64,000 bases of DNA from Hexactinellida sp. DTS-2022 (Eukaryota; Porifera; Hexactinellida): contig JAPNXP010000013.1 in assembly GCA_028753945.1 (NCBI GenBank), forward strand, positions 1,054,001 to 1,118,000. The letters run 5' to 3'. Below the pieces are notes generated by a model. It saw only the letters and a program-made list of their open reading frames with translations, was not told the DNA's origin and made no database searches. How positions within the stretch are numbered: position 1 is the first letter of the stretch; the number at the start of each line of letters is the position of its first letter. Positions 1 to 64,000 of this stretch are shown here, piece after piece. A program made the position numbers and the translations under genes.

Positions 1-345
1 TATATGATTACGATTATGAAAACAACCCAAAATGTATACTAAATGCGGTCTGGCTAAGTCTGATATTTCGAATCTAAAAGTACTCAACAAGGAAAAGTGT
101 CAATTTCAATAAACTATCTGTTTCTGTACGTATATATTATGATGGAATTCAAATTAATGTGACTGTTATTGAATAAAAGCACTTCGCAGGTGCAATCCTA
201 CGAATTGATAATATATATCCTTAATTTCAAAGATAAATACGCTAATAAAATAGCATGATTACGATTACGATACGATTACACTCTAATAGAATCATCTGAT
301 TACGATTACAGCGAAATGTGTAATCGTAATCGGCCCCAACCCTGA
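1..345. repeat. Right end of a truncated hAT-like element
   Basis: The stretch carries several copies of the hexamer-like GATTAC motif on both strands and ends in GGCCCCAACCCTG at 333-345. That is the complement of a CAGGGTTGGGGCC terminus of the kind found on hAT-type miniature elements. The left end lies outside the window, so a target duplication cannot be checked. No coding potential was seen. Confidence 0.45.
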
Positions 346-374
346 CCCCAACCCACACTCACACCTATACTCCC

Positions 375-2671
375 CACTCCCAGTGGACACACAGCTCCCT
401 CCATTCAAACATGCCTATGGATTCTGTGACAGCTCGCACAGCTGGCCCGTGTATCCGGGGAAACACACACAAGATACCGCTGGAGAGCAGATATCGGCCT
501 TTAGTGACCGGTTTGTTTGTACTGTTAAATATGTTAACGCAGGCGCCGGAATTACAATCAAATCCAACACAATTGTTGGAATACTGACACCTACTCCGAA
601 ATAATCTCCCTACATGAACAGGAGAAACTGGCATTGCCAGAGCTGCAGCTAGCGTTGTTAGCACAAGGCGTTGAAACGCAGAAGTCAATAAAATTATCAC
701 ACCTCTCACCCAGCAGGACACACACTGGAATCCATTATCTACGTCCACAATTCAAACAAGATGCCTCTCTACAAAATGTTATAACAATATCGCAGTTATA
801 TCCTGAACTCCCATGGCACATATACACCTGTAACCCTAATCGGGGTCCCTCTATTCAAACACAGACTGTCATACATGTTAGCAAACGATTCTGACAATAC
901 TTTCCCGTATATCCTGGCATGTAGTCGCAATCAGTGTCATTCTCTTTATCCAAACAAGTTGCGTTGTTCTGACACGGAGAAGACACGCAGTCATCAATAT
1001 CCACTTCGCACAAGTCGCCACTATACCCGTCAAAACACAGCCAAATAAACTGTCCGTTAACAGTGCCACATACACCATTAATCGAACAAGGGTTAGGTGC
1101 ACAAACGTTGATTCGTGTGTCACACAATCTCCCTGTGTATCCACTACTACAAACACAGTAAATTTCTCCTTCCAAGTCAATACTGTTTCCATTCAAGCAC
1201 GGACTCAACCCATCTGACGTAATACATTCATTAATCTCATGTTCACACCTCTCCCCTGTATACCCAAGTGTGCAGACACAATTAAATCCAGCGTCTGTGC
1301 CAGGGTCAGGTACATATGTACCGTTATTGGAACATATATTTGTCCCTGCACAACACATATTGATCGTATCTGGCTTTCACACCTATCACCAGTAAAGCCC
1401 TCCTCACAGACACAAGTAAATCTATCACCGATACTAACACAGTTCCCATTGATACAAGGATTTGTCAGATAAGCTTGAGTTTCACAATAGTTAATCTTAA
1501 ATTGACAAATATCACCGGTATATTCCGCCCCACAAACACACATGAAACCCGATCCCACGGTCTCCACGCAAGTCCCGTTGTTAATACACGGAAAAGAAGT
1601 GCATTCAAATATCTCACTTTGACAAGTGGTGCCTGTAAACCCATCCGGATACAGGCAAATTAATACATTCATACCATCACCGCAAGTGCCCCGGTGACAA
1701 GGATTGGTGTCACACTCATCGATATCAGTTTGGCATATCTCTCCAGTGAAGCCAGGAGAGCAGATGCACTCAAAGAAAGGAAATACCTCCACACAAGTAC
1801 CGTTATTTTCGCAAGGATAAGATGAAAACATGCTGATCTTAGTATCGCAGTCTCTGCCTGAGTATCCTGTGTCGCATAAGCACGAGTAGCCGCCTAGCAA
1901 GTCGAAACACCGCCCGTTACCAGAGCAGTTTCCATCAGCACATCGTCAATTTCTTCTCCACAATCCATCCCAGTATATCCCGCGATACAATTGCACATGT
2001 AACCTTCGGCGTTTGGGAGATCAATACAAGTTCCATTATTTTCGCAAGGACTAGGCAGACAACTGTCAATGTCAATAGACTACATAGGAGCCGTATACCC
2101 CGTAGCACATTCGCACGAGAAAGAAGCAGGCCCATCCACACATGTCCCTCCATTTCAGACAGGGTGAACTGGCACAATCATTGATGTTAATCTGGCACAA
2201 ATTCCCTGTATACCCCAGCTTACAAAAGCATTCAAAGCTGTCAGGAGATTCCATGCAAATACCATCATTGGAACAGGGATTAGGAACACAGTTACTAACT
2301 TCATCCCCGCATAAGGTTCCAGAAAACCCAGATGGACATAAGCAGGAAAAAGATTAAAACGATTCTTGGCAAATTCCATTATTCACGCATGGTTGTGATG
2401 CACACTCTGGAATATCCGTTGGGCATTTAGAGCCAGTCACGCGCCTTGGGGACACATACACCGGTATCCCTTATCTAAACTAACACACGACCCATTGTTA
2501 CAAGGGGAATCCATGCAGAAGTCGATCTGATCAGAGGGAGAAGTAGTACATCGTTGAAGTGCTGGCAGTTTAACCCAAAGTGGCTAGGCTGACAAACGCA
2601 ATAGTATCCACCAGTCAAAAAGCGTTGACAGCTCCCTGAGTTTTGACATGGAGATGTAGAGCAGAAATCTA
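375..2671 (-). pseudogene. Decayed array of EGF-like domains (Notch/fibropellin-like)
   Basis: On the minus strand I can follow roughly a dozen EGF-like modules with CxxxGYTGxxC and DIDEC or DINEC signatures, as in extracellular calcium-binding EGF proteins of the Notch, fibropellin or crumbs type. Frames jump repeatedly: near 1,355, near 1,937 (EEIDD running into CADGNCSGNG), near 2,150 and near 2,560. In-frame stops occur, for example TAG at about 2,079 after GYTAPM. Cysteines are also lost in places (CLNGNSIDLEG). A plausible 3' splice site, TTTTGTAG followed by the ATTTCTGC exon, lies at about 2,671, so the source was probably an intron-containing gene and not a processed copy. Only modules are visible: no signal peptide, membrane segment or other domain. 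Sequencing error is less likely, because frames of 5-14 kb elsewhere in the window are intact. Confidence 0.75.
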
Positions 2672-3280
2672 CAAAATGTAATTTCCAATATTGTTTACTC
2701 TTATGATTGCACAGTTAACTACCTTTCAAATAAGAAAGGTTGTGAGTGACGTATATCTCTGATACAATAAGCTGTTAATTCCCAGCGTGTACACCAGATA
2801 TAGGCCGGCAGTTAGTTGCGCAGCTGAGCTGTGAGCTGTCCAGGCCACATAGAGAGAGGTGAGGTTCTGATTAGTGGAAACGCTAGCAGCAATCAGAGAG
2901 TCATTCTCTCCCTGACAACTGATAACAGATTGACTGAGAGAGATAACAGATTGACTGAGAGAGACAATTACAAATGTACCAGCGTAGAATCTAAGGTATT
3001 AACTATAATAGAATTAAAGTTAATACAGTAGAACCTCGTTAATAAATAACGACTTAGAAGAGTATATAACTGCAACTATTTCACAATAGATGATTATTGT
3101 GTAACTCGAATGGCAGGGGCGTATCGAGCCATTCACCTGGAGGATGCAGTCCTCAATTGGCGTAGACTTTTACAATATTTTTCTTATAGTATAAGAACCA
3201 CATTTTCAGGAAATAGTATACACAATATGTATTGATTTCTATTAAAACATGGATAAGATCTTTACATGCATGTCTATATA
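2672..3280. other. Intergenic, short tandem repeat and one transposon end
   Basis: No gene is visible. A unit of about 21 bp (GATAACAGATTGACTGAGAGA) occurs twice in tandem at about 2,925-2,965. A lone pogo-type end, CAGTAGAACCTCGTTAATA, preceded by TA, begins at 3,025 and has no partner nearby. Confidence 0.5.
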
Positions 3281-3416
3281 CAGTAGTACCTCGTTAATAC
3301 GAGCACCAACGGACGGTAAATTTGTTAGCTTTATCCGGAGTTCATATTATTAAATCGGAGTAATACCCATTCGAAAAAATCGTATTAACCGATTTCATAC
3401 TAACGAGGTTCTACTG
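3281..3416. mobile_element. TA-flanked MITE (pogo/Tigger-like), 136 bp
   Basis: It begins CAGTAGTACCTCGTTAATA and ends TAACGAGGTTCTACTG. These inverted termini are bordered by TA on both sides (3,279-3,280 and 3,417-3,418), as expected for Tc1/mariner-superfamily insertion. There is no coding capacity. The same termini recur at 3,025, at about 14,030-14,056 and at 38,332-38,491. Confidence 0.8.
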
Positions 3417-4520
3417 TAATACGGAAATATCCGTTGAATACAAGATAGGTATTGCATTGGTGTCGATTATGTATAGTAGACTCCGCTTAAGCGCGAATCA
3501 GAATTAATTAACTAACATTTTATTAGCACATTTGGTGAACAAGAATTAAGGAGCTCAAAGTGAGAGCCCTCCTTTTTTTATCGGAGGAGCGAAAACAGGA
3601 GCGCCGCTCATTTTTATCATTAGGAGCAGAGCAAAACATGAGGACCGGTTAATGCTCTGCCCATTGGGGTGCAAGGAGGCATTATCCTTAAACTACTACA
3701 GCTGTGCAGCTGTGGCGACGGCATTTTCAATAAATCACCAAAATATAGTGCATCCAAAAGAAAATGCTGTTGGTACAGCTTTAATTTTAGATTTTATTGA
3801 ATTCATTTTTTAATTCATCAACTCATTTTGAGTTGCCTCAATATATTCATTTTATGAATGAGTTTAAAACAATTGGAAACAATTGCGACGGTCCTTGCCT
3901 TGGTGTCCCTGAAAGCGAGAAAAGAGTAGAATAATTATAGAATAATTAAAGGTTGTAAATTAGTATTTTACTATTTTCACAATAAAGTATAATTTAATGA
4001 AATTGTAATATTTCATTTGTTAATGTTACACTGAAGTTGTTCACGAGGATTAATTGTTTCATAACAACTGTTTGCAAGCATTTAGCAAACCCAATGTGAG
4101 AGTTGGGAAGAACATTTGTTGGGACTATTAAAAAATCCTTCAATGGAAGCTTACTCTGTATTTTACTTGTCTTGGTAATTGAATAACTAAACCATCGTAA
4201 ACTTGTGGAGAAGAAATTAGAATAAAAAAGCTTAATTTGATCCTATTTAATACACTCAATTGCCATTTTCAATTGAATAAATTGTCATTAACAAGCAAAA
4301 GCAAAATGTGGCTTGGGGTGTATGATTCAGCGACGAAATGTTCGGCGACGAAAGTATCCGATTACCGATTAATTTATACGCCTCACTTTCCTAATTTTGC
4401 CAAAGTCATAATTTTATCAGTATTGCCTCTGATATAAGAGACATAGTTAATTATAATTTGTATTTGAATGAATATTGAGGATAAATATCTTAGCATATTA
4501 CCTAGATACGTATGCAAATA
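3417..4520. other. Intergenic, relic of a GGAGCG-rich element
   Basis: 3,548-3,660 contains AGGAGCGCCGCTC-type short palindromes and ends in TAATGCTCTG, resembling the right end of the complete hAT-like element at 14,138-14,876. The rest is AT-rich, and I see no gene. Confidence 0.4.
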
Positions 4521-4655
4521 CAGTGCAACCTGATTATCCGAACTCGTCTGGAGCAGTCAAACTCGGTCGGATAATTTAAGGCTGAACTAATTGAAGGAAT
4601 AACATTGAGATCAGCTGGGCGTGTTTGGATAATTTAGTTAATCGAGGCTGTACTG
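4521..4655. mobile_element. TA-flanked MITE, 135 bp
   Basis: The termini CAGTGCAACCTGATTATCCG and GATAATTTAGTTAATCGAGGCTGTACTG are imperfect inverted repeats flanked by TA at 4,519-4,520 and 4,656-4,657. It is a non-coding Tc1/mariner-type miniature element. Confidence 0.7.
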
Positions 4656-5133
4656 TACATTAACGTGCTCGAATATAAAATAAGTTGAAAGACATAATTT
4701 GGAAGCAAAAATTACTCATTATCCATCAAGTTTTTGTGAGTGTCTCTCAATTTTCGTACCTTGAAAAGTTTCCTTTCAACTTAATTCGCCTTCAGGCGTG
4801 TCCCACAAAAGACTGAATAAGACCTTAATTATTATTAAATATATATGGTAAACATATGTGAATTCCAACTATTGCTTACGTACTTAAGCCACAAACCTCA
4901 GAACATTTACATAGAAACCATAATCCATCAATGGAATTGCATATACGTAGTAACTAGTGGAGCGTAGGAATGTTGCTATTTAACCAAGTTCATTATTCAG
5001 TTGAATGGCTTAATAAATTCCAATTGTATTAAGCCATAGAGCAGTAAGGTTTCAAGTTTCATAATTCTGTTGATATAAAAGGAAACAAGTTGGAAAGTTA
5101 AACATTCTAGATGCGAACACGCTCTCAACTCAA

Positions 5134-5324
5134 AGTGATCGGGTTGCCGTCTGAGTATTGTGAAATCCTCATGGGTCAACCTGACCACTTAGAGACGGGA
5201 GCGTGTTAATTAACAGCTGAGAGGTCACACGGACACATTATGATGCCGCAGCTGTTTCAAAGTGATCGGGTTGCCATCTGAGTTGTGTTATCTCAGCGGT
5301 CAACTCGATCACTTAGAAACTACA
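5134..5324. repeat. Two direct copies of a ~65-bp inverted-repeat module
   Basis: CAAAGTGATCGGGTTGCC, a variable middle, then GGTCAACCTGACCACTT or a close variant occurs at about 5,134-5,198 and again at about 5,258-5,324. Within each copy the two ends are partly complementary (AGTGATCGGGTTG against CAACCTGACCACT). The function is unknown. Arrays of this kind often come from internal repeats of non-autonomous transposons. Confidence 0.6.
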
Positions 5325-5911
5325 TAGATACTACAAACCTATTCACAAATACAAGGTAGTTTAGTAAAAGGAGGTATTTATAGTAATTTAGTAATTATAA
5401 TATATAATGAATGGTGGGCTTCCTAATAACAAGTCGCAGCCAAAATATGTGCTTGTTAACAGAGCCTATTTTTAGGGCAATTGCTATTATTAGGCGAATT
5501 AAGCTACTTATAATATAGCTCGATTTGTCAATGAGAACTGTTAGCAGCTCCCCCAGCTCCTCAGAGGATACTGCAACACACTTAGACTTATAACAGGCTA
5601 ATGGGAACAATTAAGTTATGTTAAATCCAGTACTTATCAGATATTATAACAAAATGATGGTACCACTAAAATGAATACGAGATATAATGTACAAGTCTTC
5701 TGTACAAAAGATACGTAGTGAAGTATTAAAAAACTATCGAACATTTTAAAGAAGTGCCAAGTAAAGAAGAACAGGAATAAGTGCCACTATATTAATCTAT
5801 ATCTACTGGGAAATCTTTCCAATATACTCGGGTCCAATGTACTAGGGTTCATCAATTGTACCTTTTAATAAAGATAATACATGATCGGATGATGTCCACA
5901 ACATGTATACA
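5325..5911. other. Intergenic, nothing recognised
   Basis: AT-rich sequence with only short open frames that show no family features. I see no repeats, RNA genes or splice-bounded exons here. Confidence 0.4.
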
Positions 5912-6418
5912 GTAGAGACTCCCAAAACGGACACTCCGAGAAGCGGACAACCCCTCTATAACGGACAACCCTCTTGGAACGGAATTAAATTACCATACAT
6001 GTAATACTTAAGCAGTCCCCGAGAAGCGGACAACTCCGAATTCCGAACAACGGACAGGGAACTGGCCCCGAATGTGTGTCTTAATACAAAATTTATTCCA
6101 AACAACGGACAATCAGAAACTACGCACAAAAGTTTACATGGATATCACTAATTTAACATGACAGGATGGCAAAACGTGTGTGACTCATAACCTTATTTTT
6201 ATCACAGTAAAATAACGATTTGAATAACGAATAACGAATCGAATTGAATTGAATTTATCCTATAAACTTTTCAACCTTAATAAATATAAAACTGCATTTT
6301 AAATTATGTATATTGTGTGATATGATAAAATTATGGACCAGACTCCGAGAAGCGGACAACTCTAAACAACGGACAGAAGCCATTTCCCCGACGTGTCCGT
6401 TATTCGGAGACTCCACTG
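5912..6418. mobile_element. TA-flanked MITE with repeated CGGACA motifs, 507 bp
   Basis: The termini CAGTAGAGACTCCCAAAACG and TATTCGGAGACTCCACTG are inverted repeats flanked by TA (5,910-5,911 and 6,419-6,420). Internal motifs of the type GAGAAGCGGACAACxxC recur five or more times. It is a non-coding member of the Tc1/mariner/pogo-type set seen across the window. Confidence 0.75.
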
Positions 6419-6792
6419 TATACGTATATTTAACAAATGCCGTTTTTATTCGAATACCGTATTGCTTCGAATAAAGACCCCTATAGTTAGTTATTATTTA
6501 TTTATTCAGAGATAGTATTAGTGAACATATTTTGGGACAAGTCATCGTATTAGATTTATTACCTGCCAACAAATAAATCACTAAACGGTAAAACGGGTCG
6601 GCCTATGGGTCAGTAGAATTGAACCATCTGAAGGTTAGATATAGAAGACTCTCGTAATCTAAATGGTTTGCAAGCTAATAATTTAAGATCAAATTATTAA
6701 ATAAATTATGAAATATTTATCTTGTAAACCTAATGTTTTTACTATTAATCAAAAGGATGTGTCTGCACCTGTACTGTAGACAGCGTAATAAT

Positions 6793-6947
6793 AAGAGTTT
6801 ACTTATCCACCGATCATCGGCGTTTGTATTAAAAAACCTCGCTACTTTCTACCGATTGTTTTTTTATGTTTATAAAAAACATCATCGGTAGAAAGTAGCG
6901 AGGTTATTTAATACAAACGCCGATGATCAGTGGATAAGTAAATTCTA
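6793..6947. repeat. Near-perfect hairpin (palindromic MITE-like)
   Basis: The arms at about 6,800-6,859 and 6,881-6,940 are complementary with very few mismatches. They include TTATCCACCGATCATCGGCG on the left and CGCCGATGATCAGTGGATAA on the right. The loop of about 20 nt is AT-rich. Such identity suggests recent origin or hairpin-mediated correction. No terminal motif of a named superfamily is visible. Confidence 0.75.
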
Positions 6948-7106
6948 ATAATAAACTACATAAAAAATAAATCTTCAATAAGTGAATGAAGTACTAAATA
7001 GAAACTGAGGGAAATTATCTCTAAGTGTCAAGCTAGATAGGAAACAATAGTACGAATAGTTCACAATAAATCTCTAAGCTTTGAATAACACGGTATTCAA
7101 TACGCG

Positions 7107-10100
7107 TTAAGAGTTGACTAAATCAAACTGCTGCTTTAGATCGAGTAAAATTTCACGCTGAGTTAAATTTTCCCAATACTTTATCCTAAAATTAGAACGA
7201 TAACGATAACGCCTTATCAAGGCATTTCGAAATCTAGAAGTAAACCATTGCCAATATTGAGAATTAACAGCATCGTCGGATGAAATCCTCCATTGCTCAT
7301 ACTCGGGCCCAGCTTTATAATATTCCCTAAATCGAAAAGGTATTCGATTTGAAAAGAAAATCAAATCGTCACGAATACCAATGGTGCACTGATCAATAGA
7401 CATTATATTTTCTCCATCACGCCGACCGTTAACAGCCGGAACACGATGTAATGAACCGCAATAATGTTGGTGGATACCACTACTCAGCTGACAGGGTTCA
7501 TTGCACAAAGGACAACATGCTTGGCATTGTAACTTTTGTTCTATTTGAGTATCGACACAACTCCTCCAGTTGAATTCTCTCTTAGTCCAACTTTCACCAT
7601 CGAAGGAATCATTTTGCTTCGATAACTCCTTAGAAAAATTATTACATAAAATATCAATGTTTTGAACTGTATATGTATCTAAGATATCTAAATCTGTCAA
7701 TCTGATGTCTTTGACATGTTTTGAAATTTCTTTGTGAAACTGAATTTTCCAACTAATCCAAATACCGTTGGATAATCGCATAGCATTTTCAGCATAATGA
7801 ACATAAAGTTGGAGTAAGTATTCAACTCTTAATGAAAGCACCTTCTCAAGTTTTGGTATTGCCGTACTTGAACTATTAAAATATATCGCCATTTTCTCAA
7901 GTAACCATTTTCGTATATACTTGTTCGGTCTTTTAATATAATAGAGGAATTGATGGTATCTAGTTTGTATACAAAGTTCTTCCAAAATGCTATATTGTAT
8001 TGTAGCTTTATTTCTGAAATTGTCCGGAAATGCATTAAAAAATTGTTCAACAGCATATGTATTCAAAACATCCACCAAATAAGCTCTCATCCCATTCAAT
8101 ACAACTTCTGCTAAATGAACTGCGCATGCCAAATCTTTCTGAACAGATTTTGTGAGATTTTGAAAGATTGCCCGAAACTTTATTTTAGATTGAGAAAGAA
8201 GATATTGGATTGAATATCTCTTAATATAATTCTCCTGAATCCGTTCAAATTTAGGAATTGCCCTACAACATTGGAATAAGGTCATGTCAAATAGAAAACG
8301 TTCGGAAAATTTTATCCACACCAAATTACCATATGAATATTCTCTGTCATTAATACTTTTAAATATATTTCTCACTTTTTGTCCTATGGTTACAAAAAAG
8401 AGGTGATTGTAGTTATACTGAGAGATTTCTTCAGAAAATAATTCATCACAATATTGAGATATTTCAAGTAAATAAGTAAAGAGATTTTCCCGTAAATACT
8501 TTGTTACCGAATCAGTGCATCTTTTCCTTTTGTTAGTCATAAAATAACATAACCGATTGTAATAATCGAATCTGCGATATCCAGCACTATAACCCAGATC
8601 AATATGTTCTCGTTCCAAGTAGAAATAATCTTTCCCAATTATTTTATAGCCACTATAATTATTGTATATTTCTTGATTTAATAGGTAAGAAAATTGTTTA
8701 AACTGTTTCCATTCATGGAACAACGATTTAAACAAATCATAACTAATATTACTTCTCTCAATGGGAATATCTGAAACACCGAGAGAAGATACCCACTGAT
8801 TCCATGTTGTATCAAAATTATTCATTAATGTTTCTTGAGAAATAAGAGAATTTTTGTTTGCTTCAATAAAATTTTTAGCATATTGAATCAACTTACTCTC
8901 AATAACATCAACTCCTCTTAGCATTTTTCGATGGTTAATAAAATATTCGCTCTCTTTTTTACACTTCTCAAAGGTTGCATATTTAAGGCGTTCCCTTGTG
9001 AACTTAAAATTTTCCTTCGTATTTTGTTCCCATTGTGCAAAAATTTGTAAATTTGGGTTAGTTACGAAGAATTCATCAAGTAGTTTGTTTTCTTCATTCC
9101 TGCAAAAATTATCAGAAATTTCTTCAAGCTCCTTTCTAATATCATTCAACTTTAAACTTACATCACTTGCATTAGATAATTGGTTAATGGCTTCTATTTG
9201 CCAAGAAGAAATTTGCTTGCAGAATTCAAAATGCCACATATTTAAGGCGTTATCTAACTCCCACGACGCATTAATTTCTTGGACGTTCTTAAAATTAAAA
9301 ACGAAATTTTCATTTAGAATAGCATTCCATAATTGAGTTACATTATTAATTAGTGAGGAAATAGTTTTGGGTTTGAAAGATGGATCAATTTTCAGAATTT
9401 GTAGAATTCTAAGTTTGAGATTAAATGCATAGTTGCTATAGCTGATATTAACCGGAGCCATTGGAGGATCACCACGAAACAGAGTTGGAAAATACAACAC
9501 ATCCTTCTGTGGATTGAAATCGATTATATCGGAGAAACGTTTGATTTCTGAAGACTTATTCTCTAGCTTAGCTGCAGCGCAAGTCATTTTATTTAGTTTG
9601 TCAATCAGAGCGGCCCTCGCTGGACCCAACTTCTCTTCAGATCCTGCTGCAGTGACATTCTGATGAACAAACACACATTTTGGCTTAATCCAAGTCAATT
9701 TCATGCGTAGGAAAGCGTGAATCGTGATGGGTAAAATATCCTCCATTTCAGTTGGAGTTTCACCCATTATATTAATTATCGTTAAATGACTTAGTCCTAT
9801 GGCGAACGTTGCCAGTTCGTTGTCATGAAATCTGCTAGTTGCACTGTCCAGTTCAGGAGCACGTAGTCCTTCAGTGTCCAGAACAACCAAGTAGTCGTAA
9901 CCTAATTGGTCTGATATATCAGTGCTGACAGGTATCATCTGCATGAAAATACCCTTTGTACAGCGTCCTGCCGAAACAGCAAAGTGCAGACCAAACATGG
10001 TGTTGAGAAGGGTGCTTTTACCGCTGCTCTGAACTCCAAGAATTGAGATGACGTAGAGTTGTTTGTTACCAATTGTTGCTTTTAAATCTTGCAAAACCTG

Positions 10101-12532
10101 AGACAGCCATACAGTTGGTACATGAGACGCGTCCCCGTCTAAAATCTCTATAGGATAACCTTGAATAAGTAAGTTAGCAGCAAATCTTGGCAAGAGGTTT
10201 ATATCAATTGGTGACTTTGAATTTATACTAGTTCTCTGGTCTTGAGGAGCTTGTATGAACGATTCATATACTTGTGATAACTCTCGGATGATATGTTCAA
10301 TCCCCAGCGACGATTTACTCAAGTTTTTAGCAGATTCGACATATTGTTTTTCGAGTTTCTGACGTTCATCTTTGTCTAATTGATCAACAAGATTGCTATG
10401 AAGAACGTCAGACATCTCATTGTGCTCTTGGTACAACGTTGGCATATGTTTGCTACATATGGAATTCAGATCGAGACCCAACTTGTTCCACAATAGCTCA
10501 GTGTGAAAGTGTTTGACAAAACTAATGTAGCATATCCTAAGGAGTTCATAAAGAAATTTACTACCAGTGGAATCGCTAAACATATTTAATTGAGAATGTC
10601 TGCATTGGTTCATTCTATCCCTCAATTCACTCTTGTATTCTTCAAGGTTTCTTTCACCACGATTTTTCAATCGAATTGATTCGGTATGAAGTTTAGACCA
10701 TTCCTCCCATGGTTTGTTTTGTAAAGGAAAGTACTTTTCTTTTATATGACGCATTGGGTCTTTCTTTGTCTCTTCAGAATCCACCAACACCTGTCTCAAA
10801 ATAAGATTTGTATCGCATTCGGCTTCCTTAAAATATGATTCGTTATAGTCCAATTCTATTCCATGATTGTTTTCATAAACATGAGTAGCCAGTGAGGACA
10901 AATTTTCTGCTGGCGTATTTTGAGAATGCAAATTGACTAGATGGCGAATATTTTCTACATCTTGTGACAAGTTAACTCTACCCAAGACAACAGTGTGTTC
11001 TCTGTCACCTTTCACATTTGGACAAGATTTAATGATTCGTTTAGCCTCATCGGTGAAAGTAGGGAAGAGACATACTATTTTTGCACTTGACTTATCGTAA
11101 ATCTCTCTCAAAGAATTCGTTTCATTCTCTGGCATTTCGTCAGACCAGAAAATCAAAAATATTTTATTTGACACCTGCTGGATGAAATTCAGCTGTTTCA
11201 AGTGGTGGGCAGCGTTGCCTCTCAAATTTAGAAAAGTAATTGGATTCGAGAATCTAGGATGTGTCGTTTTACTTGGTAAAAACCAAGATAGCTCTAAAGT
11301 ACCTTCAAATAAATATCGTGTTTTAGCACTTCCCGGACTGTTCCGATGAATAAAACAATCATGATCAAACCCGATGACGTCGTTAAGTATTTTAGACTTT
11401 GAAAACTTATCTGATGTTTGGTTTCCAAATCGAATGAAACTTATTATCGGCATCGGCTCGTCAAAAAGTATTGATTCTTTTGCTTTCTCATTCTCAACAG
11501 CTTTTTTCCATTCACTAGAAAGTGACTGGAAAGGAAACGCAAATATTTTAGGCCCTGCTGTTGATGGATCAAAAATAATTAGGGGAAGTGAGAGTTTGCA
11601 TTTGTCTAGTTTTTGCAATACTTTTCGCTGAAAAAGAGGATCGATTGAGAGATATAGCAAGAGAAAAATATCCATCGGGTGTACTTGTTTGTCCGTTTCA
11701 GCAATGGCTTGCCCATCGATAGAATCGAAAAAGCTATCAAGGTCACAACTTTCAGGTGCCGCTGACAGATTTGATGCTTTCTTTGGCAGGTCAAGTTTAC
11801 GACTCGTATAATTGACAAGAAGAATCTTTTGAAGCATAATTTGAGGTAAATTAGTCCAACTAGGAGGAATTTCTGTTTCAATATCCTGCTTTTTAATACT
11901 AATACCAGATAGGTAGTGAGTTAACCCTAAAGGGTTAGGAGTTCCCTCGAAGTTTAGGAATTGAAATAATTCAATATAACCTAAAAAATAGAATATTTTA
12001 ATAAGGAAAGTGAAAAAAATGAAACTATATTCATAAAGCATAAGAATTAATTGATTACCTTTGGCGAGGGTAGAACAATTTTTAGAATAAGGGGAATAGA
12101 ATGCAGATAGACTAAAGTCGTGGTGTTGGTAATTATCAGAACTATTAGGGTGTATAACTGAGGTCTCTTCACTTGAAATAGGTAAATCCATTTCATCAAA
12201 TTCTTCACTTGTTTCATCGCCTATTAGAAAGTTCTCATCCGCAAGGTTAATTGCGATTTTAGTCTCGACAGATTCTAAATCAGATTCATCTCCTTCTGGA
12301 ATTTCAGTAGGAAAAAAATCACGAATACGTAGATCAGGTTTGTCAGCTACAGAATCTAACTCGCCTTTGTTTCCTAATTCTCCAGAAGATGCCAAGGATA
12401 AGCTCTAGAGTAAAATGATTAATTTAAATCTAAAGTTAGAAGTATAAATAAAAACGACTTTACCTCAGAATCTAAACTAGATTCATGGGTGGTATCTTGC
12501 TCATCCGAAGTAGTGGAACTCTCAGTTGCCAT
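7107..12532 (-). CDS. Very large inducible GTPase-like protein (VLIG/GVIN family), 3 exons
   Basis: I read three exons: 12,532-12,464, 12,404-12,059 and 11,980-7,107, giving 1,762 residues. Exon 1 starts MATESSTTSDEQ and ends at a GTAAAG donor; the 59-nt intron ends CTCTAG and the frame continues in phase 0. The second intron (12,058-11,981, 78 nt, GTAATC...TTTTTTAG) happens to lack stops. Left in, it would add a false 26-residue hydrophobic stretch. The G domain carries the P-loop GVQSSGKST (about residues 787-795) and DTEGLRAPE (about 840-848), followed by the family-typical region containing FVHQNV. A cysteine/histidine cluster (CCPLCNEPC, then HxHYC and HR) sits near residue 1,630, also as in VLIGs. 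The long helical C-terminal part matches the family's size and style. In vertebrates these are interferon-inducible cytosolic GTPases; the role here is unknown. All motifs are present, so I judge it functional. Confidence 0.88.
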
Positions 12533-12859
12533 TCTAAAAGTGCTAATATTCAAACAAACCAATTATTATTTACATACAGTTCGGGCAAATATTTTTACAA
12601 ATGACATTCCAAATAAGGATAAATTTAATACAGAAGAGAGTCAAGTTAATACAAAGTTGTTAATTTGGGACCATAGGACTTGTTCATATTAAAAACTTTT
12701 TCATAATAAGCAGAAGAAAAAAATTTCACAATAAGCCTTGATGTATATTGTATACTAAAAAAAGGTACTAATTGTGCTTCGTTAATTAAGTTGAGTTCGC
12801 TATATTATGAAGTCTCTCTATTATGAACACAATTTTTGGTCCCTTTGAATGTTCATAAT

Positions 12860-13960
12860 AAAAGAACCTGACTGTATTTATGATGATTAATAGAACAAAA
12901 ATTTCGAAGCCATTTTTGTGTAAATGGCGTTTAGCTTTTTAATAAAATTACAATAATCAAAATTACTAAAGCATCGTTAGAGATCTAGCATCCAGTGGCG
13001 TAGCTAGGGCGGTGCGTGGTGGTGCGGCGCACCATCAAAATGATTTTCCGCACCACCTCAAGTGGTGCGCATAATCTGAACAGATTGTACAAATGCTAGT
13101 ATCCAGTGCTCGACAAAATGAAATTTGGATGGTGGCTAACTAAGCTACCACCTCACTTTTTCTGGTGGTTAATTATGGTTAAAGAATAAACAATGGCCTG
13201 TTTAACAAACCACTGATGGTTTAGCAAATTTCTGATGACGTAAACAACATTAATATTAATACGTAACATATAATGCAACGAAAAATTTAATCTACATAAA
13301 GTCAAAAACCCACAATTTATGCTGGATTAGATAAGCCACTAAAGGCCATATTTGGTGCTAAAGCAATATTTTTGGCAATTTTTTTTGGCCAAACCACCCA
13401 ATTTGTCGTTCACAGCTAATATAAGATAGAAAACAAGAATGTAAAAATTATGACGAAGTTGAAAGGATAATTCATGTGGTCTATTCAAGTAAGGATCCGT
13501 TATTTAAATTGTCAACTATGTAATTGATACTTCAGCTTGGATTGTTGAAATAATTATACGATGGGCCAACGATTGTTTGGGAAATAGGGGAGGGGAGGGC
13601 AGACTGAGAGAACACCGTGCACCACCGGACACCGCGATGAGCTCATGCACCACCGACGCGCCACCAAAAGTCTAGAGCTGGCTACGCCACTGCTAGCATC
13701 GAAATGTGTTACCATTGAATAGGAAGTTGAATAAGAGCTATAAATTGGAATAATTGACTACTGTTGTAACTATATTCCTTCTCGAGATATGACGCAAGCA
13801 TTGAAATCATGTTTCCAGGCAATAAGGAAAGTGGTAAATTCCATTTAAATTTCTGAGAGATTGATGTAAAATGAGTCAAATGACTCCTAGGTGGGTTAAT
13901 TACATCAATTTTTTCAAAATGCGAAATTAAACCTTTTACAGGCATTATAGTTTGGGAATT
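12860..13960. repeat. Relic of the 60-kb foldback family, split by a hAT element
   Basis: 13,693-13,960 closely resembles the right arm of the foldback at 60,152-61,224 (shared CATTGAATAGGAAGTTGAA, TTCTCGAGATATGAC, TGTTTCCAGGCAA-like blocks). The piece left of 12,993 matches that foldback's centre (ACAATAATCA ... AGCATC). Read across the hAT insertion, the sequence is AGCATC-GAAATG, exactly as in the intact foldback, so the hAT element landed inside this older copy. Confidence 0.7.
12993..13692. mobile_element. hAT-type element, 700 bp, perfect 8-bp target duplication
   Basis: It starts CAGTGGCGTAGCTAGGG and ends CTGGCTACGCCACTG. The flanks carry the identical 8-mer CTAGCATC at 12,985-12,992 and 13,693-13,700. 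TIR sequence and 8-bp duplication are hallmarks of the hAT superfamily. No transposase is encoded, so it is non-autonomous. Confidence 0.9.
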
Positions 13961-14056
13961 CGTAATAACCGGTGTCATTTGTATTGAAAAGGCCTTGAAG
14001 GGGACTGAAATAATATTCGTGTTAACCGTGTTCATACTAACGAGGTTCTACTGTAT
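13961..14056. repeat. Right part of a pogo-like MITE
   Basis: It ends TAACGAGGTTCTACTG followed by TA and shares its interior (GAAAAGGCCTTGAAGGGGACTG-like) with the intronic copy at 38,332-38,491. The left end is missing or replaced. Confidence 0.6.
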
Positions 14057-14137
14057 CTAGTTCGAAAATAATTGAATTCCATGTACGTATTAAGTTGAAT
14101 ATACTAACCAATCCCTGGCCCAAAAATGAGTGACTTC

Positions 14138-14876
14138 CAGAGCCTTAAAGGAGCGCGCTCCAAAGAGCGCCGCTCCTAGTGCGCGCTCCATTTTACAGGA
14201 GCGCAGGCTGGAGCGCTCTTTCTAAAATTGAGGAGCGGGAGGTGGAGCGCCGCTCCAATTTTTGAGGAGCGCGCACACTGGAGCGCGCTCCTTTTTTCTT
14301 CGATTGTTGCAAAACATCTAGTACATTTATTCCAGGGGTTTATCCAGGAGCGCGCCATACGCCTAGAGGCGTATAAATTTGGCTATGTTTGCGTTTAGGA
14401 GCGCGAAAACTGCCGAAACTCCCCGTAGAGTAATACAAAACTAACCTTTTAGGCGTACAAAATACATACTCTAGTGACCTTAGGGCAATTAGGAGCGTTC
14501 AATTTGAGTCCTGACTCCTGTATAATCCCCTGATTTATTCACAGATAATTTCCTAAATTATGTCCATAATTCATCAAGATTTGAAGCAAAATGTGAATAG
14601 CAGAGTTACGAGATAACTTTCTTTCTGAAAATCACCAAATTTTATATTTTTGCCCTAAAAGTACGTAATTCTGACGATTTACTTAATTTTTTCATTTTGA
14701 AAGGTGTGAATAAGGAGAGCAAAATGAGCGCGCTCCAATTTTTGAGGAGCGGGAGCGAGAGCGCGCTCATTTTCTATCGGAGGAGCGGAATCTGGAGCGC
14801 CACTCCTTTTTGTGACTAGGAGCGTGGAGCGGGAGCGCGCTCCAAAAATTGAGGAGCGCTTATTATTTATGCTCTG
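14138..14876. mobile_element. hAT-type element built of GGAGCG palindromes, 739 bp
   Basis: The termini are CAGAGCCTTAAAGGAGCGC and GCGCTTATTATTTATGCTCTG, with an exact 8-bp duplication GTGACTTC at 14,130-14,137 and 14,877-14,884. The two GC-rich flanks are dense in AGGAGCGCGCTCC-like palindromes; the middle (about 14,400-14,715) is AT-rich. A segment at 14,340-14,400 resembles the repeat at 22,134-22,200. No coding capacity. Confidence 0.85.
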
Positions 14877-15147
14877 GTGACTTCATTATGTATAGAATGT
14901 CATGGGACAATTAATAAAACACGGACTACAAATCCTAATGTTACTAAACTTATTAAAATACTGGAATGTTTCTTGGGGTATTAAAAAGATAAGACAGTTA
15001 GGAGAATATTTAACATAATTATACACAAACAGTTATTACTATGAAAAATATAGTTATTAGTTAATTAATTAACCCTCTATCGGGGCTTGTTTTGCGGTAT
15101 TAAAATTGTATACTTCAGATATTGCATGAGTTCTCATGAGATATCTC

Positions 15148-15284
15148 CAGGGTTGCCGTGGGAGTGGAATTTCCATTCCCATTTCGACAGGAATTCTGTG
15201 GGAATTCCCATGGGTATCACCACAGGAGAAATCTGAGTCCCATTCCCATTGGGTATGGGAATTCCCATACCCACGGCAACCCTG
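15148..15284. mobile_element. hAT-type MITE, 137 bp, perfect 8-bp target duplication
   Basis: It starts CAGGGTTGCCGTGGG and ends CCCACGGCAACCCTG, a perfect 15-bp TIR. GATATCTC is duplicated at 15,140-15,147 and 15,285-15,292. The interior repeats GGAATTCCCATACCC-like palindromes. Non-coding. Confidence 0.9.
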
Positions 15285-15292
15285 GATATCTC

Positions 15293-16270
15293 AATAAGTT
15301 TGCTGATATTTGGAATAGGAAATCATATGCCTTGAATCATTGTTGCAAACTGGTATATGCAGAGCAGAATAATTTTAGCCCATTATCTAAGAAATTGTCA
15401 ACAATTGCATATCCGGACAGGTCGTCCTTATATATTCAAGTTAGCCAAACTCATAGTGCAGCGTCGTGTAGTGTTTTCTCCCCAAACAACATGAATTTAA
15501 TGCAAAAACAATATTCTCTAGTAGCGTACTAAGGGCTATTTAAACTACCCTGAAATTACCTTACATATATTGCTCTATTTATATATTTTAAAACATTGTG
15601 ATTATAAGTCATTTTCGGCCAATATCCATCATGTGGCATAGTGTCCCTTTCACTTATCCACTTGTGGCACAATTGGGAATGTGACTGTATCTCAGTAGAA
15701 AATAATCGTAATAATTATTAGAAATTTCTCACCAAGAGTAATTCGACCATGTTCTATTCAAATCTGAAATCGGAATTTGTATATTATAATTGCTTCATAA
15801 AACGAGATTAAATATTTAATTAGCTCATTATACGCTATAGTTAATGAGTTTATCACCTCTATAAAAATTCAAATCCCTCACAAGCGTCTAAATTAGACGT
15901 TTTGTATTAAGTGTATGGAGCAGCTCTTAATTTTCGTGCGCCTAGAAAAGTTTCTTTTCAAATTGACGCACCTGGATAAAACCTTGTTTGGGAGTATTGT
16001 TTCAACTATTGGAGTCTATAGATTCTTAGAGAAAGTCTGAAAATTACATTTAGTTATACTATTCAAAGATATGAAATAATTAGATTCAACACATTAAAGA
16101 TAAATTCTATAACAATAAACTATATATAAATAAGAGAAGATTCATAAAATTGTGTGTGATAAATATATTATGCGAGTTTAAACAACAATATAATTGGATT
16201 ATCCTCAGGAGGATTCAATAACATGTTTCTCTGAAAACTAAAACGAATAATATGCATTTAATAAAAATAA
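15293..16270. other. Intergenic, nothing recognised
   Basis: AT-rich sequence with scattered stops in all frames. I see no gene, RNA gene or bounded transposon in this stretch. Confidence 0.4.
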
Positions 16271-16291
16271 GTAGATGGTTAGTTTGAATTG

Positions 16292-16609
16292 TCAGAAAAT
16301 GAGAAGACGGTGATTGTGTCCGACAACAAGGATCCTGCCAGTCGAATCAATAGTAACTCCTCTAGGATCAGAAATCCCCTTATTGATTTTGTGGAGTAAA
16401 GTAAAGTAATTGTCAAATATATAAATATAATTATTGCCACCATTTGAGATAATAAAGTTACCAGCTCCATCTATCTTGAATGCAAAGGGGCGGTTTAAGT
16501 GTTTGAATATCGAGGTAGAAATTATATTCTTCAGGTATTGGTAGTTGTAATTGAAAATCAATAGAAAAGGATTTTCATGAGATAAAAGGCTAATATTATC
16601 TTTGGTAAG
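16292..16609 (-). pseudogene. NHL-repeat beta-propeller fragment (terminal exon or remnant)
   Basis: An open frame of about 106 codons runs from a possible acceptor (ACAACAG at 16,610) to a stop at 16,292. It contains two NHL-like blades, with RPFAFKIDGAGNFIISNGG and DPRGVTIDSTGRILVVGHN. This is the pattern of the C-terminal propeller in TRIM/NHL-type proteins, where NHL blades bind protein or RNA. No RING, B-box or further blades are visible upstream, so it is either the last exon of a dispersed gene or a remnant. The close NLR pseudogene on the other strand favours a remnant. Confidence 0.5.
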
Positions 16610-16649
16610 CTGTTGTCAGAAGGATAGTTAATTATGGTATTACCAAACT

Positions 16650-18130
16650 GTGATTTGTGTGTGGGAAAACATTCCTAGCAAGGAGACTAGCTCTCAGATT
16701 CAGCAGCAATGAACCAACAGTCATTCAATATTCGATCTCAACCCTTGCCTCAACACAGAATGGTACTCTATGGAAGTCGTAGAATTCAAGAGGAATAGAA
16801 AGTTGATTCTGAATTTATTCAAAGGTGGACATGCCAGGGATTGCCAGTTGGATCAAACTGGACAATTGATTTGGCAAAGCATTTGAATGAATCGAATGGA
16901 GAGGGAGTCCTGTTGATAATTGACGGACTAGATGAATTTTCAAGAAAAGTCCCATTCGGAAAAACATTCCTATGTTTGCTGTTCGCCCGCCAAACTTTGA
17001 ATTATCACGAGTAGTCTATTAATGCAGTGGAATGCTCACCTTTTAATAGAGCTGCGAAAATGGATGCATTAACTAGGATTAGGCCATATAAAATAAATAA
17101 CTTGTTTATCATCCCGTCCGTCCTAATTTTGGCATACAAACAGTTCGCTACTACAGGACACTTGAAATAAGAATTTTAACCGACGATATCGTCTTTACGC
17201 AATGTTAGAATTTGTTTCAACACTACCGACCTCGAGCCAATGACAGATTCTGTTATGGTGTATACTTTTTGGATTTGACACATAAACAAAAATTGTTCAG
17301 ATTAGCGAAGTGTCCTGTAGCGAAAAAATAAAAATAAAATCCCGTCCGCCGTCCGTATTTTCTGAAAATATTCGGATGATAAACAATTTATTTATTTAAC
17401 CTGGCCTAATAATGATAACTGATCCATTTCGTCATGTCTTTTCAGCAAGCTCTTGCATTCTTCAATTTTCTTTCCATTAATTAAGTACGTATATGTATTT
17501 GTTTGTTAGCGGACAGAGGAGATGAAGGACCATGCATCGGGTCTAACAAATATTCACTATGAATTAATTATTTATTGATAACGAGAGAACTAACAAGAAC
17601 TGGACTAGCATAATTCACAAGAGTCGAGAACGAATATCCAATCTTCATGAAGACATACTAGATTGCCTAAGTAATATAGGATTTATTGCATTCCTCGGAG
17701 CGTGGAATAAAAAATCACGTCGGAAGAAAACGTACCTCTAATAATAGGGCAATAAGAATACCACAGTCAATGCTTATGCCTATGAGCACTACAAAAAGTA
17801 ATTCTGTTTGTATTAATAACTAAGGTGAGGACATTTGTACATCTGACCATGCAAGAGTTCGTCTCTGCTCATTTCAAAGCAACACTACCTGGACAGATCA
17901 GCGTCTCAGTATTAGATACATATGCCACTCAAATGATACTTTTCAAAACGGTTACAAGATTCCTTTGTGGGCTCGTTACCGAAAAACAGCTTGTCACACG
18001 TACAGACATATACCTCTATATGCGAGAAGTTTCCCCTAATGAATGGATTTGTTGTATTCAGTCTCTCAAACTTGTTTGTCAAATTAACACTAGTATCTAT
18101 CCTATAGAAATAATTAGAATCTTGAAATAA
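16650..18130 (+). pseudogene. Broken NACHT-domain (NLR-like) gene
   Basis: Pieces of one NACHT ATPase occur in order on the plus strand. At about 16,656 is a degraded Walker A (CVGKTFLARRLALRF). From about 16,826 comes a Walker B block, GVLLIIDGLDEFSRKVPF, then a stop at about 17,010. At 17,600-17,735 is a weak winged-helix-like piece (LHEDILDCLSNIGF). At 17,825-18,130 the frame has FVHLTMQEFVSAHF, the conserved 'HLTxQEF' block after the NACHT domain of NLRs. Stops and frame changes lie between the pieces, and a transposon-like segment interrupts it (17,078-17,409). NLRs are intracellular danger sensors and are expanded in sponges. No LRR or effector domain remains. Confidence 0.7.
17078..17409. 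mobile_element. MITE-like insertion within the NLR pseudogene
   Basis: The left part TTAGGCCATATAAAATAAAT and the right part ATTTATTTAACCTGGCCTAA are inverted repeats that continue into TTGTTTATCATCC on both sides. The interior contains CGTCCGTCCT/CGGACGG motifs. A clear target duplication was not found. Confidence 0.6.
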
Positions 18131-18251
18131 AATTGATACTAAAATACTGCGTTAAACAGGTAAAAGTTTACCGAGGGGTAATTTTGAACTGTTACACCGG
18201 GACTGTGAATGAACAGATTAAGGGTTGCAGATTTTATTGACCAGTTAAATA

Positions 18252-18682
18252 CAGGGTTGTTTGATTTAAATCATGATTTAAATCGATGATTTTTATTAAT
18301 AAAAATCATGATTTAAATCAAAAATCTGATTTAAATCAAGAAGTCGGATTTAAATCAAAAAAAGTCGGACTTTTTTGATTTAAATCAGATTTTTTATATT
18401 TAAATCAGATTTTTTATGTCTATTGTTTTTTGCGAAAAGAAAAGAAATACATTGATAATTATAATGAGTCAAATTACATTGATAATGAGTATTAACAATG
18501 TAATTAATCTACTAGCCAAATAATATACGCCAGTGTGATATAGATTGCAAAAAAAAACAATTAAAATCAAAATTCTGATTTAAATTAAAAAAATCTGATT
18601 AAAATCAAAAAAATCTGATTTAAATAAAAAAAATCGGATTTTTTTGATTTAAAAAAAAAAATCATGATTTTTATCAACCCTG
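18252..18682. repeat. hAT-like palindromic element made of GATTTAAATC units
   Basis: It begins CAGGGTTGTTTGATTTAAAT and ends TTTTTATCAACCCTG, a TIR of hAT type. Most of the body is repeated ATCTGATTTAAATCA. The flanking octamers (GTTAAATA and AAATTTAA) do not match, so insertion boundaries are less certain than for the other elements. Confidence 0.6.
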
Positions 18683-19071
18683 AAATTTAACTTAAATATT
18701 AATTCAGTGATCATTCCGGTCGGGTCGGATACCAGGCGAGATATAACCGGTGTCGAGATTTTTGAATAACTTGTATTGCTTGCATTTCAAATTACAGCGG
18801 TCGGCCGGATCATGGAAATGCTGATCGGTTCCATATCTGGTGTAATCGAGCAATTATAGTAAAATATTCAAATAATTTGAAGGTTGTTAGAAAGTGACAA
18901 ATCTTAATCAATTTTCCATCACCACATACATAGTTTACTTTTGTAATATTAAACATTATATTAATATATGTTATCTAAATTACGAAAGTACTTTTGGGTT
19001 AGTACTTCACAGTGGCGGCGCCAGCTCGCAAATCCAGGGGGGGCCAGCATGTTTAGAGGGGGGCCAAATAC

Positions 19072-19238
19072 CAGTGGCGTCGTGCTCTATGGGCCCGGGG
19101 GGGCTCGGGTCCTACCCAAAATTTCCTGTGCGCCCCCCCCCCCCCCCCTTTTTTAGAGGCTTGTCCCGAAAAACATTGAACTGGTCACTAACTACGACAC
19201 TCTGTTCCCCCAGAATGTATTCAAGTACGACGCCACTG
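19072..19238. mobile_element. Nested hAT MITE, 167 bp, perfect 8-bp duplication
   Basis: It starts CAGTGGCGTCGTGCTC and ends GTACGACGCCACTG (12-bp perfect TIR). CCAAATAC is duplicated exactly at 19,064-19,071 and 19,239-19,246. The interior has long G and C tracts. It lies inside the larger hAT element, so it inserted later. Confidence 0.92.
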
Positions 19239-19615
19239 CCAAATACCTTGGCTAATTGTGTTCAAGTCTAGCATTAAATAGTTATCTAGCGCTTTAGTTT
19301 GCAAAGGTGCGATTTTGTCTGGAATTATAAACTACAGTAAATCCTGGCATCCAAAGAATTTACATGAATTTTATCAATTCTTAATAAACCCTTGACGGTC
19401 TTCAATCAATTCAGAACTGAGAAATGGAATGCATTTGGCTTAATTACAAGTAGAATAAGTAATTTTTCGTTAATTTCCAAAGCTCAAAAAATTAATTTAT
19501 TATTTAAGATATTGTTTAAATTTTCTTACTAAAAAATTCCGTATTAGCATATCTTTTTGCTCCAGAATTTTTCGGAAATAACTGTCAGGAGCTTGTGCTG
19601 CCACTCTGTGGGTAT

Positions 19616-21765
19616 CTAGTAAAGAGAGATTTTGCGTGTCGCGAGTTTATCGTACATATCGACCACTTCCTCCATATCTATCTTCGATGTACGCTCCCGA
19701 TTGATGGAGAGCGTTCCGAGGTCACCTAGACGGGAGTCTTGCATCGTGGAACGCAGATAGGTTTTCACCCTTTTTAGGCACGAAAAGGACCTTTCGTTTT
19801 CTGCAGTGGTCATTGGGATTGTGCAGGCTATCAGGTACGCAGTGTAAAGTTGGCTATAGCACGCGCGGTGTGGCTCGATTAATCTCAAAACATCTAATAG
19901 GCTCCGACAATTTCGGGATGAGTTTTCATACTGCGCCGCGAACACTTCGCACTCACTCTTCAGTAATCCACTTCGGAGCTTATAGTGATCGCTAAAGGGC
20001 TTCAGCAAGGTAACATCCAGGAACCTCTCCGACTGTGGAAACAATGCAGACATTGACGTGAGAACAGTACAAACGTAGTCACTGAAACGTCTATCCAATT
20101 CTCGAACAAACACACCGAGAACCCTGCCGAAAAGCTGTTCCTCGTAGTCGGTCCTAGTCCACATTTTCTGGTTGGCATCCTCTCTGCATCGACGACGATG
20201 GCGCACAAGAGGAGGGGCGATGTCGAACTTCCGCGCCAACTTCGTTGATTCCTCCCACACTTCGTCAATAAAACCGTAACGAAGTAGATCAACCTTTAGA
20301 GCCTTCACTAATTCGACCGCCCTCGAAATATCCAGGTCCTTGCTTTGTAAATAGTTGGAAACGATCGCGGCTTTTGTAAGTAGCCGCTGGAAGATGCAGA
20401 GGCACACCACGAATACGAAGTCCGTGTCAATGAAATGTTCAATGGACTGCAAAATGGCTCCCAGAGTAGCTAGTACCGCATCACAGGCCTCAGCTTGACA
20501 CTCACTTTCTAAGACCAACGAGTCTTAGAAAGTGACTTTAATTCGTGCTGCTGCAGAGCCTTTCCCTTATCAATTCCATCTTCTCCTAAATCCTTTTGCG
20601 CTTTCATGAAATAATCATGGGGGACTGTCGCAGAGAAGAAGGTGTGAAGGATCGACATGTTTGAAAAGAAGGAAGTGGCCTTGTGGATGGCCTGGATAGA
20701 GGAAACTACAACGAGATTGAGCCTATGTGCCCAACAATGTACATAGATTCCCATGGGACATACTTCTAGTCTCATGAGTACTTGGAGGCCATTCAAGCGT
20801 CCTGCAATTACATTGGCTCCATCATAGCATTGAGCAACCAGATGTGAAGCAGCGTCAACTTCCATTCCACTGAGAACATTTTTCAGCATCGCAAGTACTG
20901 ACTTGGCATCTAAACCCTCGGCCCTAACAAAATTATAGAAGTCTTCATGAATAGTCCCCTCCCCTACATAGCGGATGCAAACCGAAAGTTGTTCATCCTT
21001 ACCGATGTCTTTACACTCATAGCACAAAAGTGAAAAGTATTTAGATTCATTTAGTGCATCAGGATATCCTTCCTGACTGCTTGAGCCAGCAGACCAAGGA
21101 AATCGTTCTGGACACTGTGGTGTACATATTGCGCATTGAGTGGACCGTGGAGCTTCTTCCTCACTATGTCATCATGAACCGTAAAAGACCCTAATATCTC
21201 TAAGAAGTTGCCTCGGTTGCGGAAGCCACAATTGAACCCATGATCGATAACCTCCCCATTGCTGTCCAAGAGCCTACCCTTCCTGTGTCCACGCAATGGT
21301 ATATCCTGCACAGCACAAATCCCTACAACCTGAGCCACACTTTTGATGTAGTGCCGATTTTCAATTATGTCTTGGCGGGAAATTGCATCAATGATCAAGC
21401 AATAGTGCGATGGACCCGGTATGCTGCGCATCTTGTAGTCTGACCACTTCGCACACGCCAAGTTGTGGATGGCGGAAGTCTCATGCGCTTTCAGGCCCTT
21501 ACCTTCCTCGTTCGCATTCTTCCAGTTTGTGAATCCAATCTTCGTCCACTGCTCATTTCCGCTAGGCTTTGTGAAGGCTCTACAACATAACAGGATACGG
21601 CGTCTTCTTTTGAGAGTATTCCAACCAACTGCGATTATGGTACCAATCCTTCTGGAATGAACGCTCTCTGGAGCCAAACTTCCGTTTGTGGTAAACATTC
21701 AGAATGGGCTGAAATGGAGACTCGACTAAGCTGGATGCAATGTCATAGACTCCTCCCACGGACAA
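19616..21765 (-). pseudogene. hAT transposase with TTF-type zinc finger (ZMYM1-like), frameshifted
   Basis: Read on the minus strand, the pieces come in family order. 21,765-21,580 is an N-terminal part. 21,610-21,060 holds the TTF zinc-finger region (WTKIGFTNWKNA, KAHETSAIHN). About 21,055-20,509 holds ESKYFSLLCYECKDI, VAQCYDGANVIAG and the CWAHRLNLVV block of the catalytic core. 20,518-19,616 ends in the hAT C-terminal dimerisation region (TAENERSFSCLKRVKTYLRS). Frameshifts near 21,610 and 21,058, and a stop plus frameshift at about 20,512 just after KTRWS, break it. The enzyme would cut and join DNA at hAT TIRs; this copy should be inactive. Confidence 0.88.
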
Positions 21766-22056
21766 ATCATAATTCGGGCGTTTGGATTCGGGGAGAGCTC
21801 GGGCAGCAGAACTATCATCATTAGGACATTCAGACTCTGGTTGCAGGGGACGTTTCGTGATAAACTATGCATGCTAGTAAATCTAATGTACAATTTGAAA
21901 TATAAAAAAAATAAAAATAAAATGAAATCACATCTTAGGTCCAAGCCAAGAGCTTTTGCCACCCCAAAGCCATTGGGGGACAGGGGGGGCCACCGAGGTG
22001 ACCAGGCTCTTAAGAGGGGGGGCCATGGCCCCCCCTGGCGCCGCACTGATACTTCA

Positions 22057-23005
22057 TAAAGCAGAGTGTTATTATAATAAAAATGTTCTATAAGAATAGA
22101 ATCGTAACTGTAGCTTCAGAAGTTTTCAGGGTTTCATCCAGGCGTATGCGGCGCTCCTGGAGGTGCAGATTTTTGCAAGGATTTTAATCTAGACGTACAA
22201 AAATCGAGAGATGCTCCCATAGACATAATATAAAATGAGCAACTTAGGCGCGTCTGAACGAGCTCAAACTAAATTTAGGCGCGCGGTAAATTTTTGTATA
22301 GATGAAAGCCTGTTCAGAACAGTTAACAACCCCCACACTCAAAGGCGTCGTAAATACGAGGAATGGTCCTTTGGCCCGCCCGGACACTGAAATATAGGGC
22401 GTGCCCATAGGCGTCATAAATAAGCTGGTTGGCTCTTCGGGCCGCCCGAGTTCGAACTACCTCTATGTAAGTGTATCATAATCATACCTGCTGACTGTAC
22501 ACGAATTTTAACTATTTTTGCTGTTCTGACGATTTTGCTGTAAAGGGATTTTAATTTGGACTAAATTACTGATTGTGTGTCCAATAATATCTAAAAAATG
22601 TCTACAGCCTATAAATATAGCAGTTTGTTTGTGTATATTAACAGTTATTATTCAAGTGTAAAGGGATTCCCTGTAGTAGTCCATGTTTTCTCCTTTCCAA
22701 AGTGATCATTTTGATTTATATAAATAGCATTATTGTATTTCTTGCCATGCTTTCTGCATTAATTAACAACATGAATGCAAATGTTTTAGTGTAATTCCTC
22801 TTAGTACAAGCATATAGGGATTCCCCAGACAGTGATAATTTTTTTTGGCGTACCCAGAGAATTTTGTCAACAGTTGGACAGGGTAATATTGGAGCTGCAA
22901 ACAGGGATATGACTCAAATAGGTTGCTGGTTGATTAGACCCAGATTCCGGGTAAACTGCGGCGGGTAGCTTCTCTGGGCCGCCAGGGAGGTTTACGATGC
23001 CTATG
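22057..23005. other. Intergenic with degraded GC-rich repeats
   Basis: No gene is visible. 22,134-22,325 is a copy of a dispersed repeat (see 22,203-22,325). Around 22,344-22,460 two related blocks contain AGGCGTCGTAAATA or AGGCGTCATAAATA followed by GGCCCGCC- or GGGCCGCC-type sequence, probably another decayed element. Confidence 0.4.
22203..22325. repeat. Dispersed repeat, copy 1 (second copy in intron 1 of the giant gene)
   Basis: The segment with ATCGAGAGATGCTCCCATAG, AGGCGCGTCTGAACGAGCT and GATGAAAGCCTGTT aligns along its length with 52,726-52,850 at clearly recognisable but diverged identity. Both copies are non-coding. Confidence 0.65.
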
Positions 23006-23009
23006 CCCA

Positions 23010-24030
23010 CATCTACTATATATATCTATATTATTAAATCTCGATTGTTGTGTGTGTGTGTGTTTGTGTGGTTGTGTGTGTGTGTGTTTGTGTGTTTGTG
23101 TGTTTGTTTGTCCGGATTGTATTAAAGTGACGGGGGGATAGAAACCGCAATTAATATTGGGATATAAACTAACTTTCAAATGTTATAATAGGTAAACAAG
23201 CATGCTGAAAACGAATTTCGCGTTTATAAATTTCTCATATGAATATTTGTTGTTGTTGTTAACACAAAATAGGTAAACAAATTAATGAAAATTCAAAATC
23301 AACCTAGAAGTTAGCTTCTAACGGGTATTATAGGTAAACAAGTATGCCGAACACGAATTTCGCATTTATATATTTCTCATATTAATATTTGTTGTTGTTG
23401 TTTACACAAAATAGGTAAACAAATTAATGAAAATTCAAAATCAACCTAGAAGTTAGCTTCCAACGGGTATTATAGGTAAACAAGTATGCCGAACACGAAT
23501 TTCGCGTTTATAAATTTCTCATATTAATATTTGTTGTTGTTTACACAAAATAGGTAAACAAATTAATGAAAATTCAAAATCAACCTAGAAGTTAGCTTCC
23601 CCCGGGTATTATAGGTAAACAAGTATGCCGAACACGAATTTCGCGTTTATAAATTTCTCATATTAATATTTGTTGTTGTTGTTGTTTACACAAAATAGGT
23701 AAACAAATCAATGAAAATTCAAAATCAACCTAGAAGTTAGCTTCCAACGGGTATTATAGGTAAACAAGTATGCCGAACACGAATTTCGCGTTTATAAATT
23801 TCTCATATGAATATTTGTTGTTGTTGTTTACACAAAATAGGTAAACAAATTAATGAAAATTCAAAATCAACCTAGAAGTTAGCTTCCAACGGGTATTATA
23901 AGTATATAACTATGACAAATATTACTAACTTTGTAATCAAATGTTTAGTGAGGAGTAAGGCCGCGTAGCGGCCGTTAACTTGAGGTGCGTAGCACCGATC
24001 TGTCGCAAAGCGACCGAGACCGAAGGGCTC
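23010..24030. mobile_element. Helentron/'pearl'-like non-autonomous element, copy A
   Basis: It begins TCTACTATATATATCT, then ATTATTAAATCTCGATTGTTG, followed by a GT microsatellite. Five copies of a 139-145-bp core repeat follow, each carrying AGGTAAACAAGTATGCCGAA (marker positions 23,191, 23,333, 23,475, 23,614, 23,759). The 3' end has short GC hairpins in series: GGCCGCGTAGCGGCC, GGTGCGTAGCACC, GTCGCAAAGCGAC and GAGACCGAAGGGCTC. A microsatellite, core tandem repeats and terminal hairpins are the described plan of Helentron-related DINE/pearl elements. No Rep/helicase is encoded. Confidence 0.75.
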
Positions 24031-24057
24031 GTATATTATTAAATCTCGATTGTTGTT

Positions 24058-24113
<56 letters not shown>

Positions 24114-24888
24114 TACGGATTGTATTAAAGTGATGGGGGACTAGAAACCGCAATTAATATTGGGATATAAACATAGGTAAACAAATTAATGAAAATTCAA
24201 AATCAACCTAGAAGTTAGCTTTCAACGAGTATTATAGGTAAACAAGTATGCCGAACACGAATTTCGCGTTTATAAATTTCTCATATTAATATTTGTTGTT
24301 GTTGTTTACACAAATAGGTAAACAAATTAATGAAATTCAGAATCAACCTAGAAGTTAGCTTTCAACGAGTATTATAGGTAAACAAGTATGCCGAACACGA
24401 ATTTCGCGTTTATAAATTTCTCATATTAATATTTGTTGTTGTTGTTTACACAAATAGGTAAACAAATTAATGAAAATTCAGAATCAACCTAGAAGTTAGT
24501 TTTCAACGGGTATTATAGGTAAACAAGTATGCTGAACACGATTTTCGCGGTTTTAATTTTCTAATATGAATATTTGTTGTTGTTGTTTACACAAATAGGT
24601 AAACAAATTAATAAAAATTCAAAATCAACCTAGAAGTTAGCTTTCAACGGGTATTGTAGGTAAACAAGTATACTGAACACGAATTTCGCGTTTATAAAAT
24701 TCTAATATGAGTATTTGTTGTTGTTGTGGTTTACACAAATAGGTAAACAAATTAATGAAAATCAAAATCATAACGTCCTTATCTACATTTCCATGTTAGA
24801 AAATGTGAGGAGTAAGGCCGCACAGCGGCCGTTAACTTGAGGTGCGTAGCACCGATCTGTCGCAAAGCGACCGAGACCGAAGGGCTCG
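24031..24888. mobile_element. Helentron/'pearl'-like non-autonomous element, copy B
   Basis: It follows copy A directly: the terminal GGGCTCG is joined to TATATTATTAAATCTCGATT. It has the same plan, with a longer GT microsatellite (24,053-24,112) and four core repeats (markers 24,237, 24,377, 24,518, 24,659). It carries the same hairpin tail with small changes (GGCCGCACAGCGGCC). Core units within B share ACACAAATAGG where A has ACACAAAATAGG, so each array seems to have homogenised separately. Confidence 0.75.
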
Positions 24889-24912
24889 TATATATATATA
24901 TATACGTGTATA

Positions 24913-25099
24913 CAGTCGAAATCGGGTATTTTTGCCACGGGTTTTTTTCCTTATCGGGTTATTTTGCCTCCTTGCTTCTCCTTGTTTCTTCATAACCTCA
25001 TAGAACTGTATATTGTTAAATACGGGGTTTTTTGCGTATCGGGTTTTTTTGCATCTTTTTCCATGCATTTAGGGGGGCAAAAAAACCCAGTTTCGACTG
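24913..25099. mobile_element. TA-flanked MITE, 187 bp
   Basis: The ends CAGTCGAAATCGGGTATTTT and AAAAAACCCAGTTTCGACTG are inverted, with TA at 24,911-24,912 and 25,100-25,101. Internal ATCGGGTTTTTTTGC-type motifs repeat. Non-coding. Confidence 0.75.
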
Positions 25100-25382
25100 T
25101 ATACAAATTTGGAGAAGATACATTATTATATTTTCCACTTGTATTTGTACGTATATATATTGTATACTAGTATTACTATTATACAGCATAAAAAGCGGCC
25201 CAGCTTTATCAAGTAGCCCAATTATTTTATACAGTTAACAAATTAATTCCGTACTTTAACTAACATAAAAACGATGTTGTCATTGAACTGATGTTGTAAA
25301 TTGCATCTAAAATTATTGTATTAATTTTATAATCCAATTTGCTGGAAAGTATAACTAACTCCAGCAGCTGGTATGGCGTATA

Positions 25383-25482
25383 CAGGTAAACCTCCCAAAG
25401 CGGCACCCATCGGGAGAATGATTCTGTGCCGCTTCTCGGAGGTTGCCGCTACTCGGAGGTGCCGCTTTGGGAGGTTTACCTG
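25383..25482. mobile_element. TA-flanked palindromic MITE, 100 bp
   Basis: CAGGTAAACCTCCCAAAGCGG and its exact complement at the right end form a 20+ bp perfect TIR, with TA on both sides (25,381-25,382 and 25,483-25,484). The high identity suggests recent activity. Confidence 0.8.
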
Positions 25483-25653
25483 TATTCATGGGCATAGAGT
25501 GTGAGCGTAGCATAGCAATCCTGGAGATGGAGCGGGTGATAGATAAAGTCTCTATCTAAAATGGACACAGCAAAGGTGAATGTTTAACGAGTCGGTATCT
25601 AATAAAGAAGGGAGTTTCTTTTTACTACCACTAGCTTACCAAATTTAGATATA

Positions 25654-25755
25654 CAGTCGACTCCGCTTAATAGAGCCACTGGTTAATAGTTTTCTCCGCT
25701 TAATGGGGTCAAAGTAACCTGGTCCCGATGTGACTCTATTAAGCGGGGTCGACTG
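25654..25755. mobile_element. TA-flanked MITE, 102 bp
   Basis: The ends CAGTCGACTCCGCTTAATAG and CTATTAAGCGGGGTCGACTG are inverted repeats flanked by TA (25,652-25,653 and 25,756-25,757). Non-coding. Confidence 0.8.
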
Positions 25756-25757
25756 TA

Positions 25758-26183
25758 GTTCTGTTATAAGTTTCTAACATCAAATTTATTACAAAGTCAA
25801 CAAGATTTCATGATTGAACCATATAAGTAGCATACGTGGTTTTAGAGTCATAAACCGGGTTAAATCTTGACCCGGACCAACTGATATATCCCCTACAATA
25901 TTTTCTTATAGATGTTATCACAATGTATTACACTGAAGTACATTTGATCATAATCTATATCTATAAATAATTTTGATATATTTAATTTATATTTACAAGC
26001 CCTCTCTCGATGAAATCACAAAATAATTACAGTCAAATATAATTAGCATAGATAGAAACAACCCTTTTCTAATAAAGGCAATATTTGTAAGTAAAATTAT
26101 CTACTTATAAACACAATAATAGCATAACTACTTACTCAAACATATAACAGTTCATCTAAGATTTAAATATACAAACATTGCGT
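25758..26183. other. Intergenic, nothing recognised
   Basis: AT-rich sequence downstream of the small minus-strand frame. I see no repeats or exons. Confidence 0.4.
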
Positions 26184-26378
26184 TTACTTTTTCACTTGTT
26201 TTATACTTCTCGCTTTGATAAGCCCCCCTTTTCCGTCCTCCAAAACCACACTAATGGATTCTATGATATCCCCATTTGGTGCAATATGTTTGCTCGCCTT
26301 AAGCTTTTCATTGCCAATCTGAATTTCTACCTGTTGAAATTCTCCTTTAGGCCCCTGGATAGATATTTCTTTACTCAT
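26184..26378 (-). CDS. Small open reading frame, 64 residues, unknown
   Basis: The frame starts MSKEISIQGPKGEFQQ at 26,378 and ends IKQVKK before a stop at 26,184. An upstream ATG at about 26,429 would add a hydrophobic leader, but MSKEI looks the more natural start. The product would be charged and soluble, with a beta-rich look (VEIQIGNEKLKASK, ISVVLEDGKGGLIKA). I do not recognise a family. It may be a complete small gene or the last exon of a larger one. Support is only its unbroken frame and protein-like composition. Confidence 0.35.
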   Translation of the reverse strand: MSKEISIQGPKGEFQQVEIQIGNEKLKASKHIAPNGDIIESISVVLEDGKGGLIKARSIKQVKK

Positions 26379-26429
26379 AGTGAAATTGTATATTGTTAGA
26401 AGAAGTGGGATATTATGATTACATGTCAT

Positions 26430-27280
26430 GCAAACTCAATATACTATATATAATATACTACTTGTCGGGAGATGAAGTAATCTCCAATACAAGAGGTTAT
26501 CTCAGTGCATGCAGGTAATCAATTAGAAAAAGTACATCGATAACATTTTACAAATGAATAAGAATTTGTCTTAGAAATATGACACTTAATAAGATCCCAA
26601 AAAGTTAGAAATAAATGAGATTACCTCATCTTCTCACATAAAACTATTTGGTCAATAATAAAATCTCAAATATAAACTGCACCTGTTTGAGATAACAACG
26701 CTCAGGACATGCCCTAACAATATCAACTTTCGGCGCTCCCTATGAACTTAGTCACATTGGCCCGATATACCTAAAAAAATAAATGTTAGCTTGAGCGCCG
26801 TAATGAGGGGCGTCCTGGGCGATCTCCAAAAATTGTATTCTTTTTTTGAAATAACTTATAAGTAGAATGTCTATTTATTGACAGTCTATAAAGCCCATAC
26901 AACTAAGCGAAAAAATTGTAGACCATCTATAAATTCAGTAGACCTAAAGCGCCTGCCGTCTATGGATAATAGTATTTAAGTAAAAAGTGGTATATTTATA
27001 AACGGTCTACATATAAGTTCTTTCATTTCCAATCCAGGTTTTCTTGTTGAATACCAATTGAATAGCCATTGTAGGGACTTGATTTTGTGGAACTGTTTGT
27101 TCGTCTTATCCGGAAATTCGTATTAATTAATTAACCGTGTTCCTACTATCGAAGTTCTAATGTTATTGAATATCGTGTCTATCAAGAAACATACCTTGTG
27201 TTTGTTGTACTTGGAGAAAGAATTTTGATTTTCGCGGAACCTTCAGTTTCTATTGTAAATATGTTTTATTCCCTGGCGTG
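26430..27280. other. Intergenic, with a decayed pogo-like end
   Basis: 27,110-27,165 contains TTCGTATTAATTAATTAACC and a worn CGAAGTTCTAATG terminus similar to the pogo-type MITEs. I see nothing else. Confidence 0.35.
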
Positions 27281-27283
27281 TAG

Positions 27284-27436
27284 CCGTCCGTAGAAAGCAC
27301 TTGTGGTAGTAAGAGTGTGTGGGGAATAAGTGAAGTGTTTCTAATAGATGAACAAAGTGGGAAATATGAAGCGCAAGGATTAGCGAGAGTGAATGCAAAC
27401 GGAATTAATAAAGAAATGGAAAATATTGTGACTTGG
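27284..27436 (+). CDS. Orphan exon candidate, 51 codons
   Basis: On the plus strand a 51-codon open segment lies between a possible acceptor (GGCGTGTAG) and a strong donor (GTAAGT at 27,437). It reads in part SVWGISEVFLIDEQSGKYEA and INKEMENIVTW. Its composition is protein-like, but I found neither a start codon nor a partner exon and recognise no family. It could be an exon of an unseen gene or a chance frame. Confidence 0.25.
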
Positions 27437-27650
27437 GTAAGTGAACTCATTTCTTCATCTACATACTAAACATTAAAATAATTCATTGTTTGTAAGCAGT
27501 TAACAATAAGTTTAACGAAACTAGCATATAGATTTATAATTTAAATATAAAGAATTCGAATTTAAAATAACTAGTAGTACAAATTAAAATAAATACTTAT
27601 AGTTAACATCGTAAGGAAATAAAAAAAGGGGGCCAATAAAAAAGTTAATT

Positions 27651-30600
27651 TTAAAGTTTGGGTCTCACAATTTTCCCCTTCCTTTGAACGAAAATCTCCC
27701 AATCAACCATAGTTTCATAAGCAGTGACCTTAGAATAGCCGGCGGAAGCCCGCTTCATCTCATCATCCTCTGTGTATATAGGATTAATCAAGCTCTCGCG
27801 GATTCGAGTTGATACGTAGTGGGTATTAGTGGCCGGATCGTACATATTTCTGTATGGGGAAGGGGAGCGAGCAAGCGAATACGTCTCTGATGGATCTGGG
27901 TAGTAAGTCACGCCACGATACAACGGACTGTCTGAGTCAATCGTTTTCTGAAGATTTTTCTTTTCCTTACTACCGGATGTGTGAACTTGAACTGTTTTAT
28001 TCTTCTTCTTAAGTGTAAAGTATACAGCCATCAGAAGAAAGATAATAATAATAATAATAAAGATAGTCGGGGTCCCAATATACAGAAATAATTGGGCAGT
28101 TGTATACTTTGGTTCAGAAATCTCACAATTATCGAGTTGGTATAAATCTGATAAAGTGAACAGAGGGTGTATGGTAGAGGGGAGGGGCAACGGGTCACCG
28201 GATGGAGTCACCAAAGAGATACCCTCTGTGGAAATAGGTTTTAAGTCAGAATCAAGAGTTTGTACTGAGAATAAGCTAGAAATGAGAGGGAGAGACTGAG
28301 TGGATTCTAGAAAGATGAAGAAACGATAAGTTAGCAGCGGTTCGGGAAGAGGCTCACCAATATCCAGCGTGTAAAAATACGGCACCGATTCAGGGCTCGC
28401 TTCGAACAACAAAACACTTGTTTGTCCATCGTAATGCAGAGCAAGGAATGAACCTACACTGATAGACCAGTTCGTGTAGGAAGATAGATCAGAGCTGCTA
28501 ATTATACCGATATAGACTTTAATAGAATCTGCATCAAGGTGTGTGTAAATAGAATGCTGTGAATTAGACAATTCAACTTGCAAGGAGAAACTGCATAAAT
28601 TATTATTGTTACCTTCACGAAGTTTATAATCCATAAATAATGGAAGAATACCAAAATGAGCGGAAAATAATCGACGAAAATCTTCAAAATCAACAGCACC
28701 ATCCTGCGTGACGTCATAGTTACTATTCAACCCTTCAGTGGCCTCTGCTAAGTGCTGTTGTGCTATAAAGTGGGATAGGATCAAAATATCTGCCATGTCC
28801 AGCTTGCTGTCGTCATTAAGGTCTGCAATTAGATTACTGCTCTCCTTCTGAGTAAGGCTACTCAATAAGAAGAGCTCGCTGGAGTGTATGGTAATGACAG
28901 GAGATGTCTGATTTGGGGAAAGTATAAATGAGAGGTCTGCGATTTTAACCAAGCCCAACTGATTAGCTGCATTGGACAGTGCACCGATATGGATAGATGA
29001 AGAGGCTAAAGAGCTGAGTAGAAACACATCTCCGTAGGGAGGAGGGCTGGTAATAGAGAATTCATCAGTCTTTGTTAGGTGTGAAAAAGTAATTTGAGTT
29101 GAGTTGTATTTAATTTCGATGTCAAATGCGAATGTAGAGCCTTGTAGGAAGTGGAAATATAGAGGAACTGAGTATTGTGAGTCTGTAGCAGTAGGCATAG
29201 CGGTGCCGACTATGTTACCGAGATGTGGAGACCCAGGGGCTGGCAAGAAATTACACTCAAATAAGTGAGAAGTATTTGAGGTAAAGAATAGAATCGAGAT
29301 TAGAACACTGGAACATTCAGATTCAAGGATAATATTCTTACTCGCGGTTATTCTCACCGCTTCTTGACTGCTCGTCATCGTCAGAGATTCTGCGAAATAG
29401 AACAGATTATGAGAACTAAGACTGTACACGCCTGACATACCTACAAAGCTAAATGTGAGTGAGACAGAGAAGGAGCTATTCCTCAGTCCATACAGCACGC
29501 TATCAATTGGGACTCCGTTACTGTCCAACACAGCTGTATTTATAGAAGAAACAACAGGAGAGGTGACGAGGTTTAATCTTGCACTGGAATGCATCGTCCG
29601 ATATCTACCTGTTATGTTGATGAAGTTAGAAACTGCATCAGAGGACAGAGTACACGTGTCTTGTGAGGCGCAGAGAGAGGAATTGGAATCTGAATATATC
29701 GTGTAATCATCTAAAGTAACGTTAATCGAGTAACTGTCTTCTGCTATTAAAACAGCTCTGATAGAAAAAGGTTCAAATACTGTGGAGCCGATTTTCGGCA
29801 GGGATTCTAAGGAGGCACCCGTATACATAGAAACAGCGAATATTTCCATAGAAGGGGTATGTACGACACTAATTATCAGAGAGTCAGATAGTACTGAGTT
29901 CAGATAGACAGATAAAGTAATATTCCCAAATGTACTAGACGCACTTCTAACGCTCAATGTTCCAGACGTGAGGCTGGGGATAATCAGCATAGTTGGATCA
30001 TTTATAGCGAGAGTAATAGAAGAAGCGATCGAGTTGAGAGAAATATTGTTATGAATTACATTGACTTCATCAATGCTAATATACGCCTGCGTTTGGTTAG
30101 CCCAAATTCCATTAAGTTTAATTTGAGTGAGATATGGAATACCACCGAGTGCTAGAAGTGAGTTTGGATGGGAGATACGTGAATGCTCAATTTCTATCAG
30201 CACAGAAGAAGGGATAGTTTGTATAATGTCGATTCTACTGGTCGTAGAGTATAGCAGGTCCCCACCACAAACCACGGAGTTACTCAGCACTAGCAACAGA
30301 TATGAGTAAGTGGAATGGAAGAGAAGAGAAGAGCGTATCTCTGGAAGCTCGTTTCTAACAACAAACAGCTTTGTAGGATCAACTGGGATAACATGAAGAT
30401 AGTTAGTCCCAAATATATAATCAAGAGAAGTTGTGTTATCGATTAAAATAGAATTTTGTAGAGCACATATTCTGTTCTTGTCAGTGAAATTTGAGCTAAC
30501 AGTGAAAGTAAGAACATCGAGAGAATCCTCGTTTGTCGAAATAGAAGAACTTATATCAGCTATGAGAAGAGAAGAAATACCATTGATATAGGAGTAAACA

Positions 30601-33600
30601 TTTGAGAATGTTATGAGTAGTGGAACCATATAAATCGATCTCACTTGTATATCTAAGGTTATATTGACTGTCATTGTCTTAAGTGTTGGATTATTTGGTT
30701 GCAAATAGAAACTAGGATTAAACGAAATCAAATATATCACTTGTGGGTCGTAAGTTAAGTGGGCAATTAATTGGTTCGTAAGATCAATCTTTCTGGTTTC
30801 AGAATTCACATTAACAATAGTACCCAATATAGTAAGCTTAGTCCATTCATACATATGTTCACAATTGTGATTCAACCACGAATAGATTGGTTTCAAAGTG
30901 TCAGAATCTGAGTTTACACTGATCTGTTGGAATCTCCATACATTCACATATTGAATATCGCTAATGTCTTTATACATAACTGTTATGGCAACGCGTCTCG
31001 GAGTAGTGTCACTCCCGAAATGTAATCTGTTACAAGCGGAGTCTAAAAACATAATAGATTCATTTGAGTCAACTGAACATCTGAGTTGAGAGTTTTCTCC
31101 ATTCAAATGAGTTACTTTTCCAGTCTTAGATATAGCGATAGCAGAAATACCGAGATTAATTATCGAGACTACACCTAGTAGAGTGCTAGAGATCTCAAGG
31201 ATATCTTTCTGAAGAATAAACGAAATTAGAGTATTGGGACTATCAGGCAATAGTTGGATAGAAGCAACCCTCGATAGACCATTTATATGAAGAAAATCTA
31301 CATAATTGTTTCTATCAGTGACCAGCCCTATGCTGTCAGTGACTAGTTTAAGTTCAGTTGCAAGAGTAGCAAAGCTGTTTGTGTAGTATCCATTGTGTTC
31401 TAGTACGAAGTGGCCTATAAGTCCAGAGTCACTGGGGGTACTAACTGAAGAATTGAGTATTAAGTCATTCACGCCGTATAAAACAGTTGAACGACCATTT
31501 GTTTGTGAGAATATTGTCCAGCCTGAAGCAGGACTAAAATAAGTGAAATTTAAATCGCCAGAAATATCCAATTTAATTTCGAAAGTTGTTACTGTTGATT
31601 GAGAATAACGCGCATATATTGGTAGCGAAAGTTTCTCGTTATAATACAGAGTATCATATGGTAGTGATATATAGAAATCAGATTGCAAAGATTGTGTAAC
31701 CTTAGAGAGGCTTAATGTAATTGTCTCATTGTTTGAATTCACCACAAATGGAATCTCTACTAACTGATCTTTATCCTTCAACAAGTTAAACACCGAACTA
31801 GGAATGGTAATAGTAAAATAAGAAACCCCATTTTCAAAAGGTGATATGTATGGTTGTGAAAATATATAAAGTATTAAACTTGAATTGGAAATAAGTGGAC
31901 CATTAAACACGTCTTGATAGATTATGATTTCGAAAACAGGTTGAGTAGACCACACTATGTTGTTAGGAATATAAAAATAGAATATTTCAGAACTTACTCG
32001 GGTGTTAATAGAAATACCAATATGCCCCAAAGATACCTGTATTTCGTCCTGTTTGCTTGTGAAACTTAACATATCCATGGTATATATATTCCCATTCTGT
32101 TCAAGAGATCCATTTCTGCTCCATACGTTGGAAGGAAACGTTATTATAGGATTCAAATTGGGAGGTAACAACATAGATTGTACAATAGATGACACTAAAT
32201 CTTGCACTATTATATATAGAGTAGTTCTAGACTCGACAAATACTGGAGACCCTGAATTGTAGAATAACTTTGCTACAAGAGACAGTATATAAATAGGACG
32301 GTTTGTTTGTAACTTTGTATACAGGTAGATCATGCCAGAATCAGATTTTATCGCAAATATCGAGGCTTCATTTCCACCAGAAAACTCGTATAAAACTCTA
32401 TCATACTCATTAGTCACAGTCTCTAATGATACTGTTGCTACGATAACTCCAACTTTATGGTAGGAGAATACGTGAGTGTAATACGTGGATCTCTGGAATT
32501 CAGGCGTACTAGTGCTAATAGAGGGTATTAGATTGAGAGTTGTGATTGCGAAACTCGAATTATGGATACCCAATCTCAACTGTGTTTGCAATGAGTTGAG
32601 TGTACCAGTTTGATTGATAACAACTTTAATGAAAGGGTAATTAAGTTGCAGAGAAAGCTTCAAATTAGGAATACAAGTCAGTGATTCGAGGGACAATTTT
32701 TCTAACGTCAATTCAGAGTTGTTACGAATTATTTGAAAACCAATGAATGAAGAGATTTGGTTTATCCCAGGCAGTGAGAGTGTATGAGACGTACTATTTG
32801 ACTGAATAATATACTCCAATTCCATTTGTTGTATTTCAAAACTGATAGATATGTTTGTACATAGTTGGTGTGCGACAACAGCACCATCACATGCCTGTGC
32901 GGTAATATAGTAACTAAGTAACGAGCTGTTAACTGGTGCAATGAGATGGAGAGAACCTGTGATCGGATTCAGTATAAAACTGTTGCTTGATTGTGTGATA
33001 ATGCTATAAGCCACAGTCCCTTCAATTCCAGTATCTAAATCTGTTGCAGAAATGCTACCAACAAATGCCCCAACAGTCGCAGAAGGTGTAAGTACAAATG
33101 AATAATTAGTCAGAGAAAATTCAGGCGAATAGTCATTTGTAGGAATAATACGAATCTCGAATGATGCAATTGCCGTATTCTGTCCCGGATCAGATGCTTG
33201 AATCCGTAGATTATAAAGTGGATTCTCGTCGATATGAGGGACACTTTCCAATATAAGTACTCCACTACTGGAATCTATAGAGAACGCATTGTCAATGTTA
33301 CCAGACACAATCTGGTAAGTTAGAACTTCGTTGTCACCATCAACTGCAGTGACTGTGTAGACAATAGAGTCCCTGGCTGTCCCTTCCTTCACGAATACCT
33401 CATAGACAGATTGAGAGAACTCAGGGAAGTTGTCATTATCATTAGCAACGTGAATAGTTACATTCACAGAGCTAGATTTACGGAGAGAAGGTTGCGCCAT
33501 ATCTGTTGCTGTTATGTAGAGCGATATTTCAGTTGGATATTGCTCAGCATCTAAGGACTGATATAGCACAATAGCACCAGTAGTCGAGTTTACAATGAAA

Positions 33601-36600
33601 TAAGGAGAATTGGAGATGCTGTATACAATTCTTCCATTGTCGCCATTATCAAGGTCAGATGCAATTAGCTGCAGTATAGTAGAACCAATAGAAGTTCCTT
33701 CAGACACTGATTTAGAGTAACTTTGTTGCTCGAATACAGGTGGATGTATGTTGGCAGGAAATACAGATATAATTACAAGCGAGGTATCTAGGTGCACCGA
33801 GTCATTAACTAATACAGGTAACGATATATCCTGAATTGTCAACTCCTTTTTAACAGAGATTTCCCCAGATTGAGAATTCAAATCGAAGAAATCATTATTA
33901 GTGGTAAACTGGTAAAATAGAGTTGATGCTGTGTCTTTGTCAGTTGCAGTTATACTCCCAATAATGATGCTTATATTGGTATTATTCTCAATTGTAAAGG
34001 TATACGTCATATCAGTGAAAAGTGGAGGTGAGTCATTTTCATTGACAACTTGGATGTAAACTGAAATGGCAGAAGATTTGCGTTGCCAAGGCGAAGCGTT
34101 ATCTTTCGCAGTTATAGTAAAGTTAACGATTTGAAACAGTTCATAATCAAGAGAGGCAATGAGAGAGAGCACACCGCTAGTCTGGTCAATTGAGAAATAA
34201 GAATTTTCTGAAATACCAAAAGTTATCAGCCCATTATCCCCAGTGTCAGAATCATTAACTATTATTTGTGCAACATTAGATGGGAATAGAGTGTTTTCTT
34301 TTATTTGTAGCGTATAAGATTCGTTTAGGAATACGGGAGAGTATATATTGGGTTCTTCTACAATCAAATTAACCGTGGTTGTAGCTGTATAAACACCATC
34401 GTAATACTCTACCTGGAGTGCTGTTATAGAATGGGAATCTGGATCGAAATCTTGAGACAAAGAGAGAAGACCATTATTAGAAAGTGTAAAAATACTAAAA
34501 TCATTTCCAGACGAGATTCTGTATAGAGTAGAACCGGTAGACAATGCGTCATCAGTTATATTAAGCCAGCCTATCTGGTCACCTGATTTGAAATTAGAAG
34601 CGAAATAAAATGTGTAAGAATTTAACATAAATTCTGGTGCGACATCATTAATATCTAGAATAACCACTGTCACTGAAATTGAGGAATATCTCACTTCAAA
34701 TAGGTTACTAGGATTTCTAGCTTCAATAGACAGAGAATACTTTTCTACAGCCTCGAAGTCTAACGACGTTCTACAATATAATTCTCCATCACTCGAAATC
34801 TCAAATACAACTCCAATGTTCCCACTCGAAATAGAATACTCTATAACAGCTGATTCACCAACATCAAAGTCAACAGCTACAAACGTATGAATCTTTAGAT
34901 TTATTCCCATATCTTCACTGACAGAGAGTTGATTGGGAGGAGACAAGAAAATTGGTGCGTACTTATTACCTAGCAATACTTTAATAACAACAGACGTATT
35001 GCCATACATATGAGGTACCCCTTGATCAGTAGCAACTAACGTTATTATATACTCCCTCCCAGCTTCTAGTATCTGTCCGTTATAATGCACGCCTCCAATG
35101 AGAGTGTCTGTATAGAACGGACAGGAATCCCCAGTTACACTGTACAACAGCTGAGAATTAACTCCCGAGTCTCTATCGCTAGCCACAAGGGAAATAACCT
35201 GTCCAATCTCCTGGTTAGTTGGTATGGTTACTGAGTAGAGTTGGAGAGGGAAGAAAGGCGAGTTATCATTAACATCCATAACGATTATAAGAATATTAGC
35301 GAGAGAAGTCTTCCTATACTTCTCAGTAGCTAGATCAGATGCTTGTACTTGCAATAGTATAGTACCTATGTACTGCTCGATATCTAACGGATTGAGTAGA
35401 GTAATAGCACCAGTGGAAGGGTCGATATACAAGAAACTATAACTCCCAATAATAGAATAAACAACCTCTCCTATACTGCCTAGATCCGAGTCCTCAGCTG
35501 TCACATTCAATATAGGATATGCGTAGTCTCTATTCTCCTCCAAATATACAGTGTAGTTATCAGAATATACGAACAGCGGTGCGTACTTATTGGTTGGAGT
35601 AACGTATACAGTCAGAGTAGCTGTAGAGGATAAGGGCACTTCGCCACGATCCACAGCTCCCAGTGTTAGGTTAAGCACAACATCAGCTCCTGACAAGGTA
35701 CGGTCAATCGAAATAGCACCAGTGGTAGATTCAATCTCAAAATAATCAGCTGATTGGGATATAATAGTGTACAGAACATCTCCGTTGGTATCAATATCCA
35801 AATCAAATGCCTGCACAGTTAACATCACCATACCAACCAGCGTATCCTCCTCTACAACAACTGAGTAATGCAGGCTACTGAATATAGGAGCATTGTCATT
35901 CACGTCTTCGATATTAACAAACAGAGTAGCTACAGTAGTCTTCCTGTCTTGCAGTGCTTGGTCTATTGCGGATATTTCTATTGAGTGCGTAGGGTTTGTT
36001 TCGCGGTCCAATTCACTCCCAACAGACACCACACCTGTATTAGGCTCAATGTTAAAATGCCCAGGAGTAGAAATGATATAGAAAATAGCGCTATTCGTGC
36101 CTTGATCCGCATCAGTAGCAGAGAACTGGGCAATGCCTGTGTTAACTGGAGTATTCTCTGGGATAGATTTGTATTGGTGGTTGATTGCGAATACAGGAGC
36201 GTTATCGTTAACATCCAACACTTCTATGCTAACAGTGGTAAAAGCTGAGAATTGGAGTGAGCCACCAGGAGCATCTGTCGCGGAAATATTCAGTGTAATC
36301 GGTAGCGTATCGACCTCACGGTCTAAGTTACCGAAAACTAACACATTTCCTTCATTATCAACAGTGAAACGAGTATCTCCTTGTACTACGGCGTAGGTTA
36401 ATTCTCCATCAACACCGGAGTCGCTATCGCTAGCAGTCACGCTCCCAATCACAGTATAGATCGGAGAGTTCTCAGAGACAGAGAACGAGTATAAGGTATT
36501 ACCGAATACCGGAGCGAATTCGTTAACGCCGGTTATCCCAATCGAGCACTGTAGCACGTCTGAGGTGAGACTGGGATAGCCCTTATCTCTAGCGCTCAGA

Positions 36601-39600
36601 TACACAGTGTAGGAGGGGACAGTCTCAAAGTTAACACCAGACTGTAACGACACATTCCCTGTTGTTAGGTCGATAGAGAAATGAGAGTTAATCGTAATGA
36701 AGAACTCTATATCTGCGTTCGTATTGATGTCGCTGTCTGTTGCTGAAATAGAGAATAAGTTATAGCCAATAGAAGTATCTTCTGGTATATAATAGCTACA
36801 AGTTGTTTGTTGTATGACCGGTTTGTTATCGTTAACATCTTCAACTCTTATCTCAACGCTAATAGAGCTCTCCCTACGCCCAGATATATATGGATCTGAG
36901 TCTATCGCTCCAATAACTAGCTGATAGGTATCCACGGTCTCTCTGTCCAATTCTCCAACCGAGCTAATCTCTCCATTGTCAGGAGAAACAGCGAATTTCC
37001 CATCATAATTCCCAGACACTATTCTATACGTCACAACACCTTGAAGTCCGAAATCACCATCAGTTGCTACTACACTTAAAATGAGAGTGTCAAGTGTTAT
37101 GTTCTCTTTAACTGAGAGCGTCTGGTTATCAGGCGTACTGAATACGGGAGAGAATTCGTTAACACCAGTTACTACCATTAGGATTGTTGTTGTGGCATAC
37201 AAAGGGTTGTCACTCCTATCAAAAGCGGTTATTGTCAAGTTGAAAGTCTCATTTGTTGGAAGCGTAACCGCGGGAGATTCTAAATTTAGGTCAACAGTCA
37301 ATGAAATGGCACCTGTAAGGCTGTCAATTGAAAATACCCCTGGAAAGTCTTCATGTTTAAGTTCGTATTGCAAATTAGCATTCAGGTTAATATCTCTGTC
37401 AGTAGCGGTTATTTGGTATACATTGCTATTCACTTGAGTTGTCTCCACAAACTCTACTCTATACAGAGACTGTAGGAACACAGGGGGATTGTCATTTTCA
37501 TCCAGAATTATAATTTGTACATTAACCGTTGCAGATCTGTATATGGAGTTACTAGGGGTAGTTTCTACAGCTAGAACCAGTGAATATGAGTCCTTCGATT
37601 CTCTGTCGAATGGAACCGGGGCTGTTACAACTCCTGTAACAGAATCTAGGCTAAATAGAGAAATGTAACCATTTCCCTCTCTCTTCTCGTATAAGAATTC
37701 TCCGCCAAATCCATAGTCCGAATCAGTCGCATTAACGTCGAATATAACCAGTGAAGGAGACTGGTTTTCTAGAATACTAACGGAGATATTTCCGTGTGTG
37801 AACTGAGGTGTGAACTCGTCAACTTGCTCAACAAGGAATGTAACACTGGTGCTGTTAGATAGAGACGGACTGCCTTTATCTGTTGCAGTCACTGTTAACA
37901 CAATATTAGTAACAGGGTACTGAACAAAGTCAAGATCGAGAGAGGAATTCAGTATAATATCACTAGTGTCCGGATCAATTATAAAGTAAGTGATGTTGAT
38001 ATTCGTTGGGAAAGTTTGTTGAATATCAAATAGCAATTCTCCATTTATACCCGAATCTTCATCTGTTGCTTTGACAGTTAAAACAGTTGTGTTAATCTCT
38101 ACATTTTCAAACAGAGTAGCTGAATAGTTGGTTTCAGAGAATTGAGGGAAGTTTTCATTAATGTCTGTTAAGTTTATTAGCAAATGTAGATCAGTAGTTT
38201 TTCTACCCGGGTAGCCATTAGGTGGAGATCCTATGGCATAGTCATAAGCCTGTACCAATAAATCGTAGGATGATGCTACTTCGTAATCGAGTCGTCCTAT
38301 ATAGGAATATAGTAGGTAATATGATAAAATACAGTAGAACCTGTTTGTACGAACATCATGCACCAGGGGACCGTAAAAATCTGTTCGTCTTTCCAGGATT
38401 AAGATTAACCGATATCACTTGTATTGAAAAGATTTTTAAGGGACTGAAATAATATTTGTATACCCGTGTTCACACTAACGAGGTTCTACTGTATGATAAT
38501 TTTGACTTTATTACTGATAATAATTGATTGGATATGCTCAATTATAAGAAAATAATAATACGATTCGTTACATAAGTTACATTTAACTGAGTTAAATCTA
38601 AGTTTAATATAAAATATATTCCTTACCTGTAACTGTGATACTCCCATTCGTCTGTCCAATAGAGAATATATCAGTGTGCTGAGGTAGTGTATAGCCTACA
38701 GTACCCTCATTACCGTAGTCAGCATCAGTAGCTAGCACCTGTGTCACAAAGAGAGTAACATTGTTCTCTTCTGCGAAAATAAAACTGTACTGTGGTAGCG
38801 CTTGGAATACAGGACCGAATTCGTTGACATTGAAAACAGTGATTTTCAAGTTTGCACTAGAATTCCTTGAGGGGTACCCAAGGTCTTCAGCCACTAAAGT
38901 ATAGTTGTATACAGTACCGTTTGGCAGGGAATAGTTATCGAAATCAATCAAATCTTCATTCAGCACATACACCTCTCGAAGGATAGGATTGATACCAAAC
39001 AGCTGATAGTCAATGCCCTCAGCTACCAGGGAGTATCTAATCTCACTGTTGAGTCCATCATCAATATCACTAGCAAACACAGTAAGAAAACTACTTCCAT
39101 TTTTGTAATTCTCAAGGCAACTTGCTACCCATTGTGGGAAGTAGAAGATAGGAGAATTGTCGTTAATATCAAGAACCGTAATTGTGAATGTGAAATCTGC
39201 GAAATTGACTTTTTCGGGATAAGCCAGGTCAGAAGCTCTGATGGTCAATTCAATCTCACTAATCGGACTGTACGGAGATGTCTCCCTATCAATGGGAGCT
39301 ACCAGTGTTAGATTCCCATTCGTTCCATTGATAGCTATAGCCCCACTCACGACTGGGTTCATTGATTGGATTGAATAAGAAACATCGCCTTGTGAGCCTT
39401 GGTCTAAATCAGTGGCATAGAAAGTGGTTAATATAATGTCAGTGATGTTCTCTTCGAATACAGAAACTGAACTCAAGGTGGGGAGATGGAATATCGGGGT
39501 GTGGTCATTCACATAATGAATATCAAATTCCATTGATTGTACTGTGTGTCCATAGTTTGAGTCAAAACTAATTATATAATTATCACCGTATTCTGAGATT

Positions 39601-42600
39601 GAAAAGTTGTCAAAAGTCGCTATGGAATCAACTAAAGCTGTACTATTGTACCCAAGTATGCTACCAACACGTGGGAGTGGGTTAACATAAATAGAAACAG
39701 TTATTTCCCAGCTGTTATTCAAGTAAGGAGCAATCTCACCAGTCCCATAGTCGTATACGCCTACATCAGGAGTCACAGCACACACAACTGATTGATTGCA
39801 GTCAAACGGTATAGCATGGGCCTCCAAGTAGTATACACGTTCTTTTACATCGAATGCATCAGAATTAATCGATAGTCCATTGTAGCTAGATGCGGGATTG
39901 GTAGATATGTTGAATTGAATATAGAAGTTGAATCCTACCCCAAACACAGTTAGATCTTCGAACAGAACTGTCCCAGTCCCATTAATAGCATTCTCTGTAG
40001 TACCGTTAAGCTGGAATTCCTGTTGACTGCTAGTGTAGAGAATGGAATGTAGTTTCCACACTCTATCTCTCCAGCCTATGTTCTGTACTATTTCTCCATT
40101 AGCCTGATCTCTGATGCTAACCTTAGGCTGGTCTCCACATACCACAGTCTCATTACAGTCGTTAGGCTGTCTGTCAATCGTCAGATAAAACTTTCTCTCC
40201 TTAACAATAACAGACTTGTGTGTGACACTGAGAGAATAGTTAGATGCTGGGACAGTATACACGTCATATCGTATAGAGTAGTTACCCAAAGAGCGAATAG
40301 ATATGTCTGAGAACTCTACTAGCCCCAGTGTGAAGTTCCTCACTGTATTCCCAATAAACTCACCATTCCCGCTATAGCTAATTAGAAAAGACTGAATAAC
40401 CCAATCCCAACCCTTCCAATCGTGGTTTGTCACACGCGCTCCATTCCCGATATCAATTAGCTCTATAAGAGGAGCGGGGCTAAACACAACCGTCTCGTTA
40501 GTAGAGACTACGTGCTTAATAATGTGTAGTAATATAATTCGTTCCTTTACGTATAAGAAGTTGGATAAGACGCTGATATTACTGTTCGGGGTTGTTATAT
40601 TAAAGTCTAGCTTGTAAGCGCCAGCATGGGAAATAGCTATATCAGTAAAGTTAGCCCAGCCAGCTACAAACGCCACAGTCGTTGCACCGGATAAAACCGC
40701 GTTCGGGTGTCCATAACCGGTATGGATTGAGACAGTCAGCTTCCAAGATTCGTCTGCCAAGTGTATCAGGGCAGAGACCACTTGGTTATTCTCGTCAGCT
40801 ATAAATAGAAGCGGCTGCTGCCCGAATGGTACAGTTTCGTTTGCATCGAAAGGTGTTTGATAGAAGTTTAGCTTCTCCGGAACTTTGTAAGTGGAATACT
40901 CAATTGAAGATCCATTTTCTGAGAGGAAGAGAGGAAGACCAGCTAACTGCGTGGCATTAAGAGCGCTGTCATTTAGTCCCGTGTAATTAGCTCTCTCTGG
41001 AGCGGGCAGCGGGTTGGTTACAGTTAGTGTATCTATGTTAGCGTCAATCGCAGCTTCTAATTCCCCTGACTGCGTCACTCCTACAACAGTGTTAGAAATA
41101 TTCAACAGCTGTGTGTACCCAAGACTTGTAGCGTTTGTAGCATTAGGTGTAGAAGGTGTTGTTGTTGTTGTGTTACTTGTGTCGGTTTGGTTAGTGGCGG
41201 GTGGCACATATGTGTAGGTGTCGGATGGTGGTACGTTGGTCGTATTCTGAGGAGGGTCACCTATCTCAATTTCTAGAGTCACATTCGTTGCTATTGACTG
41301 GATCTGTCGCCTAGTTATTCTAGGAATGCCAACTATATTCGTGATACGAATATTAGACTCGGGTATGCCGATAAGCAATGCAATATTGCTCACAATATTC
41401 TCTTCAAAGAACGTATCCACTGTTATAGATGCAAGATCAAATCTCAGGTGAATGACCATGGTAGTTTCCAGCTTAATCTTTGCATCACCCTTCACAACAA
41501 AGTACATAGTTAGACTGGATCTGTCATAGAAATTGGCTCCTGGATTGAGACTGACAGTAGGCACATACTGGGCTTTGGTTTCCGGGTCACGTGTGTCTAC
41601 ATACCTAAGGTTCGTACCCAGGATACCGTTAGTTGGCACAATGTAATTTCCTCCGTTGTACACGTCCAGACGCTGAGGGCTGGGGTAGAATAGCCCAACG
41701 ACAATAGCTCGGGAGAGGTCAGGGTTCAACAGGAACACGCGTAGCACCTGTGGATTAGTCCCGGTAAAAGCCAGTGAGTAGTTAAGTCCGTTACGCACAA
41801 TCGTGTAGAAAGTAGATATGCGTTCTTGACATGTGTAGCCAAGGCACCACCCATGGTCCATCGGCCCGTTTATAATATCAATAAAACCGTCAGCAGCTAA
41901 GCCTACAGGCGAGATTCGCCGCGTTTCAGTGTCTGCATCCAAACTCTCTACTATCATCATATCGTGGTTAACATCAGGACACAAATAGGACTGCCATTCA
42001 CTCCTAAATTGGCAGCCCTCATCTCTGTAAATGCCTTTGTTAGGGTATCTCATTGTAATATTAACCCTACTGCCGTCATTATTTGTTTGCATTGAAATAG
42101 GAATTCTATAATCCCCCAATCCTCTACGTCTATCTCCATCCCATTCAAACTCCGACTGAGCTACAATCTCGCTTGCAGACCCAAGGAAAGAAGAGTCCAG
42201 CATTTTTATTAACACCTTCTTTGGGCCATCGCAGTCTAAATCTACACAATCCGATGGATCTACCCAGCTTAGTAACGGTCTGTAGATGAAGAATGTAGAG
42301 TTTTGATCTACATTAGACCGATGACAATCTCGCATCTCAACAGGGTGCATAGCGTCGCCTGATACCCTATGTGACTGGATAGCTTTATCTCCACACCTGT
42401 CCAAATAGTTAGCAAACGTAACTCCATCCAACAGCGTTATTCCGCTTATAGCAGAATAGCTAAGGAGCTTGTCGTATGGCTTATTAGGAGCCGCACCATT
42501 ATTTGACATAAAAGTAGCGAGAGTTAAGCCAACATTTCCTCCTTTGGCAGAATAGGAAGGTCTCCATTTTGAGGTCCGCGACTCGTATTTCGGTCGAGAA

Positions 42601-45600
42601 AACAATTCGCTACAATTAACAACATCCGAATTCCCAACAAACAAGCTGTTCTCAATGCTTATATATTTATCAGATGTGCTATGCTGGAGAGAATGGGGCT
42701 CATATACGATAGCATGTAGCCCAATGCGGTTATTAACAAGGATCAAATCTTGAAACCTCATACGGTGTCTCGTGTACGTGAACACGCCCCAATCCCAATT
42801 CAGATAGGACGTGAAGTTGGATACCTTAGTGCAGTGAGGTATACCGTCATTATACAGCATATGGATACCATGGAGATTGGAATGTGCAATATTTCCCCAC
42901 CATTGTCTGTCCGTATCAATTTCATCACAATGCTCTCCGTTGATATGAAACCCAATATAATCAGATCCAGCAGCTGAATTGTATCGAAGTTTCAGATCGT
43001 TTGCTTTCGTCAAATCAAACGTGGTCACGTGTGGGAGAAGTCCTGATGTTACCGTTGTTAGAAAGTACTTTGGGAATTTAGTTTGTGCGGCTAGATTGTG
43101 AGTGAGGTTGATATGATCTCCTGATATTATTACTGAGTCTCCGATGGTACCGTATATAACATTATCGCTTATCTCAATATTGTGTGAGTTAAACACACCA
43201 AGCGCTGGACTTCTGGAATCATGGAACACACAGGAACGAACAAACGAGGTGTTACGAATCGGCGTTCCCAGGTTGAGGAATGAGAGAGCATACCTGGGAT
43301 CATAAGAGTCTGTGTGTCCGTATTGGCCGCCATGGTAGAACTTAACACCTTCAAGGAAAATCGTTCCAAAGTGCGTTTTGTTGCCAAAATAAATTCGAGA
43401 CGACACAACTCTTGCTCCGAAGTCTCTTTGAGAAATGCTCCCAGCAGGCTCGTCTACACCCTCAATGACAATGTTACGATCCAACAGAGCAACCTCAGGC
43501 CGCAGAATATACTCTATTCCGTTATCAGTGGTGCCTCTAACCACACGATGTGTGTATGTGAGATTACTCTTAACGTAAATGGTCTTACGGTCCACATCGA
43601 TATAAGATATTTCAGCTACTTCGCTCTGGAAATGATCGAATGATGATGACGTAATAAGAATTTCTACGTCAATTCCCCAATCAACTGTCTCAATTAGCAC
43701 AATAGTAGTTGTGTTATGGTTAATCGTAGCGTTTGCAAATGTCCACGCAACATTAGGTACTACACCACGTAACAGCAACAGACCGAAGTTAGCAATTACT
43801 TTAGACCCAATAATAGGCGCTCCTGGGTAAACTAACTCTGGTGTATTGTGATCTCCGAACAGTCTAATATGAATGTTGCGTGTAAAAGATCCATTCAGCC
43901 CTGCTATAAGGCCAGCGCTCTCGCCTAGAATAACTATATACGTTGCGTTCAAAACATAGTCTATATAGTCATCATCGAATTCCAGCACTCCTTGAATGGT
44001 TAGGTTCCTAATAGTAGGCAGTTCTACGTCTATTACCATCCACCATTCAGGCGGGATGAATACGTCATCTCCGTTTGACGGAGGTCCGGTTATACCGTAC
44101 TCTGGGTCTATCCAGGCAGAAGCGTTACTCCAACGCTTGAAGATGTCAGGTCTGCCAGTGGGAGGGGGAGGGGGGACCGGAATAACACACCCCTTAAAGT
44201 AGCACTGGTAAATAGTAAGCTGTGTTTGTAGGGTGCTAGGCTTAACTAGATCGATACCGGATACTATGTAGTAGAGGTCTAGAGAGGAATGGTTAAAGTG
44301 CCAATCTCCGTGTGTTACATTAGGTCGCTGGGGTATGTCTTCATTGTTGGACACTTCTTGGTCCTTAAAGATTTGTAGATAATCTGGTTCCTGTCTAAAG
44401 CTGTGTCGAATCCACAAATCCTCTTCAGGGCCAATCTCAAAGAATCCCGCTTTATAGGTAATGTTCGTGATATGAGTTAGATTCTGAAAAAGTAATGTAT
44501 TGATTGAATTCACTATCAACAACGCCATCCATCCATTGGGGTGAGTTAGCCGCTTAAACTTGAATGGCACCACACTAGTCCCGTGTTCATTCGAGACTAA
44601 TGCATTCACGTAGAGCAGGGACTCTGGTTTAGCTTTGTTCCATGCCATTCTCCTAAATTCTACACCCCAGCAATAGCTACCATTATGAGCACCAATCGAC
44701 TGCTCAACTACATTCAACACACACTTTTGAGTAGGCAGAGTACCCATGCTCGGGACTATGTTATACGACCCATTCTGTCCCACAATAGAACCGTCCATGT
44801 CCGCATGTACAGTCTCGTGTTCCCACAGAAACGCTAGTTTAGAGGGAGACTCCACAAAACTAACTGCGCTCCACCTAACCTCCCACCCCCCCTGTCTCGG
44901 CTTACAATGGGAGCACCCTGCTATAGCACTACAGCTAGCCTTGTCGAAGTACGCGAATGTTATATTGCGAAATGTAGAGCCCAGGCTGTGCCCGGTTTTT
45001 ACCCCAGCTACGCAACAGAAGTTGTCTTCTATCCCTGGTATTCTCGCGGCTACAAAACTGTCATAAACCAGTCCCCCGTTTTCCTCTTCCGTGTGCCAGA
45101 TACTAGGCACTGTAATCTCCATGCCTGCCAACTCATTGCTTATCAGATTGAAATTCCGCCAATGGACAGCCCCCGTCTCTGCTGACTCAGCGCCTCGCAT
45201 ATTGTGCCAAGAAAGGAAGTCTGAGAACAGAGCCACAGCGGGTACAGTTGAGTCACAGGTACCATGGAGCTTTGGTATGTAAGTTGGGAATATCCATAGT
45301 CCATAGCGCCCGTGAGAATGTGCAGTGTTGTTTCTGAACTCACGCACTATAACGTTACGAGGACAGATTGCGGAATTAAAGCTGGGGCCCCCTGGGTGCT
45401 TAGACAAACGGAACCAGAACCCAAATGTCGTCCCGCCCGCAGCCGCATTGTGCGACACGATATTGTCCGGGTTAGTTATCCAGAAGCCGGCAGGAGTAAC
45501 GTCTACATTCAAGAGACTACTGGACGAGCGAACAAATATGGCCAAGTTGTATCTTATAATATTCCCAGTCTCTATGCCATCCTCCAGAAAGTACGCATGT

Positions 45601-48600
45601 CCCTTAACATTATACGCTACGTTATGCTCCACAAGCAGATTATGCACTGCGTGTATCGTAACAGCTCGATTGAATGTATCGTGTATGCCACACCCTCTGA
45701 CGTAGGAATGTGACACGTTACCACTGACATGGTAGTGTATGGGGTAGCGACCGAGTCTGAAGGCCTGCCCGGCATTTCTAACCTCCACATACTCAATGCG
45801 GGCCTCAGCCTGGTGTGTGGGAGAGTGTATCATGATGTGTGCCCCGAACTGGTCGCTCCCTATCTCCTCACCGAACCTACCTTGGAAACAGGACTGAGTG
45901 GCATGTTGGCCATGGTTAAATTCGCGCGGACAAGCTTCTATCAACTCAGTCCATTCATCGTTAACCGAGCCCTCAAACACGACATTTCGCGATAGAAGTC
46001 CAACTTCGGCTTTCAGAGGCAATTCCTGACCTCCGTTTGACATTGTCAAGCTGAGATGTTCATACTGCAAGGGCGGATCGATTCCTAGTGTTGTGGTACC
46101 ATTCGCTACAGTAACGTTTGTAATCTCCACTCTCTCATTGCCAATAGGACCAAACCCAGTTGTCGCTATCACTATCTCATTACCGATCTCCCAATTCACC
46201 TCATGCTCTATTACAATTTCGGTGTCATTGATTTTAGCTGTATGGTTCAGTCTACTCCAAGTCACGGGAATTGGCTTACCGTGCAGTTCTAGAGTACCGT
46301 CCCTCACTGCTAGCACCTTACTACCGTACACAGGGAGTTCTATCTTGCGTGCATGTCCGTGTATTCGGATAACAGCATTGTGCTTAAAGTAATTATCCTC
46401 TGTCCCTACCTGTAACTCACCGCCGTCCGTAATGAGAATATACTCAGAGTTAAGCTCTAGGTCTCTCTCGTCAAATATAAGCTTACCGCGTATAAGGAGA
46501 AATGATAGAACTGGAGTAGAAATATCCAAAACAACTGTTTGATTCTGGCTTATAACGGCGAAATCTCCTTCAACAGGAACTCCCTCGCCTCCCCAGGTAT
46601 ACGTTGAAGACCAAACGTCAATAAACTCAAATGTAACATTAGAACTAGCGTATCCCATGTCCTCTATATGAACTTCTACCTTTACTTTATGAGTCTGACT
46701 ACCGGCAGGGGTAATGCACTGTATTTCTGTATTGGTTACAGAAGTAACTTGACACTGTAGCTGCCCTAATAGTACGATGATGTTAAATTGCTCGTTACCA
46801 AACCCTTCACCGGTTATGTTAAGGGAAAGACCCCCTCCGGTCCCTCCCCTGGCTGGGGTAACAGCTGATACCTGCGATGTTAGCACAGCTGTGTAAAAGA
46901 ACGTATAATCTAGCAACTCTGATTGAGAATCCAGACTAACACTAATGCTGCAAGTTCTGTTGCTGTAGTCGAGCTCGGAATTAGACAGTAGATTCGGTGG
47001 CGCGCGACACATTATCACTTGAGAGCTGGAATTGGAGGTGTCAACCTGACAAGACTTGTTACAGATTAGAATAATTATATTTAGCGGATCGAATCCGTAA
47101 CCAGTTAGCCGGATATTTCTCCCAGCTACACTGCTGTAGAATGTTACGTCATCAACAACGAGTTCGTATTCGTAAGACAGAGATGTCTGAGAGCAGCCAT
47201 AAGCATACCTAGTTACCAGAGGAATGTAGGAGCTGGCGATTAGTGTAGAGGGGAGTTGGCATGTGATGGCTGTGTTTCCTACACTTGAGATGGTACACAA
47301 GTTGGGGCCAAATTGAACAATGATACCCTCTAAATCTGTGCCAAAATTGGTCCCCGTAATCTGGATGCTTTCTCCACTCCCACTCATTGGAGACAATCCA
47401 TTGATAGAGAGAGTACGAGATTCAGAAAAGGTAAAAGTATCACTCGCTGTAACTGTTATCCCATTAACATCTACATACACTAACTTCGTGCCTAAACTAG
47501 ACTTACTAGTAGTGCATTCAATCTCATTGAAAGTAATCCTACTTATCTCACATATATTCGTACCAATAGTAACAGTGGAATCATAAGAGAACCCGTACCC
47601 ATATATGGTAAGGTGAGTACACCCTTCTACACTCCCTGCTACTGGTGAGAAGCTACTAATCTCTCCATCAACAGATATAGTGCTAATGCTGCTGGAAATC
47701 AAAGCACAGCCAAACCCCCGTACCAACACAGACACCAAATAGTCCCCTACTGTCAGATTACTAATGTTACACTCTATCTGGCTACCGGATATGAACTGTG
47801 TTTCCACACAGACGTATTCCCCTATCCCGACAGTGACGTCTGTTGTGTTGGAATAATTCCCTGAAATAGTTACGACAGTTTTCGTTGCACCTTCTGTTAC
47901 TAATATCTGATTGACTTGTGGCGTATTTGTAAAGGAATAGCTGTATTCTTGACTGTATGATACAACCCCTGAACAGGTGTATACGTAAACAGAATAACTA
48001 CCAACACTTGTTTTACTCGTGCCGCATACAATCTGGTTATAAGATTGAGTTAGTATCACGCACTCACTACCGATATTAACCTGTGTGACGTTACTCAGTC
48101 CCTGTCCTGATACAGTCACATTAGTGCAACCTTCAGTGGAGCCAGCCAGTGGATACACGCTAGTAACTGTAGGGTACAAAGTGTAAGTGCTCTTTGCTGA
48201 GAGCAGTGCAAACCCGTGTGTTCCATAGGCGACACTTATTAGTAATGGGACACATACGGGGACTGAATTTTCGCTCAGCAGACATTCAGCTACTGTGTTA
48301 TTCTTCTCAATAACATCACAAGGGTACACACCACCTAGCGTAATCACCAGTTCTGAACCCATAAAGTTAGTCCCAGTAACCTGTATACTCTCTCCCCAGT
48401 AGCCAGCAGCTGGGGAGACAGAGAGCACTGAGCCAGTCAAACAGCTCCAGAATAAGAACTGCAGCTTGTCATTACTAGGCACAGAGGGCAGAGGAGTAGC
48501 ACAGGTACCAACTATCGGGGTGGCGGTTATATTCTGTGGTAGAGAGGGAACTGACGCGGGGGGAAATTCATTCACACTGAATACTATTTCAGAAATATAA

Positions 48601-51600
48601 GATGAAATTTCGGTTACATGAATAACTCCACTCATGGTAGGTTCAGAACTTCTGAAGTAATAAACACCCGGGCTGTAGAACCAATGAGAAAACGCACCAA
48701 TCGAGCTCATCTCACTTATAAAACCACCAACAAAATCGCTACCATTCTCATAAGTCTGAATAACCCTATACTGAATCAACTGAGCCCCATACCATGTCCA
48801 CTTAACAATGTCTCCAGCTACTATTGTAATATTGCTAGGATTCCAACTGTAACCGTAGCCGTATAGATTGCTGTATCCCGTGTTATCCACCGAATGCTCT
48901 CTAGCGGTTGATGCTATCTCACACTCAACATACGTGTTGTTAACGTAGCTTACATAGCACTCGTTATCTGATAGCGTTATGCTTACGTCATCAGCTGATG
49001 AACAGAATCCGTGTCCACTGAAACCAAGAATTGATCCGCCCAATGGAGACCCTATCCAAGGTGTTAAGCTATCAATTGAAAGCTCATAAGTTAAGTTGAA
49101 AGTCCCGCTTCCATTAAGGGAATGTGTGACAGTTAATAGAGCAATGCCTGGGGCAATAGGTGGTGCAGTACACACTATTCGTGTATCACTGTCTAGTGAT
49201 ATACTCAAGCAGTTAGATTCTCCAATTGTTATATCCAACTGAGATAGGTCATTCCCAAAGTTGCTTCCTAATATGGTAATAAGTTCGCCGCAAGCTCCCA
49301 GCGTGCTCGGCTCAACAGCTGATATGTTGGGAGAAGGAATAACTGTGTATGTTGCTTGTAAGCTGCTATCCGATACTCCTCTTATAGCCACTACAATGGA
49401 GTGTGAGCCGATTGGGTTAGGAGGTGACCTGCACTGTAAATGCGTATCATTTATGTGAGTAACCACACAGTCTTTTGAGGATATATTAACCGAAATATCT
49501 GCTATAGAGCTGCCCATGCTATACCCAGTTAAGGTAAGCAGAGTTCCTCCGTTAGTGCTGAGAACTGAAGGCGCAGACCGGATTAACGTCATTCTATACT
49601 CAAACGAGAAACTAGTCGAGAATCCCAAACCAGGGATATTGATCTTGAGAGGGAGAATACCACACGCGTGGAATGGCAGAACACAGCTGATCTCAGTGTC
49701 ACCAATAAGCTCCACCTGATTACAACTAGTCTCTCCAATCAACACGTAAATGCCTGCCAAATTATTCCCAAACCGAGTACCAGTAATACTAACCATGGAC
49801 CCGTTCTTACCCGAACCAGGGATAACATTGTGTATCTCAGGCGTAGCATCAGACGAATACTCATAGTCACAAATCCCGATTGTACAGGAAGCTGGCACGT
49901 CGTTTACGAATACTAATACCTGTGGAGAGGTGTGAGAATTACGTAACATATCTCCCGGGATATAATCCAAGTGGAGACCACCGTTTCTCTTAACAGACAC
50001 CTCAATTGACACGTCACCAAATAACTTCACAAACTCATCATCTATATCCATGGTCTCCTTGTCGCCTCCTGACTGCACCCACTCAACATACCAGGTATAC
50101 CCTCTACAGTCCCCAGACCGAGATACGCTCAGAGCTCCGTCTTGAAATGTTTCTTCTAGAATATTATTTAGCTCGGTAGTGGTGGCTTGTACATCGATAG
50201 GGGGAGTTAGTTTAGAGTTTTGTGACAAAGTGAAGTTGCCCTGTATCGGGGGAGATGCGTGTTGGATTCGAGTTATATTAAACTGTGTTTGAGTGGAATT
50301 GAATTCTTCATAAGCGACAGTAATAAATGGGAAATTATACCCGCATTCAAACGTAGTCAATTTTAGATCGAAAGAGAGCTGTGTGATATTATTGACAGTT
50401 ATATAGTTAAGAATTTCAATCGTAGTCGCGTCTACAAAAATACCATTAGGCCTAGCTGGACGCACTTCAGAACGAATAATATAAACGTTGTTCTTAGCGA
50501 ATATAACCTCATCTACGTACACCTGGTCCTGGCTAGATAGACGTTTAATGCGAATATAGTTAATAGAATAGCCAGACGCACCTGATATACCAGCAAACCC
50601 TTCATGCAAAATCAACTTTTCAAATATATTTTCACAATTATAATACCAATCTGAGTTCACTCCCATGAACATATCCAAACTTATTGAAATGTGACTGAAT
50701 ATAAATTCTAGATCTTCTTTCTGCCACCTCACACCCAAATAGAGATTGATAGAAATGTGTCCCTTAAAAGCCAAACAGAGATACTTGTATACTCTCGCAT
50801 CAAATTCATCCAGCTGTTCCAAGGACCCGCCATTCAAACTAGCATAAGTAGAGTTAGCATAGAATATATAATACGGATTCTTAACAGATCTCTTCCCACA
50901 GTATGGCTCCTGGGTTCCAGTATAACTATCCGACTCAAAGCTCTGCAGGAGATACTCTATGCCGATCGGATACAGGCACTTTCTAATGAATAGATTCTCG
51001 ATAGCCTGCCTAATCTGACCCTCATCAGCTGAGAATGGAATCGGTTCGGTTTTAATATTATCGAAAGTTAGTTTGAATTCTGTGTCAGCATCCAGACCAC
51101 TAGAGATAATATTAACTGGAATATCTGTAACTGAAGATTCGTTACTGCTACAAACGAACTGAGAGATTTCGAGGCTAATTTCATCCCTGGTTCCTATATC
51201 TCTAAAATGCCACATCAGAAATAAATGAGTGTCATTTTGTAGCACGCTTATGTTCACGCCTCCTGCATTCGAAATCGCGAAATTCGCATTATTGAGTGTA
51301 TTTTCAATATATTCCGCAGAACTGTTGATTAGGAAAGTAGAAACATTGCCTTGGAAAATAACATTTATCGCATTAGTATGACATTCAGTGTGATTAACCT
51401 CTGTTGTTACATCCATGGTAGAATTACAATTTGTCATATTAATATAAGTCGTATTACAGCTCACATTAACAGTAGTAGTTATGAGCTGTGAAATTTCGCA
51501 GCAAGTTTCAAATGAGTCTGAAGGTATACTCGTGTTCTGAATAGAAATATTCCCTTTGTTAATATCCAGTACAGTAATACGTTGCAACTCGTCATAAGGG

Positions 51601-53518
51601 TTGTTATCTGTTTTGATTCGTTGGCGCTCATTCCGAGCAGAACTTAAAATAGAATTCACAAACTTAGTTTCATACAGGAATACACCAATTGAAGGTAGAG
51701 TATTAACTGCATACGCATATATACTGTAAAGCATACCTTTCAGCAACTTGATTTTATAGTTCTCATTGCACACTTTAATTTCACCGGTTAAATCAGGGTA
51801 CGGCAAGGTGTTTATATACAAAATCCCAGATGAGGTGTAAAATGAATACAAACCAGTTTGAGATGCAACAAAAAACCCGGATACTTTAACAACAAATACA
51901 TCAACTGAAATATTCGGATAGGAATTAGTATTCTCGATTGAATAAGCTATACTATCAGTGGACATAAGGCTTACTATTTGGCTTAGAGAGTAAGTACCCT
52001 CCCACACATTAAGAGTCCAGCCTCTCTGACCAGGGTACACAATAGCCCCCATAACCTGGCCTGAGGTTCTACACGTAATGTTACCAATACTACTAGAGAC
52101 TACATCACACTGTGATAGATCTACAAATACCTTTACTCTATCCTTGTCGCTATGGAAATACTCTCCTTGTATTGTTATGAGAGTGTTACCTTCCTCACTA
52201 CCCATTGCTGGGCTCACACTTAGCACAGTGGGGTAGTACTGCACCAGGAATGTCCGTAGCTGTGCGTCGACAAGCAGCGCTTCTCTGCTAATAGCACTCC
52301 GTCCCTTCGGTCCAGAGAACAGCATGCTCGCGTTGAAAGACCCAATATCAGTAGTGCTGGGCATACACATACAATGTCCCGTCACCTCCTCCTCCCCATC
52401 CAATGACAGCCCATACAACTCATCCGGGGAATCAGCTGGGAACAGCTCGCAATGAGAGGGCCCCAGGAACACCCGCTCCAGGTGCTCCTGCTCCTGTTGC
52501 TCCTCATTAGTGTCCAGATACCTGTCCGTGTAGATACGCCCGCGTATGTCCACGAGGCCCCCGGGTGCTGTGTAGCGAGGCGTGACGTCATATATGACGG
52601 GCGTCTCGTCGCTGTCGTACATGAACGAGCCGGAGACGGGGACTGGGGACCCGTCTGAGGTCACGCTCAGGCTGTAGCTGTGACTGGCAGACACTAGAGG
52701 AGAGGGCTTATTCAGGCGAAAGAACATCGAGAGAGGCTCCCATAAACGTAATACAAATTGAGTATTTTAGGCGCGTGTGAGCGAGCTTAAACTTAATCTA
52801 TGCGCGCATAAAATTTTACCTGGATGAAAGTCTATTAGAGAACAGTACCGTACTACCATATTCCCATATAAACATACACGCCTTATTATTTGTTTGTAGT
52901 TTAATAACAGTGTAACCGAACAGGCGAACACACCTGGCTGGCAAAATTAGCTCAGCTTTAAATTATCCGAACATGTTTGACTGTCCCTACGAGTTCGGAA
53001 AATCTATGTAGTACGTAAAACTGGGCGGTCAAACGTTATGTAACACAAATTCGTGCGTGAAATTTATACACCCCTCCTATGTCACTCTTTTTCGACCATT
53101 TGTAAGACAAAAAGGATGGTCTGTCATACAATGTCTAATTATCCCCCCTTGGAAGCGTACGTACATTCGAACGCCCTCAAACTTGTGAACTACAGCATGT
53201 TTGTTTGTCACATTCCATTTAAATATCTGACTTACAGTGTCCAGAACTCTGTGTGACACATACTATCTGGTTAGAGTTAGATGAATAATCAACAGTGTCA
53301 CAGGCTAACGAGTGAGAAGAGCTGCTCTCCAAGATAACTGTGTTACCCATTGAGCTTGTAGCATTGGTAGGGCTGTTGAACGGATCCATACTAAACCCCT
53401 CCCCTGAGATTGTGATTTGGGTGCCCCCAGCAAGACTGCCTGCAGAAGGAGATACGGTGGCACTCGAAACATGCAACAGTAGACTCAGAGCAAATAGTAT
53501 ACTGCATAGAAATATCAT
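27651..53518 (-). CDS. Giant fibrocystin-L/cadherin/cohesin-dockerin membrane protein, 3 exons, ~8,331 aa
   Basis: Exons are 53,518-53,236, 52,693-38,627 and 38,296-27,651. Both introns are GT-AG (GTAAGT...CCTCTAG, 542 bp; GTAAGG...TATATAG, 330 bp). The joins restore SSGH-LSASHSYS and SITVTG-RLDYE, and the total (24,996 nt) is an exact codon multiple. A signal peptide (MIFLCSILFALSLLLHV) leads into 14 TIG domains, with PA14 at about 335-445 and a cupredoxin-like insert at about 1,352-1,462. G8 domains lie at about 2,121 and 2,944, each followed by parallel beta-helix repeats (about 2,389-2,482 and 3,239-3,299). A Thr/Asn linker and four beta-sandwich repeats come next. This is the PKHD1L1 ectodomain plan. 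From about 4,489 come some 20 cadherin repeats, then beta-sandwiches, a cohesin-like domain (about 7,811-7,929), a dockerin-like EF pair (about 7,936-8,000), a membrane helix (about 8,183-8,208) and a 123-residue tail. It is a probable cell-surface adhesion protein; its function is inferred only. Confidence 0.92.
38332..38491. mobile_element. Pogo-like MITE inside intron 2 of the giant gene, 160 bp
   Basis: It starts CAGTAGAACCTGTTTGTACG and ends AACGAGGTTCTACTG, flanked by TA at 38,330-38,331 and 38,492-38,493. It occupies about half of the 330-bp intron and leaves both splice sites intact. Confidence 0.8.
52726..52850. repeat. Dispersed repeat, copy 2, in intron 1 of the giant gene
   Basis: It aligns with 22,203-22,325 (shared ATCGAGAGA, GCTCCCATA, AGGCGCGT, GATGAAAG). 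It lies just upstream of the exon 2 acceptor, which is why the open frame there appears to extend past the true exon start at 52,693. Confidence 0.6.
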
Positions 53519-53924
53519 TTGTTTGTTTGTTTACTATCAGTATGATTATGATGAGAAAGTGAACGACTAAGTAAACAATTGAGTATTCTCAATAAAACAT
53601 ATATTTGTGTACTAAACTAGACAGTAAACAATTATGTAATTGAAGCATATTTCTGTGAGAATATTGAGAAAAAATAATTATGATATTAATTGTATTACAG
53701 AATTCCTTATTTAGAAATAATATACTAATAGTCTGACTACTAGTACATAAGCGTAGCACGCGGTCCGGCAGGTCCGGCCATGACGGACCACTTTTCATTT
53801 ATTCTACTATATTATATCGGACGGTCCGGTTTTGGCCGGAGATTTTTCAGAGCCGTGCGACGCACGTGTAGTATATTATCTCTAAATAAAGAATTCTCTG
53901 TCTGGTCGTTGGAAGGTTGAACCT
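53519..53924. other. 5' flank of the giant gene, with a GC-rich repeat remnant
   Basis: No further exon is obvious. 53,753-53,860 carries GGTCCGGCAGGTCCGGCCATG and CGGACGGTCCGG, short inverted motifs that look like a transposon remnant. The promoter is presumably here, but I cannot point to a motif. Confidence 0.35.
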
Positions 53925-54605
53925 CACTAGAAGCGCAATTTTTCGTAGAATAACATATCCAAAATCCGCTAAAATCCGTTTGGGGGAAAAAAATTATACG
54001 GGTGGGAGTGTCCGCCTTTTCATAGTAAATCGCCGACATTTCCGTAACTAACTTTCTTAAATCAAATCTAATCAACTTATAATCACCATATTTGTACTCA
54101 GGGTAAAATTTCCAGCAATTTGATATATGACTACACTTGGATTAATTTTTCCTTAGCAACGCTGGACTATCAGGAATGTGCCAACATTCCATTCTCAAAT
54201 TGTGTGCCAATCCAATCGAGTGACTCCTCGTTCAACTCCACTTGTTTAATTATGCTCATAACGACCCTCTAAAACGTGATTTGACGAGATTTATCTGGAA
54301 ATCTTCAATTACTAGCGCTTCGCTTGCTAGGTCGCTTCGCGCAGAACTCAATCACACACCAACCGCTTCGCAGTTGATGTGAACACAAGGCTGGGTGGGT
54401 GTGTGTATAAATTCAGGCATGGGGCCAAGCCCCAAAGGGCTTAAGCCCATTTTTGAGAGGGCTTGAATCCGGACTTAAGTCCTCCCTTAATAAAAGGGCT
54501 TAAGTCCGGACTTGGACTCAAGCCCTTTATAGATGAGCTTCAAGCCCTCTTCTAGGCACTTATTCAATAAAATACGGTATGGATTTCTAAATAATTAGAG
54601 TAAAG

Positions 54606-54748
54606 AGGTCTATTTACGCTTTATAATCATTGTTAGAAGTATATAAACCACACATCAACCGCGAAGCGGTTGGTGTGTGGTTGAGTTCTGCCGCGAAGCG
54701 ACCTAGTAAGCGAAGCGGGCTAGTGATTATAAAGCGTAAATAGACCTA
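54606..54748. repeat. Small hairpin element in the foldback spacer
   Basis: GGTCTATTTACGCTTTATAA near 54,607 and its complement near 54,727-54,748 frame the palindrome CAACCGCGAAGCGGTTG. The same GCGAAGCG-rich motifs also occur in both foldback arms (about 54,330-54,370 and 56,132-56,215). Confidence 0.65.
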
Positions 54749-55092
54749 AAATGTCAAATTTAACAATGTAAATCTTTGTGATTACGTCATCATGCGATAA
54801 TGAGTAAGCATATTGGCAATCTGGTGTGACCAACGTCTCCGCATCATTATGTAAATGTTCTATTATATTTTCAGATTTTAGCTCTTAGAGGGCGCGAATT
54901 ATGTGCGATTAAGTGAATTTTCATGGTTCTCGAAATGTGACAATGACGTCATAACTTGTCGAGGTGTGAGAAATTTTGAGTGAAAACCTCAACTTGTTGG
55001 CGGGTGCCAAAAGTTACTCCTATATGCCAAAAATCACATTTGGAAACCGTTCACTTTCTTCAATCAACTCGTAACATACAAACAAATATATA

Positions 55093-55240
55093 CAGGGCCG
55101 TAGGAACACGGGCGGCAGGTGCGGCATAGGCCGCACCAATATTTTAGGTGCCCGCATCATAATTTGGGCTATACACTGCGAATCAATTAAGTGACGTCAC
55201 TTGGCCGCACCAATAATAATTGGCCTACGACGGGCCTTCT
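55093..55240. repeat. Possible hAT-type MITE in the foldback spacer
   Basis: It starts CAGGGCCGTAGGAACACGGG and ends near CCTACGACGGGCCTT. The ends are only partly complementary, and no clean target duplication was seen. Confidence 0.4.
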
Positions 55241-55584
55241 ATATATATAATATTATATATATACACATATACAGTGAGTCCAGACATGGGGTTAAGACGT
55301 CAAGCCCTTTCAAAAGTGCTTAATTCCAAGCCCATCCCTTATCAGAAGGGCTTAAGTCCAAGCTCAAGCCCTTAATAAAGGGCTTAAGTCCGGACTTAAG
55401 TCTTTACTCTAATTATTTAGAAATCCATACCGTATTTTATTGAATAAGTGCCTAGAAAAGGGCTTGAAGCTCATCTATAAAGGGCTTAAGTCCAAGTCCG
55501 GACTTAAGCCCTTTTATTAAGGGAGGACTTATTTAAGCCCTTTGGGGCTTGGCCCCATGCCTGAAATTTATACACACACCCACC

Positions 55585-56106
55585 CATAGGCGCCGAAACT
55601 CTCCAGCGCCAGGGGGGGTGTAACTTTACATTTAAATGTTAAAGGTCAAAATAACGATTCCTATGGTGCATGGAGGCAAAGTTTTACCATTATGAGGTTA
55701 AAGTTGAGGGGGGGGGGGGCGTGGAGCGATTGTCGTGAGCGACCTTTTGGGTGTAAGGGGGCATGCCCCGCAGAAAAAAATGGACTGCGAGATATCCAGA
55801 TATCGATTTGTTTTGAATGAATTATACGTACGAATTATACGTTTCACTGTCTTAAATTATATTGAACATTGTATTTTTTATCCAGAGGGCACGGTAACAC
55901 CCGCACCAATTATGTTGCCCTCCATCAATTTTTACTGGGGCCCATTAAAGAAAATGTCTAATATACCCCCCCTCCCCCCTGACCATGAGGGTATACCCTC
56001 CCTGACTGTTTCCTCAGCTAGGGGGGGGGGGGGGTGAAACCCTCCCTGACAAAAACCAGGGAGGGTGTAACCCCCCTGACCCCCCCCCCCACTTTCGGCG
56101 CCTATG
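55585..56106. mobile_element. hAT-type MITE family 'CATAGGCGCC', copy 1, 522 bp
   Basis: It starts CATAGGCGCCGAAACTCTCC and ends CTTTCGGCGCCTATG. CACCCACC is duplicated exactly at 55,577-55,584 and 56,107-56,114. It interrupts the right arm of the giant foldback and is absent from the left arm, so it postdates the palindrome. Confidence 0.92.
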
Positions 56107-56731
56107 CACCCACCCAGCCTTGTGTTCACATCAACCGCGAAGCGGTTGGTGTGTGGTTGAGTTCTGCCGCGAAGCGACCTAGCAAGCGAAGCGACCTAGC
56201 AAGCGAAGCGCGCTAGTAATTGAATTTTCCAGATAAATCTCGTCAAATCACGTTTTAGAGGGTCGTTATGAGCATAATTAAACAAGTGGAGTTGAACGAG
56301 GAGTCACTCGATTGGATTGGCACACAATTTGAGAATGGAATGTTGGCACATTCCTGATAGTCCAGCGTTGCTAAGGAAAATTTAATCCAAATGTAGTCTA
56401 TATCAAATTGCTGGAAATTTTACCCTGAGTACAAATATGGTGATTATAAGTTGATTAGATTTGATTTAAGAAAGTTAGTTACGGAAATGTCGGCGATTTA
56501 CTATGAAAAGGCGGACACTGCCACCCGCATAATTTTTTTCCCCCAAACGGATTTTAGCGGATTTTGGATATGTTATTCTACGAAAAATTGCGCTTCTAGT
56601 GTACTACTGTGATGACGGGGTGACAGGAGTGCACTAGAGGGATCCTAGTGTAGGTGAGTTGTGCTTAGTACCTGTGGTAGGAGAACGGCATGGCTCACTG
56701 GTAACTAGAACTGGTGTAGACCAGTTGTAGT

Positions 56732-56781
56732 GTGGTCGAGGGTTACCCTCCTGATGAGTCCTTGTGATAGGACGAAACCAC
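56732..56781 (+). ncRNA. Hammerhead ribozyme, type III topology
   Basis: All core parts are present in order. The stem III 5' strand GTGGT (56,732-56,736) precedes cleavage-site C (56,737), giving a GUC triplet. Stem I is GAGGG/CCCTC with a TTA loop (56,738-56,750). CTGATGA is at 56,751-56,757, stem II is GTCCT/AGGAC with a TGTGAT loop (56,758-56,773), GAA is at 56,774-56,776, and the stem III 3' strand ACCAC is at 56,777-56,781. The conserved pairs A15.1-U16.1, G10.1-C11.1 and G1.1-C2.1 are satisfied. Stems I and II are closed and stem III is open, which is type III. The predicted cut follows C56,737 of the plus-strand RNA. The family self-cleaves RNA; activity here is inferred. Host transcript unknown. 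Confidence 0.9.
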
Positions 56782-56802
56782 TTCCACCACATGTAGTATC
56801 CC

Positions 56803-56841
56803 GGTGGGTGTGAGATACATTTACGGTGTCTCATGCTCACC
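56803..56841 (+). other. 16-bp RNA hairpin downstream of the ribozyme
   Basis: GGTGGGTGTGAGATAC (56,803-56,818) pairs along its length with GTGTCTCATGCTCACC (56,826-56,841), counting several G-U pairs, around a 7-nt loop. G-U pairs in place of mismatches suggest selection at the RNA level on the plus strand. Confidence 0.6.
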
Positions 56842-57259
56842 ACACTACTAAAACGCTTTGTATGACTTTTTCTAGGTATGACCCATTTTTCGATTTCAAC
56901 GACCAGATTATACGGGCACAACTCTCGTTAAAGCGCTCATTTGATATTCAAATGCGCGATTGAGCTTGACAAAACATTGTTATCAGCTAAAATCAAAAAT
57001 TATTCAGGTTCCTAAACTTATGATAGAAATACACCCAATAATAATAAAATTATGGATCATTAGTAAATAAGTTTTACATATTAATTAAGGAAAAACGCCA
57101 AGCCATAACCAAGTAACTTTTTAGGAGAGTCGCCGCTCGTGGTACCCCCCTATTTCTTACCATATCTCCGGGACAAATTTTTTCCGCTTGACGTCGACAG
57201 AATTTGAGCCACTAGTCCGATTTTCAAAAACTCTGCGGGTTTCTGTAGATCTCAAAAGG

Positions 57260-57650
57260 CATAGGCGCCGAAAGAGGGGGGGTCAGGGAGGGTTTGATCC
57301 TCCTGTTTATTTCCAGGGAGGGTTTCAACCTCCCTGGATGAGGAAACAGTCAGGAAGGGTATACTACTCCTGGTCGGGGAGGGTAGCTTTTACATAGCAA
57401 AGGGTCTAGCTAAACCAAACTTATTAGACATTTTTTTTATGTTACACGTATAGACATAGACCCATAGAAAAATTATACTTCCATAATGAGTTTTTATAAA
57501 TAACATTGGTTGATTTCTATATGTATACAATTATACCCGTCCAACATAATTGATTTTTAACCACCATATGCGTTGTTTTTTGACCTTTCACATTTGAATG
57601 TAAAAGTAACACCCCCCCCCCCCTGGCGTTGGAGAGTTTCGGCGCCTATG
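57260..57650. mobile_element. hAT-type MITE family 'CATAGGCGCC', copy 2, 391 bp
   Basis: It starts CATAGGCGCCGAAAGAGG and ends GAGAGTTTCGGCGCCTATG. TCAAAAGG is duplicated exactly at 57,252-57,259 and 57,651-57,658. It is inverted relative to copy 1: its right end carries the CCCTGGCGTTGGAGAG version of copy 1's left end. Confidence 0.92.
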
Positions 57651-57867
57651 TCAAAAGGTACTCGCGGGCGAATGTAGCGCATATGGATATAACTAAGTAT
57701 TCTAATTTGTGGATATTGCATTATACTTAGCATATGGACACAAATTAATTTTTCAGACCATGTGAGGTCAAAAATAATTCCCAGGAGCCTCAAGGTTTTG
57801 GAGGAAAAGTCATTTTTTTCGGGGGGGGGTCTTTTTAACAAACAAATTTTTTTATTAATAGCTATTA

Positions 57868-58024
57868 CAGTAGATGTCGGATATAAGCACACCGGTTAAA
57901 AGAACATATCGGATATAAGCACACTATGTTGGAAAACGGTTGCCATATACCCTGTATTATTTATGTCGGTTATAAGCACATTAAGTGCAGTTCCCGACGA
58001 TGTGCTTATAACCGGCATCCACTG
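57868..58024. mobile_element. TA-flanked MITE, 157 bp
   Basis: The ends CAGTAGATGTCGGATATAAG and CTTATAACCGGCATCCACTG are inverted and flanked by TA (57,866-57,867 and 58,025-58,026). CGGATATAAGCACA repeats inside. Confidence 0.8.
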
Positions 58025-58169
58025 TACAGTTTGTACTATACAAATCAATTTCTGATATCATAGTTACAATAAAGTATTCTATTTATATGAATAATTCAAT
58101 TTGATTCAATAGCTGCTACTATATAAATCGATTTCTAATACAATAGTTGTATTAAAGTTTTCTCCTACG

Positions 58170-58316
58170 CAGGGCCGTAGCTTCTGGTCAGGTTGGTCAG
58201 GTTTCAACCTGACCACTTTTGGTTGGTTGGACAGGTTAACCTGAACCCTTGGTCCTGTTGGTACTGTATCCAGCCCGGTCTAACCTGACCACTTTTAATT
58301 GGTGGCTACGGCACTG
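58170..58316. mobile_element. hAT-type MITE, 147 bp
   Basis: It starts CAGGGCCGTAGCTTCTGG and ends GGTGGCTACGGCACTG. Internal GGTCAGGTT/AACCTGACC motifs repeat. The flanks share only CTACG, so the target duplication has decayed. Confidence 0.7.
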
Positions 58317-58408
58317 CTACGTGTATATGAAAATTCAATTTCACTCAACAGTTATTCAATTTCAGAACGACATTCAAACAATGGATTAATGAGATGGAGT
58401 ATCTATTT

Positions 58409-58824
58409 CAGAGTGGACCATGGTTCGATGGGTCATGGGTCATGGGTCAGATGGGTAACCTAAATCGATGGGTCAGATGGGACTCATGGGTCACGGCTCT
58501 GTGACCCATGACCCATGACCCATTTTGAATTACGATGTTTCCCAGTTATAGTACGAATCAAATTAACCCAGAAACATTAGAGGGTATTTCTTTGGTATTA
58601 TAAATATACCAAAAATAATTGATTGACAAGCATCATAAAATGTTTAGATATTAAAAATTGGATATTTAAAAAGGCCAATGGGTACACGATGGGTCAAAGC
58701 GTTACTTGATGGGTCAATGGGTCACTCGATGGGTCATGGGTCAATCGGTCAATGGGTCATGAATCACAAATGCGATGGGTCAGATGAGTCATGGGTCACC
58801 AATGTTGAACCATGGTCCACTCTG
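58409..58824. mobile_element. hAT-type element built of GGGTCAT repeats, 416 bp
   Basis: It starts CAGAGTGGACCATGGTTC and ends with the exact complement. ATCTATTT is duplicated at 58,401-58,408 and 58,825-58,832. Both halves consist of GATGGGTCATGGGTCA-type repeats around an AT-rich centre. Confidence 0.92.
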
Positions 58825-58881
58825 ATCTATTTGTATAAATATTTGTCTATGTGTGTTCTTGGTTCCCGAAATGTATTAGAG

Positions 58882-60101
58882 CAGTGGTTCGCAAACTTAA
58901 CTACTTCGCGACCCACTTTAATTCTCCAACAAACTCGCGACCCCCTTATCTAATACATAAACTATATTTGATACCTTACACCATTCATTATATTATACAG
59001 GGCCGGCGGAAGCAGTTTTAAAGTGGTCAGGCCATGCCTTGACCGGCCTAACTAGTGACGTAAGAGTGGTCAGGCCATGGCCTGACCGGCCTGACCGCTT
59101 CCGCCGCCCCTGTTATAGTTATTTTTATTCAGTTAACACGAGATAGTTTGATATATTTCTTCTTTTCACCTTGTCCATTCATAATACTTATCACCACACT
59201 ATAAATTCAGACCCCAGTGGCGTAGCCATGGCCCTTCGTGGCCAAGTTCCGGGTGTCACGATCAGTGTAGAGCCCATCTAGAGCAGTTGCCAGGGTGCGG
59301 CACTTGGGGCACAAGTTGCACCAAAAATATTTGTGAAAACCATAATGCCCAATAATATAATTCTATATACGGTAATGTCGCACCTAAATTTACCAGTGCC
59401 GAACCATCATGCATCCCACCGTCTTAGTATTTAGCCATCCGGGCCCAGCTTAAATAGTTAGGGCCTGCTGCAAGGGCGAAAGCGCCCAAGGAGGAGGAAC
59501 AAAATCTCAATACTCATATATTTAAAATTAGTGCTACCTCGATTAACCTGACTTGTTGGGAGACCAAAAGGTTCTGAATACGAGGTCTCGCTGTACAAAG
59601 ACCACAATGTAATGGGAATTATGGGATAGAAACTTGGCATCAGTGGGCATGTTCGACAAAGAACGGCGAAATTATTTTACTCTCGTAAGCATAGTTCGGA
59701 GTTAATAATGTTAAATTTTCTACGATTTCCCAGCAACCTATTCCTTCTCCGAATAGGTTCCTCCGCTATGGAATTATAAAAAATTCTGGATATCTCATGA
59801 AGAGACAACTGTGGTAAACCTTTAAAAAGTTAAGACAATTGGGTGTAAAACAAGTGTAAAATACTTAATGCAGAACATATAGTCAAGTCCATTTGAAATG
59901 TTATTAGAATCACAGAAGGTACAATCATTCAGAAGTTTGCTACGGCCCTTGAACCCATATGTGACATTAGTATAGTAACTTTGTATGTAAGCCCCAAGTA
60001 TATCCCAGGTAAACTCTATTCCCAATACGGCACTGGCGACCCCCCGCTTAGTTGTTCATTGACCCCCTTTGGGGTCGCGACCCCAAGTTTGGGAATCACT
60101 G
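58882..60101. mobile_element. hAT element, 1,220 bp, perfect 8-bp duplication
   Basis: It starts CAGTGGTTCGCAAACTT and ends AAGTTTGGGAATCACTG, the termini of Charlie-like hATs. TATTAGAG is duplicated exactly at 58,874-58,881 and 60,102-60,109. GGGTCGCGACCCC-like subterminal motifs are mirrored. The interior contains at least one nested MITE and no recognisable transposase. Confidence 0.92.
58998..59109. mobile_element. hAT-like MITE nested in the 58.9-60.1 kb element
   Basis: It starts CAGGGCCGGCGGAAGCAG and ends CGCTTCCGCCGCCCCTG. Internal AGTGGTCAGGCCATG is repeated. The flanks (ATATTATA and TTATAGTT) are not an exact duplication. Confidence 0.65.
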
Positions 60102-60151
60102 TATTAGAGTGTAAGGGGGGTTTATAACGCATTAATAATGGAAATATAAAC

Positions 60152-61224
60152 CATAGCATTCTATTATTTCTATACATAAGGCAATGATACGCACTCAAAA
60201 TGCTGGACCATGGATTAACTAGTATAGTCAACTAAATAGATGCAATTCAATTATTCTTCGAAATAAGTAATCCAGGGTGCTTCTACTTATGTAATTGAAT
60301 TTTATAAAGGTGGTCATGTATAAGACGCATATTTTGAGGTGCCACTTGGTCGAAATGACGTCACTGTATTGTCTAATAGTCCAAATATGCCAAAGCTTTG
60401 AACGCATGTAAAATGTTCAATTGCGATTTTTAAACAAATTGCTTTGACTAACCCATCTAGGAGTCATTTTACATAAAATATCTCAGAATCAAGTATGGAA
60501 TGTTACCACATTCCTCTGTTGCCTTGGAAACGTGATTTCAATGCTTGAGGTCATATCTCGAGAAGAAATATAGTTACAGCTTAGTCAATGGATCAAATTG
60601 ATAGCCAGTCTTCAACTTCCTATTCAATGATAATACATTTCGATGCTCTATCTCAAACCAATTTTCTGAGAATTGTGATTATTGTAATATACATTCAAAC
60701 GGTTATACACATTTTCCGAAAAATTGGTTTGAGATAGAGCATCGAAATGTATTATCATTGAATAGGAAGTTGAAGACTGGCTATCAATTTGATCCATTGA
60801 CTAAGCTGTAACTATATTTCTTCTCGAGATATGACCTCAAGCATTGAAATCACGTTTCCAAGGCAACAGAGGAATGTGGTAACATTCCATACTTGATTCT
60901 GAGATATTTTATGTAAAATCACTTCTAGATGGGTTAGTCAAAGCAATTTGTTTAAAAATCGAAATTGAACATTTTACATGCGTTCAAAGCTTTGGCATAT
61001 TTGGACTATTAGACAATACAGTGACGTCATTTCGACCAAGTGGCACCTCAAAATATGCGTCTTGTACATGACCACCTTTATAAAATTCAATTACATAAGT
61101 AGAAGCACCCTGGATTACTTATTTCGAAGAATAATTGAATTGCATCTATTTAGTTGACTATACTAGTTAATCCATGGTCCAGAATTTTGAGTGCGTATCA
61201 TTGCCTTATGTATAGAATGCTATG
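60152..61224. repeat. Foldback element with ~520-bp arms and a ~28-nt loop
   Basis: The left arm from CATAGCATTC (60,152) to about 60,678 is nearly fully complementary to the right arm from about 60,707 to 61,224. The main differences are a 9-bp insertion (TATTTCTAT-like, about 60,162) and scattered substitutions. An older relative lies at 12.9-13.96 kb. The element ends about 105 bp before the integrase start codon and could carry promoter sequence for it, which is speculation. Confidence 0.85.
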
Positions 61225-61330
61225 TATAAACTTAATCCTATATGTCATTCTAAGTAAACATGCTGACTTCAATTACAAAACGATAACTGATGATTCTCGC
61301 CCATCGTTTACTCGTTCTTTATTTTTCGAA

Positions 61331-64000
61331 ATGAATTCTGAGGAGTACGATCATATTTCACATTATTTATCTGATAATGTCTATCCTCAATCCATTCTGC
61401 AACTCAAGAATTGTCGCCATGTCAAGAAGACCTTTCGGGTAAAAGCTTCCCAATATCAATTAGGAGAGAATGGCAAAATCTTCAAGGTAATCTCTAATAG
61501 TATTCTCAATTGCATGTACGTATATTAACTCATAATAGTTATACAGTGGAACATTATGGGCACTTTGTTCTTTTGGCAGTCTCGGGAAATGTCAAGCTAA
61601 TTAAATTGGTTTCAGACCACACATTATCGTATACTCGAATAGTAGCCCCCCTCGAATACCCCCCCCCCCCCAAAGTATCAAATAAAATTTGTTACCTCTG
61701 CCCGGATTCAAGAACGTTATCTAATTTAACGTATATTACGTAGTATATTAGATTATAGTATATTAGAACGTATATTAGAACGTATATTAGATTCTAATAT
61801 ACATCACAACACGATTATCAACCAATTATAATAAATTAATAATAACAAAATGTTATATTCTCGAAATTCATAATTTTTTTGCTCCCAATATGGCGAAAGA
61901 ACAATAATCGCCTAGGATATTCGAGTAAATACGGTATACATGTTCCATTCTAATTTTAACCATATTCAATGATTAGCTACGGAGCTTGAAACTAATACAT
62001 TGCAAATTTTATTAGAACAAGATTGAAGTCTTGAAATCAGACAATTTGGATGGTGTACTTAAGTTGAACCACGATAGCGCTGCACATCCTGGCATCAATG
62101 CCACCATTAGAGCCATCAAGCAGAAACATTTCTGGCCAGGACTCAATAAAGACGTTATTAAATATGTAAGTTATGAACTTTATGTCAACCTGTTTGCAAG
62201 GCAATTGTTTAATTATTAAGTCTTGTAAAATAGATTTTTTTCAATGCCTGTAGCAGAAAAACATTAATTAATTGGAGCGTTTAAACTCAAAATATGTAAT
62301 ACATAGTTATTCATCGATTCCTTTGATCCTCAGAAAGTAATATAATTTCCACACATATATATGTTGACTGATGAATGATATTTACATCACATGGTGTAGT
62401 TTCGCACTGCAAGTGAAGCTTTGATCCACTAGTCAAAACATAAATCTTGTCGTTGCATCAATGTTGTTTTGCAGAATAGAAAGTAAGTGTTGAAAATCGC
62501 ACTAAATAGAATAATCAGCTATTGTCATGCATTTATTTACACGAACAATGCTACGTTGCAGATTAAGTTAAGTGTTGACACAATACAAAAGATCGATTAT
62601 GTTGTCATTTTATATCTATCTCTTTCAGGTGAAAACATGTCACATCTGCCAAATAACGTCTGCTCTGCCACCGAATCCTAACAAGAAGCTTCAACCGATC
62701 CCACCTCCTATGCTACCCTGGTATCACATTGGAATTGATCTTGTTTGTGATTTGCAAAACAATACGGAGGGCTATAAACATCTCTTGGTGACCACATGTT
62801 ATCTCTCCAAGTTCTGTGCTGTTCGACCCCTTAGAAGAAAGACAACCAAGGAGGTGTTAAGTCAGCTACAGGATATATATCTCACGTTGGGCGTTCCTTG
62901 CATAATACAACATGATCAAGGGCGTGAGTTTGTCAGCAAGGTAACTTGAAAACAATCTGCTTGATATGTTCTTATAGTTGTATTTAATTAATTAACATAT
63001 TCTTCAATATCTCCAATTTACTTCCAATAGGAGTTTCAGGAGTTTCACGAACGATTGGGAGTGGATAATCGTAAAACTGCACCTTACCATCCACAGAGTA
63101 ATGGCCTTGTGGAAGCGCATAATATAATTCTCAAAACGTGAGTATAATATGGGTTGCATCTTTTATTATATGCAGTATACTTTATGTACATTGGTACGTA
63201 TAATTAGGAAACTGAACAAAATGGTTGCTGAGACAGGAGAAGAATGGCCAAGTAAACTCCAAGCTACTGTTTTGGCTGCTAATACTATTTGGAAAAAGTC
63301 GATTAAATTTACGCCATTCTTCCTAATGTATGGGCGTGAAGCTAACTGTGCCCACCTCCTAGAACACAACAAAATTGAAGAGTCTGAGTCCCAACAACCA
63401 TCGGATGACTATGCGCCACCAACTGATGAACAAGACGATTGGGTAGGCGAATTAATCGATATCCGTGATTTGTCTAGAGAAGCTGCTAATGACAACATCA
63501 GAGACGAACAATTGCTACAAAAACGAGCATTTGATAGCAAAGTAAAGAATATGTAAGTTTGGATTTAATTATATACTACGCTTTTATGTGAACTTAGACA
63601 TAACAAGCATTGTTTTAGGTCGGATATTAAGAAGGGAGATCAGATTCTGGTTTGCAACATGCGAAAAGCGAAACATATGCCTGGAACGAAGGGAGAACCT
63701 AAGTACCTCGGGCCCTTGACAGCTGCAGAAGTAACCGAGACTCATGCTGTAGTGTTGAGTAAGGATTCAGACATAAAAAAAGTTCCACTACACATTTCGC
63801 GACTTTACCACCAGAAGAAACAAACTAAACGAAAATCCAGCCCCCAACCGACAGACATGCAAACAAAGAAATTAAAAAGTCTGAGCAAGGTACTTTTTCT
63901 TGAAATGTACTTTTTAAGCTAACACGATTGCTATTCTATCTATTTAATTGAAGGATAAGACTATAGATGTTTCTTCCCGATGGACGTTCGGAGTATCTAA
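61331..64000 (+). CDS. Integrase gene with spliceosomal introns (Ginger/KRBA2-like), 3' end outside window
   Basis: Exons read 61,331-61,486, 62,022-62,165, 62,629-62,940, 63,031-63,137, 63,208-63,552, 63,619-63,889 and 63,954 onward. All introns are GT-AG and the frame holds at every join (phases 0,0,0,2,2,0), giving 460 residues so far. It opens MNSEEYDHISHYL. An HHCC finger follows: LNHDSAAHPG (H69, H74) and, across a splice, VKTCHICQ (C104, C107). The catalytic triad is intact: D137 (HIGIDLV), D196 (IIQHDQG) and E232 (SNGLVEAHN), a DD35E spacing. A GPY/F-like module (PKYLGPLTAAEV) lies near the end, then a basic tail. The enzyme class joins DNA ends into target DNA. No gag, protease or reverse transcriptase is found upstream, so an LTR element is unlikely. 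A Ginger DNA transposon or a host-domesticated gene fits better. Confidence 0.85.

Follow-up and report, generated by a model that had tools for sequence, protein, structure and literature searches.

Hammerhead ribozymes are known from several kinds of mobile element, and the closest of these to the locus described here are the LTR retrozymes of plants (Cervera, Urbina and de la Pena 2016, PMC4918200). In the accessible text of that report, these elements carry a type III hammerhead in each long terminal repeat (LTR); they have LTRs of a few hundred base pairs, 4-bp duplications, a tRNA-Met primer site, a purine tract and a short non-coding interior (∼300-600 bp), they also occur as solo LTRs, and they resemble Ty3/gypsy elements in LTR ends and primer site, with no other similarity given. 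Metazoan retrozymes (Cervera and de la Pena 2020, PMC7229834) are, in the available sections, type I elements without LTRs, primer-binding site or polypurine tract, and their duplications, when there are any, are longer than 4 bp. Penelope-like elements and Terminons, a different class of retroelement, carry minimal type I ribozymes (PMC7761336, available text). Atypical type III motifs are reported as isolated occurrences in termite genomes and are also found in dipteran genomes (PMC7936874, accessible part).

Here we analyze a type III hammerhead in animal DNA, which an earlier note had contrasted with the type I ribozymes of many other animals, in agreement with the accessible text of PMC7229834, PMC7761336 and PMC4918200. 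Our reading, to which we assign a probability of about 0.87, is that the motif serves as ribozyme to an LTR retrozyme, here present as a solo LTR and moved by Ty3/gypsy-like machinery of the same animal. Judged from sequence, such a retrozyme would be an LTR retrotransposon that neither codes for proteins nor moves autonomously and whose LTRs each contain a type III hammerhead.

The hammerhead at the window site

Read on the plus strand, the motif runs GUGGU-C56737-GAGGG-UUA-CCCUC-CUGAUGA-GUCCU-UGUGAU-AGGAC-GAA-ACCAC, with an intact core and cleavage expected at C56737 (Table 1); the claim of an invariant core and three perfect 5-bp stems within 50 nt was thus confirmed by direct reading. The covariance-model run that had been proposed as a check was done with Rfam release 15 over the whole 64-kb stretch of DNA under analysis (the window). 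It gave a plus-strand match to RF00008 (Hammerhead_3, type III) over the full model length, at 58.3 bits against a cut-off of 48.5 bits and with an E value of 2.2e-10, and this was the sole gathering-level match within the window. Chance occurrence, already called very unlikely in the earlier note, is rejected on the strength of this E value and of the reversed core pattern, which had 0 matches in the assembly. Folded alone, the 50-nt motif forms the three 5-bp stems, and given z scores of only -1.5 (50 nt) and -0.4 (62 nt), folding energy by itself is weak evidence for a hammerhead. Matches lay on the plus strand only, both in the window scan and in a permissive scan of 55500-57800, so that ribozymes in both polarities, as expected of a viroid-like satellite RNA, were not found around the site.

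Table 1. Features at the hammerhead locus, in positions of the 64-kb window
Feature	Position	Strand	Basis
237-bp unit, read as solo LTR of a retrozyme, TGTGATGACG...GCTCACCACA	56608..56844	+	common blastn ends; 28 complete copies
Left target-site duplication CTAC	56604..56607	.	direct reading
Right target-site duplication CTAC	56845..56848	.	direct reading
Type III hammerhead	56730..56783, core 56732-56781	+	RF00008, fold, covariation (43/46 distinct genomic hammerheads)
Hammerhead stem III	56732-56736/56777-56781	+	
Hammerhead cleavage, expected	after C56737	+	
Hammerhead stem I	56738-56742/56746-56750	+	
Hammerhead CUGAUGA	56751-56757	+	
Hammerhead stem II	56758-56762/56769-56773	+	
Hammerhead GAA	56774-56776	+	
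Inverted-repeat nest, not part of the retrozyme	55585..57650	.	arms 55585-55637/57598-57650, 55991-56026/57329-57364, 56084-56107/57259-57282

Type I elements with repeats of a few hundred base pairs are reported from many animal phyla (PMC7229834, PMC7761336, available text), and the locus might be an ordinary animal non-LTR type I retrozyme or a Penelope-like element misread as type III. We consider this highly improbable: the motif matches the type III model along the whole model length, and the type I model RF00163 gave 0 matches at E <= 0.001 in the same genome, where 73 of the 14,702 first-look candidates were scored and the controls were silent. Moreover, the short duplications, TG..CA ends, tRNA-Ser primer site and polypurine tract described below are absent from animal retrozymes as presented in the accessible text of PMC7229834.

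The host genome is that of an animal, since four TGF-beta ligand domains, one of them with an internal stop, scored over the Pfam cut-off in the same assembly, and TGF-beta ligands are animal proteins. Together with the Rfam type III match and the covariation reported below, this upholds the description of the motif as a complete type III hammerhead in animal DNA. A search of the assembly for Wnt gave 0 matches, its controls being equally silent. A prokaryote origin was rejected, a 26-base pattern having 0 matches in genome_contigs, as was a phage origin: the 21-mer of stem I and core occurred at one viral-contig place, which reads as coding sequence, and the stretch there held no gathering-level Rfam match.

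The window itself codes for a cadherin, with 16 stretches matched, for a GTPase of the URGCP/VLIG-like kind and for EGF repeats; together with the 18 contigs of the assembly, its genes prompt the guess that the animal is likely a sponge. On its minus strand lie three long open frames: a 1,765-aa stop-free frame with URGCP/VLIG-like GTPase domains (7107-12404; PF25683, E 2e-121), an uninterrupted 3,587-aa frame with the 16 cadherin stretches (27651-38414) and an uninterrupted 4,720-aa frame (38604-52766), which by eye we take to be IPT/PKHD1-like with cadherin repeats at its end. Overlapping broken frames at 19616-21698 resemble, by eye, a hAT-type transposase, and tandem arrays with a 141-142-bp unit, split by TG repeats, occupy 23184-24770.

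Genomic copies and the unit that carries the ribozyme

The motif had been described as a single copy outside any satellite array. The absence of an array stands, as the tandem-repeat scan found none over the site; the single copy does not, because the search for further copies, also proposed earlier, gave 265 exact matches to the hammerhead core pattern (132 forward, 133 reverse) in the assembly (112.4 Mb, 18 contigs), of which the window is C5:1054001-1118000. In a genome scan with RF00008, at least 68 places were scored, 64 of these 68 being over the cut-off, and there were no matches in 14 control genomes. Among the 228 of the 265 sites that were listed, 186 have no other listed site within 1 kb, which together with the tandem-repeat scan led us to reject a tandem satellite. 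The same 228 sites include 23 neighboring pairs; in 12 of these the two ribozymes share an orientation, and in 11 they face opposite ways. Contig C1 (17.6 of the 112.4 Mb) holds 82 of these 228 sites, an excess that is overstated since the listed sites run in contig order as far as C3.

The loci fetched contained 81 hammerhead instances, which reduce to 46 distinct 54-mers; the cleavage-site GTC is in place in 41 of these. We aligned 43 of the 46, leaving out three that lack the 5' half, and scored the hammerhead structure on this alignment: 98.6% of cells were paired, double-sided changes occurred at 5 of the 15 pairs, and the 28 double-change cells compare with a shuffled mean of 6.7, with none of 500 shuffles as high. 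Structures slid along the alignment scored far lower. Helix III has 5 bp, with 98.1% of cells paired over the 43 sequences, and its presence separates these ribozymes from the minimal hammerheads of Penelope type, which lack it. The ribozyme is conserved across families whose flanking sequences fall into separate groups.

The unit around the ribozyme was defined by a blastn search with window positions 56590-56860. This gave 51 matches, many spanning query positions 19-255 and delimiting the 237-bp unit of Table 1, which has the ribozyme inside and terminal sequences TGTGATGACGGG...ATGCTCACCACA of the TGTG...CACA type. Among the fetched loci there are 28 complete copies with distinct flanks, the window copy counted, and they are, at the median, 97.9% identical to the window copy. 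Exact 4-bp duplications flank 14 of the 28, compared with 8 of 756 mispaired flanks; the count becomes 13 of 27 if L078 and L080, whose outer flanks coincide and which may stem from the copying of a single insertion, are taken as one. The other 14 complete copies have no exact 4-bp duplication, and some of these sit within longer copies that do have matching outer flanks, namely, the tandem L029/L059 (CTCC), the palindrome L073 (ATAT) and the two-LTR copy L069 (AAAC).

Empty sites were found for three insertions, the flanks, once joined and rid of one duplication, matching related repeats that lack the insertion: that of L053 (TCAT) in four other loci, that of L075 (GTAG) in two, and that of L063 (GTGG) in the opposite arm of the inverted repeat that contains it. 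The 4-bp duplications and these empty sites indicate that integrase-type insertion is how the unit moves. From the features of its sequence, the window copy is best taken as a solo LTR, and the inverted-repeat nest around it appears to be an older target into which this LTR inserted. With the 237-bp unit, its duplications and empty sites, and the full-length relatives described next, the earlier view that the motif has no evident retroelement host is overturned.

Full-length relatives and Ty3-like elements of the same genome

The arrangement of such LTRs can be seen in L081 and L084, which are full-length elements from a sister family. L081 consists of ACATG, an LTR of 222 bp, an interior of 149 bp, an LTR of 223 bp and ACATG again; L084 follows the same plan, with ACATG on both sides and a 5' LTR that differs somewhat from its 3' LTR. 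All four LTRs match RF00008 over the cut-off, at 57.7-57.9 bits. The L081 interior begins with TTGGCGACGAAGGTGGGATC, ends with the purine tract GGATAAGGTGAGAGGAG and, judged by its size alone, has no coding capacity. ACATG flanks both elements although their outer sequences differ, and it could equally reflect a target preference or bases that belong to the element.

Over 18 nt, the primer site TGGCGACGAAGGTGGGAT is exactly complementary to the 3' terminus of tRNA-Ser(GCU) from the same genome when the CCA, which tRNAs acquire posttranscriptionally, is included. A primer-site pattern with 2 mismatches allowed was present at 7 places in the genome, and its control at 0. The 15-mer ATCCCACCTTCGTCG, the complement of the primer-site core, occurred 7 times as well: six of these are places of the primer pattern, and the seventh lies at the 3' terminus of L090, a tRNA-Ser gene whose anticodon is GCT.

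Three of the primer-site places have no listed hammerhead, and we analyzed two of them, L085 and L086 (the third is C1:7723238). Neither the pattern nor the Rfam check found a hammerhead in either. Pieces of the L085 frames match reverse transcriptase (PF00078, 1.9e-30); pieces of the L086 frames match reverse transcriptase (2.7e-21), RNase H (PF17919, 4.2e-35) and integrase (PF17921, 4.3e-17; PF00665, 2.1e-8), and for L086 the PDB entries nearest to its reverse transcriptase are those of Ty3 (7q5b, Ty3-G Gag-Pol, 2.6e-32; 4ol8, 3.9e-33). L086 measures 3,413 bp end to end and has two identical 169-bp LTRs, the 3' one preceded by AGGAGGGAGGAG; stops interrupt its frames, and the 5-bp sequences on its two sides match at only 4 of 5 positions (TTGTC/GTGTC). 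The L085 stretch covers the 5' end of an element only, with frames broken likewise, no 3' LTR within the stretch fetched and a Gag-like piece that matched no Pfam family. An array with a period near 140 bp fills about the last 1.2 kb of L085.

The retrozymes share with these Ty3-like elements their first 7 (L086) or 9 (L085) LTR bases and an identical run of 29 (L086) or 27 (L085) nt that reaches from the LTR end into the primer site, whereas alignments of the LTR bodies score within the range of shuffled sequences. From this we infer that Ty3-like proteins may move the retrozymes.

The TGTG...CACA ends might instead be the termini of a small inverted-repeat DNA transposon (MITE) with a hammerhead by chance, an interpretation with which the 4-bp duplications, the short inverted termini and the palindromic copies are in keeping. 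It is very improbable in view of the sister family, whose two direct LTRs, tRNA-Ser primer site and purine tract are common to elements that code for reverse transcriptase.

Under the LTR retrozyme reading, the transcript of a two-LTR or tandem copy would cut itself at both ribozymes and release a monomer of 372 nt (L081) or, in the window family, 238 nt (tandem L029). The monomer would then be ligated into a circular RNA, which a gypsy-type enzyme would reverse-transcribe before integration, and solo, tandem and palindromic copies may be alternative products or later LTR recombinants. Hammerhead cleavage and circular RNA are predictions from the sequence in this genome. The putative circular monomers fold better than composition shuffles, with z scores of -5.3 and -5.9 for the two, and the window region folds better than dinucleotide shuffles (z -5.4).

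Strongly self-paired units of 238-372 nt also fit viroid-like RNA, as does a ribozyme that is kept while its flanks form separate families, and the delta-like RNAs of a toad and a termite have type III hammerheads (PMC7936874, accessible part). The copies could accordingly be DNA versions of an infectious viroid-like or delta-like circular RNA, without LTRs of its own, captured by the LTR machinery of the host. We judge this improbable given the constant TG..CA ends, the primer site and purine tract of L081 and L084, positioned as in LTR elements, and the restriction of the hammerhead to one strand around the window site. If such RNAs arose from an LTR element, this view and the LTR retrozyme reading overlap.

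Priming, irregular copies and comparison with known systems

The window family differs from the sister family at the primer site. In L060, TCATAACGACCC / TCATAACGACCCGTATACGG stands after the LTR, with no TGG-type tRNA site, and no tRNA-type primer site was found in any of the window-family copies read. Purine-rich bases (GGAAGGGAACCTGA) lie ahead of the 3' LTR in L069, and purine-rich tracts precede the 3' LTRs of L045 and L037 as well. Since no tRNA primer site was seen, the LTR reading of the window family rests on its ends, duplications, purine tract and ribozyme kinship; the ends, duplications and purine tract suggest that it may use the same machinery as the L081 family.

A pattern of the bases that follow the window-family LTR matched at 41 places, its control at 6, and this one pattern search brought up no autonomous partner of the window family among the places fetched. 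Two candidates were rejected. L093, which has an exact match far from the listed sites, is a palindromic dimer with its own hammerheads, in the order LTR-hairpin-LTR and with the duplication GTAT; L094, one of 22 places with ACATAATAACCACCCATA, is a different repeat with a 590-aa frame.

Two features lie outside what a simple retrozyme model predicts. In L069, L073 and L079, the first LTR ends early, past the ribozyme and ∼57 bases before the LTR end, and is followed by TAAGTAAGAGATCCC, which counts against the model. The opposite orientation of 11 of the 23 close ribozyme pairs is likewise not predicted by it. Palindromic LTR-LTR dimers with a short center recur in L037, L073, L083, L093 and L018.

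In L037, of a related family, the LTR is followed by TAATAACTACCGACG...GTTATTATGTTATG, which forms a hairpin with the LTR end. A tentative possibility, which we consider rather unlikely, is that the window family and the L037/L093 family use no tRNA at all and that a hairpin self-primes reverse transcription on cut or circular RNA. In such a hairpin, the end of the LTR would be joined with the sequence that follows (CATAACATAATAAC ... GTTATTATGTTATG in L037), and self-priming would yield palindromic LTR-hairpin-LTR dimers such as L093 (GTAT) and L073 (ATAT), which an integrase could insert because both of their ends are TG...CA. If true, this would make them a self-primed, ribozyme-processed LTR element in an animal.

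Taken as LTR retrozymes, the elements described here share with those of plants LTRs of a few hundred base pairs, each with a type III hammerhead, short duplications, purine tract, short non-coding interior, solo LTRs and, in the L081 family, a tRNA primer site and Ty3/gypsy-like ends and primer site with no other similarity, as far as the accessible text of PMC4918200 describes them. Compared with the same text, they differ in host (animal versus plant), in primer tRNA (Ser(GCU) versus Met), in the interior (149 bp in L081 versus ∼300-600), in the predicted monomer (238 nt in L029, 372 nt in L081 and 486 nt in L037 versus ∼600-800 nt), in the flanks (5-bp ACATG in L081 and L084 versus 4 bp) and in having palindromic dimers.

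With metazoan non-LTR retrozymes they have in common an animal host, many genomic copies and a small self-paired unit with one hammerhead, whereas those are type I, tandem and without LTR, primer-binding site or polypurine tract, with any duplications longer than 4 bp (PMC7229834, available sections). Penelope-like elements and Terminons are also animal retroelements with hammerheads, located in the pseudo-LTR in Penelope-like elements, but their ribozymes are minimal type I and they belong to another retroelement class (PMC7761336, available text). The type III topology in animals is shared with the toad and termite delta-like RNAs and the termite and dipteran genomic motifs; those have an atypical long helix I, whereas helix I here is a 5-bp stem closed by UUA, and the termite genomic motifs are isolated, with no surrounding element reported, whereas here the element is defined (PMC7936874, accessible part).

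Among the open-licence PMC papers listed in our searches, titles, abstract beginnings and accessible passages gave no animal LTR retrozyme. The elements would represent plant-style LTR retrozymes in an animal whose genome also has a matching Ty3-like element and tRNA. With them, the question of origin becomes testable, be it by common descent, horizontal transfer or repeated capture of the ribozyme by gypsy-type LTRs, and the genome may offer a compact animal system in which to seek circular RNA transposition intermediates.
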